DNA from: Entoloma clypeatum
Lineage: Eukaryota; Basidiomycota; Agaricomycetes; Agaricales; Entolomataceae
NCBI GenBank assembly: GCA_963565915.1
Contig: OY751487.1
Coordinates: 2,542,001 to 2,606,000, forward strand
Direction: 5' to 3'
Length of the DNA: 64,000 bases
The notes under the pieces are model-generated. The model was not told the origin of the DNA. It saw only the letters and a list, made by a program, of their open reading frames with translations, and did not search any database. Below are positions 1 to 64,000 of the stretch, piece after piece. The translations under genes and the position numbers were made by a program. Each line of letters begins with the position of its first letter. The first letter of the stretch is position 1.

Positions 1-314
1 TGTTTTCTGAGAACCCTTCTCACAGTTTCTGGGGAGACAGGATTGGAGATGACAGTGTTAATGTGTTCGGTAGCCTGCACAGCATTGGAGGCTCTCCCTG
101 AGGTGATTTGTGAAAGTATGTTTCATGTGTTGGTGGGAGAAAGCTTGGATGGACGACCACCAGAAGAGAGATTGTGATGAGGAAGAAGATTCTGAAGCAC
201 TCTGGAGACAGTTGGTTGGCTGACACCCAGGTTAGAGGCAATATGACGAGTGGAGTGACCATTGGAGGCCAGAGAAAGAATGTTTTCCTTGTGGGAAGAG
301 GAGATAGGGCACAT
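1..314 (-). pseudogene. Tc1/mariner-type transposase, N-terminal fragment
   Basis: Reading leftward from 314, about 63 residues form a helix-turn-helix typical of Tc1/mariner transposases (motif STRHIASNLGVSQPTVSRVL). An in-frame TGA at 123-125 breaks the frame. The same frame continues beyond it with a second DNA-binding helix region (SGRASNAV, then SPETVRRVLRK) up to the window edge. The DDE catalytic part, if present, lies outside the window. In this family the two HTH motifs bind the terminal inverted repeat; no such repeat was recognised here. The internal stop suggests a dead copy. Confidence 0.75.
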
Positions 315-486
315 GATTAATTATGGAGGCTGTTGAGGTTGGATTCTTCTCATACAACTTTTCTTGGCAACCCATCAGGGTTCTATTCAAGTTCCATCAG
401 TAAGTCATGACAACTGGTTACCATACAACCAGTGAAGCATTTGATTCTGATAATTGCCATAGGTACTCACAAAACTGATTTAATGA

Positions 487-690
487 GTTGCTGATTTAAT
501 TTAATCATATCTCCATGGATTCTGATCTAAATCATATGATTCCTTTATATTCTGAAAGCCCTGAAGTAGGGCTTTCAATTATATACCAAAGGTTTAATTC
601 AATTGGTATTCTTTGCAGAGTTATCTTGAAGGTATTCGAAAAGCAACAAACATTGAATCAGTTTTGTGAGGCACTGTATGATACTCTGGT
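487..690 (+). repeat. Dispersed repeat, copy 1
   Basis: This AT-rich stretch resembles 23163-23385. Both contain ATATCTCCATGGAT and ACATTGAATCA blocks in the same order and spacing. A short ORF occurs in both copies but its sequence is not conserved in a protein-like way. It is best read as a diverged interspersed repeat; its class is unknown. Confidence 0.6.
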
Positions 691-700
691 ACATAATTGA

Positions 701-1155
701 TATAGTCTGTATGCTTACTTCCTCCTGTGTAGCCATATTAAGGAGAAATGCGATGTTTTTTGAGTTTGTTTACATATATTTGATACATTTGATGTGCGAC
801 ACATGCACATCATCCAATGTCAAATTGAGGCATCCACCCATTGCTCGCTCCGCAATGAGAGGCACACAGATATAACAAAAATAACACAGTAATAATAGTA
901 CAGATACAACAAAAATAGCACTGTAAACACAGATACAAAAAAATAACACTGTAATCATATGTTTTAGCTATGTTTTCACCATGTTTCACTCAATTCTTAA
1001 CCTTTGTGACTCTGAGCAAGAGTTTATATACAAGCTAGAAATGTATTCCACTCAGTTGTAGCTTCAAAACAAGCCTTAGACCAGTGAAATTGGACTATAA
1101 ATATCTAGAATATTATGCAGACTACTGAAAAATCTCCAAAAATTGTAGAATATTA
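701..1155. other. AT-rich intergenic stretch, nothing recognised
   Basis: It holds only short open frames on both strands, plus a small imperfect repeat of AACACAGTAATA/ACAGATACAA-type units near 870-950. No homology to a known family is visible. Confidence 0.5.
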
Positions 1156-1375
1156 GGGGGGGGGGGGGGTTGGAGGTGTATCCCAAAGGGCAAAAAGACT
1201 GGTCTAGACCTGTTTAGACCGGTCTTTTTGCGGTCTAAGTCAAAAAAAAAATCTAGACTGAACTGCAGTCTAAATTTTCTAAAACGTATAGACCTTAGAC
1301 CGCGGTTCAGTCCAATGTGGTCTATTTTTCAGTTCAGTTCAGTCTGGTTCAGGTCTATGTAGACTGAACCTTCGA
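1156..1375. repeat. G14 run followed by a GGTCTAGACC-rich hairpin cluster
   Basis: A run of 14 G (1156-1169) precedes a hairpin with 17-bp arms: GCAAAAAGACTGGTCTA at 1190-1206 and its inverse at 1215-1231. One mismatch is a CpG-type change, and the loop is 8 nt. The perfect palindrome GGTCTAGACC lies at 1201-1210. Up to about 1375 the motif GGTCTA/TAGACC and GGTTCAG variants recur in both orientations. No coding potential is seen. Confidence 0.6.
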
Positions 1376-3152
1376 ACACTATCCATGGTCACCATCACCA
1401 GGTACCAAAGGACTCCCAGGGCCGCCGGCATCACTGCCCCTGAGGATGATGAACCTGCTGAGAAAAGCTCACAATTGTCAGAGCCGCTCAGCATTAAAAC
1501 AGCATGCTAGGTCACCTGATCCACACCTAGTCAGCTGCATTCACAACTTGGATTTAAACACTGCATTGTGCACCCTTTTGGGATTGCCATCTTTGTTTGT
1601 CACAAACCAAATATTCCCCATCCAAATGTGTTATTGTTGTATCATGCAACAAATCATAGTCAATCTGGGTTAATGTCTTAGAATGGTATTCTAATGACCT
1701 CTGAACATAAAATCGGATGTTCAAAACACATGTATCACCACATACAAAAGAACTACAATTGCAAGTCAAACACTTGACTATAAATTGCAATAATACTCGC
1801 ACAACAGTCGGCTTGATTATTTAATCACCTATAAATCTGTTTATGGAAATACCATTTCAGGGGAAGATCTACCGATCTCTATTAAACCCTAAATCGGAAT
1901 AAACCATATGTTGCTTAAGCCGCAATTATACTTTGCAATGCTCAGATATTATGGGATATCTTTGAGCGATCTAATACGTCCTCTATGATGCTAAACTAGA
2001 CCCTACCACAGTGGATTTGAACCTATATAGTTCATCCACATCCTGAGTCTCGAGTTCTACACTCAACTCAGAAGATATTATCTATAAGTACACCTTGGAG
2101 CTGCCATGATAATATTATATACTCAAGATTGATGGCATGCCTCATCTATGGTTGTTAGCTGTCTTTGATGCAACTTCCAGAGTATTAATAAGCTATACCA
2201 AGCTTATATTATGCTCTGCATGATCCCATCAATTGGTTTAAATGACCATTTGAATGATATAGATTAAGTCTAACGAGCTCTTAAACGAGTTACGTCTACC
2301 TGACTTATTAATGGCCCGCTTGCCGATCTATACATTATAATATCAAAACATCAACTATTGATCCAGTCCAAGATGACAACAAACTATTATGTGGTTTGCT
2401 GATGCAATCAGACTAAACATCTGACTCAGCATGGTCCATGCGAGATAGGCAAAGCCTTAAATATGCTCCCCAAACCGAGTTTGAGAGCAGGCTACCATGG
2501 CATTCTTCGCCTATTTCTCCACCACCTTTTACACTCGCACTGCACATGCCGACCATCTAGCGCATGTTGCCTCGACCACAAACACCACCACCACCACTAC
2601 TGCAGCTGGCACTGCCACTGCTTTCTTCATCACCCTCTGGCAGTAACACTGCTATGATGGCCGACAATAAGACGTTGAAGAAGAACTAAAGTAGATAGTG
2701 GTACAAGTAATTAAGATAATAATTACTTGAGAAAAACCTTTGAGAACAACTCAAGAGCGTTTGACACAGTTGCCTCTGAGTTTGGTAGTTAACAGATCTT
2801 GCTGAGCATTGCTCGCAATTGTTGTTGACACCTACAATGTTCCCAACCTGTAGCTGCCTCAAGCGCTACACTGGCTGCTTCTAGCGCCATCATGGCCCAA
2901 AAGTGATTCTTTTGATCCTTTTGATGATCCCTTTGATCTCAGACTCTATATCTGATGAGAACATATCCATCTAAGAATTGATTGGATATCATGGTCTCTG
3001 ATATAGACCTTAAATGACAGTGTATGCTTGTATGACACAGCAAGACACCCATTTAGTCTATCATCCATAAGTTAAGATTTGAATATCTTCTTATACAAGT
3101 ATTGAACCCTTATGGGATCTCACTTGTGGGGGTGTGTTGAAACATTCAAACT
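1376..3152. other. Unassigned AT-rich DNA left of the copia element
   Basis: About 1.8 kb with only short scattered ORFs (up to about 80 codons) and no recognisable domain. A CAC/CCA-rich patch at 2575-2610 encodes a histidine run that looks like simple sequence. It may be old, degraded transposon DNA. Confidence 0.4.
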
Positions 3153-3462
3153 TGTTGAAGTTCCACCTGGGCGCTAGCTGCAGATGTACTGAGCAACACA
3201 GCTACAGTGGAAGTACTCTACTCTACCGTTCTAGTCACTTACTTGGTTGAGAAGGGTGAGGCTGGTGAGAGCGGTTGAGGCTGGTAAGAGCGATGGAGCT
3301 GGTTAAGAGTCAAGAGACAACTTATTGATATTGACAGTTTCCTGGTCTTATATACCGTACTACTGTTTGTACCAACCAAATAAGTATGTAATTGAAGATG
3401 TGTAAATGGTCACGTGATGTAATCTAATCTAATCTAATCTATGTGATGGAAAAGTTTCAACA
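3153..3462 (-). repeat. copia 3' LTR (complete)
   Basis: It is 310 bp and begins TGTTGAAG and ends GTTTCAACA, giving the TG...CA ends and short inverted repeats of an LTR. The left boundary is fixed by comparison with the 5' copy, where the primer-binding site abuts TGTTGAAG at 8411. Four TAATC units lie near its outer part (3420-3440). Confidence 0.88.
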
Positions 3463-3469
3463 CCCCCCC
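3463..3469 (-). promoter_or_regulatory. Polypurine tract of the copia element
   Basis: Seven G on the minus strand lie directly upstream of the 3' LTR, where plus-strand DNA synthesis is primed in LTR retroelements. Confidence 0.75.
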
Positions 3470-3531
3470 ATATTTAGTACATACTTCTAAATACATTTTT
3501 ACTTTTTCCCATATAGGTACTCTTTCTTCGT

Positions 3532-5741
3532 CTAGTTCCTAAGTAATCCAATGTACAGGATAAACTTGTTGAAGAGGATTTTCCCCAGATTCTTAGTTAA
3601 AAGGTCTGCAGGGTTATTCACTCCTTCGATGAATTCGACTGTAATAATCCCTTCGGATACTTTTTCTCTGACAAAGTGGAATTGCACGTCGATGTGCTTG
3701 GACCGCTTCTCAGTTACAGGATTGGATGCGATAAAGATGGAGCCATTGTTGTCTCCATAGATCGGAACTGATCCGATCTGCATTCCAAGTTTGGCAAGCA
3801 TGCTTCTAAGCCATGTCACTGCGCGACTGCAATCTGATAGCGTCATGTACTCTGCTTCTGTGGAAGAGAGGGCAATGGTTTTTTGTGCCGATGAAACCCA
3901 TGTTACTGCTCCAGACGCCAGTGATATGAAGTAACCAGTGGTGGACTTTCTGGTGTTTTCGTCTGACGCCCAATCGGAGTCTGTAAATGCATAGATCCCT
4001 TTCCCAGAATCACCATCATACATGATTGCGTAATCTTTCGTTGCCTTCAAATACCTGCAAACATCCCTTGCCACTTCTAAATGGTGTTTGGTAGGGTTTG
4101 CGGAAAATTGGGACATTTTGATCACGGCGAAACAAATGTTGGGTCTTGTCCCGATCATTAAGTACAATAGTGATCCGATGACGGATTGGTACTTGGATCT
4201 GAGTTCCGCATTGGGTTCATCTTCAGACTTCATGGGTTTGTAGCCCATTGGGAGTGGGGTGTGGGTGGCATTGGATTCGCTCATCCCCATTCATGCGAGA
4301 ATTTTCTCAAGGTAAGGTACTTGATCAATGAAGTTTTTCTTCCCATGTTGCCTTATTTGGATTGAGAGAAATTCTTTCGGTTCCCCATTAGACACTAGGT
4401 GGCCTAGGTCCCTACATTCCCATGTTGTCATGAAGGCCTTCTTTTTCTCTAGCGTGTATTCTCAGTTTGTGCTGAGAAAAGCAGAGTCATCAACATAAAT
4501 GACGGCGATTACAGTTTCCCCTTTGGTACTTGTGTGAATGAAAACTCCCGCATCGGAGTGAAGCCGGACAAAACCGAGCTTTTTCATGGAGGAATCGAGT
4601 TCCCTCCACCAGGCTAATGCGGCCTGCTTAAGTCCGTATAGGGCTTTGTATAGTCCATACACGAAGTGTTCTTTCCCTTTTACTATGTAGCCCTCAGGCT
4701 GTCGCATGTAAATTACCTCACGGAGTGTTCCATAGAGGAAGGCTGATGAGACGTCCAGGAATGTCATGAACCACCCTTCAAGGGCTGTCAATGCCAAAAT
4801 CAACTGGACGGTCTCGTACCTCACTACCGGTGAGAAGATCTGATCGAAGTTGATCCCTTCTACCTGTGAGAAACCTTTTGCGACAAGGCGCGCTTTCAAA
4901 TGCCCGTCGGATTTTTTGTTGTAAACCCATTTGTTCCTTAGAGCTTTCCTCCCTGTAGGTAGGGGTACTAACTCTGTGATCACCCCGCGGCTTTTGAGCA
5001 TGTCTAGCTCTTTTCGTTCTGCCACATACCACTCTTCTTTGTTTGGAAGAGAGTATATATCTTTGTGTGACATTTTGATGATGCCCACTTGGATAGAGAT
5101 TGCCTCCATTAGGAGATCATTCATCCATGCCGTTTGACCGCCTAATCTCTGTCTTCGGTCTAATTTTTCAAGATCAGAAGCGGGAGTGTCTTCCCCATAG
5201 ATGCTTCCTGGCATCTTCCAAACTCGTCGTTCCCTGATCGGTCGATCTGGTACTTGTTCAGGTTCCGGAGTGGGTACTCGTGGGTCGTCATCGGGCTTGT
5301 TAGACGGCAAGTCATCATCTGATTCAGGGTGATCCTGTTCAGAAGGAACAGGGTCGTGAGGTTTTTCGTAATGACTGTCATTGTCATCATTTCCGGGGAT
5401 GAGGTCCTCAAACTCATCAGCCGGTTCTGGGTTTTCCATTTCTGGATGGTTTTCTGGCAAAGGGTCGATGTGGCATCTAGGGTACTTGCTTTCATCAAAG
5501 ATAGCTTTCCCACCCATGAAAATTGTATTAGTCTCAGGATCCATGAAACGGTATCCTTTGACCCCTGGTTTTGATCCGAGATAAATCATCAGTTGAGATC
5601 TAGACTCCAGGGAATTTCTACATTTTTCCTTTGGGATATACACATATGCCTGACATCCGAAGACTCTGATGCTTGACATATCGGGGATCTCATTGGTCAC
5701 CCTGAAGTATGGGGTATTCCATTTGAGACACTGCATGTTTG
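3532..5741 (-). pseudogene. copia pol, C-terminal half: integrase tail, reverse transcriptase, RNase H
   Basis: One reading frame runs from about 5741 to 3532. It starts with the C-terminal integrase region (motif IRVFGCQAYVYIP), passes an acidic proline-rich spacer, then gives the copia-type RT with RLVAKGFSQ, the aspartate at FLDVSSAFLYG and the catalytic YVDD. It ends with RNase H (STEAEYMTLSDC, then YGDNNGSIFIA and SKHIDVQFHFVRE). In-frame TGA codons at 4462-4464 (just after YVDD) and 4291-4293 interrupt it. Both positions read naturally as arginine CGA turned into TGA. The frame also differs from that of the integrase core upstream. The RT and RNase H active-site residues are otherwise kept, so decay looks fairly recent. 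Confidence 0.88.
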
Positions 5742-5990
5742 AAGCGCACGACACACCAGTGGCAGGACATCCAGGACAATATCGAACACATGAACTCCTC
5801 ACTCGCACCTACTGGTGGCCCAACATCCTACATGATGTAAAGAAGTATGTGAAAGGTTGTGACACCTGTCAACATAACAAGATCAGCCGCCAAAGGAGAC
5901 ATGCCCCTCTACACCCTAACGCCGCGCCAAGTCAACCATGGGAAGAAGACATAGGGATTGACGTCGTGGGACCGATACCAGAATCTGGGG
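5742..5990 (+). pseudogene. Gypsy integrase fragment lodged inside the copia pol
   Basis: On the plus strand about 80 codons encode the zinc-binding N-terminus of a Ty3/gypsy integrase: HDTPVAGHPG, then TYWWPN, then CDTCQHNK and IGIDVVGPIPES. This is an HHCC module of the kind seen in the chromoviruses further right. It has no LTR, is under 250 bp, and interrupts the minus-strand copia integrase between residues NRTP and LKWNTPY. Capture by template switching during reverse transcription, or as filler at a break, would explain it. Boundaries are accurate to perhaps 10 bp. Confidence 0.8.
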
Positions 5991-6825
5991 GGTTCTGTTG
6001 TAGAGAAACGCTGCATGTTCCAAACAGAATTCCCACCACATAGGGGGTAAGCATGCGTCGAAGCGCAAGGCCTGAGATTTCTCCCACAGGGTTCGATTTA
6101 TCCGTTCTGCTGGTGCTGATACGGGAGCGTGACGTTGATCAGAATTCCATGATCAGCAAGTACATCCTTGTATTCGTCAAACTCTCCACCTCCATCAACT
6201 TGCCATTTTTTAGGAGTGGCGGCGAACTGATTCTGAATCATTGCAAGAAATTGTCGCAGTGCCGTGATGCCATCCGACTTCTTTCTAAGCAAGACAACCC
6301 AGACGTGGGATGAAAAATCGTCCAAAAACATGAGGAAATATTTATATTTATGGTATGATGCCGTGGATATCTGTTTGAGATCGGAATGTATCAGATCAAA
6401 GGTTTTGGTTGCCCTTGTCATCGAATTGGGATATGACTGATTCAGCATTTTCCCTTTGAGGCAACCTGTGCAACTTTCCTGTGATTTCTCACGTACTAGT
6501 GTTTCAGGTACCCCTTTGGTACTGGTGGGAATCTTTCGGAGTGCTTGATCATTTGGATGATCAAGGTGCTTGTGCCATGTTTCGACAGTGATTTTGCTCG
6601 AGATCGCATGGATCTGGTCATAGCGTATTTCGGTGTCTAACCAGTAAATGGTTTGACCAAGGATGTGGGGCGAAAACTGGATTTTGTTCAGCCCTTTGGA
6701 GATGTTGATTTCTCCACGAGTCCTGTCTACTTTGTAACCATGGTTAAGAAAGACGCCTAGGGACAATAGGCGTGTGTCCATGTCGGGGATGTAGAATACT
6801 GGTCTGAGAAGATGGGTTTTAACTT
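5991..6825 (-). pseudogene. copia integrase core
   Basis: The GAG-pre-integrase zinc finger (HKHLDHP...CTGCLKGK) is followed by the catalytic core with FDLIHSDL and VDGGGEF, giving two aspartates of the DDE triad. At about 6087 a small deletion changes frame and removes the residues between QQNG and INRTLWEK. In this family those residues hold the catalytic glutamate (NGxAER), so the enzyme cannot be active. After the frame change the copia sequence continues to NRTP and then meets the gypsy fragment. Confidence 0.85.
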
Positions 6826-8054
6826 CCCCATTTAGGGTGTGCCGTACTGGAACGGCCCCAACTCTGAGTATTTCCAGTTTCTTTCCTTTAGCAGCAACTC
6901 ATGCGTAAAGTGTAAAGAGGCACCGGAATCTAATATCCATTGTGCGTGTTCTTTTTCCTTACAATATGTACAGGAGGCAAAATGTTTTATATATTTTATA
7001 TGTAGATCACTGCTGAAGTGATCTACGCAAACTGTACTCATACTGGCTAATATATTATACGTCTGTTGAGAGGTATTATTAGCGTTCCGCAATTGATAAG
7101 GTTTGAGAGAAAGTTTTGACGAACCATCAAGTTCAATCTCGTCCACAAACTTGTCTGGTCGTTGTCAGCATTGTTGGCGCATTTCTTCTGGTTGCGCCAG
7201 CGTCCTTTTCCCTTCTTCTTTTCAGAAGTGGTACTCTGGTCGGTCGAGTTAGGCTGCTCGTCAGCGTTGTTATGTGAGGTACTCGGCGCTGATTGCCTTT
7301 CCCATTTGGGGTCTTGCCCCTTTTGCTTAGTCCCGGAGATTTTCCGGGCCTGCTCGTTGGACGCCCGAGTAGACCCTATCGCATACTTGCGCCTGTACTC
7401 TGAAACGATGCTGTCGGTGACGGCCTGCCATGTGAAGTAATCAGCATCGTAGACCTGAAAGAGGGCAGTGGAGAGAGATGACCAAGCGTCAGGAATAGCA
7501 CTTGCCAAGATCATAGCCTGCATCAGATCAGGCACAACGAATTTTGAGTCGCTAAGGCGAGTGAAGAGTGACCCAAGGCGCTCAATTTCCGGCACAGGGT
7601 CCTGACCAGACAGTTTGAAAGAGGCTGCAGCTTTGAAATCACCAAATATGGTGGCGGGGGAGACCTTTGAATAAGCGTCCTTCAATGATGTCCAGGCATC
7701 TTTTGAGGTCTTGGCGTCTTTGATGTGCCTCCTGATTGCCTCGGAGACTTTGAGGCGGATGGAGCCTAGAGCCATGTCATCGTCCCTAATCCAAATCTTC
7801 CTTTCCTTGTGGAAGGCAGGTTGGTCGACGGTAGTGGTGACCACCGGAGGTTGAGTCGCAGACGTTGAGGTGGCGGAGGCAGGGGTGGAGACCGTGACCG
7901 TAAAGTCCGCGATGTCAGGGCGCTCAATGTCGCCGGATACGATGCGCCAGACTCCTTGATGGAGAAGGTACGACTTCATTTTCTCGGCCCAACTCTGGTA
8001 GTCGATGCCGTCGAAGACGGTGATGGAGTCGAGGGCGGAGCGAGAGGTAGACAT
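6826..8054 (-). pseudogene. copia gag and protease
   Basis: Gag starts at 8054 (MSTSRSALDSITVFDGIDY). It contains the UBN2/Retrotran_gag fold typical of copia (W.RIVSGDIERP region, SLKDAYSK, LSDSKFVVPD), then an S/T/K-rich tail. The expected CCHC zinc knuckle after KGRWRNQKKC is missing, and the frame changes near 7110. The protease follows in another frame with the active-site motif LDSGASLHF near 6920. An upstream in-frame start at 8084 adds 10 residues; the downstream one fits the family better. Confidence 0.82.
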
Positions 8055-8395
8055 TTTTAATGAGACTAAAAGGAGTTCTCCCAATCAGTGATGTTCTTGA
8101 TTTTAGAGAAAACAAATGAATGATTCCTCATAACATATTCCCTTCAGGAATAGCGGTTGTGGGAAAAACCCTTTTTGTCAGAAGTGTATGAGGTACGATC
8201 AACGTTTCCACATGATGTGTACTAAGTCAATCCCCTTAGGGACGCTTCATGACAGGTACTTGTCGTAATGACGTTCCCAGGTTCATATGTGAAGAAGTAT
8301 GACTCAGAACCTAGATCTTTCGATCGGTTCTTTGCCAACCAGGGTAGAGTGGGCAGGTACTCGCTATTGCCAGCGTTCCCAAGTCCCTCTGCTAT

Positions 8396-8410
8396 CCAGG
8401 GCCCATAACC
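8396..8410 (-). promoter_or_regulatory. copia primer-binding site, initiator-tRNA-Met anticodon type
   Basis: Directly after the 5' LTR the minus strand reads GGTTATGGGCCCTGG. GGTTATGGGCCC is complementary to the anticodon stem-loop of eukaryotic initiator tRNA-Met (GGGCCCATAACC in standard iMet sequences). Priming from the anticodon region, using a half tRNA, is known for Drosophila copia and yeast Ty5. Confidence 0.75.
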
Positions 8411-8588
8411 TGTTGAAGTTCCACCTGGGTGCTAGCCGCAGATGTACTGAGCAACACAGCTACAGTGGAAGTACTCTACTCTACCATTCTAGTCACTTAC
8501 TTGGTTGAGAAGGGTGAGGCTGGTGAGAGTGGTTGAGGCTGGTAAGAGCGATGGAGCTGGTTAAGAGTCAAGAGACAACTTATTGATA
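8411..8588 (-). repeat. copia 5' LTR, truncated
   Basis: It matches 3153-3330 of the 3' LTR with four substitutions. Homology stops at about 8588, where unrelated sequence begins, so roughly 130 bp of the outer (U3) part is missing. The promoter end of the element is therefore lost. Confidence 0.88.
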
Positions 8589-8699
8589 TACAAAGACCTT
8601 CAAATTTGGCACTTCAGCTCCACAGTGCTGCAAAGAGCTGCATAGCATATAGGCCAAGCTGCAACAAGCTGCAACATCTTTGGCAAAAATCAGTGTTTG

Positions 8700-11600
8700 C
8701 TGATGCGGGGGCCCGTGGAGCGAGGGCTGTTCTTCGTTTTCTACGATTTGAACATCAACCGTACCATGAAAGCTAATTATCACGTCCCGTAGGTCGTCAA
8801 TCGAACCCACCAACAGGATGAGTCATTGCCGGGTATGTCTGTCTTCTTGCTCATGCAACATGCGGGGGGCTTACAGTCTGTTAAACAGATCACGGAAGCT
8901 CATAATCCCTTCGTGGATCTCAAGGCTCAAGTCAATGATGCTGATGATGATGATGATGAGGAGGAGGAGGAGGAGGATGGTAAGCAACCCATCCTCTTAT
9001 TTTGATCCACTTCTGAGGTAGCTCTAGGTTTTATCAATGACCAGGAGGATAATCACCCTGAGGGTATTCGGTGGTGGAACGATTACCAGGCCAGCGGACT
9101 GGACAAGCCACAGGATGAGCCGGAGGATGATATTGATTGGGATGCGGTCCATGAACATGCGCGCTACTGCACCACCAGGGCGCAGCGCCAACGCCCCACA
9201 ACCGCATATGACGATGAGGCGTCTGGCGGAATTTTACCACACAATCTACTGTGTCAACCTCAAATGTCAGACAAACCTATTTGGCAGCTCCGATGCTGGG
9301 TAAGTCTCCATTCATCTCATTTGTGGTAAGTCTCAAGGATATTCCAGCCTGGATTTGAAGAAGAAGTTGTCTACACGCTCTTCCAGCTAGTCAAGGACAG
9401 GGCGACGCCAGACGTTCTATCAGCGGCCTATACCAGTGGACCTCTCTGAGGGTCAGTTTTCATCGAGGCTGACATGAACCCAAACCTCTGTAGCTTCCTG
9501 CGCCGCATCCCCAGGGTCATGAAGAGAGGAAACCTGTTGGTTTCACAAGACCAGCTAGCAACGCCTATCGTCAAGTTCGTCCCACTGGAAGATTGACCAG
9601 CGACACTCCGTCTTCCTCAGGATCAGGAACTAAGGCTCAGGATCGGACAGTGGGTGCGGGTCTTAAGAGGTGCCTACAAAGGTGACCTTGGGTACGTCAA
9701 CAAGTTAATGCCATGGGGTGGCGTACAACTCCTCCTGGTGCCTCGCCTCCAGCTTTTGACCCCTCTCTCATCAAGAAAACGGGGCAAGCAGCCACGCTCC
9801 ACTCCTCCTCCTCCCCAGGCTCTTTTCAATCCCTCCGTCATTGAAAAGATCTTCGGCATCCCACCAACTCCGAAAGGGAATGATACTTTCTTTTTCGATG
9901 GGTGCACTTTCGAACATGGCCTGCTGATAAAAGACTTCGACATGTATTCCGTGTCGTCTGAGGCTGTCTCCATCTCCACTGAATTGCATGCCCTTTTCCT
10001 CCTCAGCCCGCACTCAGGGATCCAACACCTGATGGGCGAGGAGTTTCCCACCCTGCTTGAATGGGTGTTCTTTCCTGGAGAGTCGGTCAAAATTGTTGAA
10101 GGTTCGCACAACGGGGAATTCAGCTGGGTCAAACTTGCTCAACCAGACTTTGTTGAGGTTGAAGTCGCTGAAATGGGGGGTGAGGTTTTGAAACTTCCAT
10201 GGTACCACGTCTGCAAATCCATCAGTATTGGCGATTTTGTCAGAGTTGTCAGAGGCGTGCATAGAGGCCGAATGGGATTTGTAGAGCGGGTAGACTACAT
10301 TGACATCTGGATCCTTGAAAAAGGTGGTGACGACACCCGTCCTGCTATGGAGGTACAGCACTTCTTTTCAGGGAAGAAACATTCATCTTCTAACTTCTTT
10401 CTTAGTCATTTGTCGTTCACAAAAACAGCGCCTCAATCACAGAACTGCCCATGCTGCACGCTGTGTCGCTGCCCTCTTCGGATGATTTGGCACTTTCAGC
10501 GGCATTGAAGGAGCGGCATCAAGTCCCTTGGTGGGGGGTCAAGGTCATGGTTATCAAGTGTGGACACCAGCGTAAAGGTCAGCCCACGGTTGTTGAGAAT
10601 GTTCTGCCCAATCAAGATACAGTGAGCGGCCTCAGGATTGAAGTCCGTTTCATGAACTATGATCCAAATGCGCTGTTCCCGAAGGCGATCTTCGATTATG
10701 ATGACATGGTTGAATTTGAGTATGAGTTCCATCCAATATACATTCATCCTCTGATGCTAATTAATGATCCTTGCTTTCAGCACCAAGCAAGAGCTATTCG
10801 AGTTCCAGTACCCACTTTTTTTTTTTTTTTTTTTTGGTCATCAATTTATATAGCGGTATACTAGGGGTACAGTCCGCTTGACGTAGAGTAAACTACATCA
10901 ATCCGAGGATCTACGTACGCGTGAAGAACAAGCGGCGCAAAGCTCCGTCGAGCTGATAAGTCCTTGCGCCAGGACAGGGGGGTTTGTTATAAACAAACAC
11001 GTTAGTATGCGCACCCGAGTACTCGGTTGCGCGATACAGGATCACTCCAACTTTTCGAAGTTGGCCGTTGACGGCGCTGGGGGGTGTCTGCACCCTACCC
11101 ACCAAAGAAGCGCCTGTGCGGTTCTTACCCTTCGATCGCGTTCGCTTGCCAGAGGGGGCTGCACCCCTTTGAACCCAGCGCGCTACCACGCGACTACCGC
11201 CAACGTTGTGTTGGGCGTTGGACGATCCCGGAAGGCAAATGCCCCTGGGTTATCCATGATAAATTTCCCGAAGACGTCCCAGATGGGAGAGTTCCTCGAG
11301 AAGGTGGGCATGTCTGGTGGCCTGGTGGGGTGGTGCAGACATTTGTAGAAAACGTGGGCGAAGTCCTCGACGGACCTCGGACCACAGTCGCATTGTTCAA
11401 CTTTGTCACCAATGTTGAACCTATGTCTATAGTGGCCAATTGGGGCGTGGCTGGTGAGGCCGCGGACCATTTGAGCCGTGAGGGATTGGGAGTGACCCAC
11501 ATCCTTAAGCCATGTACCGCCCTTGAGGTGGGACGGCTTCATATGTTTGGCCCGAGCATGGTCTTGGCGTCTGACGCACAATCTCGGGAATTGGTAGAAT

Positions 11601-12228
11601 CGGCCAACATACTTGGGGGACTGGTACAGGTCGTTCCAGTCACCGAGCATGTCGTCCGTGAATTGCTTCGTATTGAAGTCAAGGGATCTGGCGGCCGACT
11701 CACCACACTCAATGCGAATCGAGGAGGCGAAGTCGTGCACTGCACGGTGAGGTTCGAAGCCATGGTCCGAGCAGTCGGGGACATGGTGAAAGATGATCTT
11801 GGAATTCAGACCGGGTTCCTCAAACCAAGGAATCAGGTTACTGATGATAGCGAGCGCAGCAGTACCCACAAAGTCGCCTCTTCGACCCACTTTTCCGTGA
11901 CCCACTTCCCTGCGCCTGCCCCCCCCCCCACCCATCTTAATCACGAGCACCCCATGCCTGAGCCTGGAGGCTCATTGTCCACCCCAGCTTGGGATCCATC
12001 GTCGCGGACTCCAGGTCGCTACTCCCACCCCACAACACCCTCCACATCTGCGCCCACTCCCAATCATGATCTTCTTGATCCACGTTTCTTGGGTGTCAAA
12101 GTACAGGTGAAGGTTACTGGTGGCCAGTTCAACCTGTTGCGGGTCTATGTTTCCAGCACCATGCATGACGGACAGCCAAAAATTATTTACACAGTGAATC
12201 GAAGGATGCACATTTTGGACCCAGAGAG
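8700..12228 (+). pseudogene. SPT5-like transcription elongation factor (NGN/KOW), broken
   Basis: Pieces in several frames, partly joined by credible introns, follow the order of an Spt5 protein. They are an acidic run (about 8935-8980, D5E6-like); an NGN-like segment (about 9350-9590, with GSVFIEADMNPNLCSFLRRI); a KOW motif at about 9640-9700 (VRVLRGAYKGDLGYV); a second at 10230-10300 (VRVVRGVHRGRMGFVERV); and a KOW-like block near 10540-10640. A C-terminal repeat unit, STPAWDPSSRTP, at about 11975 is characteristic of the Spt5 CTR. A GT-AG intron at about 10352-10407 and another near 10725-10780 keep frame. The stop before PATLRLPQ near 9597 and the LINE insertion at 10816 make this copy non-functional. 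It ends where the old chromovirus begins. Confidence 0.65.
10816..11930 (-). mobile_element. 5'-truncated LINE (non-LTR retrotransposon) fragment
   Basis: A 20-nt T run at 10816-10835 is the poly(A) tail of a minus-strand insertion. About 255 codons (11950-11183) upstream of it encode the C-terminal part of a fungal LINE ORF2: LTAQMVRGLTSHAPIGHYR is followed by a Cys/His motif (CDCG...HVFYKCLHH). The RT and endonuclease domains are absent, as expected for a truncated copy. The insertion splits the SPT5-like reading frame after EFQYP. The right boundary, in a C-rich run near 11915-11930, and the target duplication are not clear. Confidence 0.72.
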
Positions 12229-13375
12229 GTGAAAATGAGTCGATGTCCGGTTTGATGTCGGACTTGCCAACAGGAGGCCACTGAGGAGCGGAAGATCCGC
12301 AAATTTGAACAGGCACGTATCTGCACTTGTCAGATGGGTCCGATGCCAGATGCGGGATTAGCGGAGGAGGCTCTGTGAGGCCCTTGGGTGGAAGATGTAA
12401 GTGAGGACAAAGAACAATCATCGGATGAGCCGTTGGAAGACGAAGCAGAGGAAGAGGAAGAAGACGAGTTTGAAGATGGAGATCGCCTCTTTGTTGGAGC
12501 CCTACCTCCAACGTCGGAATTTGTTCGAGCATTGTCAACCACCTCACAATGCCTATCAGAGGTGTTCCTCCAAAACCAAAAACCCAAGTCTTTTCATGAC
12601 TCGGTACCTAACCATTTACATGATTTTGAAGACATATTTTCCAAGACCTTCTTTGACAATCTGCCAGAGGAACATGTGTGGGACCATGCCATTGAGCTGA
12701 TCCCTGACACAACTCTGACAGGTTGCAAGGTGTATCCGCTCGCTCCGAAGGAACAGAAGGAGCTTGACATGTTTTTGGAAGAAAATCTGGCCACTGGGCA
12801 GATCCAACCTTCAAAATCTCCCATGGCCTCTCCAGTCTTTTTCATCAAGAAGAAGGACAATTCCCTCCGACTCATTCAGGATTATCAATCACTTAATTCC
12901 AAGACTATCAAAAACAAGTACCCTCTTCCACTCATCTCCGAACTAGTCAACAAGCTTCAGAACGCTCAATACTTCACCAAGCTCGATATCTGATGGGGCT
13001 ACAATAATGTCCGAATCAAGCCCAGAGACGAATGGAAAGCAGCTTTCCAGACAAACCGGGGACTCTTCAAACCTCTTGTAATGTTTTTGGACTCACTAAT
13101 AGCCCTTCAACCTTTCAGACTATGATGAATGACATCCTACAAGATCTTATTACTGAAGGTGGAGTATGTGTTTACCTTGACAATATTCTCATCTTTATGT
13201 CGGACCTGTCGGAGCATCGGAGGATCACATGCATAGTATTAGACTGCCTCCGACAACACGGGTTGTATCTCGAACCGGAGAAGTATGAATTCGAACAGAC
13301 ACGGATCGAATACCTTGGCCTTAGTATCAAGAAAGGACGTGTTGAAATGGACCCCATCAAAGTCGCCAGAGTGTC
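12229..13375 (+). pseudogene. Old chromovirus pol, protease spacer and reverse transcriptase
   Basis: The acidic spacer (EEEEEDEFEDGDRLFVGAL) leads into the RT with ENLATGQIQPSKSPMASPVF, then SLRLIQDYQSLN, FTKLDI and, in another frame, VFGLTNSPSTFQTMM. The active site reads YLDNILIF: the second aspartate of the usual YLDD is asparagine. A TGA follows FTKLDI near 12991, and a frame change lies near 13075. The segment stops at KVARV, where the younger element inserted. Confidence 0.85.
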
Positions 13376-13809
13376 TGTAAGGGCGATCTTACGATCCAAG
13401 ACTCAAACTCAGATACTTGCAAGGGAGATCCGAAGTTTAGATTGAGCAGTCTAATAAGTAATACAACACATACCTTGCAAGGGAGATCCGAAGAGAAAGT
13501 TCTAAAGATTCCCCTGCAAGCTAGCTGCGATAAATAGTAAAATGAGATATGAAATATGAGATAAAACGAGACGCATGAATGATGAGCAATGATTGGGAGT
13601 AGCGATGAAGGATGAATGGAAACAAGATGAATGATAGTACCTGCGATCCGACGTGCGGAGTAGCGGATGGGGGCGGAGTCGTCAGATGCGGAGAGGCAGA
13701 TAAGATGTCGGAGACAGCGGATACGATCGGAGGACGTCGGAGATGGTGGAATAGAAAGGAAAGGAAGAAAGTGAAGGAAAAGTGAAAAGTGAAAGTGGTT
13801 GCCCTTACA
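13376..13809 (-). repeat. Young chromovirus 3' LTR
   Basis: It is 434 bp and is flanked inside by a polypurine tract (GAAGGGGGGGTGA on the minus strand, 13810-13822), as expected for the 3' copy. It contains two copies of CTTGCAAGGGAGATCCGAAG-like sequence about 75 bp apart. Confidence 0.93.
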
Positions 13810-13820
13810 TCACCCCCCCT

Positions 13821-16800
13821 TCAAGGCACGGCGTCTCGATGTGTCAGGCGAAACAAGTCGAATATTGCGGCGGCGATCCGCCACGGAGCTCCTGGATGAC
13901 GTCGGTAGAAGTCGCAGACTAGGCGTGGAGCATGGACATTGTCTTCTGCTTCCCAGGAATACTCTTCATAGCCATATCCCTTCCATTTGACCAAGAATTG
14001 AAGCTTGCCTCGATGCAGTCGGCTGTCCAAGAGGTTTTCAACATTGTACTCTAATTCTTCTCCGACGGTAGAGGAGAGCGGACTTGGCGTCGGAAAGGGT
14101 CGTCGGGAACTAGTGAAAGTTTGACGACATGGAATACTGGGTGAACGCGGGACATGGAAGGGGGAAGGCGAAGTTCATAGGCATGTGTTCCGACAGGTCG
14201 GACCACTGGGAAAGGGCCTATGTATCGATGTGCAAGCTTTTTTGTGGGTCGGGTGGTTTTGAGGTCTGATGAGTCTAAAAAGACCTTGTCACCCGGGCGG
14301 AATGTCGGAGTGGTGCTCCGATGCTGGTTGTAGTATCGCGCCATGTCATCTTTTGCCTTTGTCAGTGCTGCGCGAGCCTCCTCTAGAGCGGACTTCATCC
14401 GCTGGCTGAAATCCGCTACCGCCTCGATCTCCGTCCGCTTCTCGCGAGGTTCTAATCCCATGCGCGGATGGCGGCTGGTGTCAATGTAGAATGGAGTTTG
14501 ATGTGTCGATGCGTGAACATGGTTGTTGTATGCAAATTCAGCCATCGGAAGCCATTCGTCCCAATCATCTTGACGTTCATTGATGAATAGGCGAAGGTAT
14601 TGTTCTAATCCTTGATTGACCCGCTCCGTCTGTCCGTCCGCCTGCGGATGGTAGGCTGTCGAGGCAGCAACCTTAATGTTAAGCAGCCTGTATAGTTCAC
14701 GCGTGAACTTGGCGACAAACTGTGGTCCTCGGTCGGAGACAATGGCCTCCAGTAGTCCGTGGAGTTTCCAGACATTTTGAACATAGGAGCGTGCAGTCCC
14801 GAGTGCGGAGATGTCGGAGTGCATTGGGATGAAGTGTCCCCGCTTCCCTACTGAGTCCACTACGACCATGATAGTGTCATAGCCATGGGCTTCTGGTAGT
14901 TCAGTAATGAAGTCAACACTGGTTACTTGCCATCGCTCCATGGGGACCGGTAGCGGATTGAGCTCTCCGGAGGGCGGAGTGCGTCGGACCTTGGTGCGGA
15001 GGCAAGGGTCGCATGTCTTGCAATATTGACCTATTAAACGAGACATGTGCGGCCACCAGTAATTGCGTGACACCAGTTCCAAGGTTTTCCACCGTCCAGG
15101 ATGTCCAGCCACCGGAGTGTCATGGTGTTGTGTGAGGATCCGATGACGCAGTTGGGGATTGTTAGGAACATAGATTACGATCCCTGAAGTAGAGCAAACC
15201 TTCCGCTTGCCTCCACTCCGCACTACGGACGGACCCCGCTCCGACGGTCGGAAGGGATTTGACAACCTCTGCCACACTATCTTCCAGTAACCCCTCTCGG
15301 ATTCCCTGTCGGACCTGGCAGAGGACGTCGCATTCTTCCCCTTGAACGGTTACCCCCCGCATTGCTCGCACTGCAAACAATTCTGGTCGCAGAAGGATGA
15401 TGTTTTCGTTGTCCCGCGATCCGTCTCTGTGGTCCACTCGTCGGGACAAAGCGTCGGACTTGCCCATTGACTTGCCAGGTCGATGGTGCATTTTGAAATC
15501 GAAACGAGCGAGGTATAAGGACCATCTAGCCTGTCGTCGATTTAGTTTTTGAGCTGTCATGAAGTACTCAAGATTTTTGTGGTCCGTCCAAATCTCCACT
15601 GTCTTCTCCGCTCCTTCAAGGAAGTGCCTCCATTCCTCCAATGCGCGGACCACTGCCAACATCTCCTTGTCATAGATCTCGTAGTTGCATTCCACCGGAC
15701 TAAGGCTTTTGGAATAGAATGCGACAGGGTGCCACTTACCATCCTCTGTTGGTTGGGACAGTACTGCTCTGGTTGCAAAGTCCGAGCTATCCGCTTCTAT
15801 CTCCATGATCAGCTAAGACCAGGATCGGAGCGGATGTAATCCTCCGCTTCAACTCCGCAAATGCGGACACTTCTCCCTCCTTCCAAGACCAGAGGTGCCC
15901 TTTCTTTGTGAGCTCGAAAAGAGGGCATGCAATGTCCGAAAACCCTTCAATAAAACGGCGATAGAAGTTAGTGAATCCCAGAAAGGACTGTACTTCTCAG
16001 ACGTTTGTCAGAGCAGGCCACTCCGCGACCCCCGCTACCTTCACCGGATCCATCTCTACGTGTCCTTGTTCAATAATAAGGCCTAGGTATTCAATGCGCG
16101 TTTGTTCAAACTCGCATTTCTCTGGTTTTAGATAGAGTTTGTGTTCGCGAAGTCGTTCCAGTACAATCCATGTGACTCTTCGATGCTCCGCAAGGGTCTC
16201 CGTGAAGATGAGTATGTCGTCGAGGTAAACACAGACTACACCTTTAGTGATAAGGTCCTGAAAGATCTCGTTCATCATAGTCTGGAATGTGGATGGACTA
16301 TTAGTGAGGCCGAAGAACATCACCAATGGTTCATAGAGTCCGTGATTGGTCCGAAAAGCGGCCTTCCACTCGTCTCCGGGTTTTATCCGCACATTGTTGT
16401 AGCCCCAGTGGATGTCGAGCTTGGTGAAGTATTGAGCGCGTTGAAGTTTATTGATCAGTTCAGATATGAGCGGAAGCGGATACTTGTTTTTGATAGTTTT
16501 GGAATTGAGTGACCAGTAGTCTTGTACAAGACGAAGCGAGCCATCCTTCTTCTTGATGTAGAATACCGGAGATGCCATCGGAGACTTGGAAGGGTGGATC
16601 CGACCAGTTGCAAGGTTTTCCTCCAAAAATGTGTCGAGTTCCTTCTGTTCATTCGGAGCAAGCGGATATACCTTACACCCCGCCGGAGAGGCGTCCGGAA
16701 CAAGTTCAATGGTGTGGTCCCAAGTCCGCTCTTCCGGTAAGGTGTCAAAAGAGGTCTTTGAGAATACGTCTTCGAAGTCAAACAAGTGGTCTGGTACAGA

Positions 16801-17706
16801 GTCGCGGAAAGATTTAGGTTTTTGGTTACTGAGGAAGGCCTCCGATAGACGTTGCGAGATATTGGATGAAGCACGGATGAACTCCGCCTCCGCGGGTACT
16901 GTTCTGACAAAAAGGCGGTCTCCCTCCTCAAACTCATCCTCTTCCTCATCGTTATCCGCTAACTCCTCCGCTTCCTCTCCTTCTGTGACATCCTCCACCC
17001 ATGGGCCATGTGGAGCCTCCTCCTCTAGACCGGATGTCGGAGTGGAACCCATCCGACAGGCTCGGATGCGGACTTGTTCAAACTTCCGCTCCTTCCGCTC
17101 TTGGGCTGCCTCCTGGTGGCATGTCCGACATCGTGCAGGACACCGGCTCATCTTCACTTCCCCTGATGTCCAATCTACCTCGGGGTTGTGTTCCTTGAGC
17201 CAAGTGAAGCCTAACATGATTTCTTGTTTTCCCAGACTTGTGACTGCAAGCTGGGTCCGTTCCGAGTGATCCTGGTAGCGGAGCACTACATCCAACACCT
17301 CCGTTATTGCTCCGGCCTCATTTGGAGTTCCATCAATGTTGTATACCGGAATTGCGCGTTGTAGTTTTTGAGTAGAGAGTCGATGTTTCTCAACCAGAGT
17401 GCGTTCAATAAACGACCCTGTTGCCCCGCTGTCGAGTAAGGCCTTTTGTGATAGTGTGTCTTTGGTGTCGGTAGTTTCAAGAACTATGTCTAGTTCAATA
17501 GAATTGTCGGAGTGAGCGGAGGCGAAAACATATTGTTTTGGAAGCTGACGCTCCCATTTAGAGAGGCGAAGGCGGATGGGATTTGCGGAGTTGGGTGCAA
17601 CTATGGGATCGTTTGCAGGCTTAGAGATGGAGGGTATAGGATCATATTGTTCCATAAATAAGGCAGCATAATGATTTTTAGCAGACAACGAGGGCGCACT
17701 GTTCAC
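13821..17706 (-). pseudogene. Young chromovirus pol: PR-RT-RH-IN-chromodomain with breaks
   Basis: Pol begins in the -1 frame overlapping the gag stop. Protease (LLDSGATGSFIERTL, about 17440) is followed by RT (SLRLVQDYWSLN, VCVYLDDILIF near 16220), RNase H (WTDHKNLEYFMT), and integrase with HHCC (HDTPVAGHPG...CDPCLRTK) and DDE residues (TSVDFITELPE, VSDRGPQF, DGQTERVNQ). A chromodomain closes it (LVKWKGYGYEEYSWE, about 13960). Breaks: TGA at 15997-15999, readable as CGA to TGA; a small deletion near 15805; one-base frame changes near 15170 and 14050. The chromodomain marks it as a chromovirus; in that group it guides integration to modified histones. Confidence 0.9.
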
Positions 17707-18848
17707 TCGCTGTGGGGAGGAAAATCCTCCTGTCCTCCCTCCGACTCCGCAGACTCCGTGGGCGGAACGGAGTTGCCTTCTGCTGCGTCCTTGACCACGA
17801 GTTGTTCCATAACAAACTCGTCCTGCTCCTCCGTTGTCATGAAGCGAACATCAAAGCGAAGGGGGCATTCATGACTAAAGTGACCCGTTTTGTTACATCT
17901 GAAGCATGCATTGGTATTCTTGCCTTTGACGCGTGAAGTATCAATGTCCATTGCATTGGGGTCCCTTGTCAGCGGAGCGGATGCGGATGCGAGCGGAGCT
18001 GTGCGTGGAGTGAATGGAATGTAGGGGCGAGGGAATACTGAGGTGCCAGGTACTCTTGGTCCGACAACATTGCGGAAGGCGGAGGTACAGGTCGGAGCAG
18101 TGGCTTTGAAGGCTTTGTTGGCAATCCTATTGTCGTCATTGACTTGTGCTGCAGAGTACCACTCATCGGGGTTGTCATCCGCAGGTCGTCCGTGGGTCAG
18201 GGTGGCAATCTCGTTCTGAATGTCGGAACGGAGACCATGGCAGAATTTGAGTATGATGTTGGTATCCTCCTGATAGCCCGCTTTGTCAATGTAGTCTTTG
18301 AACTCATCAATATAGGTCTCGACATCCCATTGACCTTGATAATAGGATTCTCCTTCGAGTATCAGTCTCGCGTCCTGTTCCTCATTCTTCGGAGTGAACT
18401 CCGCTGTAAAGACTGCATGGAAGTCCACCCAAGTCCGATAAGGCGGAGCTCCGGTCCTCCGCTCCTGTCGGATAATGCGATCTGCAAAGCGTGCTGCACG
18501 TCCACTCTTCATGAAAGATAAAGCCCAATAAATTTTAGCATGGTCGTCTGCAAACTGTTCCGGAGCCAGCCCCATAAACAATTCACAGGAATTTAGAAAG
18601 GTCCAGCCATTTGCGCGTGATCCATCGAAGTCCGACGGATTGGCAGGTTTTGCTCGACGCACGCCTGGATTGGCCGGAGCGAGCGGAGCGGGTATAATAG
18701 CAGGTGCGGGGATAGGTGGCGGAGCTGGGGCAGGAATTGTGTTGAAGGCGAGGAGGAGTTGGTCAAGTTGAGTCGAGATATCAGCGAGAGTTTGACGTTG
18801 TTCCTGGAACTCGTGCTCGAGCTGTTCAAGGCGATTGGGGTCATCCAT
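17703..18848 (-). CDS. Gag of the young chromovirus
   Basis: 381 codons, uninterrupted. An N-terminal heptad-like segment (DDPNRLEQLEHEFQEQR) precedes a proline/alanine linker, then the Retrotrans_gag capsid domain (FLNSCELFMGLAP, YWALSFMKSGRAARF, TWVDFHAVFTAEF). A CCHC zinc knuckle, CFRCNKTGHFSHEC, follows near 17900, and the tail is acidic. The stop TGA at 17703-17705 overlaps the pol frame, which is open upstream of it in the -1 register. This suggests frameshift expression, although no textbook slippery heptamer is seen here. It forms virus-like particles in the family. Confidence 0.9.
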   Translation of the reverse strand: MDDPNRLEQLEHEFQEQRQTLADISTQLDQLLLAFNTIPAPAPPPIPAPAIIPAPLAPANPGVRRAKPANPSDFDGSRANGWTFLNSCELFMGLAPEQFADDHAKIYWALSFMKSGRAARFADRIIRQERRTGAPPYRTWVDFHAVFTAEFTPKNEEQDARLILEGESYYQGQWDVETYIDEFKDYIDKAGYQEDTNIILKFCHGLRSDIQNEIATLTHGRPADDNPDEWYSAAQVNDDNRIANKAFKATAPTCTSAFRNVVGPRVPGTSVFPRPYIPFTPRTAPLASASAPLTRDPNAMDIDTSRVKGKNTNACFRCNKTGHFSHECPLRFDVRFMTTEEQDEFVMEQLVVKDAAEGNSVPPTESAESEGGQEDFPPHSE

Positions 18849-18997
18849 TACTATGCGCGGAGCAGAATCACCAGTTATGGAGAGGTAGTTAGAAGAACTG
18901 GAAGGGGTGTGAGATGTATCGGAGTCAGACGCGGACGAAGCTGCTCTGAAGCGCGGAATCGTGACAACGATGCAATCGGACCCGGTCCAATTAGAAG

Positions 18998-19009
18998 AGA
19001 ACTTTCTAC
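18998..19009 (-). promoter_or_regulatory. Self-primer binding site of the young chromovirus
   Basis: Two bases (GT) after the 5' LTR, the minus strand reads AGAAAGTTCT. The same LTR carries the reverse complement AGAACTTTCT (19128-19137), downstream of a TATTTAT box. This is the Tf1/sushi arrangement, where the first bases of the mRNA fold back to prime reverse transcription. Confidence 0.75.
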
Positions 19010-19443
19010 TGTAAGGGCGACCTTACGATCCAAGACTCAAACTCAGATACTTGCAAGGGAGATCCGAAGTTTAGATTGAGCAGTCTAATAAGTAATACAA
19101 CACATACCTTGCAAGGGAGATCCGAAGAGAAAGTTCTAAAGATTCCCCTGCAAGCTAGCTGCGATAAATAGTAAAATGAGATATGAAATACGAGATAAAA
19201 CGAGACGCATGAATGATGAGCAATGATCGGGAGTAGCGATGAAGGATGAATGGAAACAAGATGAATGATAGTACCTGCGATCTGACGTGCGGAGTAGCGG
19301 ATGGGGGCGGAGTTGTCGGATGCGGAGAGGCGGATAAGATGTCGGAGACAGCGGATACGATCGGAGGACGTCGGAGATGGTGGAATAGAAAGGAAAGGAA
19401 GAAAGTGAAGGAAAAGTGAAAAGTGAAAGTGGTTGCCCTTACA
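19010..19443 (-). repeat. Young chromovirus 5' LTR
   Basis: It is 434 bp, the same length as the 3' copy. It carries the presumed promoter (TATTTAT on the minus strand), the self-primer AGAACTTTCT at 19128-19137 and perfect 9-bp terminal inverted repeats. Confidence 0.93.
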
Positions 19444-19448
19444 GTGTC

Positions 19449-21668
19449 AGAATGGCCAACTCCGACTAACATGTGGGAGGTACAGCCCTTTCTAGGATTC
19501 ACTAACTTCTATTGTCGTTTCATCCAAGGATTCTCTGACATTGCACGTCCGCTGTTCTGACTCACAACCAAGGGCTGTGTATGGTCCTGGGGCAACAAGG
19601 AAGCGGGGGCTTTCGGAGGTCTGAAGCGGAGGATCACCTCCACTCCGATACTTGTCCTCCCCAACCACAGCAAGGAGTGGCGAGTCGAAGCAGATAACTC
19701 CGACTTTGCGACTGGAGCGGTACTGTCCCAACCATCGGAGGACGGTAAGTGGCACCCTGTCGCATTTTATTCCAAAAGCCTTAGCCCAGTGGAATGCAAC
19801 TACGAAATTCACAACAAGAAGATGCTGGCCGTAATCCGCGCACTGGAGGAATGGTGACACTTTCTTGAAGGAGCAGAGAAGACAGTGGAAATTTGGACCA
19901 ATCACAAAAACCTCAAATACTTCATGACCACCCAAAAGCTCAATCGGCGACAAGCGGGGTGGTCTCTATACCTAGCGTGTTTTGATTTCAAGACGCACCA
20001 CCGCCCGGGCAAGTTGACAGGGAAGTCCAATGCACTGCCACATCAAGCGGACCACGGAGATGGCTCACGGGACAACGAGAACATTGTCCTCCTCCGAACG
20101 GAGACGTCCGCAATCTGGGCCACTCAAGGGGTAGCCACTCAAGGTGAAGAGCATGACGTCCTCTGACAGGGCATCCGAGATGGCCTTCTGAGGACAGTGT
20201 GGCAGAGGTAATCAAGTCCCTTCTGACAGTCGGAGCTACCTCTGTTTGCGGAGTGGAATGGCGACAGTCGGAGGGTTTACTGTACTTTTGAGATTGCATT
20301 TATGTGCCCAACAGCCCACAGCTCCGACAGTGAATCATCATGCAACACCATGACAATCCGGTAGTCGGACACCCAGGACAATGGAAAACTCTAGAGCTGG
20401 TATCACGCACTTATTGGTGGCCTCATATGGCATGTCTAATCGGTCAGTACTGCAAAACTTGCGACTCATGCTTCTGCACAAAGGTCCAATGCTCCGCACC
20501 CTCTGGTGAACTCCACCCACTCCCAGTTCTGTCGGAACGGTGGCAGGTGACCAGTGTTGATTTTATTACTGAACTACCAGAAGCCCATAGGTATGACACT
20601 ATCATAGTAGTAGTAGACTCAGTCGGAAAACGTAGACACTTCATTCCGACACACTCTGCTCTCTCCACTCTCGGATCCGCGAAGTCCTATGTTCAACATG
20701 TCTGGAAACTTCACAGACTCCCGGAGGCCATCATCTCCGATTGCAGACCACAGTTTGTTGCCAAGTTCACGTGGGAATTGTACAGGCTGCTAGGTATCAA
20801 GGTTGCTGCCTTGACGGCCTATCATCCGCAGTTGGATGGACAAATGGAACATGTGAACCAAGGATTGGAACAATACCTCTGGCTGCTTGTCAATGAGCGG
20901 CAGGACAACTGGGATGAATGGCTTCTGATGGTGGAGTTCTTGTACAATAACTATATCCACATGTCCACACACCAAACCCCCTTCTACGTTGACACTGGAC
21001 ATCACATGTGCATGGGCTTTGAGCCCCAACAGACCCCATTGGAGATCGAGGCCGTTGAGGATTTCAGCAAGCAGATGAAGTCTGCATTGGAGGAAGCACA
21101 AGCAGCTTTGGGAAAGGCCAAGAACAACATGACAGAGTACTACAACCAGTGTCGGACATCTACTCTGACCTTCCAACCGGGCGACAAAGTCTTTCTGGAT
21201 TCCTCCGACCTCAAAACCACCTGACCGACCAAAAAGCTGGCTCATAGATATGTAGGCCCATTTCCGGTTGTCTGACCCGTCGGAACGCATGCATATGAAC
21301 TCAAACTCCCTCCTTCCATGTCTTGTGTTCACCCCATATTCCACATTGTAAAATTGTTGCTGGCTCCGGAGGACCCCTTCTGATGAGATGTCCAAATCCC
21401 TCCACCTCCGACAGCAGTTGGAGAAGAAATGGAGTATGAAGTCGAATCGATTTTGGACAGTCGGCTTCAATGAGGCAAGCTGCAGTTCCTAGTCGAGTGG
21501 AAGGGGTACGGCTATGAGGAAAACTCATGGGAGATGGAGGAGGATGTCCATGCTCTGCGCCTGGTCCGGGAATTTTACTGCCAACACCCGGGGGCTCCAC
21601 GTCGAATTGCTGCGACTGCCTTTGAATCCTGTACCTTCCACCTCACGCGTCGAGACGCCGCGCCTTAG
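19449..21668 (+). pseudogene. Old chromovirus pol, RNase H to chromodomain
   Basis: It continues the old pol after the nested insertion. The tether ([14 protein letters not shown]) is followed by RNase H (WTNHKNLKYFMT), integrase zinc finger (TYWWPHMACLIGQ, CDSCFCTK) and core (TSVDFITELPE; SDCRPQF, where SDRGPQF is usual; DGQMEHVNQ, where DGQTER is usual). A chromodomain-like segment (LVEWKGYGYEENSWEMEE) lies near 21500. Several stops (near 19558, 19857, 20164, 20290, 21224 and 21274) and loss of the catalytic glutamate context show it is dead. Both LTR families start TGTAAGGGC, so it is the same clade as the inserted copy. Confidence 0.88.
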
Positions 21669-21679
21669 AGGAGGGGAAA

Positions 21680-22176
21680 TGTAAGGGCAACCATCCAATT
21701 TCCTTAGTCTGACATCTCCAACTCTTCTCCAATGCCTCCGACTGGTCTTCCAATCCTCTGACCGCTGTGGTACGTCTATTATTTATATTACTATATGTTA
21801 CATTTCCTTTCTTTTCCATCTCTCTTTCAACACCTCCGACGACCTCTAACTATACTCTGCATCAGAGTGCATGTCGGAGTGATGATTTATACCACCACAT
21901 GCACACTTCCAATTTACATATTCTGTTCCCATTCCTACTTCCAATCTTTGTCATATTTCAACATTCCTCTCCTCATTTCCAATTCTCGTCGTCTATATAG
22001 CTGTCTAGCTTGCAAGGGAATCCTCAGAACTTTCTCTTTGGATTTTCCTTGCAAGGTACGCCTTGTATTGTACTTTGTAGAGTCTAATTTAACTTTGGAT
22101 TTCCCTTGCAAGCTGTCTGACGTTGAAGTCACTTTGGAGCACTTTGGAGTTGTTGGATCATAAGGTCGCCCTTACA
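21680..22176 (+). repeat. Old chromovirus 3' LTR
   Basis: It is 497 bp with TGTAAGGGC and GCCCTTACA ends. A polypurine tract (GAGGAGGGGAAA) directly precedes it at 21668-21679. Inside, TATATA at 21994-21999 is followed about 27 bp later by AGAACTTTCT (22026-22035), the same self-primer sequence as in the younger element. Confidence 0.9.
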
Positions 22177-22557
22177 GCTGTTGGGTATGAAGGGAGGCCG
22201 TTGGGCACAAAGGGAGGCTGTTGGGGAACGAGGGGAGGCCGTTGGTGATGAGAGATGGCCGTTGAGCATGAGTGGAGGCTGTTGGGGCGAGGGGCAGCCA
22301 TTGGGAATGAGGAGAGGCTGTTGGTGTCAAGAGACGGCTGTTGGGCACAAGTGGAGGCCGTTGGGCACAAGGACAGGCCGTTAGTGACAAGGGGAGACCA
22401 TTGGGATGAGAGACAGCTGTGGGGCATCAGTGGATGCTGTTGGGCATGAGGGGCGGCTGTTGGGAACGAGGGGAAGCTGTGAGGAGCGAGTGGAGGCTGT
22501 TGGGCATGAGAGGCAGCCATTGAGCATGTGGGGCAGCCGTTGGGCGCAAGTGGAGGT
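22177..22557. repeat. 20-bp minisatellite, about 19 copies
   Basis: Degenerate tandem units close to GCTGTTGGGCATGAGGGGAG start exactly at the end of the old LTR. Because 20 is not a multiple of three, both strands stay open by chance and produce spurious ORFs of up to about 146 codons. No protein function is claimed. Confidence 0.85.
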
Positions 22558-23588
22558 CCTTCACAAGGGTCATGAGGCATTGGATGATCCAAAGTCATGT
22601 GACTCTGTGAACTGACTCACTGTTTACTTCACAATATGTTCCAGGAGCAAACTGGGGTGCCAATAAAAATATGACCCATGTTTTTTCTGCCAGTATGATC
22701 ACATATCAAAGATCTATTTTCAAATATGATTGCTGTATTTGCACAGTGCAAATGGAGAAACACACTATGGACCACATTTCAAACATGATTCATCTTTGAC
22801 TGCAGCATACATCATAAAGAATTTTTCTAATATACATCTGACTCATTTTTGAAAAAAGTTTCACTATTTGTTTCACAATTTGTGCTTCCTTCCTATCGTG
22901 AATATATTTTTAGTTTGTTTCGCCATATATTCCATGAACAGAAGATGTTCAAACCAGATATTTGAGCCCAGAACACATGATGAAACTTATGATGATCACA
23001 TAGTGAATTTGTTTTCCCTTTTATGCCCTGGATTAATGGCAAAATAAAATACTTATTTGTTTCAGATTTATTTTGCATATGCTTGTGGGATATAGAAGCC
23101 CATGCCCGCAGTGTATAGAATCAGTGGAGCATCAGATTCTGATATTTCTGATACCCCCTCAAATAATTGATTCAATGAGTTTCTGTTTTAAACTGATCAT
23201 ATCTCCATGGATACTAATTGAAATTACATGAATGGTTTTTTGATGGATGGCCCTGATCATGTGCTTCCTTCCATATACCAACACCTTGGTATTATTCATA
23301 TCAGATCCAAAGTTATTGAACAAATATTCAAAAAGTGTCAAACATTGAATCAATTTTTTGAGTCACTGTATGAATATGAAATGCATGATAACAACATGTG
23401 GAGATGCAGAGGAAACGGATGTCTGGAATATCAGAGGACAATTGGAGTGAATCGCAGCTTCAGAAAATGAATATAACATTTTTACAAGATGTTGAGGTGT
23501 TTATCTTGTCTAACATCATGATTTGTAAATTACCCAGCAATCAGAAATAGACTTGTAGATTGGAATTGATGAATATATATGTGCTCAT
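22558..23588. other. AT-rich DNA with a dispersed-repeat copy, left flank of element A
   Basis: No gene was recognised. 23163-23385 matches the repeat at 487-690. 23490-23570 resembles 36630-36730 on the far side of element A (shared GTCT/AACATCATGATTTG core), so element A landed in a field of this repeat. Confidence 0.6.
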
Positions 23589-24301
23589 TGTTATATCCGT
23601 CTCCGAACCTCCGATCCACTCCGATCGTCCTCCGACATTCCGGACATCCGTTACCTCCGCGTCTCCGCACGTTGCCATCGTGCATTTCATATTCATAACT
23701 CCATGCCCTTATCCATTTCATATTCATATTCCCGTTTACTTATGCATCGCCTTTTCTGCATGGTCCGTTGACCGACATCTCCAATGTTCGTTACAGTCGC
23801 TGGCAACTTACGCCACAACTCCGGACCTACTCCGACCATCTCCGTAAAGTAATATCATTTAGGTATTTAAGCTCGTACCATACCTATAGTTCCTCAGTTC
23901 GAATATCAACAAAGTTCACTCCTCTACTCCCCGTTCATGCCAGAGATCCTCGCTGTGGTACAATACGCCGACGACATCCTCATCTACTGCTCTTCCTCCA
24001 TCGTTACCCTTCGACGAGCTCAGTACTGTGTCCGAGTTACAACTCCGACATCGTCCGACCATTTCCACGTCAACATGTCTTTCACCGAGATCTTTCCGAG
24101 GACCTCCGCATCTCCGACCTCTCCTCCGACCTCCTGAAATTGGGACACCTTATCCAACAAACGGCGGCGCAACACATACGTTGAAGCCACGTCCCTCCCC
24201 TTCGTTGTTCCTCCGCATTTCCGGAGTTCCACTCCGGTCTCAGTCCTACGTCCAACCTCCGACGGACTCCGACAAAGCTCCGACTTTTCACCTACTTAAC
24301 A
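23589..24301 (+). repeat. Element A 5' LTR
   Basis: It is 713 bp. TATTTAA at 23864-23870 is followed about 26 bp later by AGTTCGAATAT (23896-23906), the presumed mRNA start and self-primer. Rich in CTCCGA-type words. Confidence 0.94.
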
Positions 24302-24303
24302 GT

Positions 24304-24314
24304 ATATTCGAACT
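24304..24314 (+). promoter_or_regulatory. Self-primer binding site of element A
   Basis: ATATTCGAACT lies two bases (GT) after the 5' LTR and is the perfect 11-nt reverse complement of AGTTCGAATAT at 23896-23906 in the LTR. Confidence 0.8.
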
Positions 24315-24997
24315 CAAACCGTTTTTGGATTCCTGCTAGTCATGGCACTCCGAAACACCAAGACAGCAAAAGCCGCAGAAGCTGGCACTTCTAGGCAACA
24401 GGTTCTACAAAATGTCGAACAACGTTTAACAGCACTATCCCCCATAACTCCCACTACTCCGACACCTCCGGGTTTTCAGCCCATCACACCTCCGCATAAT
24501 ATTCCGATCCCCACTTCCCCCATAGAATCCGCACCCCTGTCTCCTCAGAATATTTTCGGCCCACAAGCCCTTGCGGATGCTTTCCTCTTAATGACCAATG
24601 AACTCAAACGCAGCAAAGGTCACAAGCATCATAAAAAGGCTAAGGATCCGGACACCTTCGACGGTTCCGATTCCCGGAAACTGAACCAGTTCATCCTCCA
24701 ATGCACATTGTTCTTCCGCGACAACTCCGAGTATGACGATGACACTGCCAAAATCACTCTCGCCATCTCTTTCCTCCGAGGCACAGCTCTCGATTATTTC
24801 GAGCATTTCATCATCGAACCGGACCCGGACAACCCCCCGGACTGGTACGAAGATTGGTCTGCATTCCTCCGCACACTCCGCACGGAATTTGGGGTCATTG
24901 ACCCCGTTGCGGATGCTGCCGACTCTCTGGACAATCTCAAAATGCGCGAAAATCAACATATTCTCAAGTATAATATCGAGTTCACACGCCTTGCTGC

Positions 24998-25513
24998 TGT
25001 TAAGAACTGATCGACAAAACGTCGGAGCTACGTCGGACGCGTCGGAAGGTCGGAAGGTCGGAGCGCGTGCAACGTAGGGGCAAGGACTTGGCTTCAACTT
25101 GTGTGTTGCGCCCTCGCTAATACGTTGGTGTCCTTATTTCGGAGGATCGGAGGATCGGAGGATCGGAGGATCGGAGGATCGGAGGATCGGAGGTCGGAGG
25201 TCGGACTCAAGTTAAGAGTCGGAAAGAGGACGGGAGGTATGATGTCGAATCTAAGTTGATATTCAAACTGAAGCTAATACACGATTCTACATAAGTTTAA
25301 ATACTATGTCGGAGGACGTGTGGCTTCGTCGGAGTCGGATAACGAGTGGCTGTCGGAGATTCTTAACATAAGTAAAATGGTCGGATGTAAGTAATGTACG
25401 TAGTAACGAGATTCATAACAGTAAGTATGCATAATAAGTATTAGTCAAAATGTCGGAGGTGTCGGAGGTGTCGGGATTGGTCGGAAATCGTCGGAATGGA
25501 TCGGAATGTAACA
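24998..25513 (-). repeat. Element B 3' LTR with CGGAGGAT array
   Basis: It is 516 bp. On the plus strand six tandem copies of an 8-bp unit (GGAGGATC) lie at 25141-25188 and continue as GGAGGTC units; the other LTR has five. The polypurine tract abuts at 25514-25530 (minus strand CTAAGGGGGAAATAC), very similar to CTAAGAGGGGAATAC before the A 3' LTR. Confidence 0.94.
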
Positions 25514-25679
25514 GTATTTCCCCCTTAGGGCCGAACCCATGAGGCCTAAGGACCTAGGTGGTCGGTGCGCGTGAACTGTGTCATGTGATGCGTTGGTTGA
25601 AAATACCGTCTGAGTGGTTTTTTCTTCTTGTTCCCCCATTCTCTTTTCGTTTTAAACTCTTCCGAAAATAAACCTCAAT

Positions 25680-26655
25680 ATGTCGGCATCCGATTTTCAA
25701 AAGGAGATGGAGGCGCTGCAGGCTAAGCTCGCGGAGGTGGAGGCGAAAAAGCGAGCAGCGGAGGAGGAGGCTGCAAGGAAGGCTGAGGAGGAGCGGAGAG
25801 CGGAGGAAGAGAGGGCTGCGGAGGCGGCGCGGTTAGCGGAGGAGATGCGGGTAGCGGAGGAGATGCGGGTAGCGGAGGAGATGTGTCGGGCGTCGGAGCT
25901 GGCGGCTCAGAAAAGGGCCGATGAAGTGGCCGCTGCGCAAGGCGCATCGAGCAAGGGGTCGGGGGAGCCGCAGGTGGAGAAGAAGAAGAAGACGACGAAG
26001 AAGAGGAAGGTGGAGGAAGTGTCGGCGATGGTCGGAGAGGGGTCGGGAGTCGGGGTCGGGGTCGGCACCTGTGATAGGTGCATTGTGAAGGGCGTTGAAT
26101 GCGAACACGATGAGTAAGTCCCTCTTTGGTTCGTCTCTTCTGTTTTAACCTTGTGTTTTTAGGAATAAGTCGTCCTGCAAAGGATGTATCAAAGACAAGA
26201 AGAAGTGCGAGGTCGGAGCGTCGGAGGGGAAGTCGGAGGTGAAGCGCACGGTGAAGGTGAAGGGAAAAGGGAAAGCGACAGAGGTCGGAGGGTCGGAGTC
26301 GGAGGTGACGCTGTTGAGCGTCTTGAAGGAGATTTTGGTGGAGACGAGGCAGATCCGAAGACTGCTCTCAGCAGTTGAAGGAACTGTCAACATTGCATAC
26401 GTGCCAGAGGAAGTGGAGGAATCGGAGTCGGAGTCGGAGGGATCGGGGAAGTCGGAGGTGAATGAGGAGATAGAGGAGTTGAGCCTGGAGCAGAGGCTGG
26501 TGAAGAAGATCAAGCAAGACATGTTGAATCGGAAGAGGTTGGATATGCCGGAGCAGTCCGACATGGACATATCGGACGAGTCGGAGAAGGCGGAGTCGGA
26601 GGGGGAGTCGGACAAGGAGGAGGGTCCGTCCAACAAGAAACAACGTACTAAGTAG
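25680..26655 (+). CDS. Antisense element gene (B copy): coiled-coil Zn2Cys6-like protein, two exons
   Basis: Exons 25680-26113 and 26163-26655 (927 nt, 308 residues) with a 49-nt GT-AG intron (GTAAGT...TTTTTAG) in phase 2. It lies opposite to gag-pol, 166 bp inside the 3' LTR and 28 bp from the pol stop. Residues 1-90 are a Glu/Ala/Arg/Lys-rich predicted coiled coil (EEEAARKAEEERRAEEER), then a basic KKKKTTKKRKVEE stretch that could be a nuclear signal. Six cysteines follow, spaced CX2CX6CX8CX2CX6C (CDRCIVKGVEC; CKGCIKDKKKC); the intron splits the two halves. The C-terminus is acidic and ends in NKKQRTK. The spacing fits fungal Zn2Cys6 DNA-binding clusters. Function is inferred, not shown. 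A homologous gene sits at the same place in element A. Confidence 0.8.
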
Positions 26656-26683
26656 ATAGTAATAGTACTTGTTTTTTCTTGTT

Positions 26684-29600
26684 TCAGAGCGATGTGAGCG
26701 GACCCGGTTTGTCGGGATAAGCGGAGTGAAAGTCGGAGACAAGCTCGGGGGCGTTTTCCAATTCATTGGCTGGTAGCCAAGAGAATTCTTCATCAGTGTT
26801 TTCATATCCTAACCAACGGACGAAATATAGTAGCTTGCAGCTACGTCGTCGGTCGATCTTTGAGTCGACTATTTCAGCGATCTCGTACTCAAGTTCTCCG
26901 TCAATGTCAATCGGAGGAGGCGGAGGTTGGGTCCGATTCGGAATGGTGTTCGGAGTTGCGGGTTCAAGCATGGAGACGTGGTAGACAGGGTGAACACCGC
27001 GGAATGTGTCGGGGAGTCGGAGGGTAAAGGAGTGTGTGCCGGGTTGTGCAATGATCTCGTATGGTCCCAAGTACTTTTCTGAGAGTTTCTTGGATGGGCG
27101 TGTTGTGCGGAAGAACTGTGCTTTGACGAAAACCTGTTGTCCGACAGAAAATGTCGGAGGTGCGATCCGATTATTGTCGGAGGACTTCTGGTAACGTCGT
27201 TGAGCGTCGGAGATGGTGGCTTTCAGTTCTTGGTGAAGTTCATCTAAGTCGGTCACGAAGGATCGGGCTCGGGAAGAGGCGAGGTCTCGTTCCGGGTGAA
27301 CAGTAATGTTCGGATGGTAACCCTTGTTAGCAAAGAAGGGAGATATGCCAGTGGTAGCACTAGGTGCGTTGTTGTACGCGAACTCCGCAATCGGAAGGAG
27401 AGCGGACCAGTTGTCCTGTTGGTAGTTGCAGAATATCCGCAAGTACTGTTCGAGGGTCTGGTTAGTGCGTTCGGTTTGGCCATCGCCTTCGGGGTGGTAA
27501 CCGGAGGTGAAGTGGAGGGTCATGTTTAGAGCCTTTCCGAGAGATCGGAAGAATCGGGAGACGAATTCGGGGCCGCGGTCGGAGGTGACATGTTCAGGGA
27601 CGCCGTGTTTAGAGAAGACGTGTAGTACGAAAAGTACGGCAAGGTCTTCGGAGGTGCAATGAATTGTTGTCGGAATGAAAATACTTTGTTTCGTTAATCG
27701 GTCAACGATAACGAGGATTGAATCAAAGTTGTCGGAGGTTGGAAGGGTCTCGATGAAATCCATTGAGATAGAATTCCAAGGACGTTCGGGGATCGGAAGC
27801 TGTTTGAGTAGGCCGTAAGGCTTGTGTCTTTGTGGCTTCGATCGCATGCAAGTGGTACATGACTTGCAATAGTGTTTAACGAAATCTCGTATTCCGGGCC
27901 AGGTATAATCACGCTGAATGAGACTGAGTGTCTTGTTCTGACCTGGGTGTCCAGCAAGCATATGATCGTGCTTGTGCTGTAGGACTCGGAGTCGGAGGTC
28001 GTCGGAGTCGGGAACGTATATCCGATCGTCATGTCGGAGGAAACCATCGGGGTCGAGAGACCAGCGGGGTTTAGGATCTTTAGAAAGAGTGTTGTAAAGA
28101 GTGTCGGAAGGGAGTGCTGTGAGTATGTCGTGGTGAAGCTTTTCTGTGTCCATGATAATGGTTGCACGGAGGACGGGCTCAAGGAGTTGAGTCGCGCGAA
28201 CTGAAGCGGAGAGCTGTTCTTGCGAAAAGACTGGTCGGAGGTTGGTCGGATTGATGTCGACGTAGTCGCTATTTCCCCCTTTAGGGTAGACATCCCAACG
28301 TCTAGTTAGAGAGTCAGGTTTAGTTCCCAATCGGCCGGGGCGGAATCGGATGACGAGGTTGAACTGAGAAAGGTATTCCGACCATCGGACTTGTCAGCAT
28401 GAAAGAACTTTGGTGGTGGCAAAATACTCGAGATTTTTGTGGTCGGTAACGACGTCAATCGGAGTACCGGAGCCTTCGAGGTAATGGCGCCAAATTTTAA
28501 ACGCTTCGTAGATGGCAAGAAGTTCCTTATCGTGGGTGTCATAGTTTACTTCGGGGGCCGTGAAGGTGCGGGAATGGAATGCGACGGGGTGGACTTCATT
28601 GTCGGAGGTGACTATCGACAGAATAGCCGCTAGGGCATAGTCGGATGCGTCGGTTTCGACAATTATCGGAGAGTCGGGAATCCAGTGTGTCAGGATCGGA
28701 GCGGTGGTAAATGCCTTTTTCAGGTCATTAAAAGCGGTTCGAGCGTCGTCGGAGAACAGCCAAGTGGCATGTTTCCTGGTTAAACGAGTGAGTGGAATAG
28801 TGATGCTGGAATAGAATGGAATGAAACGTCGGTAAAAGTTTGCAAAACCTAAAAAGGACTGGACGTCCTTCACTCTGCGCGGTTCAGGCCAATCCTGAAT
28901 AATCTTGACTTTCGCTTCCGACATTTTGAGTCCGTCGGGAGAAAGGATAAATCCAAGATATTCTACAGTTTCGGCAGAGAAGTCGCACTTGTCGGCGCGG
29001 GCGTAAAGACCATGTTGTCGGAGTCGTCGGAGGACTTCTCGGACATGTTTTTTGTGTTCCTCGGGGTTGTCGGAGTAGATCAGGATGTCGTCGAGGTAAA
29101 CGGTAACGCAGTTGTCCAGAAGGTCGGAGAAGATGTCGTTCATAAAACGTTGAAAGGCTGCAGGTGCGTTAGACAATCCGAATGGCATGACTAACCATTC
29201 AAATGATCCATAGCGAGTGCGGAATGCAGTTTTCCATTCGTCACCTTCAGCGATGCGGACTAGGTGGTATGCGTGTCGGAGGTCTATGGTGGTATAAACG
29301 CGTGCTTTTCCGGCAGTGGCTAAGAGGTCGGAGATGAGCGGAAGTGGGTATCGGTCCTTCTTCGTGATTTTGTTCAGGCCTCGGTAGTCGACGCATAGTC
29401 GGAGTGATCCATCTTTCTTTCGGACGAAGAGGATCGGAGCGCCGTGAGGTGAACTAGAAGGTTTGATGAAACCGATATTGAGGTGCTCATCGATGAAGTC
29501 TCGGAGGGATCCAAGTTCGGATTGCGAGAGTGAGTACATCGGACCAATCGGAGGGGAAGTACCTTCCTCCAAATTGATTTTGAGGTCGTACGGTTGGTGG

Positions 29601-30394
29601 GGTGCAAGGGTGTCGGCTTTTTTCTTACTGAATACATCAGCAAAATCGTGGTATTCCTCGGGTATGCCAGAGAGGTCGGGAGCGTCGTCGGAGACAGACA
29701 CGGAATTGGCGGAGATGTCGGAGAGGTGAACGCGGAAAGCGTATGCCCCAGGAGCTTTACATGCATGGAGATATGCGGCTGCATTGACCATGGTAATCTG
29801 TGGCGGGTCGGAGGTGTTCGGAGTGAGCGGATCGGAGGTGCCCATTGGAGAGGGCGGACACTGCAGAGGTGGCGGAGCTGCCTCAGCAGTCGACGTCGGA
29901 GTCGGACTCGGAGTGTCGGGTAACGTAGAACGGAATAAGATACTGCCCAATACCCAGTCAATCAACGGATTGTAGCGGGTGAGCCAGTTGTGTCCTAGAA
30001 CCAAATTACAAGACGAATCGAGGGTTGTCACGTAAAATGCGACGGTCAGAAGTTCACCGGAAGGAAATCGGAGAGGAAGATCGATAGATTGTGTGATATA
30101 CGTATTTGAAGAACCGTCAAAAAGTTTCAAAACCATAGGTGAAGGAATCGGAGTCGGAGATAAGTTTAAAGAAGAAATAAATCTGGTATCTGCGAAGCAA
30201 TGTGTAGAACCAGAATCAATAAGAGTCTTTATCGGAAGAGAATCGGAAAAGGTCGGAGATATCAAATCAATACATAGAGAGTTCGGATTTGAGAGAGCGG
30301 ACGCATTGAGTCGGAGGGTTTCCAAAGGTGCACGAAAGGAGTCAACGCAATCCCCAGTACGTGCTGGAATCTGAGGACTGCTTACTATTTTTTT
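26684..30394 (-). pseudogene. Element B pol: PR-RT-RH-IN-chromodomain, one nonsense codon
   Basis: Pol is in the -1 frame after gag and open from the slippery site at 30388-30394. Protease (LIDSGSTHCFADTRF), RT (SLRLCVDYRGLNK, VTVYLDDILIYSDN), RNase H (VTDHKNLEYFATTK), integrase zinc finger (KHDHMLAGHPGQNK, CKSCTTCMRSKP) and DDE core (SMDFIETLP, TSDRGPEF, DGQTERTNQ) are complete. The C-terminus is a chromodomain (LLYFVRWLGYENTDEEFSW, about 26840). The only break is TGA at 28394-28396 in RNase H; element A has CGA-type arginine there, so a CpG transition explains it. 28330 and 30325 are in the same frame. This copy is one base from an open pol. Confidence 0.93.
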
Positions 30395-31611
30395 GACTCG
30401 GTCGTCTTCTCCGATTTGTCCTCAGCTTGGGCCGCGCGGGCTTTTGCTTTGGCGTTAGAAGACGATTTCTTCGAGCAGTCGGAAGCCCGATGACCAACGT
30501 TGCCGCAAAACATGCATAAATTATTGTCAAATCGTCGTTGGCGTTCTTGGGGAGTTAATTTCCCATCTTTGCCAAGTTTGTCGGAGAGGGCGGATTTCGG
30601 AGAGGTGGATGACGATTTTTGTTGTTGTTGCGAGTTGGGTTTAGACGATGAGGAGTTGTTGTTGGAGGATGATGAAGCGGGGGTCTGTTTTTTGTCGGAT
30701 TTGTCGGATTTGTCGGATTTCGGAGTAGATTTGTCCGAGGAGCGCGATTTCTCGCGTTGACGTTCCCAGTAGCGAGCATCAATGTTATGGGCCATTACTT
30801 TCAACTCGGCGAGAGTTTTTGGTTTGGGAAAAGTCCCCAAAACGTCCTTGATGTGTTCCGCTAAACCGGTATAGTACCGATATCGGAGCGCGCCATCATC
30901 CCACTGCGTGCGAGCGGAAAGACGTTTGAAGTCCACGTTGTAACGTAGGATCTTCTGATTGTCGCGCATCCGAAGGTGATCCAGGCTATCCTCTGCTTCT
31001 CCGGTCGGATCGATAGGTCCGAATTCGGATCGGAGGATGTGCACAAAGGCGGACCAGTCGTCCAACCAGACAGAGTCGTCGTCGGACTCTCCCAAGAGGG
31101 TGGGCTCAAACCATTCGAGCGCGGTTCCTCGGAGGTACGACAGAGCGAAACTGACTTTGTTATCATCGTCGTCAAAAGCGGGGTTGTTTCGGAAATATAG
31201 CGTGCATTGTGCGAGGAAACTGGTGAGTTTCCGAGAGTCGGAACCGTCAAAAGTGTCGGGTTCCTTCGATTTCTTTTTCGGAGTTTTCGGAGTCTCTCTA
31301 CGTCGGAGCTCCTGCGTCATAAGCATAATTGCTTCGGCGAGGTTTGGAGTTTGCTCGCGACGGAAAGGATTGTTATCATCAAAAGGAGAGGTCGGCGATT
31401 TAAAAGGACGGAATTCTTCAGGAATCGGAGGTCCTTGTGTCTGAGGTGTTCGGAGACGAGGTGTCGGAGATATGGGGTCAGGTTTGGGTGCAGATTCTTC
31501 TGCGGGAATATCTTGGAACGTATGTAGAAATGTCGCCCTGGTGTCCTGCAGGTTTGAAGCTTCCGCTGCGGCTGCTGCTGCGCAGGAGTTCTGTGTGTTG
31601 CGGGCTGCCAT
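30385..31611 (-). CDS. Element B gag
   Basis: 408 codons, intact, starting MAARNTQNSCAAAAAAE. The capsid domain (EPDTFDGSDSRKLTSFL, YLRGTALEWFEP, AFVHILRSEFG) is followed by a serine/asparagine/glutamine-rich linker with SDKSDKSDK repeats. An intact zinc knuckle CMFCGNVGHRASDC and a basic tail follow. The stop TAG (30385-30387) directly follows seven A. The protein matches gag of element A along its length. Confidence 0.94.
   Translation of the reverse strand: MAARNTQNSCAAAAAAEASNLQDTRATFLHTFQDIPAEESAPKPDPISPTPRLRTPQTQGPPIPEEFRPFKSPTSPFDDNNPFRREQTPNLAEAIMLMTQELRRRETPKTPKKKSKEPDTFDGSDSRKLTSFLAQCTLYFRNNPAFDDDDNKVSFALSYLRGTALEWFEPTLLGESDDDSVWLDDWSAFVHILRSEFGPIDPTGEAEDSLDHLRMRDNQKILRYNVDFKRLSARTQWDDGALRYRYYTGLAEHIKDVLGTFPKPKTLAELKVMAHNIDARYWERQREKSRSSDKSTPKSDKSDKSDKKQTPASSSSNNNSSSSKPNSQQQQKSSSTSPKSALSDKLGKDGKLTPQERQRRFDNNLCMFCGNVGHRASDCSKKSSSNAKAKARAAQAEDKSEKTTESKK
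30388..30394 (-). promoter_or_regulatory. -1 ribosomal frameshift site in element B
   Basis: A AAA AAA directly precedes the gag TAG, with zero-frame codons AAA AAA. Slipping back one base gives the pol frame, which is open from here and matches pol of A (DCVDSFRA compared with DCVEPIRT). Element A has A AAA AAT at the same place (32663-32669). Heptamers of the X XXY YYZ type are the standard -1 signals. Confidence 0.75.
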
Positions 31612-31643
31612 AACTGGAATTTGAAATACGGATAAGCGAGTGG

Positions 31644-31655
31644 CAGTTTGAATAT
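31644..31655 (-). promoter_or_regulatory. Self-primer binding site of element B
   Basis: Two bases after the 5' LTR the minus strand reads ATATTCAAACTG. The LTR holds the perfect reverse complement CAGTTTGAATAT (minus strand of 31911-31922), about 26 bp downstream of a TATTTAAA box (31948-31955). The 12-nt match mirrors element A. Confidence 0.8.
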
Positions 31656-31657
31656 AC

Positions 31658-32165
31658 TGTTAAGAACTGATCGACAAAACGTCGGAGCTACGTCGGACGT
31701 GTCGGAAGGTCGGAAGGTCGGAGCGCGTGCAACGTAGGGGCAAGGACTTGGCTTCAACTTGTGTGTTGCGCCCTCGCTAATACGTTGGTGTCCTTATTTC
31801 GGAGGATCGGAGGATCGGAGGATCGGAGGATCGGAGGATCGGAGGTCGGAGGTCGGACTCAAGTTAAGAGTCGGAAAGAGGACGGGAGGTATGATGTCGA
31901 ATCTAAGTTGATATTCAAACTGAAGCTAATACACGATTCTACATAAGTTTAAATACTATGTCGGAGGACGTGTGGCTTCGTCGGAGTCGGATAACGAGTG
32001 GCTGTCGGAGATTCTTAACATAAGTAAAATGGTCGGATGTAAGTAATGTACGTAGTAACGAGATTCATAACAGTAAGTATGCATAATAAGTATTAGTCAA
32101 AATGTCGGAGGTGTCGGAGGTGTCGGGATTGGTCGGAAATCGTCGGAATGGATCGGAATGTAACA
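31658..32165 (-). repeat. Element B 5' LTR
   Basis: It is 508 bp and identical to the 3' LTR except for one CpG change (31699 region) and one fewer GGAGGATC unit (five, at 31801-31840). It is directly followed by the target copy GCTGC. Confidence 0.94.
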
Positions 32166-32662
32166 GCTGCCAAAACGCACTGGGACAGCTCCGCCCTGCA
32201 TCACCGGTACTACTCCGGGTTGGCGGAGCGGATTAAAGATGTCCTTGGGACTCAAGCAAAGCCAAGCACGTTACCAGCACTTAGGGGGCTAGCACAAACT
32301 ATTGATGCTCGCCACTGGGAACGTCATCGCGAGAAGTCCCGCTCCGACAAGTCCGCATCCAAATCTGACAAATCCGAAGCTAAAACCCCCTCCGCAAACT
32401 CCGATAAAAACTCCAAAGCCAAACCACAGACACAGAACCAGGGCAAACAGTCGAAGCCTTCCTCCGCTCCCAAGTCCGACATCTCCGACAAACTCGGAAA
32501 AGACGGAAAGCTAACTCCGGAGGAACGCAAACGCCGTTTTGACAACAACCTCTGTATGTTTGGTGGCAAAGCTGGACACGTCGCGAAAGATTGCCTGAAG
32601 TCTTCGTCCTCCGCCTCTAAGGCCAAGGCGCGCGCTGCCCAAGCCAAGACCACAGATGAAAC

Positions 32663-34866
32663 AAAAAATTAGCGGGCAGTCCACAGGACTCTGTACGGCC
32701 TGAGGACTGCGTTGAACCCATCCGTACTACCGCTCTACTCAACGCTTCCGCTCTTTCCGATCCCAATTCCCTCCGTGTCCGACTTACATCTCCGCTTATC
32801 TCCGATTCTTCTCCGATAGCCGCCCTTGTGGACTCCGGCTCTACTCATTGTTTTATTGACTCCCGTTATGCTTCATCCTATAAACTCCCTTTCACCTCCA
32901 TACCTCCGATCGAACTTAAATTATTTGACGGAACGTCCAACTCCGTCATTACTCAGGCGGTTGATCTCCTTGTATACTTTTCCTCCGGTGAATATATGGC
33001 CATTACAGCCTATGTGACTCCGCTCGATTTCTCCTGTTCTATGGTTCTTGGATACAACTGGCTCACCCGCTACAATCCTATGATTGACTGGGTATTGGGC
33101 AGTATTACTTTCCGTCCACAGCTCTTGAAGGAGTCTCCGACCTTGACGTCTTCTGCCAGGTCAGCTCCGCTACCTCCGCAGACCTCTCCCGATACTCCGA
33201 CCTCCGACTCCGGCACACCCGCTGCTACTCCGGACGTTGTTCCGAATATTGCATTGATAAATGCAGCTGCATTTGTGCGCGCCTGCAAACTTCCGGGTGC
33301 CCAATCCTTCCGAATTCACCTCTCCGACCACACGATCTCCGCCCAATCTGTTTCTATGTCCAAGGAACCTCCAGACCTCTCCCATATCCCAGAGGAATAT
33401 CACAATTTTGCCGATGTTTTTAGCAAGACAAAAGCAGACACCCTCGCTCCGCATCGTCCGTATGACCTCCACATCGAGTTAGAAGACGGATCGACTCCCC
33501 CTATTGGCCCTATGTACTCCATTTCACAATCCGAACTATCTGCCCTGCGAAACTTCATAGACGAACATTTGGCCATTGGTTTCATTCGCCCCTCTCACTC
33601 TCCGCATGGCGCTCCGGTCCTCTTTGTCCGAAAGAAGGACGGTTCCCTCCGCCTGTGCGTCGACTATCGGGGCCTGAACAAAGTTACCAAGAAGGATCAA
33701 TACCCTCTTCCGCTCATCTCCGACCTCCTTTCCACGGCCGGAAAAGTGCGTGTTTATACCACTCTCGATCTCCAGCATGCATATCATCTTGTCCGCATTG
33801 CCGACGGAGATGAATGGAAAACCGCTTTCCGCACTCGTTACGGATCGTTTGAATGGCTTGTTATGCCTTTTGGACTATCCAACGCCCCTGCCGCTTTTCA
33901 GCGATTTGTGAATGATATCTTCAGTGACCTCCTCGATGTTACAGTGGTGGTCTACCTCGATGACATTCTCATTTACTCCGATGACCCCGCCAAGCACCCC
34001 GACGATGTCAAGGAAGTTCTCCAACGTCTCCGCAAGAACGGACTTTACGTCCGCTCCGACAAGTGCGAATTTTCTGTCGACACAGTCAAATATCTTGGTT
34101 TCATCCTTTCTCCCTCCGGTCTCTGCATGTCCGAAACCAAGGTAAAGACCATTCAAGAGTGGCCTGAACCTCGAAAAGTGAAGGACGTACAGTCTTTCCT
34201 TGGATTCGCGAATTTCTATCGACGTTTCATTCACGGTTATTCGGACATCATTGTTCTGCTCACCCGACTCACCCGGAAGGGTACTCCGTTCCGTTTCTCC
34301 AACTCCGCACGGAGTGCGTTCAACGAGTTGAAGCTCGCTTTTACCAAAGCACCGGTCCTCACTCATTGGATTCCTGATCGACCTATTATCATCGAGACGG
34401 ACGCCTCCGACTACGCACTTGGTGCTATTTTGTCCATCCGGACCTCCGACGAGGAGATACACCCAGTAGCGTTCCACTCCCGCACCTTCACCGCCCCGGA
34501 ACTCAACTACGACATGCACGACAAGGAGTTACTTGCTATCCATGAAGCATTCAAGGTATGGCGACATTACCTTGAAGGCTCCGCTGCTCCGATCGACGTT
34601 GTCACGGACCACAAGAACCTGGAGTACTTCACCACTACAAAGGTTCTTACCCGCCGACAAGCCCGGTGGTCCGAGTTCCTCTCTCAGTTCAATCTCTTGA
34701 TTCGCTTCCGCCCTGGACGTCTCGGTACACGCGACGGACTTAGTCGCGGACTTCCACTCCGCGTATCCGGAGAAACCGGGCCCCTTATCACGCCTATAGA
34801 ACCGCACAAGACATTGATATTACAAAATAAAGAAAATAATAACAAAAAAATTAGAGGGGGGAGGGG
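32663..34866 (+). pseudogene. Element A pol, truncated after RNase H
   Basis: The frame opens at the slippery site and runs through protease (LVDSGSTHCFIDSRY), RT (FIRPSHSPHGAPVLFVRK, SLRLCVDYRGLNK, VVVYLDDILIYSDD) and RNase H (VTDHKNLEYFTTTK, RRQARWSEFLSQF). No stop occurs in about 700 codons. Homology to B pol ends after RFRPGRLGT, at about 34740. What follows is unrelated and then reads antisense through the small coiled-coil gene to a stop at 35092. Integrase and chromodomain are missing, so A cannot integrate by itself. RT and RNase H active sites are intact. Confidence 0.9.
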
Positions 34867-35828
34867 CTACTGGGTTTTGGCCTTCTTGGCCGGTGGACCG
34901 TCGTCCTCCGACTCATCCTCCGTTTCTCCCTCCGCCTCCTGTTTCTCTGCTTGCAGCTCCGCAAGCTCCCCGTCCGCCAACCCCTCGTCCTCCCCCTCGT
35001 CTTTTTCCTCGTCCTCTTCCTCTCCTTCTTCCTCTTCTCCGTCCTCCGTCTCCGACTCCGGAGCCGCCGCCTCCAGAAGGAAGTTCCGGTAGGCGAGGTG
35101 GTTGTTCATAATTTGAAGCTGCCGGAGCAGCGCCCAACCGACCCTCGCCGACTGCTCCTCTCTCTCCTCCAGAGCCTCCCGGAGCCCCCGGAGCTCCTCG
35201 GCGACCCCTGCGCCGCAGCAGCCTTTCGCCCTGCTCGGGCCCGCAACCTCCGCGACGGCTTCCTCCGTCCTTCCCCGTTTCCGCTTCGCCCGCGTCTCGC
35301 CGGCCTTCAGGCATACCCGTTTGCCGTCCTTGCACCGCTGGCATGCGGTGCCCTTCCCCTGCCTAAGGAGATTGTCAGTAAGAAAAAAGAGATGAAAAAG
35401 CGGGTACTCACAATGGCCACTTGCACTCCACCTTCGCCTGCGCACAGGCCTGACACGCCTCCCCCCGGACCTCCGAGTCCTCCGCTCCGCTCTCCGCCCT
35501 CTGTTTCCCCGCCTTCTTCGCCCTCTTCCTCTCCGCCTCCGCCTCCGCCTTCGCCTCCGCCTCTGCCTTCTTCTTCGCCTCTGCCTCCCTCGCCCTCCTC
35601 TCGGCCTCCGCCTTCTTCCTTGCCTCCGCCTCCTCCTTCTCCTTGCGTATCTGCGCCAGACGGCGCAGGAGCTCCTCTTCGGAGTCATCAAGGTTGGCGC
35701 TGGAGCGCGCGGGTTGTGTGTTTGAGTCTGGGGCATGTTGGTGGTAACTGGAAGAAAACCCTTGGGCCGCTCATCTCCGTTAAATAACCGAGACCACATG
35801 ACCTTGTTTATTTTCTCGCGGTCTTCCA
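34867..35828 (-). CDS. Antisense element gene (A copy): coiled-coil Zn2Cys6-like protein
   Basis: Exon 35412 and upstream joins 35362-34867 across a 49-nt phase-2 intron (35363-35411, GTGAGT...CCTTAG). The first exon encodes a Glu/Ala/Lys coiled coil (ELLRRLAQIRKEKEEAEARK), then CQACAQAKVEC. The second starts GKGTACQRCKDGKRVC and continues with a leucine-rich helix and a very acidic tail ending PPAKKAKTQ. The cysteine spacing is CX2CX6CX10CX2CX6C. The start is uncertain: ATG at 35828 needs a further weak intron (GTGGTC...TTCCAG, about 50 nt) to reach the coiled-coil frame. Position, intron size, phase and domain order match the B copy, though the sequence is strongly diverged. It lies between truncated pol and the 3' LTR. 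Confidence 0.72.
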
Positions 35829-35855
35829 TGGGTGTCAGACCTAAGAGGGGAATAC

Positions 35856-36568
35856 TGTTATATCCGTCTCCGAACCTCCGATCCACTCCGATCGTCCTCC
35901 AACATTCCGGACATCCGTTACCTCCACGTCTCCGCACGTTGCCATCGTGCATTTCATATTCATAACTCCATGCCCTTATCCATTTCATATTCATATTCCC
36001 GTTTACTTATGCATCGCCTTTTCCGCATGGTCCATTGACCGACATCTCCGATGTTCGTTACAGTCGCTGGCAACTTACGCCACAACTCCGGACCTACTCC
36101 GACCATCTCCGTAAAGTAATATCATTTAGGTATTTAAGCTCGTACCATACCTATAGTTCCTCAGTTCGAATATCAACAAAGTTCACTCCTCTACTCCCCG
36201 TTCATGCCAGAGATCCTCGCTGTGGTACAATACGCCGACGACATCCTCATCTACTGCTCTTCCTCCATCGTTACCCTTCGACGAGCTCAGTACTGTGTCC
36301 GAGTTACAACTCCGACATCGTCCGACCATTTCCACGTCAACATGTCTTTCACCGAGATCTTTCCGAGGACCTCCGCATCTCCGACCTCTCCTCCGACCTC
36401 CTGAAATTGGGACACCTTATCCAACAAACGGCGGCGCAACACATACATTGAAGCCACGTCCCTCCCCTTCGTCGTTCCTCCGCATTTCCGGAGTTCCGCT
36501 CCGGTCTCAGTCCCATGTCTGACCTCCGACGGACTCCGACGAAGCTCCGACTTTTCACCTACTTAACA
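35856..36568 (+). repeat. Element A 3' LTR
   Basis: It is 713 bp, the same length as the 5' copy, with about 13 substitutions. It is preceded by CTAAGAGGGGAATAC and followed by the target copy CTCAT. Confidence 0.94.
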
Positions 36569-36866
36569 CTCATCCTCATAAGAGTATGCCAGCTGCAGAT
36601 CATGCAGACTTACAAGATATCTATTATAACAAAACATTGAAGGTGTTTGTCTTCTCCAACATCATGATTTGGAAATTAGTTAACATGACCTAGCAAACAG
36701 AATTATAACCTTCAAGATGGAATTTTGATAATATTGTTTCTTCTGTCCTATCTTTGAACAAAATTCTCAAGAAGGTATCCCATATCTGACTCGAACATGT
36801 GATTCAGCTTTGTCAGCTACACCTACCAATATCCATGCCCCTCCATATTCCTCACAAGGGTATGAC

Positions 36867-36912
36867 CTGTGCCGTATGGCGCGGACATGAGAAAATGCGC
36901 CATATGGCACAG
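36867..36912. repeat. 16-bp-arm hairpin
   Basis: CTGTGCCGTATGGCGC (36867-36882) pairs with GCGCCATATGGCACAG (36897-36912) around a 14-nt loop. The single mismatch is a CpG transition. Confidence 0.7.
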
Positions 36913-37819
36913 AGGTTGGTGTGGTGTGAAAAAGTAACTGTTTGTGTCCATAATTGATGTATCATAGAATCATTTTTCCAAAAAATTGCATCATATGTAT
37001 GTCTACTGCACTCAAGCCTGTTGATAAGTCCTGTCTTTCTGTTGTTTACCCGTTACTTACTGATTGCAAAAATCTGGGTTTTCCACTAAAACTGGTTGGT
37101 AAGTCCAATCACTTTCTGTTGTTTACCCGTTGCTTACTGAGTCACTTCAACAAAATATTTAATACTGACAAAATGATGGGGGAAATACATTCCACCTTCT
37201 GTATCCTTGATTTGTGCATTGAATGAGTGAATTTGACTGGAGGAGTAAGGGAAATAATGTTCCAATCAGTCATGAAACCCATGTTCTCCCCATTTTTCTA
37301 TATTTCAACAAAACACTGAATATATGCAGATCTGTGGAACGGATCCCTATTGTCTCTTTTGTCCCTTGCATTATCCATATCATGGATGATTTTCACCAAA
37401 TGAATAAGCTGGGGATTGCCTATATACAGTACACACCCGACCCCCTCTTTTCTGCTTATTTTTATAATATCAACAGATCCATGGAACAGATCCCAATGAT
37501 CTTTTTTGGCCCTTGCATTATGCATATTATGGATGATTTTCATTGAAAAAATAAGCCAGAAAGTCCCTACACAAATTGTAACAATTTTGCAGTCTCATCT
37601 GGCAAATATCTTATTTCTTTACAGCCATTCATGGTTATTTTTATTTCACTCCATATTTGTTCAGATCACCCAAATACATGCTACAATACATGCCCCACAT
37701 AGTATACACACCTTCAGTGAAAGGATCCAGAATATTCAGTGAATTGATGGCTGCATCAATGGATTGATGGGAGATTGATGGAGCCATGACTCATGCTTTG
37801 CACTCAGACAGTACTTACA

Positions 37820-37918
37820 TGGGAGGGATTTTGCTTAATAATTAATTAGGTAAGAACTGACTAAGCTTAGTAATGCTTGGTCAGTTCTGACAAATCTTAG
37901 TCATTCACTGCCCTCCCA
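37820..37918. repeat. Possible tiny MITE with internal hairpin
   Basis: TGGGAGGG (37820) and CCCTCCCA (37918) form 8-bp terminal inverted repeats about 99 bp apart. Inside, AGAACTGACTAAGC (37853-37866) pairs with GCTTGGTCAGTTCT (37875-37888) with one mismatch. A target duplication is not clear. Confidence 0.4.
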
Positions 37919-39552
37919 CTTATTATACCCATGCTTCACAACGCAGTGTTGTCTCTGCACAGGTTTATAAGAATATATAATATGAATTCATTTTAAATTA
38001 AATGTGAGATATACATAACCATACACAATGTGTTATGGCGCTCGGACCTGCGGCCCTTGCTTGTAGAGAAGTGTTGTATGTAATAATATCATCAGTAGTT
38101 ACAATATGTGTTGTGGCCCTCACTTGAGAGAAGTCACCTTCACAGTAATCAATACAGAATAAAATTAAATCAATTATATTTTCAATACACTACATGTACA
38201 GTACATATATACAAAATGCTAAAAGGAAAAGAGGAGGGGGAAGGAGATGGGCATTCTGTTTCCCGTCCCTCCCTGCTTTGGCATGCTGTCCCTCCCTGTG
38301 GTTCCTTGCGCTGTGGCTCCTTAGGTCACCTGTTGTGTCTCTGGTTCTCTCCCTTGCCATGTTCCCCCATCCTGTCCCTGTCCCCTGTTGGGTCTTTCTG
38401 CCCCATCGTGCCGCGCCCTGACCCTCCTGGTGGTCCCTGGCTCCTTGGCAGGTTGTCCCTCCATCCTGCCTTGTCTCATTTCTCAGTGTGTCCCCATAGT
38501 GTCCCTTGTCTGTCCTGCCAGTGTGTCCTTCCTTCTGCCCCCATCTGTTGGTCACATGGCAGCAGTGGTGTGTCATGCTTGTCTGCCTGCATCCCTCCCC
38601 ATGCCTCCCTTGCATCCCCTGCCTGTTTGTTGCCCTGTTGTGTCCCCCCCCCTTCTCATGCTGTCTTCTCCCTTGCTTGCCGCTGTCAGTCCTTCATTGT
38701 GTCCCTCACCCTGTATTGTACCCTGGTGCCACACCAGCGGCAGTGGTGGGTTGTGCACAGCTGCTGATCGTGGCCCATCAAGGGTGGTGGCTTGCCTTCC
38801 TGCGGCCATGGTGGGTACTGCACAGCCATGGATCCTGGCACCATGGCCGTGGTAGGGCTGCACAGCCATGGTGGAGGGTGGTGGACCCTGAGCGACAACA
38901 CTGGTGGTGGGGGACTGCACTGGTGCCATTCTCTGGTGGTTGTGGTCGTGGCAGGAAAAAAAAAACTGGGGGGTTCCCATGGGTTCAACAAAAAAAAATT
39001 TGCACTTCACACTCATGTGCCCCCCAAAAGGTTTGGGCTCCACCCTCAGCAACTCATGCTGTGCACTCACAAATGGCCCTGAAAGCAAGTCCAACCACAG
39101 CAGGGAACAGGAATCTGCTCAACCCAGAGGTGGAGAGGCAAAGGATACACTGAAAAAGGTATAGAAAGCCCAAAAACATCTCCAAAAAAAGCAACATATA
39201 TGTGTCCAACAACAGAGATATACTGAAATAGGCATAAAAACACATGCAAAATGCTCAATCAACATGCCACACACCTTGGAGAGACCAAAAACACGAAAAA
39301 ACACGAAAAAAAATGTGTCCAAAAAGTGTCAAAAACACACAGAGGAAGTCGAACACATACGGAATCAACGGAAAAAAGGTTCGTGCTCACATGACCTTGG
39401 GAACTCGCGCTGCGCGCTCACAGTATTAGAGGAGGAAGATTGCTTAGCCAATTTTATGTAAATTATTAGTCAGACACAGCTTCATCATTTAACTTATAGA
39501 TTATTAACCTGTGCTTTGCTATGGCAGTGAGCTTCACACAGGTCACAGCTCG

Positions 39553-39572
39553 TTGGGGGCTACCGCCCCCAA
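39553..39572. repeat. GC-rich hairpin
   Basis: TTGGGGGC pairs with GCCCCCAA across TACC. It is a perfect 8-bp stem in an AT-rich setting, of the kind found near ends of DNA transposons, but no element was delimited. Confidence 0.5.
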
Positions 39573-40467
39573 ACCCCTGCTGTGAGTTAAGTAATGTGAC
39601 TTTAAAACACTATGCTCTGCCAGAATATCTTTACACACGAGAGCATTGAGGAAGCTTGTCAACACTTCAATGCATAAAGATTGTCCTTTGCACCGTTTCG
39701 ATGTCACAAACGTGCCAGAAAGCGGAGTCTCAAGTTCTAGCTTATGTGATGCCAAAACCACAACCATGGCCGCAACCACGAAAGTCGCGGCTCAACTTTG
39801 AACAGGGCTAATGCTGATGGAAGCTTCCTGGGTCCTACTCTGACATACAATGCCTCATCCTCCACATCACTGCTTTAACATTAGATATGAGCACTTTTAC
39901 TATTTACAGTGTAAGGCAATCTGATGCATGATGAAGGAGCAAAGGTCCTCAGTCCCATTGAGTGATGAGAGCTGTCGTTCGGACCTTGTGCTCAGTCACA
40001 AGTCCACATCAGGTCACAAGTTGATTCTGCACTCTGCTGCAAGTTGGTGATGTGGCGTCGAAAAGAGCATGTCCATGTGATACTTTATTTATACTCCGAC
40101 ATGGCAGGTACCGACAGGTGACATTCAGTGTGACTCCCCAAATTCAGCAGTTTCAACAGATGTCGAGTGATCTCAACATCCGCCACAGTTCTACAACATT
40201 TTGTGTGTTCAATCCAATCAGAGTCAATACTAAATACTGTCTGTGTTGACCATCAGGCCGTGAAAGTAGCTGGGAAGGCGATCTGAGAAATCTGCCGACC
40301 TTGAGGATTTTGACACAGCCACACTGACCTTAGGGTGAGGGATAGTATGCTCCATTTCATGTGTGGAAAAGCAACCTTCAGAATGCAATGGAACACGATC
40401 TTGGCCAGATCGTGACATGCCGAGGGGTTGCATGTGGGCTGCAGGACCCCGGGAACCCAGAGATCCG

Positions 40468-40485
40468 TCTCGGGCATGCCCGAGA
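40468..40485. repeat. 18-bp perfect palindrome
   Basis: TCTCGGGCATGCCCGAGA is fully self-complementary. It could be a protein-binding dyad or chance; nothing nearby decides. Confidence 0.5.
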
Positions 40486-41525
40486 TGGAGGACCCTGGCC
40501 GCTTCCCATGCCATGTTGCGACCACTGCAGACCTGGCTCTTTTCCCCCTCCCCCCCGGCCGTTTCTTGTCCTTTCGAGCCATGAAATTTATGGATCTCTT
40601 GTCTGCCCCACCATCTGGAAACTCCGAGACTGCGCGAGTCAAGTCTTGAAGGCTGTTCTCCCATGGTTCAGGCCTCAGGGTTCACACAATCATGTCAGGG
40701 ATCCTCCCTTTCCGCTGCCACATCGCATCACATCGAATCCGAATCCGTCCTCGCCAAGAACCTGTCAACAAACCCTGCAAAGCGAAATTTTCACAAGATA
40801 AAGCCCGCCGTGTCCCAGACAAAATCAGCAGCTTAGTTTGACATGGGACACGCTCTCTCTCAGTGGTGGCACAACCTGAATCGTGTCCCAAGAAAAATAA
40901 GTCGTGTTGGCAGTTTTGGGACACCTTTCCATCTATGGCAGGCCCCTATCATTCATGGGTTTTCAGCAGCAAGTGCGTGTGTTCCTGTTCCTTACCACCA
41001 TCTTCTGTTGTTCTGCCCTCAGCCCACAATGATCTTTCTGCCTGGTCGCTGCTGCTCACCCGCCAAACTGCCCTCCTCAAGAAGCCTATCTTGCCGAGCA
41101 GCTCCATTGCCATGTGGGGTTGTTTTCTTGGTCAGCCTCGCTGTCATCCTCGCGACAGCTCATTCGAGGAATACCGCCCATTGCTGTTGGTGAGGTTCAC
41201 CAACCACTACCTCTCTCTCTCACCATGCTTTGCAGTAGTCATCCTCCTTTGCCCTTTCACATCTCAGCTTCAGGGGTCCATGTGTGTTGTGAACATATTT
41301 TGGGCTCAACGATGGACATACACATCACGGCGAATATCTCATTTGAGACCCTGTATTATTCAATGTAAAAATCCTATATCTCCTCCCTCTCCCTTCCTTC
41401 TGTCTTCGTAGGCATGATATACATATGGGCTGTGAATATTGATCGGCAAATATGTTTCACTTTTCGTGAAATTATTTCAAGCTCTGTCTTTTGTTGTCTC
41501 CCACCTCACACATTCAAAAGCAGCC

Positions 41526-43185
41526 ATGGTTTGTGCCACCTTGGATGACGAGGTGGGCTTCTTTACCATCTCATGTTGTTGTGAAAATAACCTTTGGCTC
41601 TGCAGATTGCCAAAGAGGCTCAAAAAATCTACCTCAAGGGGGAAGATTCTCTTGTAGATCACATCGACACCTTGATTCATGAATCCCTCGATGACTTTCC
41701 AGAAGAGGAAGCCTCTGATTCGGCCGCGCGCGATGCTGCGGAAATCACACGCGCGAGCATTACAGATGGCACGCGCAGCGGACACATTCGGTGGGCCTCT
41801 CATCTCTTGCTCTTGACAGACATGCCCATCCTGTGCCACTCAGGATAACTAGGGCATATATTGCCTACCACCTCCGTCAAAATCCCAAGTGGCAGCCAAA
41901 ATTAGTCACCAGGGACACACCAAGACATATTTGTGAGTTTATCACAAAGAAGTGTGGGCCAAAGGAAAAGGGATATGAAGGCCAAAAGGTAGCTGTCTTT
42001 CTCTCAATGTTCCAAAGCCTTGGAATCTAACCACTATGCATTGCAGTATTCGACGGCAATTTCGATGTGTGCTGCTCTCACTTTCTGGTATCGCACAGTC
42101 CGGCCACATGAGAGTGTCGCAGAATGGTGTTATGACCCTGAGGCTGACATTGGGTGGAGACAATTCTCTTGCTCCACGGACCTCTCTATCCAACCATACT
42201 AATGTTCCTCCTGTCCAGCTATGGCTTACCTACAAGATCACAACAGGTGGCTGACTTTATGATGGGTCTTGAAAAATCCAAAGCCAAGGCTGGCGAGATC
42301 TCTAGCTCTGCACGTGCTCTCTCCTCCAATGACATGCGACGCCTGCACGATCAGTGCTTCAAGAAGAATGCGACCATGGAAGAAAATCAGCAAGGCATTG
42401 TGCGATATGTGCGTGGCTGCTTTTTCGATCCTGGTCTGTTGTTATGGCAGGGTTGTATACTATTGACTTACTCTGTGCTTTCTTTTTCTCAGGCAGCATA
42501 TGTCTTTGCCTGGCTTCTTCTTCTCCGAATTGAAGAGGTCGTGGGGCTGGACTTCGAGAGCATCAACAGGATCCCAGGAGAACATGAGTCATTTTGTAGT
42601 TCAGATCATGTTTTTCAAGACTGAAATGAGCATGCAGGGGAACGATTTCATGTTCGTCTGAAGACGCGAAAATCGGCCCAGACAGGCATTGCCCATGTTT
42701 GGACCCTCTATGCCAATGATGGTGACCCGAAGCTCTGCCCCATGCATGCTCTCATCCGGCTCGCCTCTCTCTACCGTGACCATGTCGCGCTCTCTGGCCC
42801 ACTCTTTCTCAAGATCAACAAAAATGGAGCCATCACGCAGAGTACACCCATGGTGTGTTACCTTCTGCCAATGCTTCGGAAAACCTGAAGTCCTTTCTTT
42901 CTGCAGACGAGCAGCACCTTGAGCCACGCGCTCACTGCAGATTTGCAGCAGCTCAACTACAAGGCCTGGAATCTCTATGGCACCCATTCCTTCCGCTGCG
43001 GAGGGTGCCAGTATCGGATCAAAGAAAAAGGTTGGTCGGTCGACATGGTGGCAGCATGGGGTGGTTGGTCCCAAGTCGAGGCTATCACCATGTTCCGTTA
43101 CTTTTACTCACCGAACGACAACCATGAGTACATGACAGACTATGACCGTAATGTGCCGAAAAGGCAGTGTAACAGATACTACTGA
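41526..43185 (+). CDS. Tyrosine recombinase (phage-integrase fold), Crypton-like
   Basis: Eight exons join in phase: 41526-41552, 41606-41790, 41844-41988, 42047-42153, 42219-42408, 42493-42595, 42638-42852, 42907-43185 (1251 nt, 416 residues). The N-terminal half resembles a core-binding domain (ITRAYIAYHLRQNP, ALTFWYRTVRPHESVAEW, DFMMGLEKSKAKAGE). The catalytic half has box-I arginine (WLLLLRIEEVVGLD), a lysine region (RLKTRKSAQTG), HxxR as HSFR in YGTHSFRCGG, then AAWGGWSQ and the nucleophile context MFRYFYSPND. All catalytic positions of the R-K-HxxR-W/H-Y set can be placed. Intact splicing in a transposon-rich block suggests a live or recently live gene. The first exon is tentative; more may lie upstream. 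Crypton and related fungal elements use such enzymes. Confidence 0.75.
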
Positions 43186-43248
43186 ACCTTGTAACCAACT
43201 TAACCAACTTCATAGTATTTAGTCGAGACCCTGTAACTACAATAAAAG

Positions 43249-44642
43249 TCAACGATAATGCTCTTTTCCGAGCTCTCTCCAGACCTCCCAGCTGTTGGCC
43301 CTACCCCATGTTTCAACCCAGTGCTGCTCCGAAAACCCGCCGGCCTCGTCTCGGTAGGCAGCCTTCATCTTCTCGTCCTCGATGTCCTTCTTGCAGTGGG
43401 GGATGGCTTCCGAAACAAGCCGGAAGGAGACCATGTTGTCATTGTCAGCAGCTCGGCACTTGCAGCTCCGAGAAGGCGCGATGCACGCAGTGGCGAAGAA
43501 GTTGAGGAACCGCTGCTTGTCGCTGGCGAATTCGCCTGTCAGCTGCGCAAACACCCTCTCGCGCCGGTTGATGGTCCCCTTGATTCATGGCCACCGTACT
43601 TCTCGCGTATTCGTCGCACATCACCGTCCTCAAACTGCTGGATCACCTGCCTGAGGTCAGTGGCATGCTCGAGAGCCTGGATGTCCAGCTCGCCGCATAC
43701 AAGGATGGCAGCATCATGAGACAGGTCCACTGCAGGTGGAGGTCGAGCTGTGGCCCTTCCCAAAGGTGGAGGGAAGGGCCCGACGGGGACGACGGGGACG
43801 ACGGACGACATGGGGGCGATGGAGGCCACTGCAGGAGCAGCAAACAGAAGCGATGGTGGCGATGGCCACGCCAACGAAAATGGCAATGTCATAGCTGCAG
43901 GCAGAGGGACGGGGCCTGTGGGAGGCACTGGCAGGAGCTGGATGGTGGAGAGCTGCGTTACGGACGATGGAGACAACGGGGAAACATCACCTTTGAGCTG
44001 ATGAACAGCTGCAGTCGGGCGAGAGCCGCGAGGGCATCGTCACTCCCTTCCTGCGCAGCCTGCACCCATGCCTGCACTGTCTCTGGCGGCGGGTTCTCCG
44101 ATGGCACGCTGAGTGGTCGGCGAGGATTGAGCAGTGAGGAGGAGGCGGAAGACGTGAGTGCCGTTGCCACCGTCTCTTGGAGCAGCGGATACAGAGGCGA
44201 GCCTGTGCATGGGAGAGGTCAGGACACCTGAGAGAGAGAGAGAGAGGGAGAGAGAGGGAGGTGGGAGGCACTCACCATCGTTGTGCACCTCGCAGAGCCG
44301 GAAGGAGTCGCCGGCCTTGGTCCACTCCTCTCCGAGCTTCAGGAGGTCGTCCCACTGCGCCTTTTGGATCTCGACGTCGACGGGAGAGGGCCCAGCTGGC
44401 ATGGGTTTCACGGGCAGCTTCGAGAGGTCGAGCTGATAGTGGGTCGCGAGCCTCTCGCGGAGCTGCTGCACCTTGCCCTGTTTCGTCAGCACCTTTTTCT
44501 TCCCACCAGCCGCTCGGTTCACCCCATCGATCCAGAACTTGAGCTGCTTGGCGTTGGCGTTCGTCAGGGACACGACTGTGAGGTCAGACGGGGGGTTCGG
44601 GGGCATGCCAGCACTTTCATCAGTCGGTTTTGACACCGTCAT
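43249..44642 (-). pseudogene. SAP-like domain protein, one frameshift; convergent with the recombinase
   Basis: Exons 44642-44276, 44202-43991 and 43952-43249 join in phase across introns of 73 and 38 nt. The N-terminus (TNANAKQLKFWIDGVNRAAG, then KQGKVQQLRERLATHY) looks like a SAP-type DNA-binding helix pair. The middle is proline-rich; the C-terminus (MVSFRLVSEAIPHCKKDIED...HWVETWGRANSWEVWREL) is unrecognised. A one-base frame change near 43587 (between KYGGHES and GTINRRE) breaks the last exon, either a real lesion or a read error. Its stop is only about 60 bp from the recombinase stop; the two genes are tail to tail, and an AATAAA lies between at 43241. The pairing may be functional or accidental. 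Confidence 0.55.
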
Positions 44643-45382
44643 TCAGGGCTGACGTGGCACAAGAGAAGGATCGGACCGATGACGCAAGGGTCGATGGCAT
44701 TCGGGGGCAGGGAAGGGAGAGAGGGCCGTCATTCAAGGGGCATCGGGGCTGGGGGGCGGCGCTCTCGAGCTCAAGACCTGGTCGCGTTTTTCGGCCCGCG
44801 ACGATCCCGCGAGAGAAAGGCGGGACCCTGAGCGTCAGGGCGGGTATCGTCGACGTCCCAGACGGCGCCGAGCGCCAGCCGATCGCACCAGGGCAAGGGA
44901 ACGGGCGTCGTTGGCAGACGACGAGGTAAGGGCTCGTGGGGTCTCGTCTCGGCAGGCGACCACCGCCACCGTGTCCCGGGACACGCTCACATAAGCGGCA
45001 TCGCCCGGCGCCCCGCCAGAGCAGCGTGTCCCACGACAGGAAAGCCTGCCCAATCATCATGTTTTGCAATCATCTCACAATCACCTTGCCCCCATGGCTC
45101 TCGTCGCCATGGACTGTCCCTGGCCCGTCTGTGGGCTGCTCAAATTAGTGGCTGAATCGTCGATATTTCAATCTTTACCATGCTATCGCAAGGTGATGAC
45201 TGTAATATGTATGCAAGGCAGCGTGGATGGGATGGCGTGAATCGGCGTGGGTGTCATCATCACACCCACGGGAGAGATCGGGAGAGAAAGTCAGTATGTA
45301 ACCCTAACCTTGATGCCGGGGGTTACGTATGTCCATACAAAAGGCAAATCAAAGACGATTGATTTCCCCCCACCATATCGCC
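44643..45382. other. Divergent intergenic region between the SAP-like gene and PGK1
   Basis: About 740 bp, GC-rich in its left half, with overlapping ORFs on both strands that show no domain. It must hold both promoters. No clear TATA or CCAAT box was identified. Confidence 0.4.
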
Positions 45383-46996
45383 ATGTCTCTAGCCAACAAA
45401 CTGTCCATTATCGACGTTGACCTGACCGATAAGCGCGTTCTCATTCGCGTCGACTTCAACGTTCCTCTGCAGGACGGGAAGATCACAAACCCTGCGGTAT
45501 GTTCACCGTAACATCTCTGCTTGTCTCACTCATTAATTTGTCAAAGCGCATCGTTGCGGCCCTTCCTACAATCAGATATGCGCTCGATAATGGTGCAGTT
45601 TGGATCTCTCTATTGAAAAGATGACCTTTTAAGGCCGATATGATCGCTCTAGGCGCCAAAGTCGTGATTCTTATGTCTCACTTGGGGCGACCAGATGGTC
45701 AAGTGATAGAGAAATACTCATTGCAGCCCGTCTCTGGGGAGCTCGAAAAACATCTTGGAGGACCAGTGACATTCCTTCCCGATTGTGTCGGCCCCAAGGT
45801 CGAACAAGCCGTCAACGCCGCCACCAAAGGTTCAGTCATCCTACTAGAAAATCTCCGATTCCACATCGAAGAAGAAGGGTCCGTGAAAAACAAGGACGGT
45901 ACGAAGACGAAGGCTGATGCAACCAAGGTGGCGGAGTTTAGAGAGGGGCTTACCCGCCTTGGTGACGTATACGTGAATGATGCCTTCGGAACTGCGCATC
46001 GTGCACACTCGAGTATGGTCGGGATCAAGCTTCCTCAGCGGGCAGCTGGTTTCCTCGTGAAGAAAGAATTAGAGTATTTCGCCAAAGCTCTGGAGAACCC
46101 GGAGCGGCCATTCCTAGCTATTTTAGGCGGAGCAAAGGTCTCTGATAAGATTCAGTTAATCGACAACATGTTGGACAAGGTCAACATCCCAAGCGCCTGA
46201 TGAAAGCGAGGTTGCTGACATGTGACGTGCATGAAAGGTGAACTCCTTGATCATATGTGGTGGGATGGCTTTCACTTTCAAGAAGACTCTGGAAAATGTA
46301 TCGGTAAGGCTCCAAAATTCCTGAGTTCAGCATGATGACGTCGTGGAAAGATCGGCCTATCCCTGTTCGACGCTCCGGGATCTGAGAAGGTGGCTGCTCT
46401 TGTCGAAAAGGCGAAAAAGAACAATGTCAAGCTCGTATTCCCTGTCGACTATATCACTGCGGACAAATTCGACAAGAACGCCAAAGTAAGTACCTTTCCG
46501 CAGAATTGACAGAAATTGACAGGTATTCCTTTCCAGACTGGAACGGCCACCGAAAAGGAAGGTATTCCTGATGGATGGATGGGCCTTGACGCTGGACCAC
46601 AAAGCCGAAAGCTCTTCCGCGAGGCTGTCCTGGAGGCGAGGACCATTCTGTGGAATGGGTAAGCTTCGCGTCAATATATGTAGCACGCTGCTGAGCTGGG
46701 ACGCAGACCGCCAGGGGTCTTTGAATTCCCAGCATTTGCGGAGGGATCGGCGGAACTTCTTGACGCGAACATTGAAGCGGCCAAGCTAGGAGCAACTGTG
46801 ATTGTTGGGGGAGGTGACACGGCCACAGTGGTTGCTCAGCACGGTGCGGAAGATAAGCTGAACCATGTGAGTACCGGGGGAGGAGCCAGCCTGGAGCTAC
46901 TTGAGGGAAAGGTAAGCAAACCTTCCGTCGGATGTAAGTTAACTAATATATTGGTAGACACTGCCCGGTGTGGCCGAGCTGACTGAGAGAGCTTAG
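45383..46996 (+). CDS. PGK1: Phosphoglycerate kinase
   Basis: Eight exons: 45383-45496, 45547-45592, 45653-46179, 46238-46303, 46351-46485, 46537-46658, 46707-46911, 46958-46996 (1254 nt, 417 residues, the usual PGK length). It transfers the acyl phosphate of 1,3-bisphosphoglycerate to ADP in cytosolic glycolysis. Family landmarks are visible: [11 protein letters not shown] near the N-terminus, [38 protein letters not shown], the nucleotide-binding region [27 protein letters not shown] and the C-terminal [14 protein letters not shown]. The third exon start at 45653 ([16 protein letters not shown]) was chosen over earlier acceptors because it restores the conserved sequence. It appears intact. 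Confidence 0.97.
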
Positions 46997-47067
46997 ATTA
47001 CGTAGGCAACGATTAAATAAGCAATAGATGTTCATTCCGGTGTGACTATGTGACAAGTCAGTGCAAG

Positions 47068-49951
<2,884 letters not shown>

Positions 49952-50335
49952 CTGTGTATTACTTTACATATTCTCAGTCATAACCTATCAGTGGGATGCT
50001 GGGGAACAGTCGATGAAAAACTCGAATTCTCGGCCTGCTGAGCATTGTGTCGAGAAGCTTCTATAGTTATTATCGGCGCTCATTGGGTATTTTGAAAGAC
50101 TCGAAATTACAGTGTGGCTACGGGAGACCAATTATCACTACAACGACTGGAAATGTTGCTATGAGGTGGATCAGCAAGAGGTACGCAGAGGTGAGGAAGT
50201 TGTGTTATGCTCACCCTTTCTATTTGGGAAACAGCCATTTGGAAGTTCTCGACCTCACGCCAACAATCCAATGGGGTGATACCATTAGCCCTGCCAAACG
50301 ATAGGGTCATTTGGAAAGATAGAATGGTGCCGTTC
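49952..50335. other. Convergent intergenic region
   Basis: About 380 bp between CEF1 and SCP1, with no gene recognised. A plus-strand ORF at 50047-50304 has no supporting motif. Confidence 0.5.
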
Positions 50336-53300
50336 TCACCTGTAACATGACACTACCGCCTCGCCAGCGTGTTTGACATCCGGAAACTCAGTGAGACTCC
50401 TCCGTGCTTGATACTTATCAACTCTACTCCGGATTTCCTCGAGGTCGCCCATGAGAACCGTGCTGTTTGGCATTCGTCCCGCGATGCCATCCCTGGCTTC
50501 CAAACTATCTTCTACTAGATCCCGCTCGCGATCCAGATTTTCTTTCTCGAGCTCGTTTTCTATTTCTTGGCGAATAACTTCTTCTTCTTTCTTCAAACGC
50601 TGAAGTTCGCTTTGTATTCTAAAGCGGACGATGGCGTCGAGGGTAGACTGCCGTTCGGAGGAGGTTTCCGGCGACTCCAGATGGTTCACGACATCTTGGG
50701 AAGGCTGAGATAGGGTATGACAATGAAAATCGATCGAGATTTGGTAGAGACTCACAGAAATAGGGGATTCGTTTCGAAAGACCTTCTCCTCGACTTTGTC
50801 GTCCACTTCTGACCTCGACGGACTTGCTCCCATTTCGTTCAATTCTGGGAGCTCACGTGGTTGCAGAACTACTTGAACTGAGTTTGAATAAAATAAAAAT
50901 GACATGAACGGCAACAACAGCCAGTTCTCATCGAGAAATTTGTGGGGACACATGGTCATCGATATGTAGTACCGATTACGAAAAAACCAACATGCCAACA
51001 GTATTACCGAAACCAGCGAATGCATATCGATCTCCTATGAGAAGAGGAGATACTCGGGTAAAAGGGAGGCGAGGAACACAATCAGTGGATGGTTGTGTGA
51101 TTGCCAAGGCAGCTAGCGGGCAGCTTTGTAGACAAGAAGCCGTGATGTCAAATGTCCACAACTCCCATCGTTCCAAAGTTGTTGTAGTGAGTCCTTGAGA
51201 AGACGACTGGCTAGTTCTGGGCAACATTGCACCTATGATATTCCTTTGGGTTCTTGGCTTCCGCCGTACACCAAACAACTTCTTATCATATACTCCCCAC
51301 CCACCTCTCTCACATGTGATATCCATCACCCATACAAGAATCGTTTCATGCCAGAAAGACGAAGCTGAAGTCGAAAACATCCGTGATTCCCAGTCGTGCT
51401 CTTCGCTGGAAGAAGGAACAGTTAGCATCTCTGATGACCTGCGACCCAAGTCTTTTTCTGTTGCTCTTCTTGAGTGCACGCCGTGTGCCGACACAGGGAA
51501 CGCTGAAGCTTCGAAGGTCGTCGCAAGCCTCGCCCTCGGAATGGAAGGTGACACAGGGCTCCACCCAGGTTGTGAAGTAGTGCTATCACTTCGCGACCGT
51601 CGACCAAGAGCATCGCGGGACGCTGCATGGCGCAACGGACGATGCGAACAAGAACATCGCCGCGTCTGATCATCAAGATACAGTTGGAAGAACCGGATGA
51701 TATGGTCGACAGAGAATGCCACACAAATGCTTTCCAAGGGAAGTTGACCGCAGAAATGGCAAATCTCGCACTTAATCGGCATCACTCGCAGCTGATTGAT
51801 GCGACCATAGACATCCTCGAAGACTGAGATACACTCCGCTGTACAGCCATCCCAGAGAGAAACCATGCCCGTTTCCGTTGCGATGGCAATGATACGTCGA
51901 CTTTTAGAGCCTAGATATGCTTCGCAGGCATCAATCTTGGCCGGTGCACTGAAGGGATCGCCTGCTTGAACACAGAATTTAGGCAGGATCCACGGATCTG
52001 CATTCTCTGTCTCCATAAGCTCCAAAGTTCCATCATTCATACTGAAGGCAATCAGGAAACGGGACAGGGGATGGACACAGATGAGGGAGCACTTGACAAC
52101 CGCAGCGTGATGAGAAGGTGTGAAATAGGTGAATGAGCCCTCCTGCAAAGACCACCTTGCAGCCAATCCGCCGTCATATGTTGCAAGAAGATGAAACCCT
52201 GTTGCTGGTCCGGAATGTGGCGAGGTTTGTCCCGAAGTAGCAAGTGACGGAATGAAGGTGAATTGAATTTCATCGACGGCCGAAGAAAGATTGTCGATGG
52301 AGAGCAGAGGCAGTTTCCGAACACCATCTTTCTCCAGCGTCCAAACAGCGATAGTACCAGCACCTGTACCTATGGCACAGTGATGCCCATCCCCGTTGAC
52401 AGCAACACAAGTAATAGGCAAATTTGTGGATGGAGTGCTAGCGACTCCTGATAGTACATCAGCAGCATCAATAGCCATGTGGGTTCGTTCATCAACCCGC
52501 CAAACAGTGATCTCATTATAGAGTCCTACAGAAATGACCACGTTTCCATCTTTGCTGGCGGCAATGAGCTCCACGTCACTCGGGGACACTCGTGGAAGAG
52601 TTAAGAATGAGACCTGGCCTTCTGCAAACTTAGATTCTTCTTGTGAATTGGGGAAATCAGGTGCCGCTCGATTCCGTTGTGCCTCCAAGAGTTCAGTGTT
52701 CTTCAACAAGTAGAGAAGAAGGCCCCAGAGAATCGTCGTAGTCGCAGCGATGGGAAGGACCATAATCCTGAGCAGCCAGTATGCAAGGCGGAATGTATGC
52801 ACTGAAAATCGGGACCGTGAGTTTCTGTGAAATTTGCCAGGACCTGCCAGTGTAAAATCTGGTCTGAAGGTGACAACGGTCGGTACTTCGATGCGGAGGT
52901 GGAGCAGCAGAGCTTGGGATGGATTTATGGCTTTCCAGATATGCCAGGCGGCTGACCGGTTCAAAAGATGGGATGAAGGCGTATGGATTTGAGGTGGGGC
53001 TGTTGCAGTAACAATGTTTTGGTCGCCCTTGAATGTCGGGCCTGTGTGGGTCGTAGTATAGTACAGTGTTGCTGCGATTGTCAGGAGCTTTGGAGGGGTG
53101 TTGAGCACGTCAGCAGTTTTTGGTTGCTGCACAGCTCTTACCATCAGAAGACTGAGATTAGTCATGGCACGACCTCTGAGAATACTTTGGGTCGTGAATA
53201 CCAATCGCCGGCAAAATGAACGAGGCTTTTTAGAACCATGGTCATTGGATTGTTGCGGTCTGTGCGATGTCAATATTGAGGGGTCATGCCGCAGCAATTC

Positions 53301-55090
53301 ATGGAGCTAAACACGTGTTAAGGATTGGAAAATGAATCAAAAGAGGAAGAACTGACCTCGAGACGTTGAATATCGATGGAGAGTACTGCTAGGAAAAAGG
53401 TATGTGCCAGAAACCAATGGGCGACTAATACAACGATTGCAAACCAGCAGAATTGGCGGACAGCGCCAACAGAGAAGATTGTGATTATTCCAAGGATGGT
53501 GTTATAAGTGACGACTTTGAGGGTGTTCGAAGTTCCAGCCCGACTCAATCCTTCAGCTATGCGCTGCTTGACGGAGAGGGTTACTGGTGTTTTGCAGACT
53601 GCATCCACCTGTAAAAAGATGAGGACTAAGCTTGGACTATGGTAGTGTACGATTCAGAACCCACGAGATTGAACATGTTCTCAGCGCCCACGAACATGAT
53701 GACGATGGGAAGAACCTCCCTTGTTGATTTAATGAGATTACACCTTGGAAGATTAAAAGCACCACGTACCAGGGAACCATAGTAATCTTGAAGCCAACGA
53801 GCGCACACACACTGAGACTCGTGATTGTACTGCACGCAATCTCTACCAATGCAGTGAAAGTAACTCCTAGACGTGAATGTACTGCAGTCATATTTCCAAC
53901 GGACCATACGACATATCCAGAGAAACCAATGTATGCAAGGTACAAGAAGGTCGACAAGGCAGACCACCCTTCACCCTTTGAGAGATCAAGGTCGTACTAA
54001 AAATATAGTGAACAAAAGATGCGAGGAAAGGGTCAAACAAACAACTTACTTCGAGCGCAATCAGTGTGGGTTCCTGCACTTGCACAGGAACTTGAAGTTC
54101 CTGTGCGAGAGCGCTCTGGACTGTTTGCAACCAAGAAGCATGCTCTGAATTTCCGAGACAGTCAGACTCCGGAAAAAAATAAGTTACGGCCAGGTACTCT
54201 GCAAAGTCAAATTTAGAACTGGCCACCTGAGGTTCAAATGATCCTCGCCAGGCGAGGACCATCTCTGGAGTGACAGAAAAACCACCAAGCGAGACGTTTT
54301 TGGTCGCAATCATGGTGTTGAGTGGATTGGCGTCAGAAAGCAAGGCTTCACCCTCATGATGCCAAAACAACAAGGGCGACAATACGAAACATCTCCCATC
54401 GCCTCGTTTCAGACATGGGGTACCTCCTTGTAGCAAAGATTTCTCGAGGCTGTTCTCAAGATCAAGGGTGGAATGTAATGTCTGACGATTGATCGCCCCT
54501 GCTTCTTCCTCTATAGGTCCTTGTACCAAGAGGCGTTCGACACGTAAAGCCCGCCCTACACCGCACTTGGCTCGAGTGACGGCGTCCTCTTGTACGCGAA
54601 GGGCGTGATGACATGACCAAAGGTTGACCAAGTCGCTTGGTGCATGGAATGCCGGCGGGCCGCTTCGGGAAACAAAAGTGTCGATGATTGACAAGGACTT
54701 GGGGTGCGATGAGGCGTATATTGCCAGAGCAGGGTAGAACAGAGCCGTAATTACGATGCAAGAGACGAGGATGATGCGGATTTGGTGAGTTGCACAGTGA
54801 CTGTGGGTAGGTGAACGACTTGTAGAGACTGGGGACGAGGAAGCCGTACAGCCCGAACTGGAGGAGGAGCCTTTCACCCAAAATGCGGAACCATCCCACA
54901 AGTCGATTTGTATCATTCCACATAACTTTGGCAGAGAGTAATGAAACAGCAGGACAGCGACGAATAAATAACGTGTAGAATTGATACACAACTGATTTGT
55001 CATCCACTTTGTCGCGGTCTGCTACCACTTGGTTCAATGAGATGTTAGTAAGGCTATTCTTTCGAAGCACTCACCGACGAATGCTATCAT
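50336..55090 (-). CDS. SCP1: SREBP cleavage-activating protein (SCAP/Scp1)
   Basis: This multi-exon gene probably starts at 55090. A membrane helix after ATHQIRIILVSCIVITALFYP (about 54780) leads into a lumenal loop. The sterol-sensing domain spans about 53980-53330 with LYLAYIGFSGYVVWS, LPIVIMFVGAENMFNLVDAV and FCWFAIVVLVAHWFL...VLSIDIQRLE, joined across three short introns. A cytosolic WD-repeat part follows in one long exon (53297-about 50992), with blades such as NEITVWRVDER, GAGTIAVWTLEKDG, ETGMVSLWDG and ERWELWTFD. The C-terminus (to 50336) is a charged coiled coil. In fungi SCAP escorts SREBP from ER to Golgi when sterol or oxygen falls. N-terminal exon boundaries between 55090 and 54800 are uncertain. 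Confidence 0.85.
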
Positions 55091-55142
55091 TTTACCAGTC
55101 CTTCACCAGACATACATTCGTCATGCCATTACTAACCTGCAA

Positions 55143-56130
55143 ATGCCGGCCATGTCCCCAACCATGACTGAAGGTGGAATCACCGCATGGAAAAAGCGCG
55201 AGGGAGAGGTCTTCGCAGCCGGCGATATTCTGCTGGAAATTGTACGTGGCAAAGCAGTAGTTTCAGACACAGAGCTTATCCTCTCCTTCGACAGGAAACG
55301 GATAAGGCTACCATAGACGTCGAAGCACAGGATAACGGAGTTTTGGGGAAAATCTTGGTGGGTGAACGACTGTAACATAGTTTTCATCTGCTGAGAGTCT
55401 CGCCAGTTACAAGACGGCGCAAAGAATGTACACGTTGGCAAAGTCATCGCGCTTTTAGCAGAAGAAGGCGACGACATCTCCAGTCTCAAGGCTCCTGAAG
55501 AAGAATCGCCAGTCAAATCATCATATCAACCTCCACCGCCGAGGCCCTCTCCATCCGTAACGTCGCAATTGACCTCTGCTTTGACAGTTCCCGCAAAACA
55601 CCTTTCACACTCACGACCTTTATTCCCTTCCGTTCACCGGTTACTGTTGGCATATAACATTGCGGAACCAGAGAACATCAAGGGTACTGGTGTCCGTGGA
55701 ATGCTAACCAAAGGCGACATTCTTGCTTATCTTGGGAAAGCATCTGGACCATCCGGGACGTACAGGGAGTCCCCTGTTATCCCGGCAAAAACCGTGAAAG
55801 CCGAAGTGGAAGCAGAGCCCGAGGTACGGGTTCCCTGCCACAAACAATCGACCTCTGTCCTTACCACGCATCAGGCCCTTTATGGACTTGCCATTCGGCG
55901 ACTCATTGCCTCCGCTATGCTTCAGAGCTCTCTCGCAATAAAGGCCGCTCAAGGTGAGTATACTTGTCTTGCACCAAGAATTATTCATAGAGGACAGTTG
56001 ACTAGCCCCCGCAAGAGTTTCAGATTTCGATTCTGTCGTTGCAGATTACTTTTCCAACATCAAGGCATTCGCAAAAGCCCCTCCACCTCCAACGAAGAGC
56101 GGGTCCAATTATTTGGATGGGTTATATTGA
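55143..56130 (+). CDS. PDX1: Pyruvate dehydrogenase complex protein X (E3-binding protein)
   Basis: Exons 55143-55241, 55295-55357, 55407-55953 and 56006-56130 give 834 nt (277 residues). The lipoyl domain is complete: MPAMSPTMTEGG, ITAWKKREGE, and the lipoylated lysine in EIETDKATIDVEAQ. A linker of about 60 residues leads to the peripheral-subunit-binding domain (PSVHRLLLAYNIAEPENIKGTGVRGMLTKGDILAYL). No acetyltransferase domain follows; the protein ends FDSVVADYF...NYLDGLY. This identifies protein X, which anchors dihydrolipoamide dehydrogenase to the E2 core in the mitochondrial matrix. The start given is the first in-frame ATG and lacks a targeting peptide; an ATG at 55081 opens a basic, targeting-like peptide in another frame. 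The start lies 52 bp from that of SCP1, on the opposite strand. Confidence 0.85.
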
Positions 56131-57388
56131 ATTGATGCCCCTCATCATTTTAGACAGAGATACAGTCACCTCACTTTGTAACACCTAGTTATGCAAAATT
56201 TTCCCGATGGGCGCATTCCCGCATCTTCAGCAACTGATCATAGTAGAGCTGACCTATTCAAAAACGGTTGAGAAATTTTTGAGAAATTTCCACGCCTTTC
56301 AACAGAAATTTGAAAAGCGTTGCAAATATCCTCTATTGAGTACAGGAACGCTACGGTGGGGCGAGGAGGCGCCATGAATGGGGGACTTCCAAGCGACACC
56401 AAATGGGAGACCTTTCAGGATGTCGAAATCTTTGCCCCAAGATTCCCAAGGTTCATATCCCTTCGTTGATACCATAAATTTCTAACCGCGCCCACGACTG
56501 TCACCAGCTTCCTCAACGCTGAGCGCTTGTTCTGCCACGCGCCTGTATGTTCGCCGAATTACGGTCAATTGTCACCGCTGCGGTCGCCGTGCGGTACATG
56601 CCCCCGAAGCATCTGTATCATCATCGTGCCTCAATGAAAAAGGAAAAAATCAGTTTCTACGTGAGTTCAGGAAATTTTATTGCGGTCTGTCACAATTCCA
56701 GCGAGCCCATACAATCGGGGCGAAATTCCGCTCTACAGGATGCCTGGGCCGGTGTAGCAACTCTTATTTCACCCACATCTACTGGGGGCGACAAATGATA
56801 GCAGAGGCGATCGAGGAAGAGAAAAAGGCTTTACTCAAACAGGCCGTGGAACACAGATGATGGAATGAAACACTTACAAGATGCAAGGTGTCGATGAACG
56901 GCGGAATAATCATGCAAGTCTGGTGCTCCAGCATATGAATGTCTCGTCTTCTACATGCGTTCTGGAGCATCCTGTCGGGAAACAGTTACATTTAGCAATG
57001 GTGTCAGGTGGAAGTACGACATCCTCCAAGAGATGACCACCAGACATACACGCGTTCCGCAAGGCATTGATCGATAACAGTATTGTGCATAGGGTACGTC
57101 ATGAAACCTTTCAATTTCCTAACATTCGTTATAGTGCTGTGTAAATAAAAAGTGTCAGGAGAATATAGCCAGAACATATCTGCTCGCCTGAGTGGAAAAG
57201 TATGGAAAAGAAATGGTGCCGGGAAAATATGACTAGCACATATCTGCACTGGACATCAATACCCTTGTCATAGGCATCATGCAATGGATTTGATATCGTC
57301 GTATACGCTCTGTATACCGCCAAGAAAACCAGAAAGGAGAAATGTGTCAAAGCTCTTAACAGTATTTCACCTCGAGATGCGATATTGA
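56131..57388. other. Intergenic, nothing recognised
   Basis: About 1.26 kb with only short ORFs on both strands. The longest plus frame (56547-56798) has no domain. A near-repeat GTG(C/T)C(G/A)GGA(G/A)AATAT(A/G) occurs twice, near 57150 and 57214. Confidence 0.45.
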
Positions 57389-57810
57389 TTAGAAGCCTCG
57401 ACGCAGATCGCGGTCCTCAATGCAAGTAACGTGTACCAGATCTAAGTGTTCTGTTGCGGAATGGAGCGAGATAAAGCAGTGATGGCACAGACCGCCGAAC
57501 TGGAAGAAAGTAGCTAGATAAAAGACGGAAAGAGGGCAGGGAGGGGGAGGGACGAACTTTACGGAGGAAGTTTGTTTGTGCGGAATGCATAACAAGTAAT
57601 ACATATGATTCGACATACACCATACCTAACGAGTGCGCGGAGATTGCGAGCGGTGATGGCAGCAGTCATTGTGGCGGGTCTTGGTCCTGGTGACAGGCCT
57701 TGTGTAGGATGGGTGTTGTGGTAAAGAAATTGGGGTGGTTGTGTGACCACCTCACTCTCCTGCGACGACAGATCCCGCAAACGGTGAGTGGCAGGTGTTC
57801 CCGTGGTCAT
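57389..57810 (-). CDS. Small hypothetical protein, two exons
   Basis: It starts at 57810 (MTTGTPATHRLRDLSSQESE) and reads to RNLRALVR. A GT-AG intron of about 69 nt (GTATGG...GTAAAG, about 57626-57558) joins a second exon, FVPPPPCPLSVFYLATFF, ending DLRRGF at 57389. The second exon has a hydrophobic stretch that could be one membrane segment. No family was recognised. The gene is divergent from the Zn2Cys6 gene at 58043, about 230 bp away. Coding status rests on the intron and open frames only. Confidence 0.4.
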
Positions 57811-58042
57811 GTTCGGCGTTAATCATGATCTATGCTGTCTTCATCGTCGTTCTTTCCGTTACGTCGCTTGATCTTGCACTGGGACGCTCACTCAGTCAGT
57901 TAACTCGGCTCGACAACTTTGGGGGTAACTATTCTGCTTGTCGTCGGTTCCTTGTCGCATCTCTCACCACTGGGCCTCGTTATGTCAGCTGACAGTCTCT
58001 CTTCGCTCGACCTCAAGGGTCCTCGGGTTGAATATCGGAAAT

Positions 58043-58946
58043 ATGGCGTCCAACGATGCCAAGAGTCTGCAAGGCGACGACCCCCCAGATTCACCCATTA
58101 GCAATACAGCAGAACCCGCGATGACGATGTCGTCTGTGGGATACTCAATGCACATGTACCCCTTCCCCTCTCACCTAGTTCCGCAACCGCCCCTCCGTTC
58201 CAAGCGAAGACAGGTCAAGAATGCGTGCACCAACTGCCAAAAAGCGTGCAAGAAGTGCGACGACGCCCGACCCTGTCTACGATGTGTCAAGTACGGGATC
58301 TCAGAAGAATGTATCGATTCGCAGAGAAAGGAGCGGAAAAAGGGGATCAAGAGGGGACCGTACAAGAAGCGCGATGGAAAAGGTGTGTCTCTATGTGGCA
58401 TCTGCTTTCCGCCGTCACGACGCGTAGAGTGACATTGGCCGTTTCTAATTTTTTTGAGATCGCGCAGGCAGCACCGTCGAACAGCCCGACGTCTCCGCAC
58501 CACCGGACGTGCCTGTCTCAAATAGTGGGCCGCCACCTGGCGGCGGCTCACCCCCACCCCCCCCTCCAGCACTCATGAGTCCATATGTGCTGCCAGGCTA
58601 TTTTGGGCAGTATGCCCAGGGGCCACTACTCAAGGCTGTGGAGAACGGACATATGTATCCGCAGTATCTGGCACCTGTCCCGCAAGCCCTGCCACTGGCG
58701 GTTCCACATGGAGGGCCGGATGTGGACCACAACACATACCAGGCTCAACAGTTCTATCCGGCATTCGTGCCGTTCGGTTCTCCCGCCGTATATCCATATA
58801 TGGTTCCTCGGCATGATGGTCAGATGCCGGGGAACTATGTGTTGCTCCCGATGTACGCGAAAGTGGGGGGACCAAGCGAGATGGGGGGAGGTGGTGAACA
58901 GGGGCAGAACGAGGAGGGCAGTGATAAGACGGGAGGTGCTGGGTAG
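58043..58946 (+). CDS. Zn2Cys6 transcription factor
   Basis: Exons 58043-58382 and 58468-58946 (819 nt, 272 residues). The binuclear cluster reads CTNCQKACKKC, then CLRC and the last Cys in KYGISEEC, spacing CX2CX6CX5CX2CX8C, preceded by a basic RSKRRQVKNA. A strongly basic linker (RKERKKGIKRGPYKKRDGK) follows and then a proline/tyrosine/glycine-rich tail with no fungal_trans domain. It is shorter than most C6 factors. It should act in the nucleus at CGG-containing sites; target genes are unknown. An in-frame upstream start at 57938 exists, but the ATG at 58043 better fits the leader. Confidence 0.85.
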
Positions 58947-58956
58947 CTGTACTATG

Positions 58957-58957
58957 C

Positions 58958-59006
<49 letters not shown>

Positions 59007-59007
59007 T
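58957..59007. repeat. TTTTC repeats and T18-20 tract
   Basis: Tandem CTTTT units run into a pure T tract just after the Zn2Cys6 stop and about 95 bp before the ERV41 start. A T-rich promoter element of ERV41 or a termination region is possible. Confidence 0.7.
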
Positions 59008-59102
59008 GCTTTCGAAATATACTCGTTATCTCCGTATTTGGTCGTGTGATGTCACTGGACACGTCAAGTCCGAGAATACGCCTTCGGACTCGGACCACAC
59101 CA

Positions 59103-61053
59103 ATGTCGGCTACACACAGCGACGACGCCTCCCTTCTCGACAAGCTGGACACCGTCGTCCCCGCCCCACTCGCACAGTTCGATGCCTTCCCAAAGATCCC
59201 CTCCACGTACAAGGCCCGCTCTGAATCTCGTGGCTTCATGACCGTCCTCGTCGCCCTCCTCGGCTTGCTCCTCCTTCTCAACGACATTTCCGAGTTCATC
59301 TGGGGCTGGCCCGACCAGGAGTTCAGCATCGACTCCAACAAGCAGACCTACCTTGATATCAATGTTGACATGACCGTCAACATGCCATGCCAATGTGAGC
59401 CCTTCCCTCGACGAGCCAGAACAAATCCTGAACTCTTCGCAGTCCTGAGTCTGGACCTTAGGGATGCTGTAGGCGACCGACTCTTTTTGAGCGGCACCGT
59501 GAGTCGCGACGGGGTCAGTGTTCATCCTGTGCTCCCTGCACCCTCACCCATACTCACGTTCTCACTCGACTTACAGACCATTTTTGATACATCACAAGCA
59601 ACTGAGTTCTTGGCCCACTCCCGCGCCCTCTCTGTCCGCGAGGCTGTCTCTCAGTCAAGAAAATCCCGCGGTCTATTTGCATTCATACGGAGATTAAGAA
59701 GCTCTCCTGCTGCCCGCCTCCGAACCAAACATCAGGCTTCCGACTCGGCCTGCAGGATCTGGGGCTCTCTCGCCGTAAAAAGAGTAACAGGTGGGGGTCG
59801 GAACCAACTTTCGTTTCTTTCTACGTCCTCACACGATCTGCTCCAGCTAATCTACATATCACTACTCTGGGACATGGGTATGCCAGCTATGAACATGTTC
59901 CGCACGATCGTGAGCTTGTTTTGGCCGTCTCCCTACCAATGTCCCATACTAAATCTCAACATAGGCATGAACCTCTCCCACGTCATCGACGAGTTCTCTT
60001 TTGGCCCTTATTTTCCCGACATCACCCAACCTCTGGACTATTCCGTTGAAATGACCCATGATCGTATGTCCATGCAATTGTCTTTTTTCCCCCTCGTATC
60101 TTTACCCTTCGGCCGCCAGCATTTGTCGCGTACCAGTACTTCCTCCATGTAGTCCCCACCACCTACATAGCTTCTCGCACAAAACCACTTCACACCAACC
60201 AGTACAGCGTTACACACTATACACGCGTACTTGAGCACAATCGCGGGACTCCTGGAATTTTCTTCAAGTTTGACTTGGACCCCATGAACTTGACCATCCA
60301 TCAGCGCACAACGTCCTTCATCCAATTATTCATTCGGTACAATTCGCGCCTTTCTGTTTCGTCGCGCGTCATTCCACTAACTCTCCTTGCAGCTGTGTCG
60401 GTGTCCTGGGGGGCCTCTTCGTCTGTACCTCGTACGCTATCCGCATCACCACTCGCGCCGTCGAAGTGGTCTCAGGGTCCGACCAGTCCAAGGGCATCGT
60501 CGCTGCAGGTGCCACAGGTGTTAACCTTGGGCGTGGTTTGAGGTCGAAATGGGCGGGATCCGAGTTGAGGTCTCGCACCAATGGGAACTTGGTGAGGCAT
60601 GGGTCTGGTTGGGCAGTGGAGGGATCAGGGTATGCCTCCGACGGTTACTCGAGTTATGTTGGGACCCCGATGTCGAATGGGTTCCCTACGCCTGCCTTAT
60701 CGGCGCAGTCTCCCTTCGCTGTCAATTCGCCTGTCCCGAATGCGAGTCCCGGCGTTGGACTTGGCGTCCCGTCAAGTGCCTTCGGACCCAGCAACGGCGC
60801 ATTTCCTTCTTCGCCTCTTCCTCCTCGTTCGATAAATGGCCGCTCAGTCTCTGCTGAAGCAGCTGGGGGGCCGCACACCCCTGTCACAAGTATGTTGAGT
60901 CCACCACCCTCACTGGCGCCACCTTCAGGCATAGCATCGGTTCCTGCCACACCAGGCATGTACGCTACCTTCCCAATTTCACCTAACAAAAGTGGTGTGA
61001 CGGTTGGCCCACCGCCCCGAAGGGGACCACAGGCGTTGAAGAAGGATGATTAA
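59103..61053 (+). CDS. ERV41: ER-Golgi vesicle protein Erv41/ERGIC2 family
   Basis: Seven exons: 59103-59394, 59443-59513, 59577-59790, 59847-59909, 59965-60063, 60120-60336, 60393-61053 (1617 nt, 538 residues), all in phase. The N-terminus (DAFPKIPSTYKARSESRGF) precedes the first membrane helix (MTVLVALLGLLLLLNDISEF). The lumenal domain shows DINVDMTVNMPCQ, ACRIWGSLAVKRV, HITTLGHGYAS and IDEFSFGPYFP. The second helix (CVGVLGGLFVCTSYAI) precedes the cytosolic tail. Erv41 with Erv46 cycles in COPII vesicles as a retrieval receptor. The tail of about 170 residues, rich in S/P/G, is longer than in yeast and human proteins. It ends in KKDD. Confidence 0.9.
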
Positions 61054-61238
61054 GCTCTGTCCTATCAATTTAATTGTGGATTATTTAATGAAGAGTTGCT
61101 GTATCAATAGATCATCGACCTGGTTCATAGATTGTCCTTTGTCTGCGTATGCCTGAACTTGACACTAGAAGAATGAGATGACAATATAAACCAGTTTCAA
61201 AGATCTAATTTATGCAAGTAAAGATGATATTGGTGCTC

Positions 61239-61994
61239 TCAGACAAACGCTACAAGCGCAATGGTCGATGCAGCTGTAGCTCCCAGAACAGCGTATCCAG
61301 AGGTATAGCAGCCCTTTACTGTCATGACTGATGATAGAACGATGAGCGGTAGTTTTATGTTACGAAGCCGTGATAAAAGCGAGATGACGTACATCTGCCC
61401 ATATCCCACGCCAGATGTCGGAGGCCGTTGAATGAATGGAACGTGAACGGCAACGCGAGGGTGAACTTTCCAGCATACTTGGCGGCGTCTGGGAGGCCTG
61501 CCACGAATTCAACGACGTGGGCGCTATCAAAAGTTCCAGGGGCAAAGAGGTAGCCGAGAGAGAAGCCGTACAACACTACAGGGAATGTGGTGGGTGGTCT
61601 GAGGCGAACACGGACAATGATCACGTACGGGTACTGAGAGCTACGCCGGTGACACGGTTGAATATCGAGCCAAGCCAGGTGAGCTGAGGTTGGTAAATGG
61701 TAAAGTGGGGGCTGGAGGGGCGCTGGAGGCGTTGTTTGTTTAGGATTTCTGCCGATGCGGATGAAGGAAGAGAGGTAGTTTGCACGGCTCTAACCCAGAT
61801 CGTATCAGGGAATTAGTGTTCCTGCATGGCGGCCGTTCTCAGCGAGAATACGCACCGTCGTTGAAATCCCTGGCGGAACAGGAGCTGATTCCTGACTGTC
61901 AGGTAATCAGTAGGATCCATCGCATTTTCAAGGCATACGAACGGATCTTGGGCGTGAATACGGCACGTCTCACAGCGAGCGCTCTGGCAGACAT
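61239..61994 (-). CDS. SDH3: Succinate dehydrogenase cytochrome b560 subunit
   Basis: The start at 61994 gives a basic mitochondrial leader ([19 protein letters not shown]). Next come [10 protein letters not shown] and [20 protein letters not shown], then [13 protein letters not shown]. The latter contains the Sdh_cyt signature (S.xNRxTGV). The heme-binding region [14 protein letters not shown] follows in exon 61575-61393, and the last helix in 61318-61239. Introns 61576-61634 and 61319-61392 are clear; the boundary between 61900 and 61770 is not resolved. The protein anchors complex II in the inner membrane and helps to bind ubiquinone and heme b. Confidence 0.85.
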
Positions 61995-62150
61995 GGTGGT
62001 GGTGGTGAGAGGGCAGGGGAAACTCAGGAAGGACTTCCGATCCGATCCCTTCACGTGATAGAGCGCTGGTAAGATGTTACTATGTATGCAAATGGTACAA
62101 TTGATATCACAAAGGAACAAGGCATTCCATGCCTCGAAATGTCCCCAATT

Positions 62151-64000
62151 TCAGGAAACATCCATAGCCTCTGAGCCTGCATGAGGTCCTTCCAATGCCT
62201 GCATGTATGCAGAAACCTGTGCCATCGATGGCCTTGACGTCGCTGGCGACCGCCAACATTGGCCCATGAGCGTCCACAGACTCTCCGTCAGCCAAGGCTG
62301 CACCTCCGGTTCCGTCGGCCGAGGCGGAGTCCTTCGCAATACCACGATATCGTGGATGACAGATGCATCACGCTTGCGGTGAGGATATGGGTGCTTGCCC
62401 GTGATGAGCTCGAGAATTGCCATCGCATAGGAGTATGTATCAGCCTCCTTTGTCGGGGACGACACCACACCCTCGATGAGCTCTGGTGCAAGCCATCGAG
62501 CACTCCCAGCTGCTGTCAACGTAGCGGACGCGCTCTTTTCAGTCACTTCCTCTATGATTTTCGACATCCCAAAGTCGCATATGCAGGCTTCTCCCTGTGT
62601 TGAACGGAGATCAAGAACTTTGTTATGGGTCGACACAAGAGATGTACATACTGCCATAGACACGAGAATATTCGCCTGCGTACAACAGTGATGTTCAGCA
62701 GTAGGTTTTTGAGTCAATGTGATAAATACGTACACATTTGACTGTAAGACAGGAAAAGGCCACCTAGTTGTGAATGACAGGTAAAGTTCAAAATGCTTAA
62801 CAGACCATTTCCATGAATGATGTCTTGGGCGTGCAAGTATTCGAGCCCTTTTGATGCTCCTACCAACTGAACATCGTTCAAGGCGTGAAGAATGAGGGAT
62901 GCGAGTAACGAACCAGATGTATCCTATTTGCATTGCGTGATGCTTTAATATACCTAGGCCTTTATAAGGTCGTGTGATGCCTTGTCAAGAGAAACGTGTC
63001 TACTCAAGAACATTGCCATTTTCCTGCCAAGGAGAAACCTGGCGGCGCATGAGAATTGTTTCAAGATATGCAGGAACAGAGGGTAACCATTTGGATGTGT
63101 TGGCCTTGATCAGTTACGATTCCATAGAAGGGCAAAATGTGTTCATGTTTGAGGCGAGCCCATATATTAATTTCATGCTCGAAGCGCTGCCGGTTGTAAG
63201 TTACGGGCTTGCGGTGTCTCTAAAAGAGCATACCTTCCGTGCCTTCGGGTCGGATGCTTTAATATTGCGCAACGCCTTCAAGGCAACCTATGGATAATCT
63301 TAAATAGATGATCGTTGTGCACAATAAACCACTGATCGACCTTTTTTTCGCCAAGCCATTCACCATGCCAAATGTCGCTGTAAGTGCCTCCCGCAACAGC
63401 GAGGTCACCAACTCGGACGACCTCACCGTCCAAAATCTTGACACTGGGGGGAATGCCAGTGTTTTGGTGTAACTGAAGCAGCCCCCGCTGGCATTCGAGG
63501 TAGCGTCGAGTATCCGCGCTAATGGGAGGTGGGGATGTGGATCGGACGTTTGCAACAATCAGCGAGCTCGAAGCCATTGTCTCTCTCATTATTCGAAGCT
63601 CCTGCAAAGATACCTGAATTTATGAGATTGACCCAGATTGGAGCACGCACCCTTTGACCCTCGAGCATGACCAATTCCCCGGCATGTTCACCGGAATTTT
63701 GCAGCTCGATCACCTGGCGTAACTCCCCTTGATTAGACAAGAGTTGATGAAGCAGATCGCGCATCTCTGCCATATCGCTACGACTCCTCTCCTGCACCCC
63801 CAGGTGATGTGTGTTCAGAAGGATGAGGGCACTGAAGATAAAGCGATATCCAGAAACATGAACAACGAACCCGCTCGGGTGTACTTACTTTATCTACAAG
63901 AATGTTCAAAGGCGCTCCCTGAGGCTCAAGACCATTCCGCTTACCTGGAAAAGCTTTATGGTCTGATCCAGCTCACCATCACATTGCTCAAGGCCTTCTA
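62151..64000 (-). CDS. TKL-type protein kinase with altered HRD motif (5' end outside window)
   Basis: The N-terminal part near the right edge (EQCDGELDQTIKLFQ; AEMRDLLHQLLSNQGELRQVIELQ) is helical, like the HeLo/MLKL-type regions of basidiomycete kinases. The kinase domain begins near 63400: glycine loop VAGGTYSDIWHGEW, the lysine in VALKALRNI (just after a short intron), EHEINIWARLKHEHILPFYG, then GLEYLHAQDIIHGN. The catalytic loop, assembled over two short introns, reads HGNVKCANILVS, so the HRD aspartate is asparagine. CDFGMSK and SARWLAPELIEG are kept. The C-lobe ends at 62151 with WRSPATSRPSMAQV. Some intron positions between 63250 and 62840 are approximate. Confidence 0.8.

Follow-up and report, generated by a model that had tools for sequence, protein, structure and literature searches.

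Element B, an LTR retrotransposon in the window (the whole stretch of DNA analysed, 64,000 nucleotides), carries a spliced gene on the strand opposite its gag and pol. By sequence criteria this antisense locus is a real gene, and we read its predicted product, with a probability of roughly 0.4, as a DNA-binding regulator that recognises elements of its own kind in the manner of Arabidopsis VANC. This antisense extra gene has a recognisable DNA-binding module, is under purifying selection, has hundreds of matches in the genome and comes with a candidate target word. Since candidate protein and candidate target occur in the same elements, both are directly testable in vitro.

Element B is a Ty3/gypsy chromovirus on the minus strand, running 5' to 3' as LTR, gag, pol, antisense-gene region and LTR. 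Pfam recognises gag, protease (RVP), RT, RNase H, integrase and chromodomain in it; rve, SH3_Tf2-1 and Chromo are all above cut-off, and the position of the chromodomain after the integrase makes the element a chromovirus. Over 518 positions the LTR pair differs by a single mismatch and eight gapped positions (BLAST), so the insertion is recent. The target-site duplication, read by eye, is GCTGC. B sits within the gag of a second element, C, which lies on the plus strand and whose LTRs (23589-24301 and 35856-36568) differ by 13 mismatches in 713. An earlier note on this DNA had described two exons opposite gag-pol, interrupted by a 49-nt phase-2 intron, and six cysteines spaced CX2CX6CX8CX2CX6C; the coordinates match base for base and the spacing is as described when read from the window translation. 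The joined exons give 308 stop-free codons plus TAG, between pol, which ends at 26684, and the 3' LTR. The features of element B are as follows.

24998..25513, - strand: 3' LTR (24997-25514 by BLAST)
25514..25679, + strand: polypurine tract plus the pyrimidine-rich leader before the antisense ATG (166 nt, counted from the LTR)
25680..26113, + strand: antisense exon 1, open from ATG; coiled coil, basic patch, zinc half 1
25980..26009, + strand: basic patch KKKKTTKKRK (residues 101-110 of the translation), putative nuclear localisation signal
26070..26102, + strand: zinc half 1, CDRCIVKGVEC, like the second half of a canonical Zn2Cys6 cluster
26114..26162, + strand: intron, 49 nt, GTAAGT...TTTTAG, phase 2, separating the zinc halves
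26163..26655, + strand: antisense exon 2; zinc half 2, C-terminus (helical, acidic) with tail GPSNKKQRTK, then the TAG stop
26176..26208, + strand: zinc half 2, CKGCIKDKKKC, like the first half of a canonical Zn2Cys6 cluster
26250..26550, + strand: swapped cassette in the C-terminal coding region (window copy against L026, L028, L029 and L030)
26684..30421, - strand: pol (protease, RT, RNase H, integrase, chromodomain), with an in-frame stop near 28391-28393 in the window copy
30385..31659, - strand: gag, with CCHC knuckle
31658..32165, - strand: 5' LTR (31657-32166 by BLAST)

The N-terminus of the protein is rich in Glu, Ala and Arg and, judged by eye, resembles a coiled coil. The stretch 25514..25679 may act as the promoter of the antisense gene.

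The gene is repeated across the genome. An own-genome DNA search with the B gene returned at least 44 matches (best 40 of 185 candidates scored). Six-frame protein searches returned at least 227 for B (best 150 of 349 candidates scored), and at least 169 (best 150 of 278) and 158 (best 148 of 282) for the corresponding genes of families C and D described below, these being matches rather than copies, as one gene may match once per exon. The B copy set began with 74 loci, 70 of them with both exons matched; the 4 with exon 1 unmatched were dropped, and removal of duplicates left 47. An unconstrained alignment places GT..AG at the intron ends in 41 of these; in L024, L056, L058 and L060 a TTTTAG lies six bases upstream of the aligned intron end, and L064 and L070 lack a recognisable intron of this kind. 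The pattern of a GTRHGT-type donor with TTTTAG is present in 45 of the 47. The gene adjoins an LTR match in 41 of 46 copies and at least 500 nt of pol in 33; a further 9 have 335-364 nt of pol, reaching about the end of the fetched stretch, and 4 are without a pol match.

In 27 of the 47 copies the reading frame runs uninterrupted from ATG to stop. Fifteen distinct lengths of exon 1 and 14 of exon 2 are present, with an equal remainder modulo 3 in 44 of 45 and 43 of 45 copies, respectively. Pooled over all pairs of the open copies, pN/pS (Nei-Gojobori) is 0.44 for the whole gene, 0.27 for the coiled coil, 0.43 for the basic part, 0.23 for the zinc module, the lowest of the zones, and 0.50 for the C-terminus. 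The earlier note had proposed a dN/dS test and a look at cysteine conservation. Whole-gene dN/dS is 0.21-0.45 in the 11 B pairs shown, which is purifying selection, with the restriction to open copies biasing the ratio somewhat downwards and single zones scattering up to 1.16 where counts are small. All six cysteines are kept in 27 of 27 open B copies, and equally in the seven C copies and the one D copy read. The median ratio is 0.42 in the gene frame versus 0.59-1.30 in the five other frames, 0.59 being that of one opposite-strand frame. Codon-level selection and frame-preserving indels rule out a chance reading frame in a biased region.

One part of the gene follows a history of its own. 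In the bins at 26250 and 26400 the window copy is 62-74% identical to L026, L028, L029 and L030, while in the same four comparisons identity is 88-99% across the bins of LTR, exon 1, gene end and pol, except that L029 diverges from the window copy beyond 27750. In pairs with L030, L059 and L066, C-terminal dS is 0.65-0.69 versus 0.07-0.16 at the N-terminus. Because synonymous divergence jumps along with the cassette, it is probably an old variant exchanged through recombination and not a product of fast protein change. L024 is a different mosaic, with a dS of 1.06 in the zinc module and 0.08 in the C-terminus.

Zn2Cys6 clusters (PF00172) follow the rule CX2CX6CX(5-16)CX2CX(6-8)C. The spacing in the 27 open B copies, the 7 C copies and the D copy obeys it, and such a fit has a chance of 1.5e-4 (3 of the 20,475 ways to place six cysteines over 30 residues when the two end positions are fixed). 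The module had been called Zn2Cys6-like on this ground, and the spacing does bear the name out; the isolated module, though, scores under the Zn_clus cut-off and its halves are apparently swapped. The full-length B protein has nothing in Pfam at E<=10, and none of the full-length B, C and D proteins matches Zn_clus there; isolated modules match it weakly in 7 of 8 cases (best E 0.0049). Native-order modules score 13.5 (B), 13.6 (C) and 14.0 (D) bits, under the cut-off of 21. When the halves were exchanged in silico, with joining residues of our choice, the scores became 21.0, 19.7 and 22.0, and the one host domain tried, at 58226, fell from 24.8 bits native to 14.6 swapped. A profile built from eight modules has Pho7 as its best, very weak match in PDB (E=1.7), the halves aligning in swapped order. 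The zinc halves of B, C and D therefore seem to stand in reverse order relative to Zn_clus, which would apparently explain why the module falls under the cut-off. Two native-order matches speak against a swap: that of C pairs its first half with the first half of Zn_clus, and one B module is matched end to end at 12.1 bits. Despite these two, the canonical arrangement, with the basic DNA-reading half first, does not seem to be that of the B, C and D modules.

The B, C and D modules share with fungal Zn2Cys6 factors (PF00172, Pho7) the six cysteines, CX2CX6C twice and a half-by-half resemblance; they differ in the apparently swapped halves, the score under the Pfam cut-off and the intron that separates the halves. 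Given its place, exon rearrangement is one possible origin of the swap. A swapped zinc cluster would be a natural experiment on a classic fungal domain. Zn2Cys6 proteins typically bind DNA at CGG triplets, and Pho7 binds TCG(G/C)(A/T)xxTTxAA, according to the parts of PMC5559640 consulted. Searches of NCBIfam gave nothing for the B and D proteins. Matches of the C protein to ADD_DNMT3 and GP67 are below cut-off and were put down to cysteine spacing and low complexity. In the protein database searched, no relative scored at E<=0.001, and no source gene was found.

The earlier note had described the gene for element B. It is not confined to B, as two further families of the same clade, C and D, carry one too. 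In the window, the gene of C reads as follows.

34867..35362, - strand: antisense exon 2, zinc half CQRCKDGKRVC, tail GPPAKKAKTQ
35363..35411, - strand: intron, 49 nt, GTGAGT...CTTAG, phase 2
35412..35830, - strand: antisense exon 1, zinc half CQACAQAKVEC, start uncertain

The window copy of C appears frameshifted near the N-terminus of exon 1 relative to L075. Among the C copies read (the window copy and six others), six cysteines and intron phase are kept in 7 of 7. Exon 2 dN/dS is 0.18-0.52 in the 15 pairs without L078, a copy that appears to have a frameshift; the 6 pairs involving it give 0.25-1.06. At 35828-35855 the antisense gene of C has a possible start codon about 25 nt off the 3' LTR, so its promoter would sit inside the LTR. 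Element C (23589-24997 and 32167-36568) seemingly lacks most of the integrase, the end of RNase H being almost directly joined to the end of the chromodomain near 34742-34790; the antisense gene is still there.

Families D, E, F and G come from four stretches of contig C1, picked among about 100 listed of 2421 places in the genome that are dense in the word described below. One of the four, D, has the gene; it is absent from the E, F and G stretches, and G appears, by eye, to be of copia type. The one D copy read has a 50-nt phase-2 intron, CISCLKAGDLC-X11-CWRCQRLKRSC and the tail VSNKKQRK. In the copies of B, C and D read, the intron falls between Cys3 and Cys4 in phase 2. BLASTP joins the B and D proteins at E=8e-6 across the zinc region and further; between C and D, for which it gave no match (E 8.8), the link is purely anatomical. 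Pol identity splits the families into two groups that share 29-46% with each other: B, C and D (B-C 72%, B-D 71%), and A2, E and F (69-82%); element A is tied to F by 28 residues of pol only. From the pol grouping together with the matches and anatomy of the gene, we read it as an old possession of the B-C-D clade, its sequence changing fast around fixed cysteines.

The candidate target is TCCGA on the sense strand, which is TCGGA on the strand of the gene and occurs in B, C and D at about 4.5-7 times expectation. Sense-strand TCCGA:TCGGA counts are 148:17 in B (expected 20.1:10.2), 63:3 in C (12.4:7.8) and 18:2 in a 2.4 kb stretch of D (4.0:2.2). Bias towards one strand is overwhelming in B (p = 7e-12) and C (3e-10) only; in D (0.018) it does not exceed that of E (0.0078) and F (0.035), which lack the gene. 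These p values treat tandem units as if they were independent, which they are not. The densest words of B are in its 3' LTR, with 25 TCCGA and 0 TCGGA in 516 bp of sense strand, including an array of TCGGAGGA units near 25140-25200. Flanking the word in B, on the gene's strand, G precedes TCGGA in 61% and follows it in 66%. The window from 36600 onwards (27 kb) has 25:19 versus 27.3:26.9 expected.

In the gag-pol of B, TCCGA is the most over-represented sense-strand 5-mer (82 vs 12.9), and the top 7-mer is CTCCGAC (30 vs 1.4). Codon or amino-acid bias as its cause in gag and pol is ruled out by codon shuffles (z 6.4 and 10.3 in two pol pieces, 7.9 in gag; 0 of 1000 shuffles reach the count) and by the codon phases, 28, 23 and 31. 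For C gag-pol, CTCCG ranks first (43 vs 5.8) and TCCGA second (26 vs 5.4); codon shuffles give 11.5 for the 21 words in pol (z 3.8), which are phase-biased (12, 3, 6), and 2.7 for the 6 in the gag piece (z 2.4). The word is not clearly enriched in the antisense-gene region of C (3 vs 1.8 expected). Across the RT region, C has the word at only 12 of the 35 aligned B sites, so it is the density of the word more than its position that is kept. Against this, the shared fraction is not below that of CpG 5-mers in general (25%). A triple-word pattern occurs at the 2421 genome places mentioned above, versus 14 for a reversed control.

The word is not confined to gene-bearing families. TCCGA:TCGGA is 30:22 in the gene-less A (expected 9.0:9.3), 12:11 in the gene-less fragment A2 (2.3:2.5), 21:7 in E (3.3:3.3) and 19:9 in F (4.0:4.5), an enrichment that rules out a strict coupling of gene and word; G has 5:4. 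The top word of A is TCCGC (34 vs 4.8), and there TCGGA exceeds codon shuffles (z 3.0, 3.6), with z of 1.5 and 1.3 for TCCGA. CTCCGA and CTCCGC words are enriched in several distant LTR families, gene-less ones included, with varying strand bias. The LTR element at 3149-8589 has TCCGA:TCGGA at 5:8, yet CTCCG:CGGAG at 0:10 (expected 3.8:4.0). Protection of the word against CpG decay was not seen: in old copies decay is 14.2% at the word, 14.7% at CCG elsewhere and 19.4% at the remaining CpG. Over 26690-28150 of the B copies (42 of 46 aligned), transitions stand at 8.7% for CpG, 1.4% for other C/G and 1.7% for A/T; this excess in old copies suggests CpG methylation.

A mechanism can be sketched from these features. 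The gene would be an accessory gene of one fungal Ty3/gypsy chromovirus clade (B, C, D), with a transcript that starts on the 3' LTR side, runs antisense to gag-pol and is then spliced. Its antisense orientation would let the intron be retained, as reverse-transcribed sense RNA cannot lose it through this splicing, and so shows a way for an intron-bearing gene to live in a retroelement. The product is predicted to be a nuclear protein of about 310 aa, with a dimerising coiled coil, a basic nuclear-entry patch, a half-swapped Zn2Cys6-type module, a C-terminal part that is helical, acidic and variable, and lastly a basic tail. It would bind zinc and DNA, the putative target being words with a CGG, read as (G)TCGGA(G) on the strand of the gene, and dense words in one orientation would enable it to recognise copies of its own kind. 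Once bound, we infer, it most likely counters silencing or activates transcription, as VANC does for VANDAL transposons.

According to the consulted part of PMC5735166, VANC binds arrays of short, uniformly oriented motifs and clears DNA methylation from the elements that encode it. The systems are alike in an element-encoded protein with conserved and variable regions and a dense short word in one orientation, which is found here in B, C and a short stretch of D. In contrast, VANDAL is a DNA transposon with a different protein, and its words, as far as that description goes, are mainly non-coding and family-specific; VANC binding is demonstrated (PMC5735166), whereas the B, C and D protein is known from its sequence.

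In its more specific, anti-silencing form, the proposal is that a half-swapped Zn2Cys6 protein reads an orientation-specific TCGGA array and keeps its own copies unsilenced, the swappable C-terminal cassette letting subfamilies separate. We hold this form to be doubtful; it would be, to our knowledge, the first such system in an LTR element. Counting against self-recognition are the sharing of the word by gene-less families, E and F with a mild strand bias, the phase-biased words of C pol and the CpG decay from which the word is not spared.

Some of the same facts lend themselves to an accessory nuclear protein like gene23 of Grande, acting in import, integration targeting or cDNA handling, with the word unrelated to it, for example an RNA signal. 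GENE23 is reported to be nuclear in the part of PMC7264820 consulted, and both the presence of the word in gene-less families and its one-way enrichment are compatible with this. The typical DNA binding of Zn2Cys6 modules, the cysteines kept in all open copies and the lowest pooled pN/pS in the zinc module argue the other way, and we regard such a role as rather unlikely.

The same DNA-binding protein might instead repress the element or control its copy number by damping the sense promoter in the LTR. HBZ of HTLV-1, a retroviral bZIP protein, dampens the sense strand in this way, and the two are likened by description, not sequence: each is a DNA-binding-type regulator encoded antisense from the 3' LTR side. 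The antisense promoter of HTLV lies in the 3' LTR, according to the consulted part of PMC7264820. The location of the B gene and an LTR in which the words of this element are most crowded (25 in 516 bp) would suit a repressor, for which there is no obvious reason to have words across gag and pol in all codon phases; we consider it unlikely.

The earlier note had proposed a captured or evolved DNA-binding regulator. Regulator is the most natural reading, given the selection and the Zn2Cys6-like module; capture is unproven, with no source gene found. A transcription factor captured from the host and acting chiefly on its genes would draw on a fungal host family, Zn2Cys6, that has a canonical member in the window (58226-58312), and is improbable with the halves swapped, no Pfam match above cut-off in native order, and B copies that sit in elements (41 of 46 adjoin an LTR match). 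An antisense RNA as the working part, through dsRNA or interference and with the reading frame incidental, is among the roles of antisense element transcripts discussed in the consulted part of PMC7264820 and is very improbable, being strongly opposed by dN/dS in two families and conserved splice sites, while codon-level selection and frame-preserving indels rule out an RNA-only function as the main role.

The self-recognising regulator would join a known kind of gene. That antisense extra ORFs occur in plant gypsy elements had been noted before, and the literature agrees: plant elements are known to carry antisense genes between pol and the 3' LTR, their function being unknown according to the consulted part of PMC7264820. 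A fungal element, Boty, has one too. The B gene resembles the plant aORF-3R of Grande (gene23), RIRE2, Retand and PvRetro13 (PMC7264820), likewise antisense additional ORFs of LTR elements, in being antisense, lying between pol and the 3' LTR and being kept in many copies. It differs in its conserved intron, which interrupts a Zn2Cys6-like module, and in belonging to a fungal genome; a zinc cluster goes unmentioned for the plant ORFs in the part of that source consulted. The fungal gene is brtn of Boty/BcGypsy1 in Botrytis cinerea (PMC8365987, PMC7264820); set side by side by description, the two are alike in kind, and the descriptions of brtn are silent, in the parts consulted, on a zinc cluster, an intron or a word array. 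The words 'antisense' and 'zinc' are absent from the main text of two papers on fungal transposable elements (PMC3411680, PMC2864245), and among the matches listed in a search of titles and abstracts no antisense Zn2Cys6 gene was recognised.

Two further observations concern the window outside element B. The canonical, probably host, Zn2Cys6 domain at 58226-58312 lies on the plus strand, about 32 kb from the B gene, and its 24.8 bits are above the Pfam cut-off. A degenerate repeat array at 22163-22564 has units mostly 20 nt apart.
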